Assembly: GCF_007655135.1 (NCBI RefSeq)
Contig: NC_045131.1
Span: forward strand, 28,442,001-28,506,000
Length of the DNA: 64,000 nt
Direction: 5' to 3'
Origin: Punica granatum
Lineage: Eukaryota > Streptophyta > Magnoliopsida > Myrtales > Lythraceae
In this document: positions 1 to 64,000 of the stretch, one piece after another
How the letters are laid out: each line of letters opens with the position of its first letter
How positions within the stretch are numbered: the stretch's first letter is position 1
Translations under genes and position numbers: made by a program
The notes under the pieces: model-generated
Database searches by the model: none
What the model was told of the DNA's origin: nothing
The model's input: the letters and a program-made list of their open reading frames with translations, nothing else

Positions 1-555
1 CGGAGTACGCGATGGAGGGGTTGTTTTCGATAAAATCTGATGTGTACAGTTTTGGAGTCGTGCTGTTGGAGATCGTTTCTGGGAAAAGAAACAGCAGCTT
101 CTATCAGGAGAATCCGTCTTGCAGCCTAGTTGGCCTTGTAAGGGAGCCATTGTACCAATTCACCTCAATTGGCATTGGACTATAGTCAGCCATAATTGTT
201 GCTCCTTTAAATTCCATGCTAAATCACTAAAAATATTTCATTATTACAGGTTTGGGAGTCGTGGCAAAAGGGATCATCTTTGGACATTGTCGACCCATCA
301 ATGGGCAATATGTATTCCGATTGCGAGGTTTTGAGATGCATCCATATCGGATTGCTCTGCGTGCAAGAATTTGCCATGGATAGGCCTACCATGTCAGCAG
401 TTGTGTTCATGTTAGGAACCAACGTGAGGCTTCCTTCCCCGATGCCGCCTGCTTTCGCTTTCAAGAGGATACAGGGCAGATCCGACGTCTCTTCCTCTGG
501 TGAAAAGGCCAACTCAGTAAACGACATGTCCCTTACTGTTGTCGAAGCCCGTTAA
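1..555 (+). CDS. S-domain (G-type lectin) receptor-like Ser/Thr kinase, last two exons (gene A)
   Basis: This is the 3' end of a plasma-membrane receptor kinase; the 5' part lies left of the window. The first exon piece (1-137, two bases left over from a split codon, then [18 protein letters not shown]) is kinase subdomains VIII-IX. A GT-AG intron (138-249) separates it from the last exon (250-555), which has the WDLW-like start, the [14 protein letters not shown] segment of subdomain XI and the C-terminal tail typical of S-receptor kinases, ending VEAR-stop. Both splice positions and the tail match gene B (41452-44798), so the two are tandem paralogues. I see no frameshift or stop in the visible part. 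Ligand and pathway cannot be told; the family acts in cell-surface signalling, often in defence. Intactness upstream is unknown. Confidence 0.93.
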
Positions 556-883
556 ACTAAATAGCCTTCTAGAAATGGTACATTATGCAAGTGGATCTAG
601 AATCTCTTGTTGTGAGAAGATGCTAATTTGAGATATATCTCATACCATTTTGCTGTGCTTGAAGAGCTGGATTTGAAACTTAAAGACAACCATTAATTAA
701 GAGGATACTGCTTCCAGGTGTCTGATTAATCGGGTGCTGGACTCATGATATCTCTACAAATGCAAATTCCCATACTCCCTTGATTCTTCATCTTTTCACT
801 GCTATCCAAGGTATTAGTATATTGAGCAACTGGTAATTATAGCCCTCAATCATTGTAAATCATCTATCAACAGAAATTTACTT
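556..883. other. 3' flank of kinase gene A
   Basis: AT-rich non-coding DNA between the kinase stop and the EF-hand relic. The first 200 bases loosely resemble the 3' flank of gene B. I see no gene or recognisable element. Confidence 0.5.
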
Positions 884-1157
884 TGCGTGGTCAAGAAGCT
901 TGGGTTAGAAGAGTTCATGGAGGAACTAGGCAAAGGATTCTGCCTACTGATGGACTACGACAAGAAGGTGATCACATTTGAGAGCCTAAAAAGGAACCTG
1001 GCGTATGAGCAACAAGGATGTGAGGTCCATGCTCGGGAAGGCATTTCAGACAAAGACAGGGCTTGAAGTGAGAGGAAGTTTTGCATTTTTATGTTCGGAG
1101 TTGATGAAAGGTTCAGGAGGAATTGTCGAAAGAAGCCATTTATATTGACAATTTCCA
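884..1157 (+). pseudogene. Relic of a PBP1/KIC-like calcium-binding EF-hand protein
   Basis: Translation gives VKKLGLEEFMEELGKGFCLL, then MDYDKKVITFESLKRN, which has the spacing of plant PINOID-binding protein 1 / KIC-type single EF-hand proteins (EKLG..F..EL..GF.LLMD...G.IT.ESLKRN). A second piece reads SNKDVRSMLG and then, after a frame change and a stop, a degenerate match to the EF-hand loop and the EFCVLMFR region. The intact family is about 110-125 residues; here the middle is lost and the N-terminus is not recognisable. The same relic lies behind gene B (45880-46170), so it belongs to the duplicated unit. The assignment rests on remembered family sequence and should be confirmed by alignment. 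Confidence 0.7.
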
Positions 1158-1267
1158 GGTTCCCCAAATCTACTTCGTCATTTTGCCGTAATCCCTTTCC
1201 TTTTTCCCCTAATGGAATTAATTCTGACGTTGTTTCATGAATGAACATATGTACCCTGCAACATATT

Positions 1268-1376
1268 ATTGAAATATGTTGTCCCACAAATATTGAAAAA
1301 GAAACCACAAGTTTAGATGATGCTTGAATCTAGCAACCTATGAGCTTAACCTTTTGAATTGGAAATGACCCCAATC
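1268..1376 (+). repeat. Truncated TRIM LTR
   Basis: About 110 bp matching the TRIM LTRs at 39900 and 40343 (shared core AAAGAAACCACAAGTTTA and the 'AACCTAT..GCTT..AGCTTTT' stretch). It stops before the usual TTTTACA end, where other repeat DNA begins at about 1377. Confidence 0.65.
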
Positions 1377-1425
1377 GTGTAAGACCCGGCTAATGCACAA
1401 GGATACAATTATATATATATATATA

Positions 1426-2298
1426 TGTCATGACTCGAAATTTCAACAGAATTTCCCTTATATTTTCTCGATATTCAATATCACATAAACTATTTATATA
1501 AAACATGGTTTCCACAACTCCCAACAACATACAACCAACCCAAGAAACTCTAATATGTATATACTTCCGAAGATAGTACTTTTTCTCAACCATATCACTA
1601 AACCAACTAAACAAAAATTTCATGACGTAACATAACTATAACATTCTACAAAAACTTACTACTTATACTATGAGCGGGTCTAACTGCCAAAAATCCTTCA
1701 CGCTGATTCTCGATATCCAAAAAGTTTTGCTTTGCTGTTAGTTAAGCTCCTAACTCATCTAAAAAATATATGCAAGGTATAAGCTGCATCTCAATGGGCA
1801 CTATATTTCAAAGTAAAATAAATTATTTTTAAATAATAATTATATATTTTTAAACGACTAAGTGTTCATATAGATGATACTAGTATACCGAAGTCCGTCA
1901 TTTAATTCACTAATACAACGTCGTATACATTATCCACAAATACTTACTAACTTGATTCTTAAACAATCAATCATATTTATAACCATATAATAATAGTAAA
2001 ATTAGTCATTAACTCAACATCACTTAACATTCATACACTGACTATATTCAATTCTAACAAACAACACGGCTTTCACAGAATAACTTCAGACAGCCTCAAC
2101 AATCAACACATCTATAGCAATCAGATCAGACAAACAATAAACAACACAATCAATCAATATAGTCATAGGGTTGCATTTCTTCGTAACAGAGTTGTGACGG
2201 TACCGTGACCCTGCATATCTCAAATAATTTATTTGCATGTCTTCATAAACATATCTCATAAGCGGGGGCTGCCCATTATCCTCCGACAGTAAGAGTCT
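1426..2298 (-). mobile_element. Family-L LTR fragment L1 (left end)
   Basis: It begins TGTCATGACTCGAAATTTC, the recurrent left end of family L, and runs through the conserved block 'CATAGGGTTGCATTTC' to 'CTCATAAGCGGGGGC' and the degraded '(GC)GGTAAGAGT' motif. There it is cut by the next LTR (L2), just where its minisatellite should start. Orientation is minus: the right end of complete copies reads TGTGAGACC on the minus strand, and a primer site is adjacent to the left end in copy L4. Confidence 0.7.
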
Positions 2299-4234
2299 TA
2301 TCACGACCTGAAATTTTAGCAGAGTCTTCCCTAAATTTTCTCGATGTCCATTATCACATAACTATTCACATAAAATCTGCTTTCCATAAACTTTCAAAAT
2401 ATATAACCAATCTAGCAAACTCTAATACGTATATATACTTCTCAAGAGATTTTTTTTTCGCACCCACGTTAGTAATCCAACTAAACAAAATTTTCAGATC
2501 GTAACATTTTCAAATACATTCTATACAAAAAGAATATTTATCAAATAACTAAGATCCCTACCTAGTTCTCTAAGATGATGTTCAAAAAATTTCTCCTGGC
2601 TCATTTGAAAAATATATACAAGGTGTGAGCTGCAACTCGGTGAGTACTATATTCCAAAGTAAAATGAATTATTATTAAATACATATTTAATTACAAACAA
2701 TCAAACATTCAAATAAACTATACAATAACATCCAATCCAACTATCAACTCAACCGCACACATATATGGTATATACATATATATATATATGTATACACAAA
2801 CTATATTAATAATTTTATCCAGTATAGTAACAAAATTTAAGTCCTACTAACGAATACACATAACTCTTCCAACCATTTCTCTAATATCCAATATCACATA
2901 AATATCAAATATCCATTCATTCAGCATTCCATCGCAAATCACAACACAATCACTTGACAGATCAAGCTCTAGCACTCCACCCGCATTCAAGTATAAGAAT
3001 ATGTTCATACAAGCTCAACATTCATCACATCCATTAAAATTCAATCCGAACAAACAATGCACAACACTAGTCAACAATATAGGCATAGGATTGCATTTTC
3101 TTGCAACAGAGTCATAACGATACTGTGATCCCACACCTCATTTATATCATCATCAACTCCCAATATCCATCTCATAAGCGAAGACCGCCTATTAACCTAT
3201 GGCGGTAAGAGTTGACCTCAATTTATATTCCGTCGGGTCCAACGACCGATCGGGCCCCTTTTTTTATTCCACCGGGTCCAGCGATCGATCTGGCCCATAT
3301 TTATATTTCGCCGAGTCAAGCGGCCGATATGGCCCATATTTATATTCCGCCGGGTCCAGCGGCCGATATGGCCCATATTTATATTCCGCCGGGTCTAGCG
3401 GCCGATCTGGTCCATATTTATATTTCGCCGGGTCTAGCGGTCCCATATTTATAATCAAATAACAATCACAAGTACAATCAACTGCAACCATACCATATGA
3501 TATCATATACCCACACCAAATTTTTATTCTCAAACTATCACAATATTTCATTTAATAATAACATCCAGACAATTCATGTCTCATATAATGACATCAGAAT
3601 CCATCACTTATCCTATATCCACATAAATCAATTTATACGCTACATACAATTATTACCAACTAAAGTTATTGCAATGATCACAATAATCACATAACCTCAA
3701 ACAGATAACTACAACACAAACAAAAAACATCTGTCAAATCCTCTTATTATAATCAATCCTATTAATCCCACCAACATTACCATCCACTTAACGTATTATA
3801 TATTTATATAAACATATATATATATATATATCATTTCACAATAGAATAATGTACTCACATAACATACATATATATATCATTTCACAATGGAATGAAATAC
3901 TCACTAAAACCCCTAAAAAAATAGCTCAATGAGTCGAGCCTTCCGGATGTACAATCTCGATCTTCTCAGCCCCTATTAAGTTCAAGCATAAATGTTAAAT
4001 AATATGCTAAATAAAAGTATAGCTATACATCAGTTCAACACCCTTGTTACTACGTTGATATAGCTATAACATAAGATGTTCCTAATTAACAAGTGCTTTT
4101 CCCTCTCTCTTTCGGTTTCCGACAACTCTCTAAATGGGGCACAATGCAAAATGATATGTATATACATAACTCAAAGCACATCGACTTGCCTCATATGTAC
4201 GTGAGATGTCCATATCATATAACATATTGAAATC
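2299..4234 (-). mobile_element. Family-L LTR fragment L2
   Basis: It starts TATCACGACCTGAAATTTT (TG mutated to TA, as in copy L8) inside L1. It holds the usual order: left end, 'GTGAGCTGCA-CTC-GTGAG' block, minisatellite at 3225-3450, and the '(T)TTCACAATGGAATGAA-TACTCAC' block. It lacks the purine/pyrimidine right part and the GGTCTCACA right end, being replaced by L3 at 4235. No coding capacity. Confidence 0.7.
3225..3450. repeat. 39-bp minisatellite, about 5.5 units
   Basis: Units follow the pattern TTTATATTCCGCCGGGTCCA then GCGGCCGATCTGGCCCATA, 39 bp each with some shorter edge units. The open frames across it exist only because 39 is a multiple of 3. Confidence 0.95.
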
Positions 4235-7200
4235 TGCCACGACTCGAAATTTCGATAGAACTTTTCCTAAATTTCATCAAATCCATTATCACATAAAGAA
4301 TTTTCACATAAAACTTACTTCTCATAAATTTCCAAAGTATATAACCAATCCATCAACTCTAATAGGTATATACACTTTTCCAGAGATTTCTTTTTCGCTC
4401 TCCCATCAGTGGTACAACTAAACAAAATCTTCAGGTCGTAACATTCTAAAGTCCATTCTATACAAAAAGGATATCTAATCAAATAACTAAGGTTCCTACC
4501 TAGTTCTCCAAGCTGATCCCCGATATCAAAAAGTGGTTCCTCCGCGCAATTGGAAACTTATCTGGAAAAATGTATGTAGGGTGTGAGCTGCATCTCAGTG
4601 AGCACTAAATTCCAAAGCGAAATGAATAATATTAAGTGATAAATATATTTTAGACAACCAAATATTCATATAGATAGTAGTAGCATAACCAAGTCTATCA
4701 ATTAATTTACCAACACGACATATTAGACAATACGTACAAATGATTACTAAGTTCATTCATCAACAATCAATTGCCCTTATAACCATATAACTATTATTAT
4801 AATTAACCATTAACCCAACATTATCTTGCACTCATAGCCTAGCTAAATCAAATTAGCAAACAATACGGCTTCCACGTAATAATTTAGACAATCATAATAA
4901 TCATCACATTTACAGCAATCCAATCAAACAAACAACATACAACTCAACCAAATCAATATAGTCATACGTTGCATTCCTTCGCAATAGAGTTGTGACGATA
5001 CTGTGACCTCGCACTTCTCGCTCACATCATTCTCAACTCCCAATATCCATATCTCATAAGCGGGGGCCGCCTATTAACTTCTGGCGGTAAGAGTTGACCT
5101 CAATTTGTATTCCGCCGGGTCTTAGCGGCCGATCAGGTCCTTTTTTCTATTCCGCCGGGTCCAGCGACCGATCAGGCCCCTATTTATATTCATTCGGGTC
5201 CAGCGGCCGATCATGCCCCAATTTATATTCCGCCGGGTCCAGCGGCCGATCAGGCCCTATTTGTATTCCGCTGGGTCCAGCGACCGATCTGGCCCATTTT
5301 GTAATCCGTCGAGTCCAACGGTCCCATGGCTATAGTCAAACAACAATCACAAGCACAGTCAACTGCAGCCATGCCATCAGACATCATAAGCCCACACCAA
5401 ATCCATATTTCCAAATTTTCGCAATCTCCGCATACACAACCACAATCCCAATCATAATGAATCACATTATCAGCATATACTTCATACGCAATCCACATAT
5501 TCAATCACCCTGCATATCCCAAATCAAGGTGAAACATAAAAGGCCATATTTCTCAGATCCTTTCCCACAACATTGCAAGACTGATTCCTTAATCTAACTA
5601 CCACTATATTCGTCTTAAACAATTTATATAATTATAACACATAATTTCACGAGGAAATAGAGTATTCATATAGCATACTATAATTATATATATCATTTCA
5701 CAATGGAATGAAGTACTCACCGACAACTCCAAGAAAAACAGCTCATTGGATCAACCCTTTTAGTGCTAGGATTCAGTCTCCGCGATCCCTATTATTCGCA
5801 TACCTTTGATTAGATAATAAAAATATAGCAACATCACAGGAACTTCCAATATCTCCCACAATCTTCACTAGAAACCTATTATTTCCAATGAGTCCCGGTT
5901 TATGTATATTGTATTCATTATGCCCATTTCTAATTATGAAGTTAACCTCATTGAAATCTACTCGCTCTAAAAGCACACACTGACCAGTTACGAGTTACAT
6001 TCCCAATTAAGAATTTAACCTCATTAAAACCAATTTAAAGAGACATAATCATCCTTTGTAAAATGCTCACCCTAACCAACTTCAACAAGCAACATAAATC
6101 AAAAGGGCTACTAACAATCGATGAAGTAGTACCATTCAACCTAAACGGAATACTTAGGTCAGCACTATCCATAAATCTAATAGGAAATAAAACCAAACAA
6201 TAACAGTTACTCTTACAATGCTTTCAATACACCTCAACTAGTTTGGTATATTTCCCTTAGTCATCCACTAAAGCATAATTCCTCTCTGACAATTCATTCA
6301 GACAATATTAAAGCAATTTCTTAAGAAGATCAATTCCACGCATAGGCAACTCAAACAACAAGAGCAACGGATAATAAGGTGCTTAAACCATATTTCAAAT
6401 GTTTTAAAACAACAACAAATTTCTCCTCAATAACCTCACCAATCCTGGCTCGTATCCTAACATAATAACACACCAAAACATGTAACTTAAGGGCATGCTC
6501 TGCTATTTTACATAGGTGGATAAGCAAGACCACCTCTAACTTGTCAATCTACAATCCACTTAATCATGATTGTAGCTCACCAAATGGAATGCATATATGA
6601 GCAAGAGAAGCATCTTACAGTACAAAACTTATAAAATCAATCTCACTTAATCTAATTACTTCAACTACAGATAATTAAACAAAGCTAAATCCATAGATAT
6701 TTCCATCTTTTATCCAACCAATTAAATCAATTGGAATCATCATACATAAAATGAGAACAAGAATTCAATCTTGCAATTTTTTTCCTAATATTGATCAAAA
6801 TCATCCGAATTTCATAGAATCAATTCATAGAAATGCCAATTCAACTCAGCCACCACACGTCAAATTTATAGCTAGACAACCACATAATCTCAACATATAA
6901 CTCAATTCTCTGTTAATCATATCCAATCAGCCCCCTTCACTATCGAATTAATCGAACCCTAGCTGAGTTAAGATGAAAGAAGAATAACTTAATCAGCACC
7001 TAATCATAATGAATAAGAATGTCTAAGGTGAGAAGAATCAACTTACTTCAAGAACCCGAGCCTAGCCTTCCTCTCCCCCTTGGTTCCTTCCTCAGCTCAC
7101 TCTGTTCTGTCTCTTTCTTCTCCCATCCTCTGTTTCTCTATTTCTCCCTTAACTCCCGCAGCATAATAGAAGGAGGGAAGAAAAAGAAAGCAACAGAACA

Positions 7201-7410
7201 GAACAAGAAGGAAAGAAGAAGAAGAAGAAGAAGTGAATGGTAACTCATGTCTTCGTTCCTTTTCTTTCCTTAACTTTCTCTGTCTCTCTTTCTATCTCTT
7301 GCTCTGTTTTCTTCTTCAGATTTTCCAGCCCAAAACGAAAATCTAAATAAGGAAAAGAGAAAAGTCAATGGCGGTGGATTTGGGGTGAGCTGGGGGAGGA
7401 GATGGGAAAG
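4235..7410 (-). mobile_element. Family-L LTR L3 (left LTR of an element with L4)
   Basis: It starts TGCCACGACTCGAAATTTC and is highly similar along its whole length to L4 (8229 onward): offset about 3990 before the minisatellite and exactly 3952 after it. Similarity stops at 7410 (GGGAAAGAA), short of the standard GGTCTCACA right end, so the right part was lost. It contains a minisatellite (5096-5330) and a stretch near 7080-7340 rich in CT and AG tracts that spawns short spurious reading frames. With the primer site at 8212-8224 this is the 3' LTR of a minus-strand element. Confidence 0.75.
5096..5330. repeat. 39-bp minisatellite, about 6 units
   Basis: Same unit as at 3225. It has one more 39-bp unit than the matching array in L4 (9087-9290), which fully explains the offset change between the two LTRs. 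Confidence 0.95.
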
Positions 7411-8211
7411 AAATTCCAACGAGTTAAGCATCTACTTTCCAATTTAGTTCTTCGATTTACTTATTACCATCGAACTCACACGGATTACATATTCAGGCAC
7501 AAGAAGAAATCAAGTCGCTAGCACATTCATAACACATCCATAACAAACTGATTTCAAGCCCAAATCACTACTTAAGGTGATTCTCCAAATTCCGATTCCG
7601 ATAAGTCTCCTAAACAATCAAAATAAACCACATAACATACGCTTTTCTATTATTCTTGACCCCCAGATCATCCTTGTCTGACTTTCTTCCTCTTCCGAGC
7701 TCCTAATCAAACTCTCTATCACTGTGTTTCTCCCAAGCATAACAATCCTCTCAAACATAAGCCAACTCAACTTATAATTATCCAAGAATATATGTATGCA
7801 CGTGCAAAAGTCTATATTTTCATTATTTACCAAAAGAAAGAAGGAGATTATAAACATGGCAGCAAATATTTAATTCAATCAGAGATCCAAATAATATTCC
7901 GACAAACTAAATCAAATATATATGTGCTCAAAGAATTGCAAGCACTTCTGTAAAACTTGATATGAAAAACCTAATCGCTTAATGATATTTCCAATCCTCG
8001 ATTGCTTAGTATCCATTTCCGTATTGTGCAGTGCAAATGTAAATTTCAACAAGCAGACATAAGCCGATGCTTATTCAATAACAAATCCAAAGCATAAACA
8101 ACTCAATTAACAAGCATAGAATTCGAAGGAATCCTAGCAAAATCACCACAATTATCCAAAAATTACTCGGGGATCAAGCTTCAACTTAAGTCTACAGGAT
8201 CTCCTAACCTA
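7411..8211 (-). mobile_element. Internal region between L3 and L4, no gag or pol
   Basis: About 800 bp of AT-rich sequence flanked by two near-identical LTRs. I find no gag, protease, reverse transcriptase or integrase motif on either strand. An 80-codon minus frame (7618-7857) has no recognisable domain. The layout suits a non-autonomous or internally deleted LTR element. Confidence 0.6.
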
Positions 8212-8224
8212 GGCTCTGATACCA
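8212..8224 (-). other. Primer-binding site, initiator Met tRNA type
   Basis: The minus strand reads TGGTATCAGAGCC, complementary to the 3' end of plant initiator tRNA-Met. It lies four bases inside the LTR L4 boundary. This fixes family L as a reverse-transcribed LTR element in minus orientation. Confidence 0.85.
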
Positions 8225-8228
8225 AAAT

Positions 8229-11200
8229 TGTCACGACCCGAAATTTCAATAAAACTTTACCTAAATTTCATCGAATCCATTATTACATAAAAAAATTTTC
8301 ACATAAAACTTACTTCTCATAAATTTCAAAAGTATATAACCAATCCATCAACTCTAATAGGTATATACACTTTTCCAGAGATTTCTTTTTCGCTCTCCCA
8401 TCAGTGGTACAACTAAACAAAATCTTTAGGTCGTAACATTCTAAAATCCATTATATACAAAAAGGATATCTATCAAATAACTAAGGTTCCTACCTAGTTC
8501 TCCAAGCTGATCCCCGATATCAAAAAGTGGTTCCTCCGCGCAGTTGGAAACTTATCTGGAAAAATATATATAGGGTGTGAGCTGCATCTCAGTGAGCACT
8601 AAATTTCAAAGTGAAATAAATAATATTAAGTGATAAATATATTTTAGACAACCAAATATTCATATAGATAGTAGTAGCATAACCGAGTCTATCAATTAAT
8701 TCACCAACACGACATATTAGACAATACGTACAAATGATTACTAAGCATACATCAACAATCAATTGCCCTTATAACCATATAACTATTATTAGAATTAACC
8801 ATTAACCCAACATCATCTTGCACACATAGCCTAGCTAAATCAAATTAGCAAACAATATGGCTTCCACGTAATAATTAGACAATCATAATAATCATCACAT
8901 TTACAGCAATCCAACCAAACAAACAACATACAACACAACCAAATCAATATAGCCATAGGTTGCATTCCCTCGCAACAGAGTTGTGACGATACCGTGACCC
9001 CGCACTACTCGCTCACATCATTCTTAACTCCTAATATCCATATCTCATAAGCGGGGGCCGCCTATTAACCTCTGGCGGTAAGAGTTGACCTCAATTTGTA
9101 TTCCGCCGGGTCTTAGCGGCCGATTAGGTCCCTTTTTCTATTTCGCCGGGTCCAGCGGCCGATCATGCCCCAATTTATATTCCGCCGGGTCCAGCGGCCG
9201 ATCAGACCCTATTTGTATTCCGCTGGGTCCTGCGGCCGATCTGGCTCATTTTCTAATCCGCCGGGTCCAGCGGTCCCATGGCTATAGCCAAACAACAATC
9301 ACAAGCACAGTCAACTGCAGCCATGCCATCACACACCATAAGCCCACACCAAATCCTTATTTCCAAATTTTCGCAATCTCCGCATACACAACCACAATCT
9401 CAATCATATTGAATCACATTATCATCATATACTTCATACGCAATCCAAATATTCAATCACCCTGCATATCCAAAATCAAGGTGAAACATAAAAGGTCATA
9501 TTTCTCATATCCTTTCCCACAACATTGCAAGACCGATTCCTTAATCTAACTACCACTATATTCGTCTTAAACAATTTATATAATTATAACACATAATTTC
9601 ACGAGGAAATAGAGTATTCATATAGCATACTATAATTGTATATATCATTTCACAATGGAATGAAGTACTCATCGACAACTCCAAGAAATACAGCTCATTG
9701 GATCAACCCTTTTAGTGCTAGGATTCAGTCTCCGCGATCCCTATTATTCGCATACCTTTGATTAGAAAATAAAAATATAGCAACATCACAGGAACTTCCA
9801 ATATCTCCCACAATCTTCACTAGAAACCTATTATTTCCAATGAGTCCCGGTTTATGTATATTGTATTCATTATGCCCATTTCTAATTATGAAGTTAACCT
9901 CATTGAAATCTACTCGCTCTAAAAGGACACACTGACCAGTTACGAGTTACATTCCAAATTAAGAATTTAACCTCATTAAAACCAATTTCAAGAGACATAA
10001 TCATCCTTTGTAAAATGCTCACCCTAACCAACTTCAACAAGCAACATAAATCAAAAGGGCTACTAACAATCGATGGAGTAGTACCATTCAAGCTAAACGG
10101 AATACTTAGGTCAGCACTATCCATAAATCTAATAGGAAATAAAACCAAACAATAACAGTTACTCTTACAATGCTTTCAATACACCTCAACGAGTTTGGTA
10201 TATTTCCCTTAGTCATCCACTAAAGCATAATTCCTCTCTGACAATTCATTCAGACAATATTAAAGCAATTTCTTAAGAAGATCAATTCCACTCATAGGCA
10301 ACTCAAACAACAAGAGCAACGGATAATAAGGTGCTTAAACCCGATTTCAAATGTTTTAAAACAACAAAAAATTTCTCCTCAATAACCTCACCAATCCTGG
10401 CTCGTATCCTAACATAATAACACACCAAAACATGTAACTTAAGGACATGCTCTGCTATTTTACTTAGGTGGATAAGCAAGACCACCTCTAACTTGTCAAT
10501 CTACAATCCACTTAATCATGATTATAGCTCACCAAATGGAATGCATCTATGAGCAAGAGAAGCATCTTACAGTACAAAACTTATAAAATCAATCTCATTT
10601 AATCTAATTACTTCAACTCCAGATAATTAAACAAAGCTAAATCCATAGATATTTCCATCTTTTATCCAACCAATTAAATCAATTGGAATCATCATACATA
10701 AAATGAGAACAAGAATTCAATCTTGCAATTTTTTTCCTAATATTGATCAAAATCATCCGAATTTCATAGAATCAATTCATAGAAATGCCAATTCAACTCA
10801 GCCACCACACGTCAAATTTACAGCTAGACAACCACATAATCTCAACATATAACTCAATTCTCTGTTAATCATATCCAATCAGCCCCCTTCACTATCGAAT
10901 TAATCGAACCCTAACTGAGTTAAGATGAAAGAAGAATAACTTAATCAGCACCTAATCATAATGAATAAGAATGTCTAAGGTGAGAAGAATCAACTTACTT
11001 CAAGAACCCGAGCCTAGCCTTCCTCTCCCCCTTGGTTCCTTCCTCAGCTCACTCTGTTCTGTCTCTTTCTTCTCCCATCCTCTGTTTCTCTATTTCTCCC
11101 TTAACTCCCGCAGCAGAATAGAAGGAGGGAAGAAAAAGAAAGCAACAGAACAGTACAAGAAGGAAAGAAGAAGAAGAAGAAGAAGAAGTGAATGATAGCT

Positions 11201-11450
11201 CATGTCTTCGTTCCTTTTCTTTCCTTAACTTTCTCTGTCTCTCTTTCTATCTCTTGCTCTGTTTTCTTCTTCAGATTTTCCAGCCCAAAACGAAAATCAA
11301 AATAAGGAAAAGAGAAAAGTCAATGGCGGTGGATTTGGGGTGAGCTGGGGGAGGAGATGGGAAAGAATGTCTGGCCACGTGGGGCCCTTTAAAGCCTTTC
11401 TTTATCTTTTATCTTTTTTTTTCTTTTTTTTTTCGTTTTTAAACTCACCA
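8229..11450 (-). mobile_element. Family-L LTR L4 (right LTR of the L3/L4 element)
   Basis: It starts TGTCACGACCCGAAATTTC and tracks L3 closely to about 11360. It then continues with the 'GGCCACGTGGGGCCC' and poly-T stretch seen in complete copies ('CCACGTGGACCCC' at 38600), and decays by about 11450 without the expected GGTCTCACA end. No target-site duplication can be assigned. Short frames around 10971-11195 repeat those in L3 and are non-coding. Confidence 0.7.
9087..9290. repeat. 39-bp minisatellite, about 5 units
   Basis: Same unit family as 5096-5330, one unit shorter. Confidence 0.95.
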
Positions 11451-12880
11451 ACCAAGAATAAAAGAAAAGGACAATGGAGATTTGAGGCGGTAGAAAGAGA
11501 TAACATGGAAGAAGATTGGATTTGGTGTGGCAAGTTCCACCATTAATAATACAACACCCTAATCAAATCAGTATTTTATTTCCATTTCTTTGGATTATTA
11601 TTATTATTTCCAGTTGTTCTAAAGCAATTGCTTAATTAAAAATAAACCTATACATAGTATACATTCTATATAAATATATATGTTTGAAAATACTACTCAT
11701 AAAGTAATTATGATTTACATAATATAATGTGTGTATATCAATATATATGTTTCTATGTATATATACGAAACTGTCGAGTTTCACAAAATCACTCGAGGAA
11801 AGCATAACAAAGCATAGAAATGACACTTCAATTGGCTTAAGAATATTGATTGGCCAAGCAAAAGCAACTTAACGTTAGAGAACAAGCTCGACTCAATACT
11901 CCGTAACCAACACAGCATCCATTTCAATGTTACTTCTATCAAGAATAACTCAAATTTTCATCTGATTTCACCACTTTATAATCATATAACCAACTCAATT
12001 GAAGATGATAGAGCGCAGCAACAACCAATTTCCTATCTACATCTTGTCATCTACTTACCTCATATTATAAAACAATAATTCCCAACTTCAAACTCTTTCC
12101 TTGAACTTCACAATAGGCAACCTCAATTAAACCCACGAGAAAATTTCTATGCGAAAACACTCTCCAAAGTCGAAACTGAATTGGCATTATTTGGAATTAT
12201 TTGACCAACCTCTAATTTGCAATTCTCAAAAAGCAAGATATATGCATTTATATATATACACACACGATATATGCATATATATCTGTATACATACGCCTGC
12301 ACACAGATATATATATATATATATACACACACACATACATACTTTCAAGAAGGCATAGATTGATCTTAAGAGCTTACTCCTCTAGTTGTTTAAGTAAAAT
12401 TCAACATAAAACAATCCGTATCAGCCACATGCAAGATAATCTAAAGAACAAATAGAATGAAGACAAACAAACACAACAAAGACAACTATTTCAGCTTGAA
12501 CATACCGAACCATATTGAGTATCTACGCAAATGCAAGTTTCAGCTTCAATTCTAAGGTTTCCTTCCCATATCCCGACTCTCCCTACTTCATTTCCCTCAA
12601 TTCTCCTCTAACTTGCACCTTAGCTCTCTTGCTTTCTCTCTCTCTCCCTCTCTCCCCCTCTGCTCTTCTCTCTTTCTTTTTGGTTTTTTTCCAGTAGAAA
12701 AATAGAGCAAGGAAGAAAAGGGGAGAAGTCAATGGCGGTGGGTTTGCTGGGGGAGGAAGGAAGGCCATGTCGGGCCTCTTGCTATCCTTTTTTTTTTTAA
12801 TTCTCCATCCACAAAAAAATTATGATAGATAATATACATGTATATTACATAAGCATATGCATGTGAAAAAATCAACCCGT
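11451..12880. mobile_element. Degraded family-L LTR pieces
   Basis: AT-rich sequence with TA-repeat runs (11670-11770, 12240-12330). The stretch 12540-12860 repeats the distal LTR module: CT-rich tract, 'GTCAATGGCGGTGG', a 'GGGGGAGGA' run, poly-T and TA-rich tail. No gene is visible; the small frames arise from TA and CT repeats. Confidence 0.5.
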
Positions 12881-15047
12881 GTCTTATAAGTCTAGCGGTC
12901 CATTTTATATCTCGTCGGATCAGCGGGTCTAGGCATTCCTTTTTGTATCACGCCGGATCAGCGGTCTAGACGTCCCTTTTTGTACCTCGCCGGATCAACG
13001 GTCTAGGCATCTTATTTATATATCACCAGATCAGCGGTCCCATGACTATAAATAGTAATATCACAAGCATAATCAATTGCAATAATGTCATCTTACCTCA
13101 TATATCCATACCAATTTCTTATTCCCAAATTATCACAATATCATCACATATCTCATACACAATCAATATATACAATCACATCGCATATCTCATGTCAACA
13201 TGAAATATAAATATCTCTTAAATCATTTCACCCAACATAACAAGACCAATTTATTAATCTCTAACTATCACAATATTCTTCTTAAATAATTTATATAACT
13301 ATACTATATCATTTCACAAGGGAATAGAGTACTCATCGAACACCCAAAATGGTTTATCAAACTTGATCTTCAAGATGCACAATATTGGTGTCCTCAGCCC
13401 CTATCAATCATAAGCACAACTTAGAAAATAATTTGTATCTCGTAAATCATTTTTTCCACTGGTCCTCATACCAAATCACACCATAGTGGCTTTAAAGGAT
13501 CTAATAAATCTAAAATATAACGCATCAATAGCATCAACCACCAAACACTCTATATAAGGAATCCTCTTATAAATTTTTCTACCTTAGCATATTTCATAAT
13601 TTACAGTTTATCGACCTTAGATAACTTGTCTAAGCTAAATATTAACTTAAAATGTTGATAATCCAAAAATAGGTATAATGGTTTAGTGGCCATATCCAAA
13701 TACACAGAGAAAGACAACAGCCGATCATCCCCCACAAGTCTCACAAACTCATGTGGATATCTAGTTCTTCACACTTCCATTACTTCCACCTCACAATTTA
13801 GTAAAGCACATACGAGTAACAACTTTAATGGAAAACCAACTTACTTCATCTTAGTCTCAAAAGAAAAAGATTATTTAGACTCAATTGCCCTTACAAATTA
13901 TGGGTACTCAAACACGCAATTTACTAATGATCTCCAATAAGAAAACTAAATCCAGTTGAAACAATTCTTAGACAACCAGTAAGTTTCTCCTATCAATGGC
14001 GTGCATATCATTAAATAATAAACAACCAACTCCTTTAACCATTGCTTACATAAACTCCCATTTCACCATTTATGCCAACTATGAGAGAAATTCCAATTCA
14101 GCTACAAATAGAGCATTTCAACAACAAAAGAAAGAAATAATTTCAGCTGTGACTCTATAAAATTAGCTACCATGTTCATGGCTTCCACTCAAGAACCTTA
14201 ATTAATTATCACCTCGGCTTGTCAACCTAATCATTTATTCAATCATGATTCCAATTCATCAAACGATATATATATGTATTAGCAAAATATATATGTATAT
14301 ATATAAGCAAAATGAGACTTAACCATGTGCAAAATCAATGTTATCCATCAAAGCATACACTGACCTAATCGAACGTACTAACTCTTCCTATTTGGTGATT
14401 TGACTAGCTTATACTTCCTATTTCACAAAAGGAAAAGGAACCAGCTAGAAGAAACCTTAAAAGAAAACGAGTTCAGCTATACGTACCCAAAACATCAATA
14501 ATCTAAAAGGGTCTGAGCTTGCCCACTTCCTTCACCATCAATCCAAATAACCGAACTTCCAAATTCACAACAAGAAAACACCCAACTAAAAAAAATCCAT
14601 ACAAACCAACTAAGCTATATACTAAACATGCCCGAAACTCAATTGGAAACAAGACTAATTAGATGTATATCGTATCTCCATCACTAGTTAACTAATACCA
14701 ATCTACTCGGTTCTTACCTCCCTCTTCAGACCCTTTCTCATCTCTCCGTTTGCTCTGTTCTCTGTCTTCCTCCATTTGATTTCTCCCTCTGGTGTGCTTC
14801 TGGTCGCCTCACTGTGCTTTGTTCTACGCAAAACGAAAGGAAATAACGGAGCTGTTGCTCCGTTCAGAAGCTCCCCAAAGCTCAGCCCTCTTCTCCTACG
14901 AATTTTGCTTAGCTCAGCCGCTTCCCTCTCACTCTCTCGTATGCTATTTCGCGGTTCCATCGAAAGAGAAGGGAAAAAAAAAAAGAAGAAGCTTCCATTG
15001 CAATCTCTGACTCTGTTTGGAGCTCTCTCTCTCTCTCTCTCTCTCGC

Positions 15048-15089
<42 letters not shown>

Positions 15090-15355
15090 TGTCTCTCTAT
15101 CTTGTGCCCCGTTTTTCTCTCGGTCCAAGAACACAGCTCTCCCCCTAGAAAATTAAAACCCAAGATAAAAAAAAAAAAAAGGATGGGAAGCTTCAAGAAG
15201 GAAGAATTAAAAAAATTAATTACAAATATTATGGGCTTAGAGAATATTGGAGGCCTTGTGGGCTTAATGGCTTCACTCATGCTAGCCCATGGATTTCCTT
15301 GAGATATATATGTGTGTGTGCGCGCGCATGGTACGTATGTGAATGTATTAAAAAA
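12881..15355 (-). mobile_element. Family-L LTR fragment L5, diverged
   Basis: A diverged copy of the minisatellite (12890-13045, units near TCTCGTCGGATCAGCGGTCT) is followed by the '(CC)CATGACTATAAATA' block, the 'TTCACAAGGGAATAGAGTACTCA' block and the CT-rich distal module near 14700-15130. The left end is missing. The right limit is set at the start of an opposite-strand LTR near 15356. No conserved protein seen. Confidence 0.55.
15021..15087. repeat. (CT)n followed by a 39-base poly-C run
   Basis: A CT repeat runs into an uninterrupted run of 39 C (15049-15087), flanked by CT-rich DNA. The polyproline and polyglycine frames over it are artefacts of the repeat. Confidence 0.97.
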
Positions 15356-17038
15356 ATGTGAGGTTCCAAAATATATATACAGTATGCATACATTTATTGA
15401 TGGTATTCACATACACACATACATCTATAGTATATATATATATTTATTTTAGGTGCATTGACAAAATAAATAAATGGATAAATAATAAATTTAATAAATT
15501 AGTATATAAATAAATTGCAGGCTATTAGGCCTAATTCGGAGGAATGGGTCTTGAGCCCAATCCATGGTCTCACTCAGCCCAAATGAATTTTCCATCGCCT
15601 CCCTTATTCCTTTGACTTTTGTAATTGTTTCTTTTTTGTTTATGGGAGAGAGAGAAGGAAGATTCTGGTCAAAAGAAAAAAAAACAGAGAGAAAAAGAGT
15701 GAGAGCGAGGGAGTAGCAGAGCGAAAGGAGAGGGCTCGGTGGAGCTCATGGGAGAGGAAGATGGGATCACAGGGGGCTTAGCGATGGAAGAATGAGCATA
15801 GAACTCGGAATAGAGTTGAACCAAGGAGGAGGAAGGAAGAATCGAGAGGAAGGCAGGAGATTAGTTTATGGGCATGATTAGGTTTGTAGTTGAGGTTTAT
15901 TTCTTCTATCTTCCTTTTGTTGATTGCGTTTTGTTGGTGAATTGGAATATGTTAGGTTAGTGGTATTATTTAAAATGGAACAGAGCATGGAGAGAAGAGA
16001 ATGGATAAAAGATTGAGAGGACAAAAAGGAAGAGATTAAGTTTATAATCAATGACATGCTTGAGTATGAGATATTGAGTTTAAATTGATTGAGCTTCGTT
16101 TACTTTTAACCTTGTTTTTCTTGGATGAGTTGAGTAGTTGCTTGTTTTCATGGAGTTCCACTCTTGAAATCAATTGTTTTATTAATGTAAGTATCTTGTT
16201 AATAACCGAAATGCATAGTTTTCTCCATTTAATTCCTTCAGCAGAGTGTCAAAGTTAAAAATCATTAAGTGGTGATTCTAGAAAAATCTAAATGTAGCTA
16301 GTGATTTAAATTAATGGTGTTACATGATTAAGTTATAGGGATTAAGTTACATGTTGATAGGGCTGATGGGTAATATAGGATAAAATAGAAATGGGATTGA
16401 TTATGGAAGTATCAATGTGGTTTTTTCCTATCAGGAGGGATACCTATCAACACTAATATGTATGGTCGTATTATTATGCCGTTCATAATTTAGTTTTATA
16501 CTTTAAATGATAGTCAATGGAGGAGATCAAAATCATGCACACAAAACGCTTGATTGAGTGAAATAATTTTGACGAGTTCTGTGAGTACTCTATTCTATTA
16601 TAAAATAATATTATAAATATAAATATATATATATATATATATATTAGAGATGGCTAATGTGATAGCTAGAGATCGAGGAATTGGTCTTGATATACTATGT
16701 GAAAGGATTTGAAAGGGAGATTTCCCTTTATGAAATGTTTTATGTGAATTGCACATGTTACTATTTTGGGCTATACTTGCTTGTTGCTTAGAGCCATAGG
16801 ATCGTTGGACCCAACAGAATAGAAATAGGGGTCTGCTAGATCGCTGATCTGGTGGAATACAAATCGGACGTCTAGACCACTCAACTAGCGAGATACAAAA
16901 TGGATACCTAGACTGCTGATTCGGTGAGATATAAAATTGACATCTAGACCGCTGATCTAGCAGGATACAAAACGCAACCCCCGCTTATGAGAATTGATAT
17001 GAGGAGTTGAGGATAATTGATGAGATACGAGGGTCACG
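15356..17038 (+). mobile_element. Family-L LTR L6, opposite orientation, left part
   Basis: The sequence begins TGTGAGGTTCCAAAATATAT, like the minus-strand start of family L (TGTGAGACC). It continues with an AG-rich module (15640-15850) and the minisatellite in reverse orientation (16800-16980). It is split at 17038 by solo LTR L7 and resumes at 38751. The small frames inside look spurious. Confidence 0.65.
16800..16980. repeat. Inverted, diverged minisatellite of family L
   Basis: Four or five degenerate units on the pattern 'CTAGACCGCTGATCTGGTGGGATACAAA', the reverse complement of the unit in the other copies. Confidence 0.75.
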
Positions 17039-18839
17039 TGTTACGACCCGAAATTTCAGCTGAATTTTCCCTATATTTTCTCGATATCCAATACCACATA
17101 ACTATTCATATATAACCAGCTTTCCATAAGCTCCCAAAAATATATAACCAATCTCGCAAGCTCTAATATATATATACATTTCAAAAGAGAGTAATTTTCT
17201 TTTCTTAACCAATCACTAAACCAAACTAAACAAAAATTTCAGATCGTAACATATTCAAATGCATTCTATATAAAAAGAATATCTATCAAATAACTAAGAT
17301 CCCTACCTCGTTCTCCGAGCTGATCCCCGATGTCCAAAAAGGTTCTCCTGTGCAGCTATAAACTTATCTGAAAAAATATATGCAGAGTGTGAGCTGCATC
17401 TCAGTGAGTATTATATTCCAAAACAAAATGAATTATTATTAAATAAATACTTAATAACTAACAACTAAATATTCAAATAAACAATACAATCACATCCAAT
17501 TCGACTATCCACTCACTCGCACACATATACGGTGCGTGTATATATATATATACATATTATATAAAAATAATTTTATCCAATATAATAACTAAATTTAAGT
17601 CCTACTAACAAATACACACAACTCTTCCAACCATTTCTCTAATATCCAATAGCACATAAACATCAACTATCCATTCATTTAGCGTTTCAAGAAAAGTCAC
17701 TACACAATCATTTAACAAATCAAGTTTCTGCAACAACACGATTTTTACCTAACCTCAGACAATTTCAACAATTATCATATCTCAAGCAATCAGACAAGAC
17801 AAACAATATACAACAAAACCAACCAATATAGTCATAGAGTCGCATTTCCTTGCAATAAGTTAGAACGGAACTATGACCCCTCACATCTCATTCAGGCCCA
17901 TTTTTCTATTCCGTCGGGTTTAACGGCCATTCAAGCCCCATTTTCTATTCCGCCGGGTCCAGCGGCAATTCGAGCCCTACTTTCTATTTCGCCGGGTCCA
18001 GCGACCATTGGGCCCCATTTTCTATTTCGCCGGGTCCAGCGGCCATTTGTGCCCCACTTGCTATTCTGTTGGGTCCAGCGGCCATTTGTGCCCTACTTTC
18101 TATTCCGCCTAGTCCAGCGGCCATTTGTTCCCCACTTGCTATTCCGCCTGGTCCAGCGACCCCATGGCTATAATCAAGCAATATCAATATATACAAGCAC
18201 AATCCAAATCACATTACAATGGTATCACATTATCATCACATATGTCATACACAATCAACATACACAATCATATCGCATATCTCAAGTCAAAATGAAACAT
18301 AAAAGGGCAATAACTCTCATATTATTTCACACCACATAGCAAGACTAATCCTTTAATCTAACTATTACAATATTCTTCTTAAATAATTTATATAATTATA
18401 ATACATCAATTCACAAGAGAAAAGAGTATTCACATAATATATATATGTGTGTGTATATATATATAAATATATCATTTCACAATGTAATGAAATACTCACC
18501 GAACTTCCAATATAATATTTAAGAAAGACGAGCCTTCAGAATGCAAAGTTCCAATCTCCTCAACTCCTATAAATCATAAGCATAGCAAGAAAAACAATTC
18601 ATAGAACACATTAATTTTATCGATAGGTATCACATCACCTAATCACATCCCCATGCCCTTAAAAGATCAAAGGTGCCCAAAATTTAACCATGCTAATTGA
18701 AACAGCCACTACACGTTCCATACAAAAGAATCCAACCCATAAAGTAAGATCAGCCAATAAGTCAACTTCTTATAGCAAATTCCACCCCAACATATATTAC
18801 AATCTAGTTCATTAAACTACATTAACTTATCTAAACTGG
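17034..18839 (-). mobile_element. Family-L solo LTR L7, left part, with target-site duplication
   Basis: The LTR starts at 17039 (TGTTACGACCCGAAATTTC), preceded by TCACG (17034-17038). Its right end GGGTCTCACA is at 38745 and is followed by TCACG (38746-38750). The perfect 5-bp duplication shows one insertion into L6. Without the nested 18.7-kb element the LTR is about 3.0 kb. It includes a minisatellite at 17895-18165. No internal region or second LTR exists, so it is a solo LTR. Confidence 0.9.
17895..18165. repeat. Minisatellite of L7, about 7 units
   Basis: Units of about 37-38 bp (TATTCCGCCGGGTCCAGCGG then CCATTTGTGCCCCACTTGC), a subfamily of the 39-bp unit. Confidence 0.9.
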
Positions 18840-21800
18840 TGTCAGCACCCCATTTTGGTCCGCCAGCTCCGACAGAGGACTTCTGACCAAAGCCCGGGAC
18901 ACTATTCAAAAATCGAAAAACCGAAGGCGAACGTGCGGGCACAGAGTCATGAATGACAAGAGAAAAGCTGGATCCACTAGGAGAGCATGAGAGGGCAGTC
19001 AGAAGAGTAAACAAATGACGAGCCCCGAAGAAACAGTAGCTGGTATTGTGACACTATTCATCACCGAATCACCGAAGTATTGAAAGGTGCCCAATGTGGG
19101 ATTCTAAAAATCCCTCTCAATGCCAAAGTGGCCAATGACACGCTCGGGCGCGTTTCGGAGGCATCTTGCTTAAGCCGGGACGCCCCCGAACTCTCGCGGA
19201 CGCCTTTTCTGACTGGGCTCCCGAGCGCCCGATCCACAGACAAAGTAAACGGCACCCGGAAACGGGCCTACAAGCACCCAGGGACCACCGGGATCACAGA
19301 AATAGCTTCAGATGACCTTTCGGAACTCGACATGGTTTCCCGAGGGACGTTTCAGTGGTCACAAACGCCTCCCGACGAGTCTTCGGGGCACATTCATGGA
19401 AAACAGAGATCACAGCGATCCCTGAACACCTCGAGACATTCGGGAAACACTGAGAAAGCCCCAGTCGCAAGTCCTTAAGTCTCCCCCCGGCTAACGGTCT
19501 TCGGTCAGAGACGGCGAGCCAACGATCCCGCACGGGACAAAAAAATTCACCGAGACGAACACCACAATGCACAAAGGAGAAATTGGAGAACGGGGACGGC
19601 TAATTCCTCTCCGAATGCCCAAACAGGGCAAAACCGACTCTCGAGGCGCCGAGTCACCCGAACATTCAGTCACATGACATATGGCGATATTAGGCTTATT
19701 CAAATTCTCTTTGTTCAAGCATTCTAAATCTATTAATTAATCGGACATCAGAGATCGGACGCTCGTTCAATCAAGTCTCAAGCTTTTCTCGACTTTCTCT
19801 TAGTCGAATGGGACCCACAGCTCAGCCAAGCCAAGCCACCAAGCCACGGATCAAACCCAAGATCTCGGCTCAATCCCCAAACCGCGGCTTGGCCACAATT
19901 AGCCCCAGCTCAACCCCAAGGCCGGCGGCTCCAAGCTTCAAGAAGCTTCCCTCTACCACCCATTTCAAATATCTTCTTACACACACTCACATCTATCACT
20001 TCCCATCACCTCCCATCACTCTTACTCTTGCTTCCCCTACACTCTAAGTGACCATTTCCCCTCCCTAATCCCTTCTTGAAATTCGGCAGCCCACTAAGTC
20101 CCTCCAAAGCACACTTAACTTCCTCTAATTGTCCCATTAGTCTTCCCTATAAGTTTCAATTCATCATTAAGCTTAATCACTTCTTCAACTTCACACTCTC
20201 TCAAGCCAACATCTCTCCAAAAACCTCTCAAGCTCCAGCCCTCTCCCTCACTTTCGTCCAACCCTTACCAAGGACGATACCGGCCAAAATCACCGGAAAA
20301 CCGCCCGGTATTCCGGTAACCATCCGACCCGACTTAAGCCAAAAATTACCAAACTCCCTAGTCTACATATTTCCCACCCCCTAAGTCCATTTCCGGGCTT
20401 AGATTTTCCATTTGAAGCCTCCAACATCACGTTCCAGCCGTGAAGAGAGTCGGGTCCCGATAACGTTACCCGCGCGCACCCGGATTTTAACAACGTGCCA
20501 TTTCCTCCCACGACTTTGCGGAGTCGTGCCATCACGTTCAAAGGGCTCCTCATAACCCTCACCCTCCCCCGTGAAGATGTGGTCACGGTCCGGGGGCCGA
20601 TCCACCGTGCACAACCATCGTTCCACTCGTTTCTTCTTTATCGGGTCCACTTGATTTTTACCGAGCTTTTTCTCACTGTTTCGAGCTTGTTCAGGGTTTG
20701 GCACGTTCGGGACTATCCACGAACGTCTAGATCTATCTCTTAGGAGTCCAACGAACCCGATCTTGCATCGTACCGTGGTCGGAGCTAGCATGCTGACCCC
20801 GTTCTTCCCAAACTGCCGCTGCCGCCACCTCTCGGGTACCCGCCACCCGTAGCGTCCAGCCGAGTCTCGCGACTCCCAAGGCCATTTCCCCAACTCTTTC
20901 CCTCGTGCATCGAGGCTAGGTAACATCCCCCTACGACTTAGAGAAGCTAGGATCCTCGATGTTTGCTTATATGTTGTGTTAATATGATTCAAAAGGGGCG
21001 GAAAGCATGAAAACGTTTATTTTCCTTTAGATCCGGATTCCCATGCAAGCCATGCATCGCCACGTACTTCATTTTCTTTGTTATGTCCATATGTCGTATA
21101 AACATGCATGCTTAACATGAAATGGTCCGAATCTAAAAGGATGAGATCGATATAGACTCGAGAGAGTCATGGAGTCTCTCGGCCGAACCTCATAGGGGGG
21201 GTCGTGAGCCTCTTTGGTTCTCTAGGGTCCATAACCCTCTCATCCTTCCGGATTGAGCCATCTCCACGGTCGTGACGTCCCTAATCGTGATTGAAATGTG
21301 ATTACATGAGGGGAAACGGTTCGGATCTAGAGGAATGAGGCCGGCATGGACTCAAGAGAGCCATGGAACCTCACGGTTAGACCTATGCGGTGAGCCGTGA
21401 GCCACCTTGGCTCTCTCGGGTCTATGAGGACCTCATCCTTCCGGATCTAATCGTTTCCGTGTTCGTGACGTCTATCCGTGGTTACAACATGTCGGCACGA
21501 TGGGAAATGTCTGAAATCTAGGAAAGAGAGGTCTCACAACCTCGGTTGCACCAAGAAGGACCCGCGGCCATCTTCCACGAAAGAGGGCCGAGAGGCTCCT
21601 TGGTTCACTCGAAGTCGTGGACCTCTTATCCCATGATTCCGGATATTTCCCGTGATTTGTCTTTTGGTTTGTTATTGTATGAGTCGACGCCGTTTTTATC
21701 GTTTCCCTTAAACATAATGCTTGTGTTTGCTTCACGTGTTTGTTCGCGCATCCGAAGTCATAACGGCGTCGCTTTATTGAATATTCGCATCATCGACATC

Positions 21801-22115
21801 TATGGTGTATGAAGCATGTAAGAAACGATTGAAATCGGCGTAAGAGACCATCTAAGATTCGGGTTTGAGCCAAGGAAGCATTCGGCTACTTCCTCCGGGA
21901 TATGGCCGAATGCCCCGTGGCTCCCTTCGAGTCTAGGCTAGTCTCTTCCTCCGCTTGGAAGTCGGTTCTTAGAGTTGTGTGTAATTGTACTTTTCGTTTA
22001 ATTGTCAATCATGTATTAATTATTTATTAGACGTGCTAGTTCCGGATATCGCCCATCAAAACCGTAACCGCAATGTGGAACAATAATCATCGAAGAATCT
22101 CACAAACGGGAAAAT
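18840..22115 (+). repeat. 5' LTR of the Ogre-type element, 3' end deleted
   Basis: Collinear with the 3' LTR (32367 onward) until 22115, where the 3' LTR continues for another 1.93 kb (35588-37516) but this copy jumps directly into ORF1 coding sequence. The lost stretch includes the LTR end and the primer-binding site. A 197-codon minus-strand frame (20399-20992) recurs in the 3' LTR, but I see no known domain in it. Confidence 0.92.
21122..21972 (+). other. Row of four long imperfect hairpins in the 5' LTR
   Basis: Four inverted repeats in series: H1 21122-21263, H2 21312-21458, H3 21500-21654, H4 21818-21972. In H2, GGAAACGGTTCGGATCTAG at the left pairs with CCGGATCTAATCGTTTCC at the right. 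In H4, GTAAGAAACGATTGAAATCG pairs with the arm ending AAGTCGGTTCTTAG. Secondary inner stems (for example CTCAAGAGAGCCA with TTGGCTCTCTCGGG in H2) make each nearly a full-length hairpin. H1-H3 also share sequence with one another. Confidence 0.85.
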
Positions 22116-22735
22116 GGTACCGGTCATCCCCCCTCCCGAGCGCAACTTTTTGGAATGGAGGCACTTTTGGCGCGAGTTGACGCCCGCGCGGTTCCTATGG
22201 GTCGCCCGATGAAATCCCAACGGCCCCATGATCACAGGGTGTCTCGGAATCGTGGGAGTCCCTCTTCTTAGCCACTTGGGGAGCACGCTCATATTCCCCA
22301 GCCGGGTAATCAGACAACTCGGCGGCTTACAGGACATTCCCGCCGAGGCGGACCGCCTACCCTACCGCATTCAGTGGGCCGACTCTACATCCACGGCCCC
22401 TGCAAGATTCCTGCAGATCCGGGAAATCCACCGTCAGCGGGACGCTAGCACCATACAGCGCCTTTACTTCCCTGAGCATCCCACCGACGAAGAGCGAGCA
22501 CTTTCCGCCACATCAGCATATGTGGCTCAGTTCTATTCACAGGGATCGACGTCGCCGCAACTATCCCAGACCACCCCGACTCCCCGAGCTACACCTACCC
22601 CCGCTCCCGAAGCCGAAAGTTCCACCCAAGCGGCAATGCACGTGCTCAAGTCGCACACTTAAACAGGGAGATGGCCCGTTTGGGCGCGACGTTGGACCGA
22701 GTGCATGCAAGGGCGCGCGAGATCTCCCATCCCTA
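22116..22735 (+). pseudogene. Ogre-type extra ORF upstream of gag (DUF7745-like), truncated
   Basis: The reading frame is entered directly from the truncated LTR, so the N-terminus is missing. The frame contains FLEWRHFWRELTP, then MITGCLGIVGVPLL and HLGSTLIFPSRVIRQLGGL, which I recognise from plant retroelement ORF1 proteins (DUF7745 type, function unclear). A TGA at 22210 stands where relatives have Trp. A frame change near 22640 moves the C-terminal helix (NREMARLGATLDRVHARARE) into another frame, which stops near 22733. Elements of this lineage are known to carry such an ORF ahead of gag. Confidence 0.7.
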
Positions 22736-23049
22736 GGACTAGTGGGCGCACCCATTTTTGCCCTCGCTCGGACCTACGCCGCTCTCAACCGGCCACCGAG
22801 CGCAAAAGGATGTCGGCTTACGCTTATGTTCCTTTTCTTTCGTGCGTTGTATTTTGTAAAAACTATGGAACTCGAATCGATTCAATGTAATGACATTAGC
22901 GTTTTGAAAACCCATGCATCTCATAACATCCTGTTCTTTTATTATTCCACACTTATCGTTCAAAATGTCGACGTTGTCCTTACACATTCTTGGAATTCAG
23001 GTGATCGCAACTGGCGTCACACCGATACCCAACTCGTCAACGTGTCAGG
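22736..23049 (+). other. Spacer between ORF1 and gag
   Basis: About 310 bp with no conserved protein; short frames only. It plausibly holds the untranslated leader of gag. Confidence 0.4.
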
Positions 23050-25287
23050 ATGGCGGAAGAGGACCGTGTCGATATCTCCGAGGAAGACAATCCACCGGCC
23101 CCGGTACATTCTCAGCCGCCCCCGACGTATGCTCCACCACCTCCGACTCTTGCGGGCGTACTTCAAGCGTATCCAGGCGCCCCTTCGACGCATCTCCCGC
23201 CCCCGACGTCTTCAGGGGTGCCCCTCCAACGAGTCTGACTGACGTCGTCCACCTCCGACGACCATGCTCGCATCACAGCACTTGAGGGCACAGTCAACCA
23301 ATGAGCTGCGAGCATGACCACTAACATGGCGGAGTTGTTCGCCCTACTCAGAGGACCGAACCGCGCATCCTCAAGCTCCACACCACCTTCGGGACAAGGA
23401 CCCATAGCCGACCCGACATCTTGGATTCCGCCAACTCTAGTTCCGGAAAACACTAATGTTCCCGCACCACCAACGGCGCACACGGCCGCGGCTCACCCAT
23501 TTACCATTCATTATCCAGCACCACCGACCCCCGCGCCCATCCCTCTTCCGCAGGCGGCATTCCTCACTTCGGACCAGGTCCTATCCTCGCCGCCACCTGT
23601 TCCCATGCCGGCCCTAGCTGTAGCCTACACCGTCCCTCCGCCGACAGTTTTTCCGACGCCAAGCGCACCTGCTTCGACTCACCCTTAAGCCGCAGATCTT
23701 CCCTCCTACCCGCCTCTACAACCTCACACCAACTTCCCCTACCAAGGACCGCCGCCCATAAACACTACTTTCCTCGAACCAGGCACGCCGACTCACGCGG
23801 CCTAGTTCGCCTCACCGACTCACTTTTTCGCCGAGGCTGACACCGAGCAGGAGCGAAGACTCAAGAGAATGGCAGAAACGATACAGACCCTACAGGCAAG
23901 TGAGACTTGACCTGATGCGCGCTACGGCGACTGTTGCCTATTCCCGGGCATGCGACTACCGTCGAAGGTCAAGATCCCGGAGTTCAGGATTTACGAAGGC
24001 ACAATGGATCCGCGGCACCATCTCCGCCACTACCAGGGGAAGATGCTACAATATTGGGACCATGAGGAGTTCGTTATCCATTCATTTCAAGACAGCCTAT
24101 CGGGATCCGTACTCGATTGGTTCATGTCTCTGAAGGCCGAGGACATTCCAACTTGGGCGGACCTTTCCCGAAAGTTCATCAACCAGTACCAATACTGTGC
24201 GGAAACGCCTCCGACCCTCTTAGAGCTGAGCATGAAAGAAATGGGGCAAGGCCAAAGATTCGTGGAATATGCCACCAAATGGCGCGCCCAAGCGGCGAAG
24301 CACATCCCTCCGATCAGCGAAGTGCAACAGATCCAGCTGTTCCACTCCACACTGAGAGGAGTATATTATTCGCATTTATTGGCCCACACCTCTTCATTCT
24401 CCGATCTCATCGAGGCCGGGAAAAAGCTTGATTTGGGCATTAAGCTTGGCAGGATGGAAGGCCCCACCGGTAAAGGAGAAGAACCCTCGAAGAAGGCCCC
24501 TGGGACGACGACGTCTTCCAACGGAAGGAGAGGGAAGGAGGTTTCAGTTAACGCCGTCAATCCTGCACATCCAACGCCCCAACAATACTCGACGAACGTC
24601 ACGACTGCACCCCCCGTGGTCCCCACCTATGCTCCGCAATATCGGCCTCAACCCCCTACCCAACCGATCTACTATTCTGCACTACCACCTCCACCCCCAC
24701 CTACGGTACCGTCGCCCGTTGTCCACCACTATACCCCTACTCCACCCCAAACCCCTCAATACCAACCCCCGGCTCCGAGAGTTTCTCAGCCAACACAACG
24801 AGTCCCACCCCCGCAAGGTCAACAGGGCGGTGCGGCACAACCGCGACCCCGCAGGCAATACCCGTCCCTACCGGTCTCGCTTTCCCACATTTACCAACAA
24901 ATTCGCGACAAGATCGCACTCGGCCCGAATCTCGATCCAACCATCCAAGATCAAAGCAAGCAGTGTGAATATCATCAAGGCGCGCCGAGGCACATCTTGA
25001 ATAATTACTGGAAGCTACGGGAGAGGGTCCAGGAGATGATCGACGCAAAAGAGCTCGTGTTCAATGCTGTAAGATCTCCGAATGTACAAGCTAATCCCTT
25101 CCCCGACCATAGACCGGCTCGGGGGTCCTCCGTCAACATGATCAGCATATGCGCATTAGGGGAGGGCGAAAGCGAGCAAGGTTGCCCCTCCCCCTTCGTG
25201 ATTGAGTACGTCCCCGCAGGAACTGCAGTTGGGTTCGCCGGGATTGACGCATCCCCTGCCCCGTTCGTCATAGATATTCCCTCCTGA
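23050..25287 (+). pseudogene. Gag of the Ogre-type element, with several in-frame stops
   Basis: A single frame from ATG 23050. The first 300 codons are proline-rich and interrupted by stops at 23236, 23302, 23686, 23803 and 23908. The capsid-like retrotransposon gag domain lies at about 23980-24465 (motifs IPEFRIYEGTMDPRHHLRHY, LDWFMSLKAEDIPTWADL). A proline/glutamine-rich linker follows, then a zinc-knuckle-like CEYHQGAPRH segment in which the last Cys expected by family pattern is Tyr (NYW). The frame ends at a TGA (25285) that continues in frame into protease, so gag-pro was probably one polyprotein. Structural protein of the intracellular particle; this copy cannot encode it whole. Confidence 0.85.
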
Positions 25288-26705
25288 GAACCATACTCGG
25301 ACGGCAAGGTCCCCTGGACCTATGAGGGAGGTGTCGGAAGCCTCGACCAGCAATTCGGCATCATGGGCATAACACGCTCGGGACGACTATATGAGAGCCC
25401 GGTAACCACAGACAAAGGGAAGGCACCCGCAATAGGAGTTGAGGCCATACCCGAAGCCTCGCCTACTCCGCCCAAGAAAGTGACCGAAGAAGAGGCTGAA
25501 GCCTTAATGAAGATCATCAAGGCAAGCGAGTATAAGGTGGTGGAACAGATGGCCAAATCTCCGGCCCATATATCATTGCTCACCCTCCTCCTCATCTCAG
25601 AACCATATAGGGAAGCCCTCCTGCGGGTCCTAACGGCTGCACAAGTTCCCAAGGGGACATCTCCGGACCGGATAGAGGAAACCGTCAACTCCATCTTCTC
25701 CAATACGATCTCGTTTTTGGATGATGAGCTCCCATCTGAAGGGTGCGCACATTCCCGGGCATTGCACATCGTCTGCAAATGCAACAACCATATCGTTGGC
25801 CGAGTCATGATTAACAACGGCTCCGCACTCAACGTATGCCCGGTGACTACTTTAAAGTAGATGAACGTAGATCTCAATCGCGTCCGCCCTAGCAAGACAG
25901 CGGTCCGAGCCTTCGACGGCTCGCGGAGGGAGGTGAACGGGGAAATCGACCTCCTCATAGACGTTAGCCCATGCTCTTTTAGCGTCACATTCCAAGTACT
26001 GGATATCCCGAACGCCTTCAACCTACTGCTCGGAAGGCCTTGGATCCACTCGACTGGTGCCATTCCCTCCTCTCTACATCAGAAGCTGAAATTCGTCGTC
26101 GAAGAGAGGATTATCACGGTCAAAGGGGAGGAAGACTACGCCATCTATAAAGAGACGGCGGTCCCTTACATCAGCGTCGGAAACGACGAAAACCTGCCCT
26201 TCCACTCCTTCGAGACCATCTCCGTCATTCGGGATTTTGGAGAGACCGGATCGTCCCGCGCCGACCGCATGATAGGGAAAGTTCTCTTGCGCCATAATTA
26301 CATCCCCGGAACCGGCCTTGGGGCGCGCGGATAAGTGATCAATCGCCCCATTGAAGTACAGGAATACAAACATAGGAAGGGACTCGGCTTTCGCCCCTCC
26401 TGCCATGAAATGATGGAAGCCCGCAGGAGCAACCATCTCCAACGCCTCGCCATGCAATACGGGAGGCTCAACAGGGGCGTGCAAATTCCCCCGCTGTCTC
26501 GCTTCTTTCCTGGACCTCCACTCATCATCAGGAGCACCCTTGACGCCCTTTCCTCGGACTTCGATAACACGCCTGACGCTTCGCCAACCGTGTGCGCCGT
26601 CACAAAGGAGATTCCTTCAGGGGTTCACATCCACCCGGCGCAGGAAAATGAGGAGCTCAACAACTGGACCTCAGTCCCGCGCTATTCTGCTGTGATCGCC
26701 GATGT
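25288..26705 (+). pseudogene. Protease region and G-patch-like motif of the Ogre-type element
   Basis: Same frame as gag. The aspartic-protease core reads VGRVMINNGSALNVCP near 25795-25845; relatives have D-N-G-S, so the catalytic Asp appears replaced by Asn. Flap and C-terminal segments follow (NAFNLLLGRPWIHSTGAI). A stop TAG lies at 25858 and another, TAA, at 26332, just after a G-patch-like GTGLGARG. The frame goes on to 26705, where a splice donor (GTAAG) overlaps an in-frame TAA. Aspartic proteases process the gag-pol polyprotein; this copy should be inactive. Confidence 0.8.
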
Positions 26706-26917
26706 GTAAGATTTATCTATGTAGAAGATGTTTCCCGCGTGTCGGCGTAACCATAGGCCACACGGCGGAAGAGGGATCTCTGTTATGGTTTCACGATTCA
26801 GACTATCAATGAAATCCCTACATGCATTTTTTGAATTCCTGCGTGTTTTACCCTCTTTCCCTATTATTTTGTTAGCAACGTTCTAAATTGTCTAAAACAA
26901 TTCTTTCAATTTCCCAG
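26706..26917 (+). other. Probable intron between protease and reverse transcriptase
   Basis: Donor GTAAGATTT at 26706 and acceptor TTTCAATTTCCCAG ending at 26917, 212 nt, T-rich before the acceptor. Removing it joins the protease frame to the pol frame without a shift (one codon is split). Without removal, TAA at 26707-26709 ends the protease product. A spliced intron at this place is a described trait of Ogre elements. Splicing here is predicted, not shown. Confidence 0.7.
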
Positions 26918-29900
26918 GCTCCACTCCAATCCAAATCTTCGACACGTCAATTCGAACCTACTCGAAGAATGTCTCGGAGAGCTCGGACCCATATACTTCG
27001 AGAAGGGGCTCGACGAAGACAGTCAAGTGCCTGAGATAGAAAAGAGTTTGCACCACCTCGAAGATCGCCAGCTCACCTCAGTCGAGCCAACGGAAGAGAT
27101 TAATGTGGGCACCGAAGATGAGCCCCGCACCTTAAAGATTGGCACGGGCCTCGACCCAACGCAACGAGCCCGGATGATCGACTTCCTAACAAGATACCAA
27201 GAAGTCTTTGCCTAGTCCTACGCCGACATGCTGGATCCAGACCCATCGATGGTCAAGCACTTCCTCCCGCTAGACACTGAGAAGTTCCTGCCCAAGCGGC
27301 AGCAGTTACGACGGCAACGGGCAAGCCTCCTCCTCCGCATCAAAGAGGAGGTTGTCAAGCAGATCAACGAGGGTTTTCTTGAAGTTTGTAACTATTCCGA
27401 ATGGGTGGCAAACATTGTGCCAGTAGAAAAGAAAGACGGGAGGGTCCGGGTTTGCGTCGACTACCGAGACCTCAACAAGGCTAGCCCCAAAGACAATTTT
27501 TCCCTGCCCCACATCGACATACTAGTTGACAACACGGCACGCCACACCCAATTATCCTTCATGGATGGCTTCTCCGGATACAATCAAATTCGGATGGCCG
27601 AGGAAGACAAGATCAAGACGACGTTCACTACGATGTGGGGAACCTTTTGTTACCGCGTCATACCTTTCGGCCTCAAAAACGTCGGGGCAACTTATCAGAG
27701 GGCTATGGTCACATTGTTCCACGATGTGATGCATAAAGAAGTCGAGGTCTATGTCGACGACATGATTGCCAAGTCCAAAGAAGGAGAAGATCACCTCGTC
27801 AACTTGAAGCGTCTTTTTGACCGTTTAAAAGGGTACAAACTCCGGCTTAATCCGGCAAAATGCACGTTCGACGCCCGGTCGGGAAAACTGCTAGGATTCG
27901 TGGTCAGCGAGCGCGGTATCGAGGTAGACCAGGATAAAGTCAAGGCAATGAAAGAGCTTCCTCCGCCGTCGTCGGTCCATGAAGTACGAGGCTTTCCAGG
28001 GCGATTGAACTACATCGCGCGATTCATTGCAAACCTGACAGACAAATGCCAACCACTCTTTCGCTTGCTCCGCAAGAACGCGGCGATCGAATGGAACGAA
28101 GAATGTCAGAAGGCCTTCGACACCATCAAGGCATATCTGGTTCAACTGCCTGTATTGGTTCCGCCTACACCAGGTCGCCCCCTCATACTTTACCTAACTG
28201 TACGTCGACAATCATTGGGATGCATGTTAGGGCAGGAAGAGGAGTCCACACACACGAAGCACGCAATCTATTATCTGAGCAAAAAGTTCACCGACGGAGA
28301 GTCCAATTATCCGGAAATCGAGAAGATGTGCTGTGCATTGGTGTGGGTCATGCAGAGACTCCGACAATACACGCTCTATCACACGATTTGCTTGCTGTCA
28401 AAGACGGATCCCTTGAAGTATTTGCTTGATAGCCCGTCCTCCATGCGGAACATCGCTAAATGGCGTTGTCAATTAACGGAATACGACATTGAATATGTGT
28501 CCCGTACCTCGGTTAAAGGGCAGGCGATCGCGGATCATTTGGCAGAATTCCCAATTGAGGACAACACGCCTATCGACCCCAACTTCCCAGATGAAGGGAT
28601 TCTTCAAGTAGATGATGAGGGGGAGAAGTCGGGGTGGAAGATGTACTTTGACGGTGCCGTCAACTCCATGGGGTCCGGCATCGGCGCAGTGCTAATATCA
28701 CCGGACGGACGCTACTACCCGGTGGCGGCAAAAATTGATTTTCCATGCACCAATAACGTGGCCGAGTACGAGGCATGCATCCTCGGTTTACAAGCGGCAA
28801 TCGACTTCAAGGTGAAAGAGCTAGAAGTATTCGGTGACTCTATGCTCGTAATCTTCCAAACATTGGGGCAGTGGAAGACAAAGGATGCAAAGTTGGTGCC
28901 ATACCACGAGTACCTCGAGAAGTTAGCGGAGAATTTCGAAAACATCTCGTTCACTTATACCCCACGCATGACAAATCAGTTCGCAGATGCGCTTGCAACG
29001 CTCGCCTCCATGGTGAGCATCACGAGGGAAAACCTTATCGAGCCCCTCGAAATTGAGATAGCCGAAGGACCGGTGCACTGCAACGCAATCGAAGTGTCCG
29101 AGGCAAAGCCGTGGTACCAAGACATTTAGAATTTCTTACGAACAGGCCAATACCCTCCTTTCGCGGACCGTCGCAATCGAAAGACGCTCAGATACCTCGT
29201 GATACGCTATTTTTTTAGCGGTGAGATATTTTACCGCCGTTCCTTTGACCCCACTCTCCTCCGGTGCATCGAGGAACACGAGTCACGACGTCTCATGGAG
29301 GAAGTGCACGGGAGAAATTGTGGACCCCATATGAACGGTCTCATGCTCGCTAAGAAGATTATGCGCTTAGGCTACTATTGGTCCACCATGGAGACTGATT
29401 GTGTGAAGCATGTCAGGCATTGCCACCGATGTCAGGTCTACACCGATCAGATCAAAGCGCCGCCCAATGAACTACGCCCCATTACGACACCATGGCCTTT
29501 CTCAATGTGGGGAATGGATGTTATTGGCCCGATCAACCCTAAAGCGTCTAACGGACATATGTTTATCTTGGTGGCAATTGATTACTTCACCAAATGGATC
29601 GAGGCTATCACTCTCGCGTCGGTCACTGCAAAAGCCGTGGCCCGTTTTCTCAGGCGTGATGTCATTGCCCAGTATGGAGTCCCGGTAACGATCATCACGG
29701 ATAATGCCAAGAATTTGAACAACAAAGTCATCGACGAGCTCTGTGCCCAATTCAAGATCCAGCATCGCAATTCCACCCCATATCGTCCACAAATGAATGG
29801 TGCGGTGGAAGCTGCGATCAATAACATCAAGAAGATCATTGAGAAAATGACAGTGAATTACAAGGACTAGCACGAAATGCTCCCTTACGCTCTCTTGGCA

Positions 29901-30359
29901 TATCGAACGTCAATCCGGACTTCCACGGGGGCAATCCCATATTCCTTGGTTTACGGCATGGAAGCAGTCCTCCCAATTGAGGTTGAAATCCCTTCTATGA
30001 GGATCCTTGCCGAAGCCGAACTTAAAGAAGCAGAATGGGCAAAACAGCGTTACGAACAGTTAAACTTCATTGATGAAAAGAGACTGAAAGCGCTATGCCA
30101 TGGACAGTGCTACCAGCAAAGAATGGCTCGAGCATTCAACACGAGAGTCCGTCACCACGAATTCAATCCCGGTGACCTCGTTTTGAGGAAAGTCCTGCAC
30201 GTCACGCCGGACTCTCGGGGAAAGTTCTCGTACAAATACGACGGACCCTTTGTTGTCAAGGAGACTTTCTCCGGGGGAGTCGTCATTTTAAGCGACATGG
30301 ACGGGACTGAAAATGCGCTCCCGGTCAACGCTGATGCCATCAAGAAATATTATCCATGA
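26918..30359 (+). pseudogene. Pol of the Ogre-type element: RT, two RNase H domains, integrase
   Basis: One frame to 30359. Reverse transcriptase spans about 27400-27960, with RVCVDYRDLNKASPKDN, LSFMDGFSGYNQI and the catalytic YVDD at 27750-27761. A degenerate first RNase H/connection follows (28150-28480), then a second, archaeal-type RNase H (28630-28990; MYFDGAVN, NNVAEYEAC, GDSMLV, FADALA), the Tat-lineage signature. Integrase (29130-30359) has a zinc-binding H-H-C-C region ending HCHRCQVY, the D,D-35-E core (WGMDVIGP, IITDNAKN, NGAVEAA) and a C-terminal GDLVLRKV segment. In-frame TAG stops at 27213, 29127 and 29868 disable it; the first and last sit where relatives have Trp. Confidence 0.92.
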
Positions 30360-30494
30360 CCACCCATGTTGTATCTCAATTGCCGGACCTCGTGTCTGTT
30401 CCTTTTATAGCATCATTTTCATTCATCCATGACCACCCATACTCTCGTCATTCTCTCCACCACGAAACCTTACTGAGAGAAAAAAAGAATAATT

Positions 30495-30800
30495 TTTCCC
30501 GCTAGGTCGAAAACCTCCCTGAGGCGGTCTAGACAAAAGTTAGGGAACGAGCGGCACGGCTTAAAATCCTGCAAAGGGGAGCCGTGGCAAAAGGAGAGCA
30601 TAAATCATTTCCTCGCTAGGTCGAAAACCCTCAGAGGGCGGCCTAAGCAAAAGTTAGAGGAACCGAGAGGTGCGATCTCACCCAAAGCACAGGTAATCGT
30701 ATCAAAAGGTGAGCATTCATGTGAGAAAAATCAAATAAAACACCCCGCTAGGTTATCACGCATCTCGCGGCCTAGACAAAAGTTAGGGGACAATGTCGGC
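30495..30800 (+). repeat. Three degenerate tandem units of about 115-130 bp
   Basis: Each unit has 'CCGCTAGGTCGAAAACC', then GAGG-CGG-CTA-ACAAAAGTTAGGG. Unit starts are near 30499, 30612 and 30742. Confidence 0.8.
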
Positions 30801-31739
30801 GTGACCACGAAAGAAAGGCAACACTTCTCCATGAAGCTACACCGAGTAGTGGTTCGGCATTCTTCAACGCAAGCAAACTCTCTTTGGTTCTCCAGGCTCG
30901 AGACTCGCCTCGAAATGGGGTCGAATCAACGTATCCTTGATTTGGAGGATCCCATAAGATCCCTCCCTTTACCGTTATATACATATTCCACAGGTTACCC
31001 GTTCCAAAAAAGCCATTCTCCGATAGGGACACGACCGCCCTCCAACAGTCACCGATAGCAAATCCCCGATGCATCTTTACATGGATTTCTCTTATACATC
31101 ATGGTTTCGTCGATGGAGCACAGCTGAAATCCTTTGTAAGTTTTCGTTTCTCCGCGCGCAGGTGCAGTCGGGAACCCTAAGAGGCATCTTCTCCCCGACG
31201 GACGCGCGATTGGCTCATGTAGCAAGTCGCAACCTCAAGCCGAGTGGAGGGCCCTAGCAAAGAGAAGGAAAGCCACCCGATTCCCACTCAAACCGCAACA
31301 AATAACCCCTGGCGTCGCAAACACTTCCTTTTACCTGTGCTTACAAATCGCTAGTAATCCCATGACTTACTAATGATGTTAGGATCACAGGTACAACAAA
31401 GGCAAGAACTACGGCGGACTCTGATTTCCGACCCCTCGGGATACGTAGGCGCTCTACCCTAGAGCTCGAGTACCTCATCGCACGACCGGGGCATCCTCAG
31501 CGAAGCAGCCGCCTCAGCGCGAGACCCGTCCTCGACAAATCAAAGACCTCGGGGCTACGCAAGACACCGTCATCAAACAAGCACCTCGGTCGCACGACGA
31601 TTCGCGAGCCATAATCACCACTGCATCGCCCTAGCGTGATCTTGGCTGAGTGTCAAGCGAACTGTCCTTTTAGCGCTAAGCGCTATTCCTTGACACTGAT
31701 CTCTGCTCCTGCATTCCATGCACTTCTTTACTTTTCCCG

Positions 31740-32140
31740 CATCGCACGGGCCCATAAACCCGTGTCTTTACTTTCCCCACACCGCACGGGCCCATAAACC
31801 AGTGTCTTTATTTTCCCTGCACCGCACGGGCCCATAAACCCGTGTCTTTACTTTCTCGCATCGCACGAGCTCATAAACATGTGTATTTACTTTTCCTGCA
31901 CCGCACGGTCCCATAAACCCGTGTCTTTACTTTCTCGTATCGCACGGGCCCATAAACCCGTGTCTTTACTTTCCTGGCACAGCACGGGCCCATAAACCCG
32001 TGTCCTTACTTTTCTCCCACCGCACGGGCCCATAAACCCGTGTCTTTACTTTCCTTGCACCGCACGGGCCCATAAACCCGTGTCTTTACTTTTCATGCAC
32101 CGCACGGGCCTATAAATCCGAGCATTTACTTTCCATAAAC
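31740..32140 (+). repeat. 40-bp tandem array, about 10 units
   Basis: Units of 39-40 bp: CGCACGGGCCCATAAACCCG then TGTCTTTACTTTCC and a variable tail. Starts are at 31743, 31783, 31823, 31862, 31902, 31941, about 31980, 32021, 32061 and 32101. Inside each unit CACGGG and CCCGTG form a small inverted repeat around CCCATAAA. Confidence 0.95.
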
Positions 32141-32350
32141 CCGCAATTTATTACTTTAAGTTTGATTCCCCTTTTTCCTATTCGCTAATTCCGACATCTG
32201 TTCTATACATTTAGGTACGTATACTTAATTTCTTCCCACGCATCCAAAGCTTAGGAACCAGCGGCCAGGGAGTGACGACAAGGCTGTCGCCGGGACCAAA
32301 AAGGGATGCTTCTCATGATCTTTGGTTACCTCCTCTAATTAAGCACGCAA

Positions 32351-32366
32351 CCAAAGAGGGGCAAGT
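32351..32366 (+). other. Polypurine tract of the Ogre-type element
   Basis: CCAAAGAGGGGCAAGT directly before the 3' LTR start TGTCAG; it would prime plus-strand synthesis. Confidence 0.8.
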
Positions 32367-34592
32367 TGTCAGCACCCCATTTTGGTCCACCAGCTCCGAC
32401 AGAGGACTTCCGACCAAAGCCCGAGACACTATTCACGATCGGAAAACCGGAGGCGAATGTGCGTGTATAGAGTCATGAATGACAAGACAAAAGCTGGATC
32501 CACTGGGAGAGCATGAGAGGGCAGTCAGAAGAGTAAACAGATGACGAGCCCCGAAGCAACAGTAGCTGGCACTGTGGCACGATTCATCACCGAAGCATCG
32601 AAAGGTGCCCAATGTGGGACTCTAAAAATCCCTCTCGGTGCCAAAGTGGCCAATGACACGCCCGGGCGCGTTTCGGAGGCATCCTGCTTAAGCCGGGACG
32701 CCCCCGAACTCTCGCGAACGCCTTTTCTAACGGGGCTCCCGAGCGCCCGATCCATAGACAAGTAAACGACACCCGGAAAGGGGCCTACGCGTACCCAGGG
32801 ACCACCGGGATCACAGAAAAAGCTTCAGATGACCATTCGGAACTTGACTTGGTTTCCCGAGGGACGTTTCAGTGGTCACAAACGCCTCTCGACGAGTCTT
32901 CGGGGCACATTCATGGAAAACAGAGATCAGAGCGATCCCTGAACACCTCGAGATATTCGGGAAACACTGAGAAAGCCCCAGTCGCAAGTCCCTAGGTCTT
33001 CCCCGGCTAACGGTCTTCGGTCAGAGACGGCGAGCCAACGATCCTGCACGGGACAAGAAAATTCACCGAGACGAACACCACAATGCACAAAGGAGCAATT
33101 GGAGAACGGGGATAGCTAATTCCTCTTCGAATGCCCAAACTGGGCAAAACCGACTCTCGAGGCACTGAGTCACCCGGACATTCGTTCACATGACATATGG
33201 TGATATTAGGCTCATTCAAATTCTCTTCGTTCAAGCATTCCAAATCTATTAATTAATCGGACCCGGAGATCGGATGCGCGTTCAATCAAGTCTCGAGCTT
33301 TTCCTGGCTTTTCTCTTAGTCGAATGGGACCCACAGCTCAGCCAAGCCACCAAGCCACGGCTCAAACCCAAGATCTCGGCTCAACCCCAAGGTCGGCGGC
33401 TCCAAGCTTCAGGAAGCTTCCCTCCACCACCCATTTCAAATATCTTCTTACACACACTCACATCTATCACTTCCCATCACCTCCCATCACTCTTACTCTT
33501 GCTTCCCCTACACTCTAGGTGACCATTTCCCCTCCCTAATCCCTTCTTGAAATTCGGCAGCCCACTAAGTCCCTCCAAAGCACACTTAACTTCCTCTAAT
33601 TGTCCCATTAGTCTTCCCTATAAGTTCCCACTCATCATTAAACTTAATCACTTCTTCAACTTCACTCTCTCTCAAGCTAACATCTCTCCAAAAACCTCTC
33701 AAGCTCCAGCCCTCTCCCTCACTTTCATCCAGCCCTTAACAAGGCCGGAACCGGCCAAAATCATCGGAAAACCGCTTGGTATTCCGGTAACCACCCGACC
33801 CGACTTAAGCCAAAAATTACCAAACTCCCTAGCCTACATATTTCCCCCCTCCCTAAATCCATTTCCGGGCTTATATTTTCCATTTGAAGCCTCCAACATC
33901 ATGTTCCTGCCGTGAAGAGAGTCGGGTCCCAATAACGTTACCCGCGTGCACCCGGACTTCAGCAATGCGCCATTTCCTCCCACGACTTTGCCGAGTCGTG
34001 CCATCACGTTCAAAGGGATCCTCATAACCCCCACCCTCCCCCGTGAAGAGGTGGTCACGGTCCGAGGGCCGATCCACCGTGCACAACCATCGTTCCACCC
34101 GTTTCTTCTTTATCGGGTCCACTTGATTTTTACTGAGCTTTTTCTCACTGTTTCGAGCTTGTTCAAGGTTTGGCACGTTCGGGACTATCCACGAACGTCT
34201 AGATTTATCTCTTAAGAGTCCAACGAACCCGATCTTGCACCGTGCCATGGTCGGAGCTAGCGTGCCGACCCCGTTCTTCCCAAACTGCCGCTGTTGCCAC
34301 CTCTCGGGTACCCGCCACCTGTAGCGTCCAGCCGAGTCTCGCGACTCCCAAGGCCATTTCCCCGACTCTTTCCCTCGTGCATCAAGGCTAGGTAACATCC
34401 CCCTACGACTTAGAGAAGCTAGGATCCTCGATGTTTGCTTATATGTTGTGTTAATATGATTCAAAAGGGGAGGAAAGCATGAAAACGTTTGTTTTCCTTT
34501 AGATCCGGATTCCCATGCAAGCCATGCATCGTCACGTACTTCATTTTCTTTGTTATGTCCATATGTCGTATAAACATGCATGCTTAACATGA

Positions 34593-35444
34593 AATGGTCC
34601 GAATCTAAAAGGATGAGATCGATATAGACTCGAGAGAGTCATGGAGTCTCTAGGTCGAACCTCATAGGGGGGGCCGTGAGCCTCTTTGGCTCTCTAGGGT
34701 CCATAACCCTCTCATCCTTCCGGATTGAGCCATCTCCACGGTCGTGACGTCCCTAATCGTGATTGAAATGTGATTACATGAGGGGAAACGGTTCGGATCT
34801 AGAGGAATGAGGCCGGCATGGACTCAAGAGAGCCATTGAACCTCACGGTTAGACCTATGCGGTGAGCCGTGAGCCTCCTTGGCTCTCTCGGGTCTATGAC
34901 GACCTCATCCTTCCGGATCTAATCGTTTCCATGTTCGTGACGTTTATCCGTGGTTACGACATGTCGGCACGATGGGAAATGTCTGAAATCTAGGAAAGAG
35001 AGGTCTCACAACCTCGGTTGCACCAAGAGGGACCCACAACCATCTTCCACAAAAGAGGGCCGAGAGGCTCCTTGGTTCACTCGAAGTCGTGGACCTCTTA
35101 TCCCATGATTCCGGATATTTCCCGTGATTTGTCTTTTGGTTTGTTATTGTATGAGTCGATGCCGTTTTTATCGTTTCCCTTAAACATAATGCTTGTGTTT
35201 GCTTCACGTGTCTGTTCGCGCATCTGAAGTCATAACGGCATCGCTTTATTGAATATTCGCATCATCGACATCTATGGTGTATGAAGCATGTAAGAAACGA
35301 TTGAAATCGGCGTAGGAGACCACCTAAGATTCGGGTTTGAGCCAAGGAAGCATTCGGCTACTTCCTCCAGGATATGGCCGAGTGCCCCGTGGCTCCCTTC
35401 GAGTCTAGGCTGGTCTCTTCCTCCGCTTGGAAGTCGGTTCTTAG
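34593..35444 (+). other. Row of four long hairpins in the 3' LTR
   Basis: Counterparts of H1-H4 at about 34593-34735, 34784-34930, 34972-35126 and 35290-35444, with the same arms and a few substitutions relative to the 5' LTR. Confidence 0.85.
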
Positions 35445-37250
35445 AGTTGTGTGTAATTGTACTTTTCGTTTAATTTTCAATCATGTATTAATTATTTATT
35501 AGACGTGCTAGTTCCGGATATCGCCCATCAAAACCGTAACCGCAATGTAGAACAATAATCACCGAAGAATCTCACAAACGGGAAAATTGGACGTGTTATT
35601 CGATTAATTAAACTACTTGGACTAAATAATTGGATAAATTGATTATTAATTCGTAAGCGCGTCGATGGCTCACGGAACGGCGAGGATGCCCTTTTCCTTA
35701 AAAAGCCCACAATTTTAAAACACCGAGACGCGTAACACGAATAGAATCGAGTCTAGCGAGTACTCGCATGCCAAGACTTGAGTTTGGGCCCAATTTGAGG
35801 CGGCTCGAGTCGAGACACTCGAGTCCTCCCTAGACTTCTTCGTGTCACACGATCTTCAATTTAAGCACGAACATCACATGTTTTATTATCCAAGGGCATA
35901 ATCGTCATTCCGAGATTCACCGATATCCTAGGCGTTAGGGAGTCGGAAACGCCTCGATCTATGGGCGAGAAAGGGTAACCCATTCGGGGCGAGTTTCATT
36001 CGTATGGCCCGTTCTGTTCATTTTCGGTGTTTCTATCTTCCTATCGTAGATTCGGTGGTGAACCTTTTATTTCAGTTACAAAACACGAAGAACCGAATTA
36101 ATCATGCACTTGACTTAAACGAACATTAGATAACGGATAGGTGGAATGTTAGATTCCAATCTAGAGTCAAAATACGAGTTTGGCTAATTCGGTGAAACCA
36201 CAGTGTTACCTCACTGAATAAGAGTCTTAAAACAAATTCACATATGTAATTGGCTTAGAACCATATTCCAGCCCACCTCTTTGTTTGCCTAGGTTAGATA
36301 CATTGTTTGCTAATCAACCCCGGTCAATAACTGATTAAATCACGTACATTAGACTTAATATACAACTTGTTTGTATTTATCTATATTTGTCAGTTATTGT
36401 CTGTTTTTCATCAGTTTTATCAATTTTCTTCTGTTTTCCATTTGCTTTTGCTAATTTGTTGCGGTTCGGGTCCGAGCCCATAGGTTACGTGTTGCACGGG
36501 GTCCAACGGCCCAAATCACCGAATACGAGGTCCAATGCCTCCTAATTCACTGAGCGCGTGCAACCCGAGTGCGGAATGAGATCTAGCCTCGAGTCACCAT
36601 CACATTTCAAATATGGCCTATGCGGAAGGCAATTTGGATTGGATGTGTAAACGTGTTTAGATATCATCCGGGAGCTCGATTGGTCCAACGGTTACAGTGG
36701 GAACTAATCGGTTCTCTTGTAAACCGCCGGTTCGATCGAACCCGACCCTCGGCTCCTTGAGCCCGTGTTGCCTTAATTTATTTATCGGTCATTCAAAACA
36801 CACGGTGAGCCGGAGCGAAATATTGGCCCAATGCAAACCGATCGGGATCCATTTACTTTATTCAGTTGTACTTTGTAATTATTCGAGTGTACATTGTGAG
36901 GATCTTATTTGTACATCTATTCATTCATTTGTAAGGATCCCCGATCGGCAAGTGAGAGGTCCGAGTGTCGAATCGGTTAAGTTGGTCTATTAATGCCTAG
37001 AGACGAGTGAGCCTGAATACTCGTGGTTTCGGTTCACGCAGGGAGTCGACCGCCGTGGTTTGACGAACTATAAACGTTAGGATAGTGAACCAATTCCTCG
37101 ACGCACAAGCCTACTCATCTTTCGGGTTCTTGGCCCAACTTGATCAATTCATCGACTTTACGGTGTCAAAACGGGCGAGTCAAGTGCAACCCTAAATCAC
37201 GTGGTAAATAAACAAAACGGCAAGCCTAGCAAACTAGAGTACCGAAAGGG

Positions 37251-37273
37251 CGTGCGGGATATAGGCCCGCACG
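37251..37273 (+). other. Compact hairpin near the LTR end
   Basis: CGTGCGGG, loop ATATAGG, CCCGCACG: a perfect 8-bp stem. It is conserved at 53107-53129 and, with one compensatory pair, at 63114-63136 (minus). Confidence 0.85.
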
Positions 37274-37521
37274 TAATAGAACCCCCGAATTCGTAATTTT
37301 CGGTTCCGTATGACCATTGCCTTAATATTTAGGTGTACCTTGTACCCCTAGACCCGGGCGACTCAACGGCCCTCGACCTACGGGTCGTAAACAGTAAGTG
37401 GCGACTCCTTCTCACGTGCGTCCGTCTGCGTCCCCGGGAACGTGGACACTCCCAAACCGCGTTGCATAGGCTTCGCACATGTGTGCCCTGAAGAGATTGA
37501 AATTCGGGTGCGCATAACTGG

Positions 37522-38750
37522 AATAATAATTGATAACTTAGCAGCCCAACAAAAACAAGAAATGGATTTACTGGCCATAACTATCTAGACAATTTAGAGC
37601 AAAACATGAGAACAATAACAATTCCACTTAGAAATGAAACTTACCAATTTATACAAACCAATAATAAGAAAGTCGACCCCATAAATTAAATACACCATTT
37701 TATCTCAATAATCGAAGGCAGCAAGCAAGAAACTTTTTCTAGACAAAGCTCAATCTGGTCCTACCCAAGAAAACTGTCAATTCAAGGGGAAAAAAAAATC
37801 TAAAATCAAGCAAACTCAAGCACGAGGAACTATCCATAGTTCACAGGCACACAAGCACGTCTATACACAAGCTTTATCAAATTCTAACTAATTTTGCGCA
37901 CAAGTCAAGGCTCGAACAAGGAAAGCATATAAATTGAAGAATATTGGCTAAGTTGACTAATTTTCATTGCAAGTAGCGATGAAATTAAATCCCATGTAAC
38001 TTCCTTGAATTGTTTACCTTCAAACCTACAGCCAAAACCTCTACCAAGGTCTGGTCAAAACTAATTTTTCAATTATACAATAGGATCCAAAGGGCTCGTC
38101 TAGAACCAAAACGTTCAAGACCGACCTATGTAATATATTGAAAACTGTCACCATAGGAACTCTGAATAAATTTAGAATATTCTTTGGCTCTAATGTAGAC
38201 CCCATTAACTGAAACCAAAGGGATAAACAAGGGGTTCTACAACTGATCAGAAACAAGATTAAAACATAAGAATTTTTTGCTGCAATTGAAATATGATTTT
38301 TCCTGTCTTTGTTTGACTGATTTGTTGCGACCAGAGATGGAGAAAAAGAAGAACAAAGAAATAACAAGCACCCAAAAGCATAGGTTGGAGGAGAGAAGAT
38401 GACCGTGGAGTCAGGTTTTTGCGGACATGCACAGAGCTTCTTGCTACTTTTCTGGAAGTTTCTCGCGTTTCCCCTCCTCTCCATCCCTCTCCGTTTCCCC
38501 TGTTTCTTCTTCGACACCCAGCCCAGAAAAAAATACAGAGCCAAAAAGGTAAAAGAAGGAACAAATGAAATGAAATACGTTTGGCGGTGGGAAATGGGGT
38601 GGTCTCAAGACCACGTGGACCCCATAGAACCTTTTCTTTTATGTTTTTTTCTTTTTTTTCCCAGCCACATAAAATATATGATAAACATATATAAGTACGT
38701 ATATGTGCATGTATACATGTTTAAAAATAATTACTGGGTCTCACATCACG
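37522..38750 (-). mobile_element. Family-L solo LTR L7, right part
   Basis: Continuation of 17039-18839 after the nested Ogre-type element. It has a CT-rich module (38390-38510), the 'GGCGGTGGGAAATGGGG' and CCACGTGGACCCC motifs, poly-T, a TA-rich stretch and the terminal GGGTCTCACA (38745), followed by the duplication TCACG (38746-38750). The 167-codon minus frame at 38041-38544 and its overlaps show no known domain and lie wholly in LTR sequence. Confidence 0.88.
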
Positions 38751-39583
38751 GTACCGTTCTAACTTGTCGCAAGGAAATGCAACCCTATGGCTATATTGTT
38801 TTATTGGTATTATGCATTGTTTGTTTTGATTGATTTAGATGGATGTGATGATTGTTGAACTTATCTGAATATGTTTTTATACTTGAATGCATGTGGGATG
38901 CTAGATCTTGATCTATCAAGTGATTGTGTAGTGATTTGCTATGGAATGCTAAATTAATGGATACTTGATGTTTATGTGATATTGGATATTAAAAAAATCG
39001 TTGGAAGAGGTGTGTGTATTTGTTAGTGGAACTTGAGTTTTGTTAGTATATTGGATATAATTATTATAAAATCAAATATATATTTTTATATACCGATGAT
39101 ATGGAGAAAATATTGGTGAAATTCTGATGTCCTATGATAAGGTTGTTTCAAAGCAAATATTTATTTAATAGGTCATTTTACCTTGGAATATTATGCTCAA
39201 TGAGATACTGTTCACACCATACATATGTTTTCCCATATAAATTTCTAATTGCACAGGAGAAACAGTTTATATATCGGGGATCGACACGGAGGATAATTAG
39301 CTAGCACTGTATGTTTTAGAGGTATTAGAGCTTTGCATAGAATGCTTGTAATAAGTTACGACCATTTTTTTGCTTCTCTTTTTATTAGTGTGAGGAATTC
39401 ATGATTGAATTTTTGAGAGATTAAGGTTGTTAAGATGTTTTATATGAGACTAGTTAATGAAGAAATTTGTTGAGTTGATCGAACAGATGTTAGAATTGAA
39501 AATTATGAATAATCTAGTTTTCTAGCAGGTTTTGGATTATTGAAATTGTAAGGAAAATGCTACTAAATTTTCTGGTCATGACA
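38751..39583 (+). mobile_element. Family-L LTR L6, right part
   Basis: Resumes L6 after L7: 'GCAAGGAAATGCAACCCTATGG' is the reverse complement of the block in minus copies. It ends TCTGGTCATGACA (39583), the plus-strand equivalent of the family-L left end. It directly abuts and truncates the first TRIM LTR. Confidence 0.75.
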
Positions 39584-40483
39584 AGTCGTTTATAGGCCTA
39601 GTGAATATTTTACATGGTATCATAGTGGGTTAGGCTTCCGCGCACCCATGTGGAGACTTATATCGCGCCGGGCCCGAGTGCGAAAACTCGTGGCTAGTGA
39701 AGTCCGAGTCCGGAAGTAGAAGCCCGACTCGCAGTTGGTTTGACCCCTCTCGCCTGAGTGTGGAAGAGGGAGCCCATCTTGAGGTAGTTAAGGCCCGAGT
39801 CCGAGAGAGAGGAAAGTTCGGCTCGAGTTAAGTTGTTGAGGGCAAGTGTTTAAGCCCACGTGGCACATGCTAGACCACACGTTACCACGTGAGAGCGGGT
39901 GCTGAGTGATTGTCTTACACGGAAAAATTAAAGAGAAATCCACGAGTTTATAAGATATTGGATACCACAACCTATGAACCCGAGCTTTTGATTTGAAAAT
40001 GGGCTCGATAGCTTATAAACCTAGTGGAATTTTACATGGTATCAGAGCGAGTTACGCTTTCGTGCACACATGTAGGCTCACACCATGTGAACTTCGGTTT
40101 CGACGTGACCAAAAAAGTGCACCTCATGTTAGTCAGACTCGAGAGTGACCAGGTGCAGCTCTAAGGTAGCTAAAAGTGCATATTTAGTTATAGCCCTGAA
40201 TGTGGAACTCAAGGCTAGTCTATTGTCCCCCCTCGCTCGAGCACGAAAGAGGTTTCCCGATTCGTGGTCAGTTGGTGAGGGCAGGTGTTTGTTTAAGGGC
40301 ACGTGGCACGTGTTGAACAACACGTTGCCACATGAGGACGGGTGTTGAGATATATTGTCCTACATAGAAAAATTGAGAAAGAAACCACAAGTTTATATGA
40401 TACTTGGGTTCAATAACCTATCGGTTCAAGCTTTTAGATTGCACATGAGCTCAAGTCCATGTAGGTCCAAGTGGAATTTTACA
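39584..40483 (+). mobile_element. TRIM element, tandem form: partial LTR, internal, LTR, internal, LTR
   Basis: Two LTRs of about 140 bp (39900-40036 and 40343-40483), both starting TG and ending TTTTACA. A primer site TGGTATCAGAGC follows the first (40037-40048), and a purine-rich tract (GAGGACGGG) precedes the second. To the left is a further internal segment (39615-39899) with a decayed primer site TGGTATCATAGT behind an LTR stub (39584-39614). No coding capacity. The structure is that of a miniature terminal-repeat retrotransposon with three LTRs, typical of recombination between copies. Confidence 0.85.
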
Positions 40484-41451
40484 TATATTTCCCCACAAAA
40501 AGCCAACAATGTTCAGTTAACCATATGTATCTCCTAACTCGATTCACTTCGTTTCATACTCTCCCGAAGATGAACACAAGAGTTACTGATTCTGAAGCGC
40601 CTCCCGTGACTTTGAATTTTCTCGAGCCCCAAGATCATGTCCGTGACAATGGAGAATAATCTTGAACCCGTGTTCATGAGAACCAAAAAAGTATCCGCAT
40701 TGCCAAATTTGTTGCACTAGTTGTCGTCTGTCTTCTTCAGGCAACTAATTGACAACTGACCTCTCAAGGATTAGATATTAAATCAGTAATTGGCTTCAGA
40801 CTTTTATCGTATCCTTGCCTCGTGCATTTGATTGCAACAATATCTGTTCACCACCAAGAAAGACAGATATTTGCCATTAATATTGATGAGCTTAGATGTG
40901 CGAGATATGGTATGAACACCTAACGCATTAAATTGGCCAAGAAGTTACACATAGATACACATGATGTTAACATCTTGTCTTTAATACAAAAACGCAGGCC
41001 GATCCAAGAGCTGTCAATTGCGATTCGAAAGGGAATCTTTGTATTTTCCTGAAAGACATTTTGTTGACAAGAAGACTAAAGCGAGACCTGCGGTCCATTT
41101 TCTCAGCATAGTCCCCACATTTTTCACGTATTGGAGGGAAAGAGGGGGACTCTATAGAATTTTTTACTCCATTACCTTATTCCGTTAATTTCCCTCAAAC
41201 GTGAGCATTGGACGGTAAGAGCATGGAATAGTCTTCAGCTTGTAAGATCTGTCGATGTCATTCGGTTATGTGCATGAATTAATGCAGGGGTCAGGATCCT
41301 CAACTGACTTCCCAAACAGCAACAAAAAGGTGGGGATACTCTGTAATCAAAGAACCTCAACTGCATGCGACATGTTCCAGCTGCTACCTTGGAAGAACCA
41401 CAGATCCTAACTCTTATACTCCATCAGGCATCACGTGAAACAAAGATCGCC
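40484..41451 (+). promoter_or_regulatory. Upstream region of kinase gene B (conserved spacer)
   Basis: About 970 bp in blocks conserved with 54343-54550 plus 61503-62868: AAGATGAACACAAGAGT, GCCAAATTTGTTGC, the 'GACAGATATTTGCCATTAAT' block, CATTAAATTGGCCAAGAA, TCTTTAATACAAAA, and 'CATAGTCC-CACATTTTTC' to CTATAGAATTTT. The last (about 41150) is the best TATA-like candidate, about 300 bp before the start codon. Conservation supports a shared promoter; no factor sites are proven. Confidence 0.55.
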
Positions 41452-44798
<3,347 letters not shown>

Positions 44799-45682
44799 GT
44801 GCAATTTTATACTGGGAATGGTATTTCAATCAATGTATGAGCAATATAGATGGACATATTAATTAAGAAGAGTATAAAATGCACATATATGTAGTTCTTT
44901 TTCTCGGTCATAAGGTAGGTTTATAGGCCTAATACTATATATGTAGTTTTGAAAACAACAAAGAATATTAAAATATAATTTTTTTAATAATATGATAAAG
45001 TAAGAAGTTTATACAGTAATTTAGGTCATATGGGACAAGTATTAATCGTTGTTCGACGAAATGTTTCAAATGCTTACTCATTGCAGTTGTAATTTTGAAA
45101 TTACTCTTTTAAATTAAGAGGTGAAGTTCTAGAGAAATTCTTTGGCAATCTTCTTCCACCAAGCTGCACGAGAAAGAACAAAAAGCACTGCGTGGCCCAC
45201 AAATGAATATATTTAGTAAAATGCAAATATGGCCTCATAATGTTATATAACGGAATAATTTTATTATTTACTTCTTACCGCATTATTATAAGCGGAATGA
45301 CTATTTAAGGTTGGTTTTAATTGAATCCAACTAATACCGCTCATGGCAAGTTCTGCTAGCAATTACAGGAAAAGTCACTAATAAAATTGATCTATAATCA
45401 ATATATTTGAATGAAAAAGGGGGGAAAATGCCATTTCAGCTAACAATTACAGATCCTTAATAGAATTAAATTATGATCCATATATTTGAATGGGGGGAAA
45501 TGGAAGGAACACGGCTATTTTAAGTATGATAATGGGTGATTCCTGCTATGGCCCGACCCAAGAACTGGACTTTGACGGACAAGGACTATATTCATTGACA
45601 CTCACATAATTTTGGCTTGCTTGGGTTAAGTGATTTACAGGAGAAGAGACCAAAATGGAGTTCAGTTTTACCCGCACGAATA
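44799..45682. other. 3' flank of gene B, non-coding
   Basis: AT-rich sequence. I see a few short direct repeats (for example ATCCATATATTTGAATG and AATCAATATATTTGAATG near 45400 and 45475) but no gene or element boundary. Confidence 0.5.
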
Positions 45683-45751
45683 ACCTCTTTTATCGGCGAA
45701 AGGACCAACTCTATAAACGATATGTCCCTTACTATTATCGAAGCTTGTTGA
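45683..45751 (+). pseudogene. C-terminal tail of a further S-domain kinase copy
   Basis: A 22-codon open stretch plus stop reads GERTNSINDMSLTIIEAC-stop, the tail of kinases A and B (B: GERTHSVNEMSFTAVEAR). The 3' flank also matches (GTGCAATATTCTACCAGGAT against GTGCAATTTTATACTGGGAA after gene B). Nothing upstream resembles a kinase, so the rest of this copy is lost. It stands just before the EF-hand relic, the place gene A has in its unit. Confidence 0.8.
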
Positions 45752-45879
45752 GTGCAATATTCTACCAGGATTGGTACATTTAACAAATAGGTTAGATTGG
45801 GACCAACTAAGAAGAGTATTCAACGTATAAAGAACTAATCACGTTTTAGCTCCCATGGTATATTCTATTGCAATGGCTG

Positions 45880-46170
45880 CTGATTATGTTGGTTGATTAC
45901 TTCCCAACCATGGTCAAGAAGCTTGGGACAGAAGGGTTCATGCAGAAGCTTGGCAAAGGATTCTGCCTGCTGATTGACTAGGACAAGGAGGCGATCACGT
46001 TCGAGAGCATGAAAAGGAACCTGCCCCGTTTTTGCTATGCCAAACGAGCAACAAGGACGTGAGGTCAACACTAGGGGAAGGCGAATCGAGCAGAGGGGAG
46101 GGGAGCTTTTGTATTCTTATGTTCCGAGTTGATGATAGTTTTTCGGGATGGATTGAAAGAAGAAGCAGAT
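45880..46170 (+). pseudogene. Second PBP1/KIC-like EF-hand relic
   Basis: VDYFPTMVKKLGTEGFMQKL then GKGFCLLID, stop (TAG at 45979), DKEAITFESMKRNL; after a frame change, SNKDVRSTLGEGESSRGEGS then FCILMFRVDDSF. It matches the whole span of a PBP1/KIC-like protein, including the region of the EF-hand loop, in which the calcium-binding Asp residues are lost. Collinear with 884-1157. The start of the protein is not found. Clearly a pseudogene. Confidence 0.75.
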
Positions 46171-47204
46171 TTACTTGATGATGTCCAAATTCGGAATTCT
46201 ACTACATCATTCAGCCACAATGCCTTTATTCTTATCACGACCCAAAATTTCAGCTGAATTTCTCCCATATTTCCTCGATATCCATTATCACGTAACTATT
46301 CACATAAAACCGGCTTTCCATAGACTCCCAATAATATATAACCAATCCAGCAAGCTCTAATATAAATATACATCTCAAAAGAGAGAAATTTTCTTTTCTC
46401 AATCACATCACTAAACCAAACTAAACAAAAATTTCAGGTCGTAATATATTCAATACATTCTATACAAAAAGAATACTTATCAAATAACTAAGATCCCTAC
46501 CTAGTCCTCCGAGCTAATCCCCGATATCGAAAGAGCTCTCCTGTGCTGCTAGTCTAGCTCTTAATTCATCTGAAAAATATATGTAGAGTGTGAACTGCAT
46601 CTCAGTGAGCACTATATTCCAAAGCAAAATGACTTATTATTAAATAAATATTTAATTGCAAACAACCAAATATTCAAATAAACAATACAACTACATCAAA
46701 TCCCACTATTAGTTCACCTGCACGCATACACAATACATATAGATACAAACTATAATAATAATTATATCCAATGTAGTAACTAAATTTAAGTTCTACTAAT
46801 AGATACACCCAATTGTTCCAATCATCTCTCTAATATCCAATATCACATCAACATCAAATATCCATTCATTAGCGTTCCACAAAAACTCACAACACAATCA
46901 CTTGACAAGTCAAACTCTAGCAATAACACAACTTTCACAAAATAATTTCAGATAATCTCAATAATCATCATATCTCCAGCAATCTCAACAATCATTACAT
47001 CTCCAATAATCATACCAGACAAATAATATACAACACAACCAATCAATATAGCCATAAGGTTGCATTTCCTCGCAATAAAGTTATGACGGTACCATGACCC
47101 CGCACATCTTATTCATATAATCCTCAACTCCCAATATCCATGTTTCATAAGCGGGGGCCGCCTATTAACCCCTGGCACTAAGAGTTGACCTCAATTTATA
47201 TTCC

Positions 47205-47775
47205 GCCAGGTCGAACGGCCAATCTGGCCCCTTTTTCTATTTCGCCGAGTCTAGCGGCCGATCTGGCCCATTTTATATTCCGCAGGGTCCAGCGGCCGAT
47301 CGGGCCCCTTTTTCTATTTCGCCGAGTCCAACGGCTGATTAGGCCCCTATTTATATTCCGCCAGGTCCAGCAGCCGATCAGGGCCCTATTTATATTCCGC
47401 CGGGTCCAGCGGCCGATCAGGCCCATATTTATATTCCGTCGGTTCTAGCGGTCGATCTGGCCCATATTTATATTCCGCCGAGTCCAGCAGTCGATCAGGT
47501 CCCTATTTATATTCCGCCGGGTCTAGCGGCCGATCGGACCCCTATTTATATTACGCCGGGTCCAGCTGCCGATCTGACCCATATTTATATTCCGCCGGGT
47601 CCAGCGGCCGATCATGCCCCTATTTATATTCCGCCGGGTCCAGCGGCTGATCTGGCCCATATTTATATTCCGTCGGGTCCAGCGGCCGATCAGGCCCCTA
47701 TTTATATTCCGCCGAGTCCAGCGGCCAACCAAGCCCATTTTATAATCCGTCGGGTCCAGCGGTCCCATGGCTATA
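47205..47775. repeat. 39-bp minisatellite, about 14 units
   Basis: Consensus TTTATATTCCGCCGGGTCCA then GCGGCCGATCAGGCCCCTA. Internal units alternate between endings GGCCCCTA and GGCCCATA. The array ends in GGTCCCATGGCTATAG, a junction found in several other family-L copies. Confidence 0.97.
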
Positions 47776-48305
47776 GTTAAACAACAGCACAAGCATAATC
47801 AATTGCAATCATGCAATCTCACCTCATATATCATCATACATAACCACGAGCCCAATCACATTACAATGGCAACATGTTATCATAACATATCTCATACACA
47901 ATTAACATACACAATCAGACTGCATATCTCAAATCAAAATGAAACATAAAAGGACAATATCTCTCAAATCAATTCACACAACATAGCAAAACCGATTTCT
48001 TAATCTCTAACTATCACAATAGTTTTCTTAAATAATTTATATAATTGTAATACATCATTTTACAAGAGAATAGAGTACTCACATAACATATATATATATA
48101 TATATCATTTTACAATGGAATGAAGTACTCATCAAAATTCCTAGAGAGATAGCAAACTAAGGCAACCCTTCAGAGTGCAAGGATTTAGTCTCCACGATCC
48201 CTATTATTTGCAAGCGTTAGATTAGATAATAAAATATAGTACCATTTTAGGGACTTCCGACACCTTCCACAATCTTATTTAGAGTCTATTATTTCCAATA
48301 AGTCC

Positions 48306-48339
<34 letters not shown>

Positions 48340-48911
48340 TATTCATTATGTGCATTTCTCATGCATGTCAAAAACTACCTAAAACAATCTCCATAATTCT
48401 CAATTAAACAAACCTGATTGCTCTTGTCAATTTCAAGGTAAATGAGAGATTCATAAAAGACCAAATACATATGAGCACCTTTAAAACGAATTTACCGGTC
48501 CAAAGTCCAAACATTCGTAAAAGTAACATTTCTAACTTGAGAAGACAGAAATCGACTTAAATAACACTAAAATCATATATGACCAACAAGGAAAATCGAG
48601 CTTAAAGAACATGAAAGTGGTCAATGTTGGACTCGAGGAAAGAAAATTCAATAAACCCGCACATTATGGAAAATATGATAATTAATATTGTTATTTGAGA
48701 AAAAATTTCAAAATTTAACCCAAAATAGTAGATTCAGAAACGAATCTATACGAACAAAAATCACTGCAATCCGATGTCTGATTGAGCCTGACGAGCCTCT
48801 TGAAGTTGTTGGTGCGGGCTGTTGCGAAACAGACCTAGATTGAGTGATGACCCAACTTCGAAAGCTTGGCTCTCTCTCTATGAAACTCTGAATACTACAA
48901 TCTTGGAGTCT

Positions 48912-51900
48912 CTGTGTCAGCACCCCATTTGGGCTCACCATTCCAAATAACGATATCAGCAATGGTCCAAACTATGACTTGAGCAGGAATACAGAAAATG
49001 GCTCGGCAGAGCAAGAAATCACTATTCATCCTCAAGTCGGCAAAATTGAGCAGAAGACATGTACATGCGACAGAAGGACTCCAGGGGTCACCAAAGGGTA
49101 ATAGAGTAACTAGAGAGCTCAACAACGTCCAAAACCGGCATTTCCAGTGTACCACATGGACAATCCTATTTTTCGATAGTTCGCTCGACCGTCGGAAGAT
49201 AGCCAATATTGGATTTCAAAAATCCACATCAATGCCAAATAGATGAAAAGTGTCTTCAAATACATTTCGCAAATCATCTACTCTATACAAAACAACTTTC
49301 TGTATACAGATAACTTTTCAGTGGAAGTCCAAAAATGCCGGTTTCTCGGAGAAAAATTAATTCTAAATATCAGATGCGGCCATACCCCACAATCATACAG
49401 AGCACGAGCAGTGCTTCAGATTGTCTTTTGAAAGCCATACAGACACCCCCAATGACTTCCGAGCGACAAAACGGGCATACCCCTCTTCGGAAGAGCATAA
49501 CCGGAGACCGGTCTGATGAAATAACGGCAAATGAAGTTTACCCTATATTGCCCTAAAAACTCCAGCGAATAGACGCAATTGGGCAAATCAGACAGCAAAA
49601 CCCTTCTCGATTTCCCGAGTAACCTCCGAGAAGCACAAAAGGCCATTTTCAGTGAAAATCCATATCCGGAGGTTTTCTTTGGGGAAACTTGACGCCGGTT
49701 GCCTACCTTACACAGTGCTGGCCTTCTCAAGGCTCGATGTGGAATTGTCGGAATGAATCACACAACTCATCTAGACCCCCTGAGCAGTGCTTTAAGAGTC
49801 TCAGATGCACTTTTCATGTCCTTAGAGGCCTAATCTCAACAAAAAGAGATAACAGTGATCTCCGAATCGCCCAAGCAACTCAGAAAGCAATCTGAGAAAT
49901 CCAGTTTCGGCTTCCTAGGACATCTCCGGCTCCATATTTGCATTACCGGCTTAAGGGTCAAGTGCCCACGTAATTTGACAATTTATATCAAAATGATCGA
50001 CGTGGGATGCAGATACGAGATATGCTGTCAGAAGTGGGTAACCTCGCTCTGAATGCGTAAAAGGAGCAAAACCGGCTTTCGAGCCTCATACAGACATTTG
50101 GCAATTTCTCACGAAAAATATCAATCTCGGACTCATTAAATCCGTTTCCTCGCGTATATCGATAATTCGACGTTCAATTAGAACCACGAGCTTCGAATGC
50201 GGGATCAATCGAGGCCCAAGCTTTCTCCCGGTTTCTCCTCTTCGGTCGTGGGACCCACGGGCTGCCCAGGATGAGTCACCCCTTGCCCTAGAAGTTTCGG
50301 CTTCTTCTTCTTCAATGCAAGAAGCCAACTTGCACTCTTGCATGAAAATATCCAAGAAGTTTGAAGACAACACTCAAGCCTTCATCAATGCTCTTGGCTC
50401 TTCCACATGAATGATACTTGGCTCACATTCATCCTCATCCTCATTAGTTGGCCGAAATTTGCTAAGCATGGGGGTTAAGAGCACTTGCTTTTGCTAATTG
50501 TGTCATTAGTTTTGCCTATAAATTGTCCAAAAGTGATTAAGTTAATCACTTCTCTTCTTGCACACTCTCTCCAAGCTTTCTCCCTCAAGAAAAGCTCTCA
50601 ACTCCATAGCCAAAACCAGCAAGTTTCAACACTTCAAAACCAAGAGAGAAAAATCGAAGAAAACCCGAAGAAAGCTTTGAGTTTCTTAAGTCGGAAGCCG
50701 ATGTTCATCATCCCGACTTAAGTTCAAAAATTCTCAAACTCCATGGACCACATGTTTTGGACCCAAGGAGTTCATTTATGAATTTAGATTTTTGGTTTGA
50801 AGTCATTTGCTCATCATTTCAGGTCATTTAGGTGATTTTGAATGAAGAACGTGCTCTCGGGTGAACAGTACACCCGTAGCCGCACAACCGCGCACAGCCG
50901 TGCGCCCTACGCGCCCTTCCTTGCCGGAACGTGCATCCTTTGCACCCGAGCACCCTTCCCAGCGTTCAATCGAGTCACCCGACTCTCGAACACTTCCCTG
51001 ACTCTTTCCTCGTATCCCGAAGCTAGGTAAATCACTCTTGACTTAGAGGAGTTAGGGCTTTTTACATTTATTGCATGTTCATGGAGTTATATGGTGCACA
51101 AAGTGTGTTCACTTGTAAGACTTCATTTTTATGCACTTTTACATTATATCATGCATGTTTATCCTTGATTAACATGTCAACATGTCGGGAAACACTTGGA
51201 TCGTAGTTAAGAAGAACATCCCGGCCCGGGAAAGGCAAAGAGCTCACGGGTTGCACTCCAAAGGAGGTGGCCAAATGCTCTCTTGCTCTTTTCGAGTAAG
51301 GAACGATCTTCTTGACCCGATCCAAGTTCGATTCCCGAGTTTCCTCGTGTTTTCCCGCATGCATGAAGTCAGTATTGTTTTATCGATTCCCTAAATAACT
51401 TGTTTGTGCATGTTTGCATGTTCGAATGCGTTATTCAAATCATGGCAATACCGACTTTAGTTTAATCGTGTCATTTATCGTGTTTGTCGTTTGAGCATGC
51501 GAGAAATGATTCAAAACAAGACATGGAAACCTCGTGGAACCTAATACGGGCCATGAGACCTCTTGGCTTTCTCCAATGAGATTTGGCCGAGAGTCTCATG
51601 GAGTTATTCAGGTTCCATGAGGCTTCCTCCTCCCGTTTTAAGTCCGTTCTCGGATCCCGTGCAATTTGCAAGTTTCTTTACATCAAGAACCTCACATTAA
51701 ATGTCTTTCAAACAAACATGCATGGATTCGAATATCGATGACTTATTTGGGTTCATTCGGTTATAAGGGTATTTTTGGTTATTTGACCAAATTATCCTCG
51801 ATCCTTATGAAACCATCTCAGTTATCGAATCACAAATCGTTTTCACAATTAATGCATTCGGCAATAACCTTGAGCATTAATTCCACGAACGGGTTAATCG

Positions 51901-53387
51901 GGACACTCACACGGTTAATTCATTCAACTTTAAACAACTTTGCACGAATTGGACATTAATCTGTAACTCGCATCGACGAATTACAAAACGGTGTTAATGC
52001 CCTTTTCAAAACCCTCATACTTTCAAATCCGTATTGTGTCGTTTCCCTTTTCTGAAAAAAAATTTTCAAATCAAGGGCAAGAACATCATTTTGTGATTTG
52101 GCGTCATCTTAGCATTGTTTAGGTGCTAGTCGGGTATTTTGTATCGAAAATACAATTACCTGACTAATCATTTTACTCGACTTAACCAAATACTAGAAAA
52201 TGATTAGGTGGAACTCTAGGTTCCAAATCTAGAATCAAAACACGAGTTGGGTTAATTCAGTGGTAATTCAGTGTCACAACACCGAATCACTGTAAAAGCA
52301 ATCCACACACATAAAATTTGATTACGGATATCTTGTTCGTCAGGTTCTCAAAAGCAATGCCGAATGCTAAATATTTTGAACATGATTGCTTGCTTAGGAT
52401 ATGGCATTTGCCTGCAAAAACACACTTGGATTAATAAACTTGTTAATCCACGTACATTCGGTGAATACAAACATATTGTCTGTTATTTACCTGTTGCTTG
52501 TTATCTTTCCGCACTTGTTTGCCATGCGGGTCGAGCCTGATCCCTAGGCCGAATAATATTAGGGTTCAACGCCCTAATCATCAATCACAGGGTTCAACGC
52601 CCTAATCAACACTCACAGGGTCCAACGCCCTATTCAGTGAGAGCGTGCATTGAATTTCAGTTTTTCGGTGTTTCCCTAAACTCACGGTGAGTTAGAGTGG
52701 AATAATAACCGAACGCGAGTCGACTGGAATTCAGCCATTTGTAATTTGTATTTATTGTTTTCGAGAGCATCGTAAGTACTTTTATTTTGTACATTCATTC
52801 TGTAAGAATTCCAGTCGGTAAGCGAACGGTCCGAGAGTCGAATTAATCGAATCGGTCCAATGCTTGCCCAAAGAAAAGTAAATCCAAGAACTCGCGGTTC
52901 TGGTTCACGCAGGGATTCAACCTTCATGGTTCGATGATCTGTAACGCAAGATTGTGAACCAACTCCCCGACATATGGGTTTACTTCTCTCTCGACTTCTC
53001 AACCGACATCGAATTTACGGTGTCAAAACGTGCGAGCCGAGTGCAACTTAATTCATGCGGTAAATAATAAAACATGCAAGCCTAGCAAACCAGAGTACCG
53101 AAAGGGCGTGCGGGATATAGGCCCGCACGTAACATGAACCCCCGAATCACGATTTTCCGATTCCGCATAGACCAATGCCTTAACAACAACTAGGTGTTCC
53201 ATACCCCTAGACCTCGGGTAACTTATCCGCCCTCGACCTTCGGGTTGTAAAATGATAAGTGGCGACTCCTTCTCTCACGCGTGTCCGTCACGCGTCCCCA
53301 TGGGAAGGTGGACACTTCCAAGCCACGCGATCCAAAAGCGCGCATGCGGACCCCGACGAGAGTCCACATTCGGGTCCGTACACTCTG
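48912..53387 (+). mobile_element. Solo LTR of an Ogre-related family, 4.47 kb
   Basis: LTR 48917-53382 starts TGTCAGCACCCCATTTGGGC and ends CCGTACA, flanked by CTCTG at 48912-48916 and 53383-53387. The first and last few hundred bases are recognisably homologous to the LTRs of the 18.8-kb element; the middle is diverged. It carries two hairpins (51186-51653), three copies of GGGT(T/C)CAACGCCCTA (52560-52640) and the compact hairpin (53107-53129). No internal region, so it arose by LTR-LTR recombination. Confidence 0.92.
51186..51653 (+). other. Two long hairpins in the solo Ogre-related LTR
   Basis: S1 51186-51337: ACTTGGATCGTAGTTAAGAA pairs with the right arm TCTTGACCCGATCCAAGT. S2 51500-51653: CATGGAAACCTCGTGGAACC pairs with GGTTCCATGAGGCTTCC, extended by outer stems (AGAAATGATTCAAAAC with GTTTTAAGTCCGTTCT) and an inner CCATGAGACCTC/GAGTCTCATGG stem. 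S2 corresponds in place and shape to H4 of the large element. Confidence 0.8.
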
Positions 53388-53930
53388 GAAAGCTTACAGT
53401 GTGGGCTATGTTTTAGAAACAAACGACATGTCAAAACATGAAGAAATCAGTTCAAAAATGCAGGTCGAAGTTGACGTTTCGTTATGATTTTCAAAATTTG
53501 GAATCGCGATAACTTTCAAACCGTATAACGAAAACTAATTATGTAAAAAGCCACACCATTCAAATGATTAGAGGAGCCTAACCATATCAATTTTTTGAAC
53601 TAATAACATCTTATCATCCAGCATTTTCCCCAACCTCAAATCATTCAAACCGACCTAAATTGTCCCCGAATTACATCAAGAACCATCTAACCAATCAACT
53701 CAGCACTTCAACATGATTTTCAGTCTTTAAAGCCAAGCAAAACATCTCCAAAACAATAGGGCCAACATCCCATACCAGTCTACGAGTTAACAGTCTAGAT
53801 TAGGGTAAGAAATGTCACCGATTCCTCTCTTTCGGGGAGGGCTCTGCTGCTAGTCGGAGGAAGAGCAGGGAGCTGAATTGGTCGATCATCGAACCAGAGA
53901 GCAAAGTCGAGCTCTTCCTTGCTATCTCAA

Positions 53931-53966
<36 letters not shown>
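53931..53966. repeat. (CT)n microsatellite
   Basis: About 17 CT units in the distal module of L8; more CT runs at 54070-54100. Confidence 0.95.
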
Positions 53967-53969
<3 letters not shown>

Positions 53970-54347
53970 TCCGTTTCTTCTTCATATTTTTTTCCATTGA
54001 AACAGAACAACACCGGAAAGAAAAAGAAAGCAGTCAATGGCAGTGGAAATGGGGGGAAGAATTTGGGGCCATCTCTCTGTCTCTCTCTGTCTCTCTCTCG
54101 ATCGTGTTCTGTTCTTCTTCCTGTGTCTTCCCCAACCCACGAATAGAACAAAGGAAAGGAAGAAACAAATGAAAACAAAGAAGAAAAGAAAGAGGGAAAT
54201 GGCGGTGGAATGGGTGAGGGGAAGAGAGCCCATTTAGGGCCCTTCTAACTTTTTTGTTTTTTTTTCAGCAACATATATATAAAAGCATATGTATTTATAT
54301 GTGTTTGTATGCATGTTTGGAAAATAAATGCCAGGTCTCACAATTCT

Positions 54348-54550
54348 TCCCCCTAATGGAATTAATTCTGATATTGGTTCATGAATATATGCATCCTGCA
54401 ATGTTTTTCCACCCAAAATCCATCAATTCACTTTGTTTTCTATTGTGCCAAAGATGAACACAAGAGTAACTGAATTCGGAAAATCTTCCATGACTATGAA
54501 TGTTCTCAAACCACACATATTATGTACGTAACAGTGGAAGCGTAATATTG
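54348..54550 (+). other. Conserved kinase spacer, unit C, left part
   Basis: Matches 1195-1260 (CCCCTAATGGAATTAATTCTG) and 40500-40665 (AAGATGAACACAAGAGTNACTG). It continues at 61503 after the chromovirus insertion. Confidence 0.8.
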
Positions 54551-55595
54551 TGATGCAATTCATGCCAAGAATGACGAGACCCAACAACTAAAGGAACCCA
54601 AGATCGTTCCACGATCAGATTTGATTGACAAACCCTTAACCCGTTGTTTATAACATAAACAAGAACCTTGGTATAGTTGACCTCAATCCGTTGTTTAGTG
54701 CGAAACAAGAACCTCAGTATATAGGAAGACGCCACAAACGGTGATGGAAAGCCGTTTGATAAGTCGATAAAGACGCCACAAACGGTGGTGGAAAGCCATT
54801 TGATAAGTCGATGATGAACGCCATGGAAATTTCTGATAAGTTCGAATTAGTTTTTCAAGAACCAAAGAGAATACTCTCACAATTTTCTGAATGTTCCTTG
54901 TTATTAAAAATTCACTTAGATGAATATATATAGACATAAACTAATCCTAATCTTACCATATCTCCTCCTATAGATAAGGAAAATAAAACCTAAAATGTCG
55001 ATAGAGATATGACATAATCTATAAAAATATGAAATCTAATGGCTTGTTTAGTTTCATACTAAGATTTTAAATTCAAATTTTGATTTTGAAAAAGAATGGT
55101 ATAAATGGGATCCACCATTTGACTTTGTATAAATTATTTTATTTTGTTGTGGAAAAAAGTGGTATAAATGGGACTCACTCTTTGACTTTGTATGAGTTAT
55201 TTTGTTTTGTAGCGGGTAGAATTAAGTTAGAATTGTGATTCTAAAATAACAATTGCAAACCAAACACTACATAAATATCCCGAGAAAATCTCCATGAGAT
55301 TTAAACTTTAAACAAATCTGATGATATCTTATGTTGATCATCAAATATTCTAGAAGCTTCCTCAAACACTTGCTGAATTTAGCCTTGTTCGGAATCTTCT
55401 ATAACTTGAATCATGTTAATGGATCTTTGTTGATCACGTGGTTCATGTCCAATGGGCCTCCACAAATTTGCTTGAGCCCAAACCTCTTGAATCAGGCCGT
55501 TGAGTTCATCTTGAAACTTCTTTGCTCGTGCCCGCGTAATCAATCCAATTGGAACTTGAACTGGATCCCTTGAAGTCGTGCTACGATTTGCATCA
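54551..55595 (-). repeat. 3' LTR of the chromovirus
   Basis: 1045 bp including a 232-bp MITE and its 3-bp duplication; the rest aligns to 60740-61502. Its right part (55379-55595) encodes the pol C-terminus. Confidence 0.92.
55037..55274. mobile_element. Tourist-like (PIF/Harbinger type) MITE
   Basis: 232 bp (55040-55271) flanked by TAA (55037-55039, 55272-55274). It is absent from the other LTR, which reads GAAATCTAAATATCCC without interruption. Imperfect terminal inverted repeats TGGCTTGTTTAGTTT and TGTAGTGTTTGGTTT, AT-rich, non-coding. An internal near-repeat (GGTATAAATGGGA-CCAC/CACT...TTTGACTTTGTAT) occurs twice. Confidence 0.88.
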
Positions 55596-58524
55596 TTCCC
55601 CTCCTCTTGAAAAGGATTTGCCCTCAAATCGTCACCTACATCAAAAGGAAGCAAATCAGCAACATTAAAAGTAGCTCTTACATTGTACTCACAAGATAAG
55701 TCTAGTTTGTAAGCATTGTCATTGATGCGCTCTAGGACTTGGAAAGGACCATCCCCTCTCGGAAGTAATTTGGAACGTCTTTGCGCCGTAAATCTCTCTT
55801 TCCTCATATGCAACCAAACCCAATCTCCAGGTTCGAAAATCAGCTTATGACGCCCCTTGTTGGCATGTTTTGCGTACTGCTCCGTTCTTCGCTCAATATT
55901 GAGTCTTGTTTTCTCATGAATTTGCTTGACAAATTCAGCTTTCTTTTTGCCATCTAAATTAACATGCTCAGTCAAAGGTAAAGGAGATAAATCCAATGGA
56001 GTTAAATGATTAAATCCATGAACAATTTCAAATTATGAAAATTTAGTAGCAAAATGAACAGATCTGTTATAAACAAACTCAACATGTGGTAAACACTCTT
56101 CCCATGTTTTGATGTTCTTTTTAATGATTGCCTTCAATAAAGTATACAAAGACCTATTTACTACTTTAGTTTGACCATCAGTTTGTGGGTGACAAGTAGT
56201 AGAAAACAATAGCTTAGTACCTAACTTACACCACAAAGTCTTCCAAAAATAACTCAAGAACTTAACATCCCTATCCGAAACAATTGTTCTAGGCATGCCA
56301 TGTAATCTTACAATCTCCCTAAAGAACAAATCAACAATATGCGAAACATCATCAGTTTTGTGACATGGAATAAAGTGCGCCATATTAGAAAATCTATCCA
56401 CAACAACAAAAATTGAATCTCTCCCATGTTTAGTTCTAGGTAATCCTAACACAAAGTCCATTGAAATATCAATCCAAGGCTCACTAGGAATAGGTAAAGG
56501 AGAATACAAACCGTTAGGCTGCACTCTGGATTTAGCTTGCCTACATGTGATGCATCTACCACAAATTCTCTCAACATCTCTTTCATATGTGGCCAATAGA
56601 AGTGTTCTTGCAAAATAGCTAAAGTCTTCGCAACTCCAAAATGTCTCATTAATCGCCCACTATGAGATTCCTGCACTAATAACTCCCTCAAGGAACAATT
56701 AGGCACGCATAACTTATTCTCTCGAAACAGGAACCCATCATGCCCAAAGAACTTACTACAAGGGGTTTTCTCACAAGCCCGATATTCCTCACAAAATTCA
56801 TGGTTATCAACATATAAATTTTTAATGTGCTCAAAACCAAGTAATTTTGCATCAAGTGTAGAGAGTAAGGCATACCTGCGAGAAAGTGCATTGGCGACTA
56901 CATTCTCCTTACCTTGCTTATACCGAATGACGTATGGAAACGTTTCAATGAACTCCACCCATCGGGCATGTCTTTTGTTTAGCTTGTGTTGGCCCTTCAA
57001 GTGTTTCAAGAACTCATGATCGGTGTGAACCACAAATTCCTTAGGACATAAGTAGTGCTGCCACGTTTCTAACACTCGAACCAATGAATACAACTCTTTA
57101 TCATAAGTTGGATAGTTTAAGGCTGCCCCGCTTAGTTTTTCACTGAAGTAAGCAATTGGTCGTCCTTCCTACATGAAAACTGCACCTATACCAACATCTG
57201 AAGCATCACATTCAATCTCAAAAGTTTTAGAAAAGTTAGGTAAAGATAATAAAGGAGTGTTGGTCAGCTTCTCTTTGATTAGCTGAAATGCCTTCTCTTG
57301 TTCTCCTCCCCATCTAAATCCAATGTTTTTCTTTATTACTTTAGTAAGTGGTGCTGCTATGCTACTAAAGTTCTTCACGAACCGTCGGTAGAAACTAGCA
57401 AGTCCATGAAAACTATGAACATTACTTATACTTGTGGGACTGGGCCACTCTAGGAGTGCACGTACCTTCTCTTCATCAACCTGTATACCTTGTGCACGGA
57501 CAACAAATCCCAAAAATACAAGCTGATTGGCGCAAAAAGTACACTTCTTCAAATTAGCAAATAACTTTTCCTTCCTAAGCACATCTAAAACAGATTTCAA
57601 ATGTACATTATGATCATCTAAGTTTTGGCTATAAACGAGTATATCATCAAAGTAGACAATAACAAATCTACCTATAAATGCACGCAAAACATGATTCATA
57701 AGTCGCATAAAAGTGCTTGGAGCATTAGTCTAACCAAAAGGCATAACTAACCATTCATACTAATCGTATTTTGTTTTAAATGCAGTTTTTCATTCATCTC
57801 CTTCTTTCATTCTAATTTGATGATAACCACTTTTTAAATCAATTTTAGAAAATACACAAGAACCATGCAGCTCATCTAACATATCATCTAAGCGAGGAAT
57901 AGGATGATGATACTTTACCATTATGTTGTTGATTGCTCGGCAATCAACGCACATTCTCCACGTCTCATCCTTCTTAGGTACAAGTATAACCGGAACGGCT
58001 CATGGACTCATGCTCTCCCTCATGTACCTTTTCTCCAACAACTCACTTACCTGCCGTTGAAGCTCCTTTGTCTCCTCAGGATTGCTCCTACAGGCTGGTC
58101 GGTTTGGAATTGTCGAACCGAGAACAAAATCAATTTGATGTTCAATCCCTCGGATTGGAGGTAACCCATGTGGTGTTTCCTCGGGAAAGACATCCTCGTA
58201 CTTCTATAAAAGAGAAACAACAGAACTAGGCAGAACGATATCAAGTTCGTTAGTGTTGAAAAATGCCTCTTTGTACAAAATTACAATAATCGGCTGATAT
58301 GAAAACATTGCTCGCTTAATTTCACTCATTTTTGCATAGAAATTCTTTTGTTTTCTCTCTGATTTTCTCTCAATAGTCGAATTTTGATTTTATTTTTCTC
58401 TCTCATTTTTCTCGGCCTCTCTATGATTTTCACTCATTTTCTTCTATTCACTCTATTTCTTTTGATCGCTCTCTTTCTTTTGATCACTCTCTTTTTGCAA
58501 TCTCACTTGATCCTCATATACTTG
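55379..58524 (-). pseudogene. Pol of the chromovirus: RT, RNase H, integrase, broken
   Basis: Reverse transcriptase runs from about 58000 ([20 protein letters not shown]) to the catalytic VIVYFDDIL near 57650. Stops lie near 57790, 57760 and 57730, and one at 57169-57171, where relatives have Gln, precedes RNase H ([21 protein letters not shown]). A frame change near 56580 leads into integrase (zinc region [12 protein letters not shown]; core [31 protein letters not shown]) and a further stop is at 56033. The C-terminal part (GDWVWLHMRKERF, LLPRGDGPFQVL) continues to 55379 inside the 3' LTR. The segment 58000-58524 before RT is badly decayed. Not functional. Confidence 0.88.
55596..55615 (-). 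other. Polypurine tract of the chromovirus
   Basis: The minus strand reads AAGAGGAGGGGAA immediately before the LTR start TGATGCAAATCG. Confidence 0.85.
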
Positions 58525-60138
58525 CTACCGTGTCAATGGTACAAGAGTGATCGATCGTTGATTAAGTACAAATGAATATTTGTTCGTAAAGCCATCATGC
58601 TTCACATGTCTATCAAACTGCCATGGACACCCTAGTAACAAGTGTCCTGCTTGCATCGATACTACATCACACAACACTTCATCTTCATATTTACCGATTC
58701 GAAATGCAACTAACACCTGCTTGTTCACCCTTATCTCACTCCTATCATTCAACCATTGCAGCTTGTACGGCCTAGGGTGCTTCAACATAAGCAGTCCCAA
58801 TTTTTCCACCATTGTTATGCTTGCGACATTAGTACAACTACCACCTTCAATAATCACACTACATACCTTCTCTTTGATGTAGCACCTAGTGTGAAAGATG
58901 TTCTCCCGCTGCACTTCTTTAACTCCTTTTGTTTGCAAGCTCAATGCTCTCCTTGCCACCAATGTCAATGCATCTAGAGCTAAATATTCCTCCTCGGGAA
59001 CGTCCTCCAATGGGGGCATGTCATCGGTGTCGGAATCTTCAGTGTCGGTCACAATGTCACCATTGTCTCGTATCACCATGACCCGCTTGTTCGGACATTG
59101 ACTTGCTATGTGTCCACTGCCTTGGCATATAAAACACTTAATGTCACAATTCCTTGAGGTAGAAATGTCGGTTTTACCTTGAGGAACGTGGCTGGTTGCA
59201 TATTGCTTTTGCTCAGTTTTCGACTTCGACGTGGATTGCTTCTCATCTTTCTTCCAAGTGGATGTGCTTGGACTTTGGCTTGCACGTGTATTGCCTCTCC
59301 TCTTGAACTGGTTCTCAATCTTGATGGCCATGTGCACCATATCCTCTAACTCCACATAATGTTGTAATTCCACGGCATTTTGAATTTTCCAGTTCAATCC
59401 AGCCAAAAATCTTGCCATAGTAGCCTCCCGATCCTCCTTTACATTTGCTCTAATCATGGCCACTTCCATATCCTTAAAATATTCCTCTACACTTCGGTTA
59501 CCTTGCTTAAGACTTTGTAACTTATTATACAGCTCCCGGTAGTAATAATTAGGAACAAATCGCTTCCTCATCACCCTTTTCATTTCCTCCCACGTATCTT
59601 TAGGTGGCTCTCTATTTCTTCGCCTATTTATCACCAATTGATCCCACCAGACAATTGCATAATCCGAGAATTCAATTGCTGCCAATTTGACTTTCTTCAG
59701 CTCGGAATAACTATAACAATCAAATACAAACTCCATCTTTTTCTCCCACTCAAGGTATGCTTCGGGATCACTCTTTCCTTGGAACGATGGCATTTTCATC
59801 TTAATACTAGCCAAGTTATTGTCTTTCCGATTCCTAGCTTCTCTAAACCGCCCTTCATTTCTCCTATTACTAACAACCGAATCTCGATCATCTTCTTCAT
59901 CAAAACCAGCCCCATAATTCACTTCCCTCGATTGAACTCTTTCCCTCCTACGTGCATTAGGAGCGTTTCGTGGCTGCTCCACACGTTTATTCTCCATCAG
60001 ATCTATCCGTTCATGAACCTGCTCAAACTCCAACCTCATCACACGCCTCATCTCATTCATCATGGCCCCCATAAGTATTTTCGAATCAGTCAATTCCGTA
60101 GCTCCTTCGGGAATACTCTTAGAACTGTTGTGAGACAT
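58525..60138 (-). CDS. Gag-protease of the chromovirus, open reading frame
   Basis: 537 residues from ATG 60138. Retrotransposon gag domain at about 120-290 (DPEAYLEWEKKMEFVFDCYS, WEEMKRVMRKRFVPNYYYRE), zinc knuckle CFICQGSGHIASQC at about 333-346 (C-x2-C-x4-H-x4-C), then the protease segment near residues 425-530. Its active-site region reads VIIEGGSCTNVAS, where relatives have D-G-G-S, so the catalytic Asp seems changed to Glu (codon at 58846-58848). TAG at 58525 interrupts what was one gag-pol frame (QVYEDQ follows). It could still make Gag particles but probably no active protease. Confidence 0.88.
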   Translation of the reverse strand: MSHNSSKSIPEGATELTDSKILMGAMMNEMRRVMRLEFEQVHERIDLMENKRVEQPRNAPNARRRERVQSREVNYGAGFDEEDDRDSVVSNRRNEGRFREARNRKDNNLASIKMKMPSFQGKSDPEAYLEWEKKMEFVFDCYSYSELKKVKLAAIEFSDYAIVWWDQLVINRRRNREPPKDTWEEMKRVMRKRFVPNYYYRELYNKLQSLKQGNRSVEEYFKDMEVAMIRANVKEDREATMARFLAGLNWKIQNAVELQHYVELEDMVHMAIKIENQFKRRGNTRASQSPSTSTWKKDEKQSTSKSKTEQKQYATSHVPQGKTDISTSRNCDIKCFICQGSGHIASQCPNKRVMVIRDNGDIVTDTEDSDTDDMPPLEDVPEEEYLALDALTLVARRALSLQTKGVKEVQRENIFHTRCYIKEKVCSVIIEGGSCTNVASITMVEKLGLLMLKHPRPYKLQWLNDRSEIRVNKQVLVAFRIGKYEDEVLCDVVSMQAGHLLLGCPWQFDRHVKHDGFTNKYSFVLNQRSITLVPLTR

Positions 60139-60739
60139 GATTGCTACAAAATAAAGTTAGAAAGAAAGGACCTCACAATTCTCAACCTTACGTGTTTACA
60201 CTCAAGAATGTGAATCACTCTACACTCATGTTTTCACTCAAACAAACGTGGCTTTTAACCCTCTAATGTTCTCACCACTCCTACCTTTTTTCACTCGATA
60301 ATTCTCTTTCAGATCTCTTGAAACTAAACGAACAATTCTCCAAAATTTCCAGCAGCAATTCACCAAGAACTTACCAAGGAAAATTAATCGTCAAAAGAAA
60401 TTTAAGGAAGAAAGGAAACAAGAGAGAAGGCAACTACTATGAAGGATTAAATAAACCATAATGTTTTACGAAATTCTAGGAACAGAATCAATGTTGATCA
60501 CGAAGAAAGGGAAATAATAACTTTAGAATGGTCTGATGTAAAGAATTTGGATCAAATTGACGACTACAGCAGCTTCTTTCTTTTCTTTCGTTCTTTTGTT
60601 TTGTTTTTTTTTCAGCTCTTTTCTTTTTGGCTGAATTTTTTTTTTGCTGCCAACAATCCACAAAGGACAAACTTGACGAAATGAAGCTCAGCAAATTGAA
60701 ATAAAAACCTGATTTGGAGCCTGATGCTCTGATATCAAA
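60139..60739 (-). other. Leader of the chromovirus with primer-binding site
   Basis: About 600 bp between the 5' LTR and gag, no conserved protein. At 60725-60736 the minus strand reads TGATATCAGAGC, one mismatch from the initiator Met tRNA primer site TGGTATCAGAGC, three bases inside the LTR. Confidence 0.8.
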
Positions 60740-61502
60740 AGATGCGATTTCCGCCAAGAATGACGAGACCCGACAACTAAAGGAACCCAAGATCGTTTCA
60801 CGATCAGATTTGATTGACAAATCCTCAACCCGTTGTTTATTGCGAAACAAGAACCTCGGTATATAGGAAGACACCACAAACGGTGATGGAAAGCCATTTG
60901 ATAAATTGATGAAGACGCCACAAACGGTGGTGGAAAGCCATTTGATAAGTCGATGATGAACGCCACAGAAATTTTTGATAAGTTCGAATTAGTTCTTCAA
61001 GAACCAAAGAGAATACTCTCACAATTTTCTAAATGTTCCTTCTTATTAAAAATTCACTAAGATGAATATATATAGACATAAACTAATTCTAATCTGGCCA
61101 TATCTCCTCCTATAAATAAGGAAAATAAAACCTAAAATATCGATAGAGATATGACATAATCTATAAAGATATGAAATCTAAATATCCCGAGAATATCTCC
61201 ATGAGATTTAAACTTTAAACAAATCTGATGATATCTTATCTTGATCATCAAATATTCTAGAAGCTTCCTCAAACACTTGCTGAGTTTAGCTTTGCCCGGA
61301 ATCTTCTATAACTTGAATCATGTTAATGGATCTTTGTTGATCACGTGGTTCATGTCCATTGAGCCTCCACAAATTTGCTTGAGCCCAAACCTCTTGAATC
61401 AGGCTGTTGAGTTCATCTTGAAACTTCTTTGCTCATGCCCGCGTAATCGGTCCAATTGGAACTTGAACTGGATCCCTTGAAGTCGTGCTACGATTTGCAT
61501 CA
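60740..61502 (-). repeat. 5' LTR of the chromovirus, 763 bp
   Basis: Aligns to the 3' LTR without the MITE. The outer base T of TGATGC is changed to A at 60740. It contains the duplicated pol-tail sequence (about 61290-61502), which is non-coding here. Confidence 0.92.
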
Positions 61503-61507
61503 TATTG

Positions 61508-62868
61508 TGAACCCCTGTTCCTGGGTGCCAAACGATTATCTGCTTTGCCAAATTTGTTGCCCTAATTGTCGTATGTCACCTTCAAACAACTTAACATTTG
61601 ACTTGTCAACGAATAGATATTAATTATGTGTTTACCTGGACTTAAAATTTTAGCACTTAAAAATTAAGTGCGGAAATTTTAAGCACTTAATTGATGTTTA
61701 ATGGAATAAATCAATCTTGTTTGATTGTAAAATAGTGAACTACTTTCAAATTATTTTATATTATATGTCATTAATGCCCCATAACTTTTGCATTCCAACT
61801 TTTGACCCCAAATATATAAATTATATATATATATATATATAAATGAGAAAGTACAAAAAAAGAGAACCGATTTGAAACGGAGGAGGAGGGGCCTCTAGTA
61901 GCGCCGTCGCCAGCCAACACCTCCATAGAGGAGGTTGCCAATTGGGCCGCCGGGGAGGGGGGTGGGTGGGGGAAGAGATCGGAGCTCTGGTAGCGGTTAG
62001 AGACGGCGCTACCAGCCCCCAAATCCCATCAACAGCCACTTCCCAAAACTCAATCCCATCAATCCCGGCATCGCTGTAAATATGAGAAAATGTTGCCCCA
62101 ACTGAGCGAATAAACCATTAAGTGCTTAATCATTAAGTAGGTCTCCACCTACTTATTGGTCATTTAGTACCTTTTTTGTTAAGTTTAACAAATCAAGTCT
62201 TTGTTTTTTTTTGTGTTTACCAAAGACGTTTAATCTCATTAAGAGTTGAATAGTTAATTTCAGCATTTTTTCGTGTTATCAAACTCATGCTAAGTTATAA
62301 TTTCGCCACTTTCCCTCTCTCTTTCTTTTCCATCTGACTATTGACTTGTCTTGCCGTTGCCGTGTACAGTTGATCGAAAGACTCTATTTTCTCTGGCAAA
62401 GTCATGAGCTTCGAAACGAATCACCACCACAAAAGACAAATATTTGCTATTAATGTCGATGAACTTTGGTGAGCGAGATATAACATGAACACCAATCATA
62501 ACGCATTAGATTGGCCAAGAAATTAATTCTGAGGCAAAACAGTTGAGTAAACAATTCTGTTGACCGGAGCATGCCTTGCATACGTTGATGCGTTGACGTC
62601 AACCTCTTATCTTTAATACAAAAGCACAGGCGGCTCTATTCAAAAGGGATTCAACATAGTCCACGCATTTTTCCCTGTATTGAAGGGAAACAGAGAGGAC
62701 AATATAGAATTTTCTACATGGTCCCATCCATTTGCTTAATCCATCAATTTCCCTCCAACACAAACATCCGACCGCAAGAGCATGTACAATGGCCAGTTCC
62801 AATTTCCAAATTCGGGACCCAAATGATTCTCCACTCCAGTTGGTCCCTCATGATTTTCATGCGGGAAC
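61508..62868 (+). promoter_or_regulatory. Conserved kinase spacer, unit C: upstream region of a further kinase gene
   Basis: Blocks match the region upstream of gene B: GCCAAATTTGTTGC, 'CACCACAAAAGACAAATATTTGC', TCTTTAATACAAAA, CATAGTCCACGCATTTTTCC, TATAGAATTTTCTAC and the 'CCGCAAGAGCATG' block. Relative to gene B the spacer has an insertion of about 670 bp (61623-62300). It ends at an Ogre-type LTR inserted where gene B is still about 200 bp from its start codon. Confidence 0.65.
61623..62300. mobile_element. Unclassified insertion in the unit C spacer
   Basis: Absent from the paralogous spacer of gene B. It has AT-rich flanks with repeated AAGTGCTTAA-like motifs (TTAGCACTTAAAAATTAAGT at the left, CATTAAGTGCTTAATCATTA at the right) and a GC-rich core in which GTAGCGCCGTC (about 61898) and GACGGCGCTAC (about 62005) form an inverted repeat. 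It may be a non-autonomous DNA transposon that captured GC-rich host sequence. Ends and duplication are not clear. Confidence 0.4.
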
Positions 62869-64000
62869 TGTGCGCACCCGAATTTCGTCTCGTCGGGGCA
62901 CGCATGCTTGAAGCCTATGCAACACGGCTTGGGAGTGTCCACATTCCCGGGGACGTGCGAGGGACGCACGTGAGAAGGAGTCGCCACTACCTGTTTACGA
63001 CCCGAAGGTCGAGGGTCGGTGAGTTGCCCGGGTCTAGGGGTATGGATACACCTAGTATGCTAAGGCAATGGTCTTGTACGGAACCGAAAATTCCGAATTT
63101 GGGGGTTCTATTACCTGTGGGCCTATATCCCACATGCCCTTTCGGTACTCTAACTTGCTAGGCTTGCCATTTTATTTATTTACCGCATGATTTAGGGTTG
63201 CACTTGACTCGCCCATTTTGACACCGTAAATTCAAAGAGATACTTGAACCGTCCACTCTCCGACCGGGATTATTACATGAATAAATATACATTGTAAACC
63301 CTTACATTGTTCTCTGAAATAAATAAAAGACAAGCTACAATGACTAAATCCCGGTCGGTTTGCATTCGGCCACTATTTCACTCATGCTCACCGTATGGTT
63401 TTGGAAAAGACCGAAAATTAAATTAAATGCGCACTCAGTGTATGGGGGCATTGTACCCCGTGATCGACGGTTATGGGCGCTGGACCCAGTGTGATTCGAG
63501 TCCTAAAGGATCGGGCTCAACCCGCATAACAAACAAGTGCAAAAATGTAACAAGCAAGCTCAAATAAACAAACAATGGGGTTTCTTGTTATTGCCGAATT
63601 TACGTGAATTAACTGATTATTAACCGGGGTATATTGGCATACAAATCCTACCTTAAAACAAACAAAAGGGATGATGGATAAGGCATGTAGCATTCGGCAT
63701 TATTTTAACGGACCCGACAGACATGATGTCCGTAATCAAGTCTCGAATGCGTGGGTTATTTTTAAATTATTTTGTACCGTGACAATATGACTTTTACATA
63801 TTAAGAGTATTTTCACCTAAAACCCAAAATCCAACCATCTACTTGACTATTTGCCCATGTTTGATTAAGCCGAGTTTGTGATTAATTTGTTTTCCCATGT
63901 TGTGACCAATTCTATGCACAAACCTACGCTAGGGTTATGGTAGGACAAGAACCGGTAGTCATGCCCTTGAATCGGTAAATATGTGTGTGTATGAAAATCA
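62869..64000 (-). mobile_element. Ogre-type LTR, minus strand, runs off the window
   Basis: The minus strand ends ...CGGGTGCGCACA at 62869. Going right it matches, in reverse, the last part of the LTR at 32367-37516: 'GTCGCCACT' and CTCGACCTTCGGGTCGT-like motifs, the compact hairpin (63114-63136), 'TGACACCGTAAA' and the ancestral GGGTCCAGCGCCC segment near 63480. About 1.1 kb of LTR is visible; whether it is solo or full-length cannot be seen. The left flank GGAAC (62864-62868) is the candidate target-site duplication. Confidence 0.9.

What the first reader, a model, noticed from the sequence alone, without database searches (positions are those of the whole stretch)
21122..21972. Four consecutive long hairpins in a retrotransposon LTR
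Seen directly: four imperfect inverted repeats of 142-155 bp lie in series inside the Ogre-type LTR, each with extended outer arms and further inner stems, so each can fold almost end to end. The same row is in the 3' LTR (34593-35444). H1-H3 share arm sequence, so they look like repeated copies of one hairpin. I know of no description of such a row in Ogre LTRs. It could be a structured RNA (packaging, translation, small-RNA source) or a DNA feature.
Basis: seen in the sequence. Interest (0 to 1): 0.82.

Follow-up and report, generated by a model that had tools for sequence, protein, structure and literature searches.

The report
Conserved hairpin row in retrotransposon RNA
A plant jumping gene in what is very probably the pomegranate genome carries a row of large hairpins in the leader of its RNA, and the pairing has been kept across many diverged copies, which points to an unrecognised working part of the element's RNA, though what it does is untested.

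Summary
In detail: H1-H4 fold better than shuffles and are the only strong folds of the 5' LTR. The 3' LTR really runs 32367-37516 (TSD ACTGG); the 5' LTR is cut off at 22115, so the row lies mid-LTR. In the host genome (sizes match Punica granatum 'Tunisia'), 37 fetched relatives and a diverged solo LTR in the window repeat the plan: one to four ~190-bp hairpin units, ~320 bp to H4, often 420 bp to H5. Pairing exceeds neutral simulation (H4 88% paired; simulated 62-74%, 0/300 per setting), with compensatory changes clear in H4, weaker in H3. A conserved TATA box lies upstream; a conserved 5'-splice-site-like sequence precedes the row and an acceptor-like site precedes gag; ATGs are dense in the row. 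I propose structured cis-elements of the unspliced genomic RNA (packaging, dimerisation or export). Conservation of structure is well supported, the leader intron is predicted, the function inferred. Evidence for RNA over DNA from strand asymmetry is weak; the ribosome-shunt layout was not found conserved. My searches of open papers found no description.

The parts
18835..18839 (.). 5' target-site duplication ACTGG
   Evidence: sequence; matching copy
18840..22115 (+). 5' LTR, truncated: about 1.93 kb of its 3' end, the PBS and the 5' part of the internal region are missing
   Evidence: identity to the 3' LTR stops at 22115/35587, while the 3' LTR continues to 37516
20148..20153 (+). TATA box in a block conserved with the solo LTR (50517); transcription start inferred near 20180
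   Evidence: alignment; start site inferred from TATA spacing, no transcript data
20882..20968 (+). conserved block with 5'-splice-site-like AGGCTAG|GTAA; GT at 20920-20921
   Evidence: GT kept in 37 of 37 sequences with the block, AGGT in 36 of 37; sequences
21122..21268 (+). hairpin H1 (unit 1)
21312..21464 (+). hairpin H2 (unit 2), strongest fold
21505..21655 (+). hairpin H3 (unit 3)
   Evidence: pair counts on 33 copies; simulation
21673..21783 (+). spacer with a small stem between H3 and H4
   Evidence: arms I6; a stem in the equivalent spacer of the solo LTR
21840..21980 (+). hairpin H4
   Evidence: pair counts on 36 copies; simulation
22979..22983 (+). CTTAC, branch-point-like
   Evidence: present in 24 of 25 copies
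22998..23000 (+). acceptor-like CAG, about 50 nt before the gag start
   Evidence: YAG in 23 of 25 copies
23050..23052 (+). gag start codon (ATGGCGGAAG), first ATG after the predicted acceptor
   Evidence: no ATG between in 20 of 21 copies where it was located
27216..29870 (+). RT, RNase H, second (aRH-type) RNase H, integrase
   Evidence: Pfam
32367..37516 (+). 3' LTR, 5150 bp
   Evidence: starts TGTCAGCACCCC, ends before ACTGG TSD
34594..35452 (+). H1-H4 of the 3' LTR
35690..35900 (+). hairpin H5 of the 3' LTR
   Evidence: aligned in 33 copies
37207..37212 (+). only AATAAA of the 3' LTR; if it is the poly(A) signal, the row lies in R
   Evidence: role inferred
37517..37521 (.). 3' target-site duplication ACTGG
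48915..53382 (+). diverged related solo LTR, TSD CTCTG on both sides (48910-48914, 53383-53387)
51185..51350 (+). its single unit hairpin J1
   Evidence: (-72.9 kcal/mol)
51495..51660 (+). its H4 counterpart J2, about 320 bp after J1
   Evidence: (-77.8 kcal/mol)

Best explanation
The row is a modular array of 150-215-nt hairpins in the transcribed leader (probably the R region) of an Ogre-lineage Ty3/gypsy element. Shown by computation: the hairpins recur at fixed spacing in related LTRs, and pairing has been kept while sequence changed. Predicted: a splice donor about 200 nt upstream of the row joins an acceptor just before gag, so the row, the PBS and ORF1 lie in a ~5.3-kb leader intron and stay only in unspliced RNA. 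Inferred: the hairpins act in the unspliced genomic RNA as a cis-element that marks it for packaging, dimerisation or export as genome rather than as gag-pol messenger, with tandem units giving repeated binding sites.
For: Architecture kept in 37 fetched relatives: unit spacing 180-210 in 31 of 37, 300-330 gap to H4 in 30 of 37, 400-430 gap to H5 in 23 of 37; solo-LTR family: unit hairpin in 34 of 37, H4 counterpart in 37 of 37, 310-325 bp apart. H4: 88.3% of cells paired, 105 double-change cells against 57.7 +- 7.2 shuffled, 0/500. Neutral simulation from a fully paired root never reached the observed pairing with the one-sequence structures (H4, H3; 0/300 in each of 8 settings), and in 9 of 10 settings for five hairpins with support-chosen pairs, 1/400 in the tenth. 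Widely shared variants break pairs less than private ones (40 of 103 against 135 of 223, p = 3e-4). Conserved TATA upstream, donor-like site in 37 of 37 with GT, acceptor-like YAG in 23 of 25 and CTTAC in 24 of 25. ATG density 0.46 per 100 nt before the donor against 3.22 after it in 35 of 40 sequences. Order LTR start, TATA, donor, row, LTR end, PBS-like TGGCGACTCC, ORF1, acceptor seen in 3 of 4 long loci.
Against: No transcript, splice junction, RNA structure or Gag-binding data. GU-over-AC excess, expected if + strand RNA is selected, is modest in the H family (1201:842, base composition alone would give 1.18), absent in the solo-LTR family (532:556) and not significant for shared variants (46:31, p = 0.11). 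H3 covariation is weak (cells paired no better than shuffles, 83/500). In one search two measures lie below the shuffles (pairs with a double change 13 against 18.0; further pair types 47 against 58.6). On a tree, internal changes keep pairs more than tip changes, but slid controls give similar keep ratios. ATG sparsity before the donor is mostly compositional: not below dinucleotide shuffles in LTR1 (2 against 3.2) and none in the solo LTR (5 against 3.3). Two of the three well-ordered long copies (L083, L084) have AAG instead of YAG.
Confidence: 0.4

Rival explanations
1. Translation control: the hairpins make scanning ribosomes jump (shunt) or stall so that ORF1 or gag can be reached through an ATG-rich leader.
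For: The row region is rich in ATGs, above dinucleotide shuffles (LTR1 34 against 22.6), so scanning through it is implausible; caulimovirus leaders solve this by a shunt (PMC5902531, passages).
Against: The defining layout, a short uORF ending just before the stem, was found in 4 of 36 copies (the stem base is poorly defined there because the arms run to nearly the whole 220-nt window). A predicted splice offers a simpler way to gag.
Confidence: 0.15
2. The stems help splice across a ~5-kb intron by bringing donor and acceptor together, or regulate how much RNA stays unspliced.
For: The row begins about 200 nt after the donor-like site and lies wholly inside the predicted intron.
Against: Not tested; compaction would not by itself demand fixed spacings of 190, 320 and 420 bp.
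Confidence: 0.15
3. A DNA-level feature (cruciform, protein-binding palindrome) or a mutational process in which one arm is copied onto the other keeps the arms complementary without any RNA function.
For: GU and AC occur about equally in the solo-LTR family and in shared variants the excess is not significant; some pairs switch GC to AU without visible intermediates.
Against: Since insertion, 12 stem differences between the two LTRs include no double change, 7 keep and 5 break pairs (small numbers). H4 shows many GU and few AC intermediates (9.9% against 3.1% of cells). Private variants break pairs freely.
Confidence: 0.15
4. Small-RNA source or decoy: long hairpins are diced into siRNAs, as a host silencing trigger or an element-made distraction.
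For: Long hairpins of this kind are Dicer-like substrates; structured LTR regions of maize Sireviruses attract small RNAs (PMC10760457, passages).
Against: No small-RNA data here; the arms are imperfect; the only Rfam near-matches are microRNA families far below their gathering scores. A trigger for silencing would be selected against, not kept.
Confidence: 0.1
5. Chance or neutral leftovers of inverted duplication.
For: H1, H2 and H3 are duplicates, so their folds are not independent.
Against: Shuffles, architecture conservation and neutral simulations.
Confidence: 0.04

Closest known systems
Caulimovirus (CaMV, RTBV) pregenomic RNA leader stem-loop (PMC5902531, passages read)
   Same: A long, ATG-rich, strongly structured leader of a reverse-transcribing plant element; stem-loop bears packaging signal; splice donor and poly(A) signal lie in the same leader.
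   Different: One large stem-loop with a uORF before it and a shunt landing site; here several separate hairpins in series, donor upstream of them, no conserved uORF.
Retroviral packaging signal downstream of the major splice donor, and RNA export elements CTE/RTE (PMC1363727, start of abstract in listing; rest recalled)
   Same: Multi-stem cis-elements kept only in unspliced RNA, if the predicted intron is real.
   Different: No binding or activity known here; far larger (about 0.85 kb for the row) and repeated in tandem units of variable number.
Palindromic clusters in maize Sirevirus LTRs (Bousios 2016; paper not held, seen only as cited in PMC10760457)
   Same: Strong predicted structure inside the LTR of a plant retrotransposon.
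   Different: Those are Ty1/copia palindromic motifs described as a cis-regulatory region; here 150-215-nt hairpins downstream of the TATA box with fixed spacing and compensatory change in a Ty3/gypsy Ogre.
BARE distinct RNA pools and splicing (PMC3735527, passages read)
   Same: A plant LTR element separating messenger from genomic RNA, with splicing.
   Different: Ty1/copia; no such hairpin row reported in the passages I saw.
Known Ogre intron between GAG-PROT and RT (PMC6317226, passages read; original papers not held)
   Same: Ogre transcripts are known to be partially spliced.
   Different: The known intron lies within the polyprotein region; the one predicted here lies in the leader and spans the row, PBS and ORF1.

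Membership tests
Ogre lineage (Tat clade, Ty3/gypsy) | second (aRH) RNase H between RNase H and integrase | tested here: met
   RVT_1, RT_RNaseH, RVT_3 at 478-596 of ORF 27216-29129, integrase in the next ORF
Ogre lineage (Tat clade, Ty3/gypsy) | extra ORF before gag, often plant mobile domain | tested here: met
   ORF1 fragments of relatives L083 and L084 match DUF7745 (E 9e-18, 6e-19), plant mobile domain below its cutoff in L083; the window copy has lost the start of ORF1
Ogre lineage (Tat clade, Ty3/gypsy) | intron between GAG-PROT and RT | not tested
   gap 26334-27216 between ORFs noted but not examined
Ogre lineage (Tat clade, Ty3/gypsy) | 5-bp TSD | tested here: met
   ACTGG / ACTGG; related solo LTR CTCTG / CTCTG
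Ogre lineage (Tat clade, Ty3/gypsy) | lineage-typical PBS | tested here: inconclusive
   TGGCGACTCCACTGGGGA follows the LTR end in L083-L085 (one or more base changes in L083, L085); tRNA not identified; absent from the window copy
Caulimovirus-type ribosome shunt | short uORF ending just before a stable stem | tested here: not met
   4 of 36 copies
Retroviral-type packaging signal | structured region absent from spliced RNA | tested here: inconclusive
   donor- and acceptor-like sites conserved; no junction data
Retroviral-type packaging signal | binds Gag and is needed for packaging | not testable with these tools
   needs bench work
Structured RNA element under selection | compensatory changes beyond neutral expectation | tested here: met
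   H4; H3 pairing kept but covariation weak
Any Rfam family | match at the curated score | tested here: not met
   20800-22120: three weak matches, all far below gathering scores

The most novel reading that the evidence does not exclude
Ogre elements carry a modular, expandable RNA 'genome tag': a tandem array of large hairpins in a leader intron that also contains the PBS and ORF1, so that splicing makes the gag-pol messenger and removes the tag, while RNA that escapes splicing is recognised by the hairpins and becomes the genome. Array length (1-4 units) would then be an evolving packaging-strength dial in one host genome.
Probability: 0.25. Interest if true: 0.85.

Novelty: new variant of a known kind. 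Interest (0 to 1): 0.62.

Why it matters
How plant Ty3/gypsy elements decide which RNA is translated and which is packaged is largely open. A conserved, modular structure placed after a conserved donor in a high-copy family gives a concrete, testable candidate, and public pomegranate RNA data could test the splice and small-RNA predictions at once. It would also show that very long LTRs, often treated as filler, can hold selected RNA architecture.

Tried and rejected
Chance folding: rejected. LTR ending at 22115/35587: rejected, since identity stops there only because the 5' LTR is truncated; the 3' LTR runs on to a TSD. Folding with a 220-nt span limit over whole loci gave domains everywhere and was not informative; I used inverted-repeat scores with shuffled controls instead (null mean 44.8, sd 10.7, maximum 86 of 637 windows). 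A first z-score scan timed out and was replaced by a composition regression. RNAalifold consensus on the mafft alignments was poor, so structures came from one sequence or from pairs supported by at least 35% of copies (this choice favours kept pairs, hence with the one-sequence structure). Ribosome shunt: layout not conserved. Plant relatives in viral contigs: none; no other species' copies were available, so conservation is within one genome and copies are not independent. Rows dropped: alignment of H4 used 36 of 40 sequences (without L018, L022, L044 and the solo LTR) and of H3 33 of 40 (without L026, L027, L028, L031, L044, L045 and the solo LTR) because they were truncated, near-identical or poorly matched; the ATG count used 35 of 40; donor count 37 of 40. 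Fetched: 37 of 38 strong non-window places, 36 of 39, 24 of 39; each search scored only 40 of 551, 2385 and 631 candidates.

Full report
Observation. The four inverted repeats are real. Against 300 dinucleotide shuffles each they score z = -3.8, -10.6, -4.5 and -3.8 on the + strand and -2.6, -8.0, -7.6 and -5.3 on the - strand. In a scan of the whole window the eight best of 2554 position-strand scores belong to H2 in both LTRs, H3 of the 5' copy, and a hairpin at 51501-51650; H1 and H4 score -4.3 to -6.0, and nothing else in the 5' LTR is below -3.0. H1 and H2 are a diverged tandem pair 193 bp apart; H3 is related to both, H4 more distantly.

Where it sits. The identity of the two LTRs stops at 22115/35587, but that is not the LTR end. 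The 3' LTR runs on to 37516, where it is followed by ACTGG, the same five bases that precede the 5' LTR at 18835-18839. The 3' end (36018-37516) aligns with the end of a second LTR at 48915-53382, which starts with the same TGTCAGCACCCC and is flanked on both sides by CTCTG, so it is a solo LTR. The 5' LTR of the window element is therefore truncated, having lost about 1.93 kb, the PBS and the start of ORF1. The row lies 2.3-3.1 kb into a 5.15-kb LTR. Pol order RT, RNase H, second RNase H, integrase and an ORF1 with DUF7745 in relatives place the element in the Ogre lineage as that lineage is defined in PMC6317226 (passages).

Host. The assembly has 320,430,517 bases in 474 contigs. The eight largest contig lengths seen add to 296.85 Mb with C1 at 55.56 Mb; the listing of PMC8007985 gives 296.85 Mb on eight chromosomes and 55.56 Mb for chromosome 1 of Punica granatum 'Tunisia'. 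I take the host as pomegranate; no gene was used to test this.

Relatives. A search with the row scored 40 of 551 first-look candidates, 72-100% identical; one with the solo LTR's hairpins scored 40 of 2385, mostly 87-93%. I fetched 37 and 36 of these. An inverted-repeat scan (null maximum 86 in 637 shuffled windows) shows the same plan measured from a conserved block at 20882-20968: unit hairpins 180-210 bp apart in 31 of 37 loci, a 300-330 bp gap to H4 in 30 of 37, and a 400-430 bp gap to H5 in 23 of 37. Peaks missing at the threshold account for the rest. Unit number varies: one in the solo-LTR family (34 of 37 copies show it, 37 of 37 show the H4 counterpart, 310-325 bp apart), two (for example L014, L019, L045), three (LTR1 and many), four (for example L010, L020, L024). 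So a 190-bp hairpin module is gained and lost while spacing is kept.

Selection on pairing. On 36 copies of H4 the structure folded from one sequence (44 pairs) is formed in 88.3% of cells; 105 cells differ from the commonest pair on both sides, against 57.7 +- 7.2 in shuffles (0/500), and the covariation score is 0.329 against 0.268 (0/500). Pairs such as columns 79/139 (GC 20, AU 15, none broken) and 67/150 (AU 20, GC 14, 1 broken) are clean. Slid structures pair 31-54%. Two measures run the other way: pairs with any double change (13 against 18.0) and further pair types (47 against 58.6) are below the shuffles. H3 (33 copies, 59 pairs) is 90.2% paired but hardly above its shuffles (90.0; 83/500), with 28 double-change cells against 18.4 (5/500). 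Independent folds of the copies share 24-40 of 44 H4 pairs. Neutral evolution simulated on the trees from a fully paired root gives 62-74% for H4 and 76-84% for H3, never reaching the observed 88.3 and 90.2% in 300 runs of each of eight settings. With pairs chosen by support, five hairpins exceed all or all but one of 400 runs. Variants found in one or two copies break pairs in 135 of 223 cases, those in four or more in 40 of 103 (Fisher p = 3e-4; H4 alone 4 of 28 shared). Parsimony on a tree agrees for the real pairs (internal 42 kept, 16 broken, 25 restored; tips 32, 29, 4), but slid controls have similar keep ratios, so I give that test little weight. Between the two LTRs of this insertion, 12 stem differences comprise 7 that keep and 5 that break pairs and no double change.

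RNA or DNA. If the + strand RNA is selected, GU should exceed AC. With symmetric scoring the H family shows 1201 GU to 842 AC (102 hairpins to 36), base composition alone giving a ratio of 1.18; the solo-LTR family shows 532 to 556. In the aligned sets H4 is 9.9% to 3.1%, J1 5.7 to 2.9, J2 4.7 to 3.8, H5 6.5 to 4.3, and H3 6.3 to 8.4. Shared variants: 46 to 31, p = 0.11. I read this as a weak lean to RNA.

Leader and splice model. A TATA box at 20148 lies in a block conserved with the solo LTR, so transcription should start near 20180 and the row lies about 0.95-1.8 kb into the RNA. The block before the row has AGGCTAG|GTAA; GT is kept in 37 of 37 sequences and AGGT in 36. Before gag, 25 copies show CTTAC in 24, YAG in 23, and no ATG between it and the gag start in 20 of the 21 where that was located. 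In three of four long loci the order is LTR start, TATA, donor, row, LTR end, PBS-like sequence, ORF1, acceptor, giving an intron of about 5.3 kb; the fourth (L082) matches only from the LTR end on, and L083 and L084 have AAG at the acceptor. ATG density is 0.46 per 100 nt in the 500 nt before the donor and 3.22 in the 1000 nt after it (35 of 40 sequences). The sparsity is largely compositional (LTR1 2 against 3.2 in shuffles; L083 1 against 3.4; L084 0 against 2.5; L085 1 against 4.4; solo LTR 5 against 3.3), while the row has more ATGs than shuffles in each of the five tested (34 against 22.6, 32/22.3, 29/23.2, 34/24.8, 30/20.8). The only AATAAA of the 3' LTR is at 37207; if used, the row is in R and present at both RNA ends.

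Mechanism. Shown: conserved structure and spacing. Predicted: leader intron. Inferred: the hairpins serve RNA that escapes splicing, as a packaging, dimerisation or export element; repeated units would multiply binding sites. Rivals are translation control (shunt layout in 4 of 36 copies), help for long-range splicing, DNA-level palindromes or arm copying, and small-RNA production.

Known or new. Rfam gives nothing at its cut-offs. Eight full-text searches of open PMC papers listed no title or abstract start describing such a row in Ogre LTRs; subscription papers, including the original Ogre splicing papers, were not available, so it may be in print elsewhere. The nearest precedents are the caulimovirus leader (passages), Sirevirus LTR palindromes (as cited), and BARE RNA pools (passages). 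I rate it a new variant of a known kind: a structured leader of a reverse-transcribing element, in an unusual modular form.

Noticed in passing
window 4230-7412 and 8225-11367: Another LTR-like pair, 95.8% identical, with only about 0.8 kb between the copies and 39-bp minisatellites inside; related fragments start at 1426, 2298, 17040 and 46235.
   Followed up: no
window 31725-32134: 40-bp tandem repeat, 10 copies, shortly before the 3' LTR, like the variable 3' UTR repeats recalled for this clade.
   Followed up: no
window 18840-22115 against 32367-35587: The two LTRs diverge unevenly: 1.6-4.4% per 250 bp over the row, 2.4-8.7% over the rest. Chance, recombination and conversion were not separated.
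   Followed up: partly
window 37219-37277 and 53075-53135: The strongest conserved stretch near the LTR end contains a perfect small hairpin (GTGCGGG...CCCGCAC) just after the AATAAA.
   Followed up: no
window 7120-7330 and 11060-11280: Purine/pyrimidine-rich inverted repeats near the ends of the other LTR pair, unrelated to the row.
   Followed up: partly
window 61540-61720: AT-rich inverted repeat with about 40-bp arms, possibly a small DNA transposon; part is similar to 40663-40781.
   Followed up: no
window 41810-43012: ORF with B_lectin, S-locus glycoprotein and PAN domains, a lectin receptor-kinase type gene.
   Followed up: no
window 62869-63784, - strand: 3' end of another related LTR; its hairpin region would lie beyond the window end.
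   Followed up: no
L082:1-6128: An element sharing LTR end, ORF1 and gag start but with a different LTR body; it has inverted-repeat peaks at 770, 960, 1310, 1590 and 4400, perhaps a further diverged row.
   Followed up: partly
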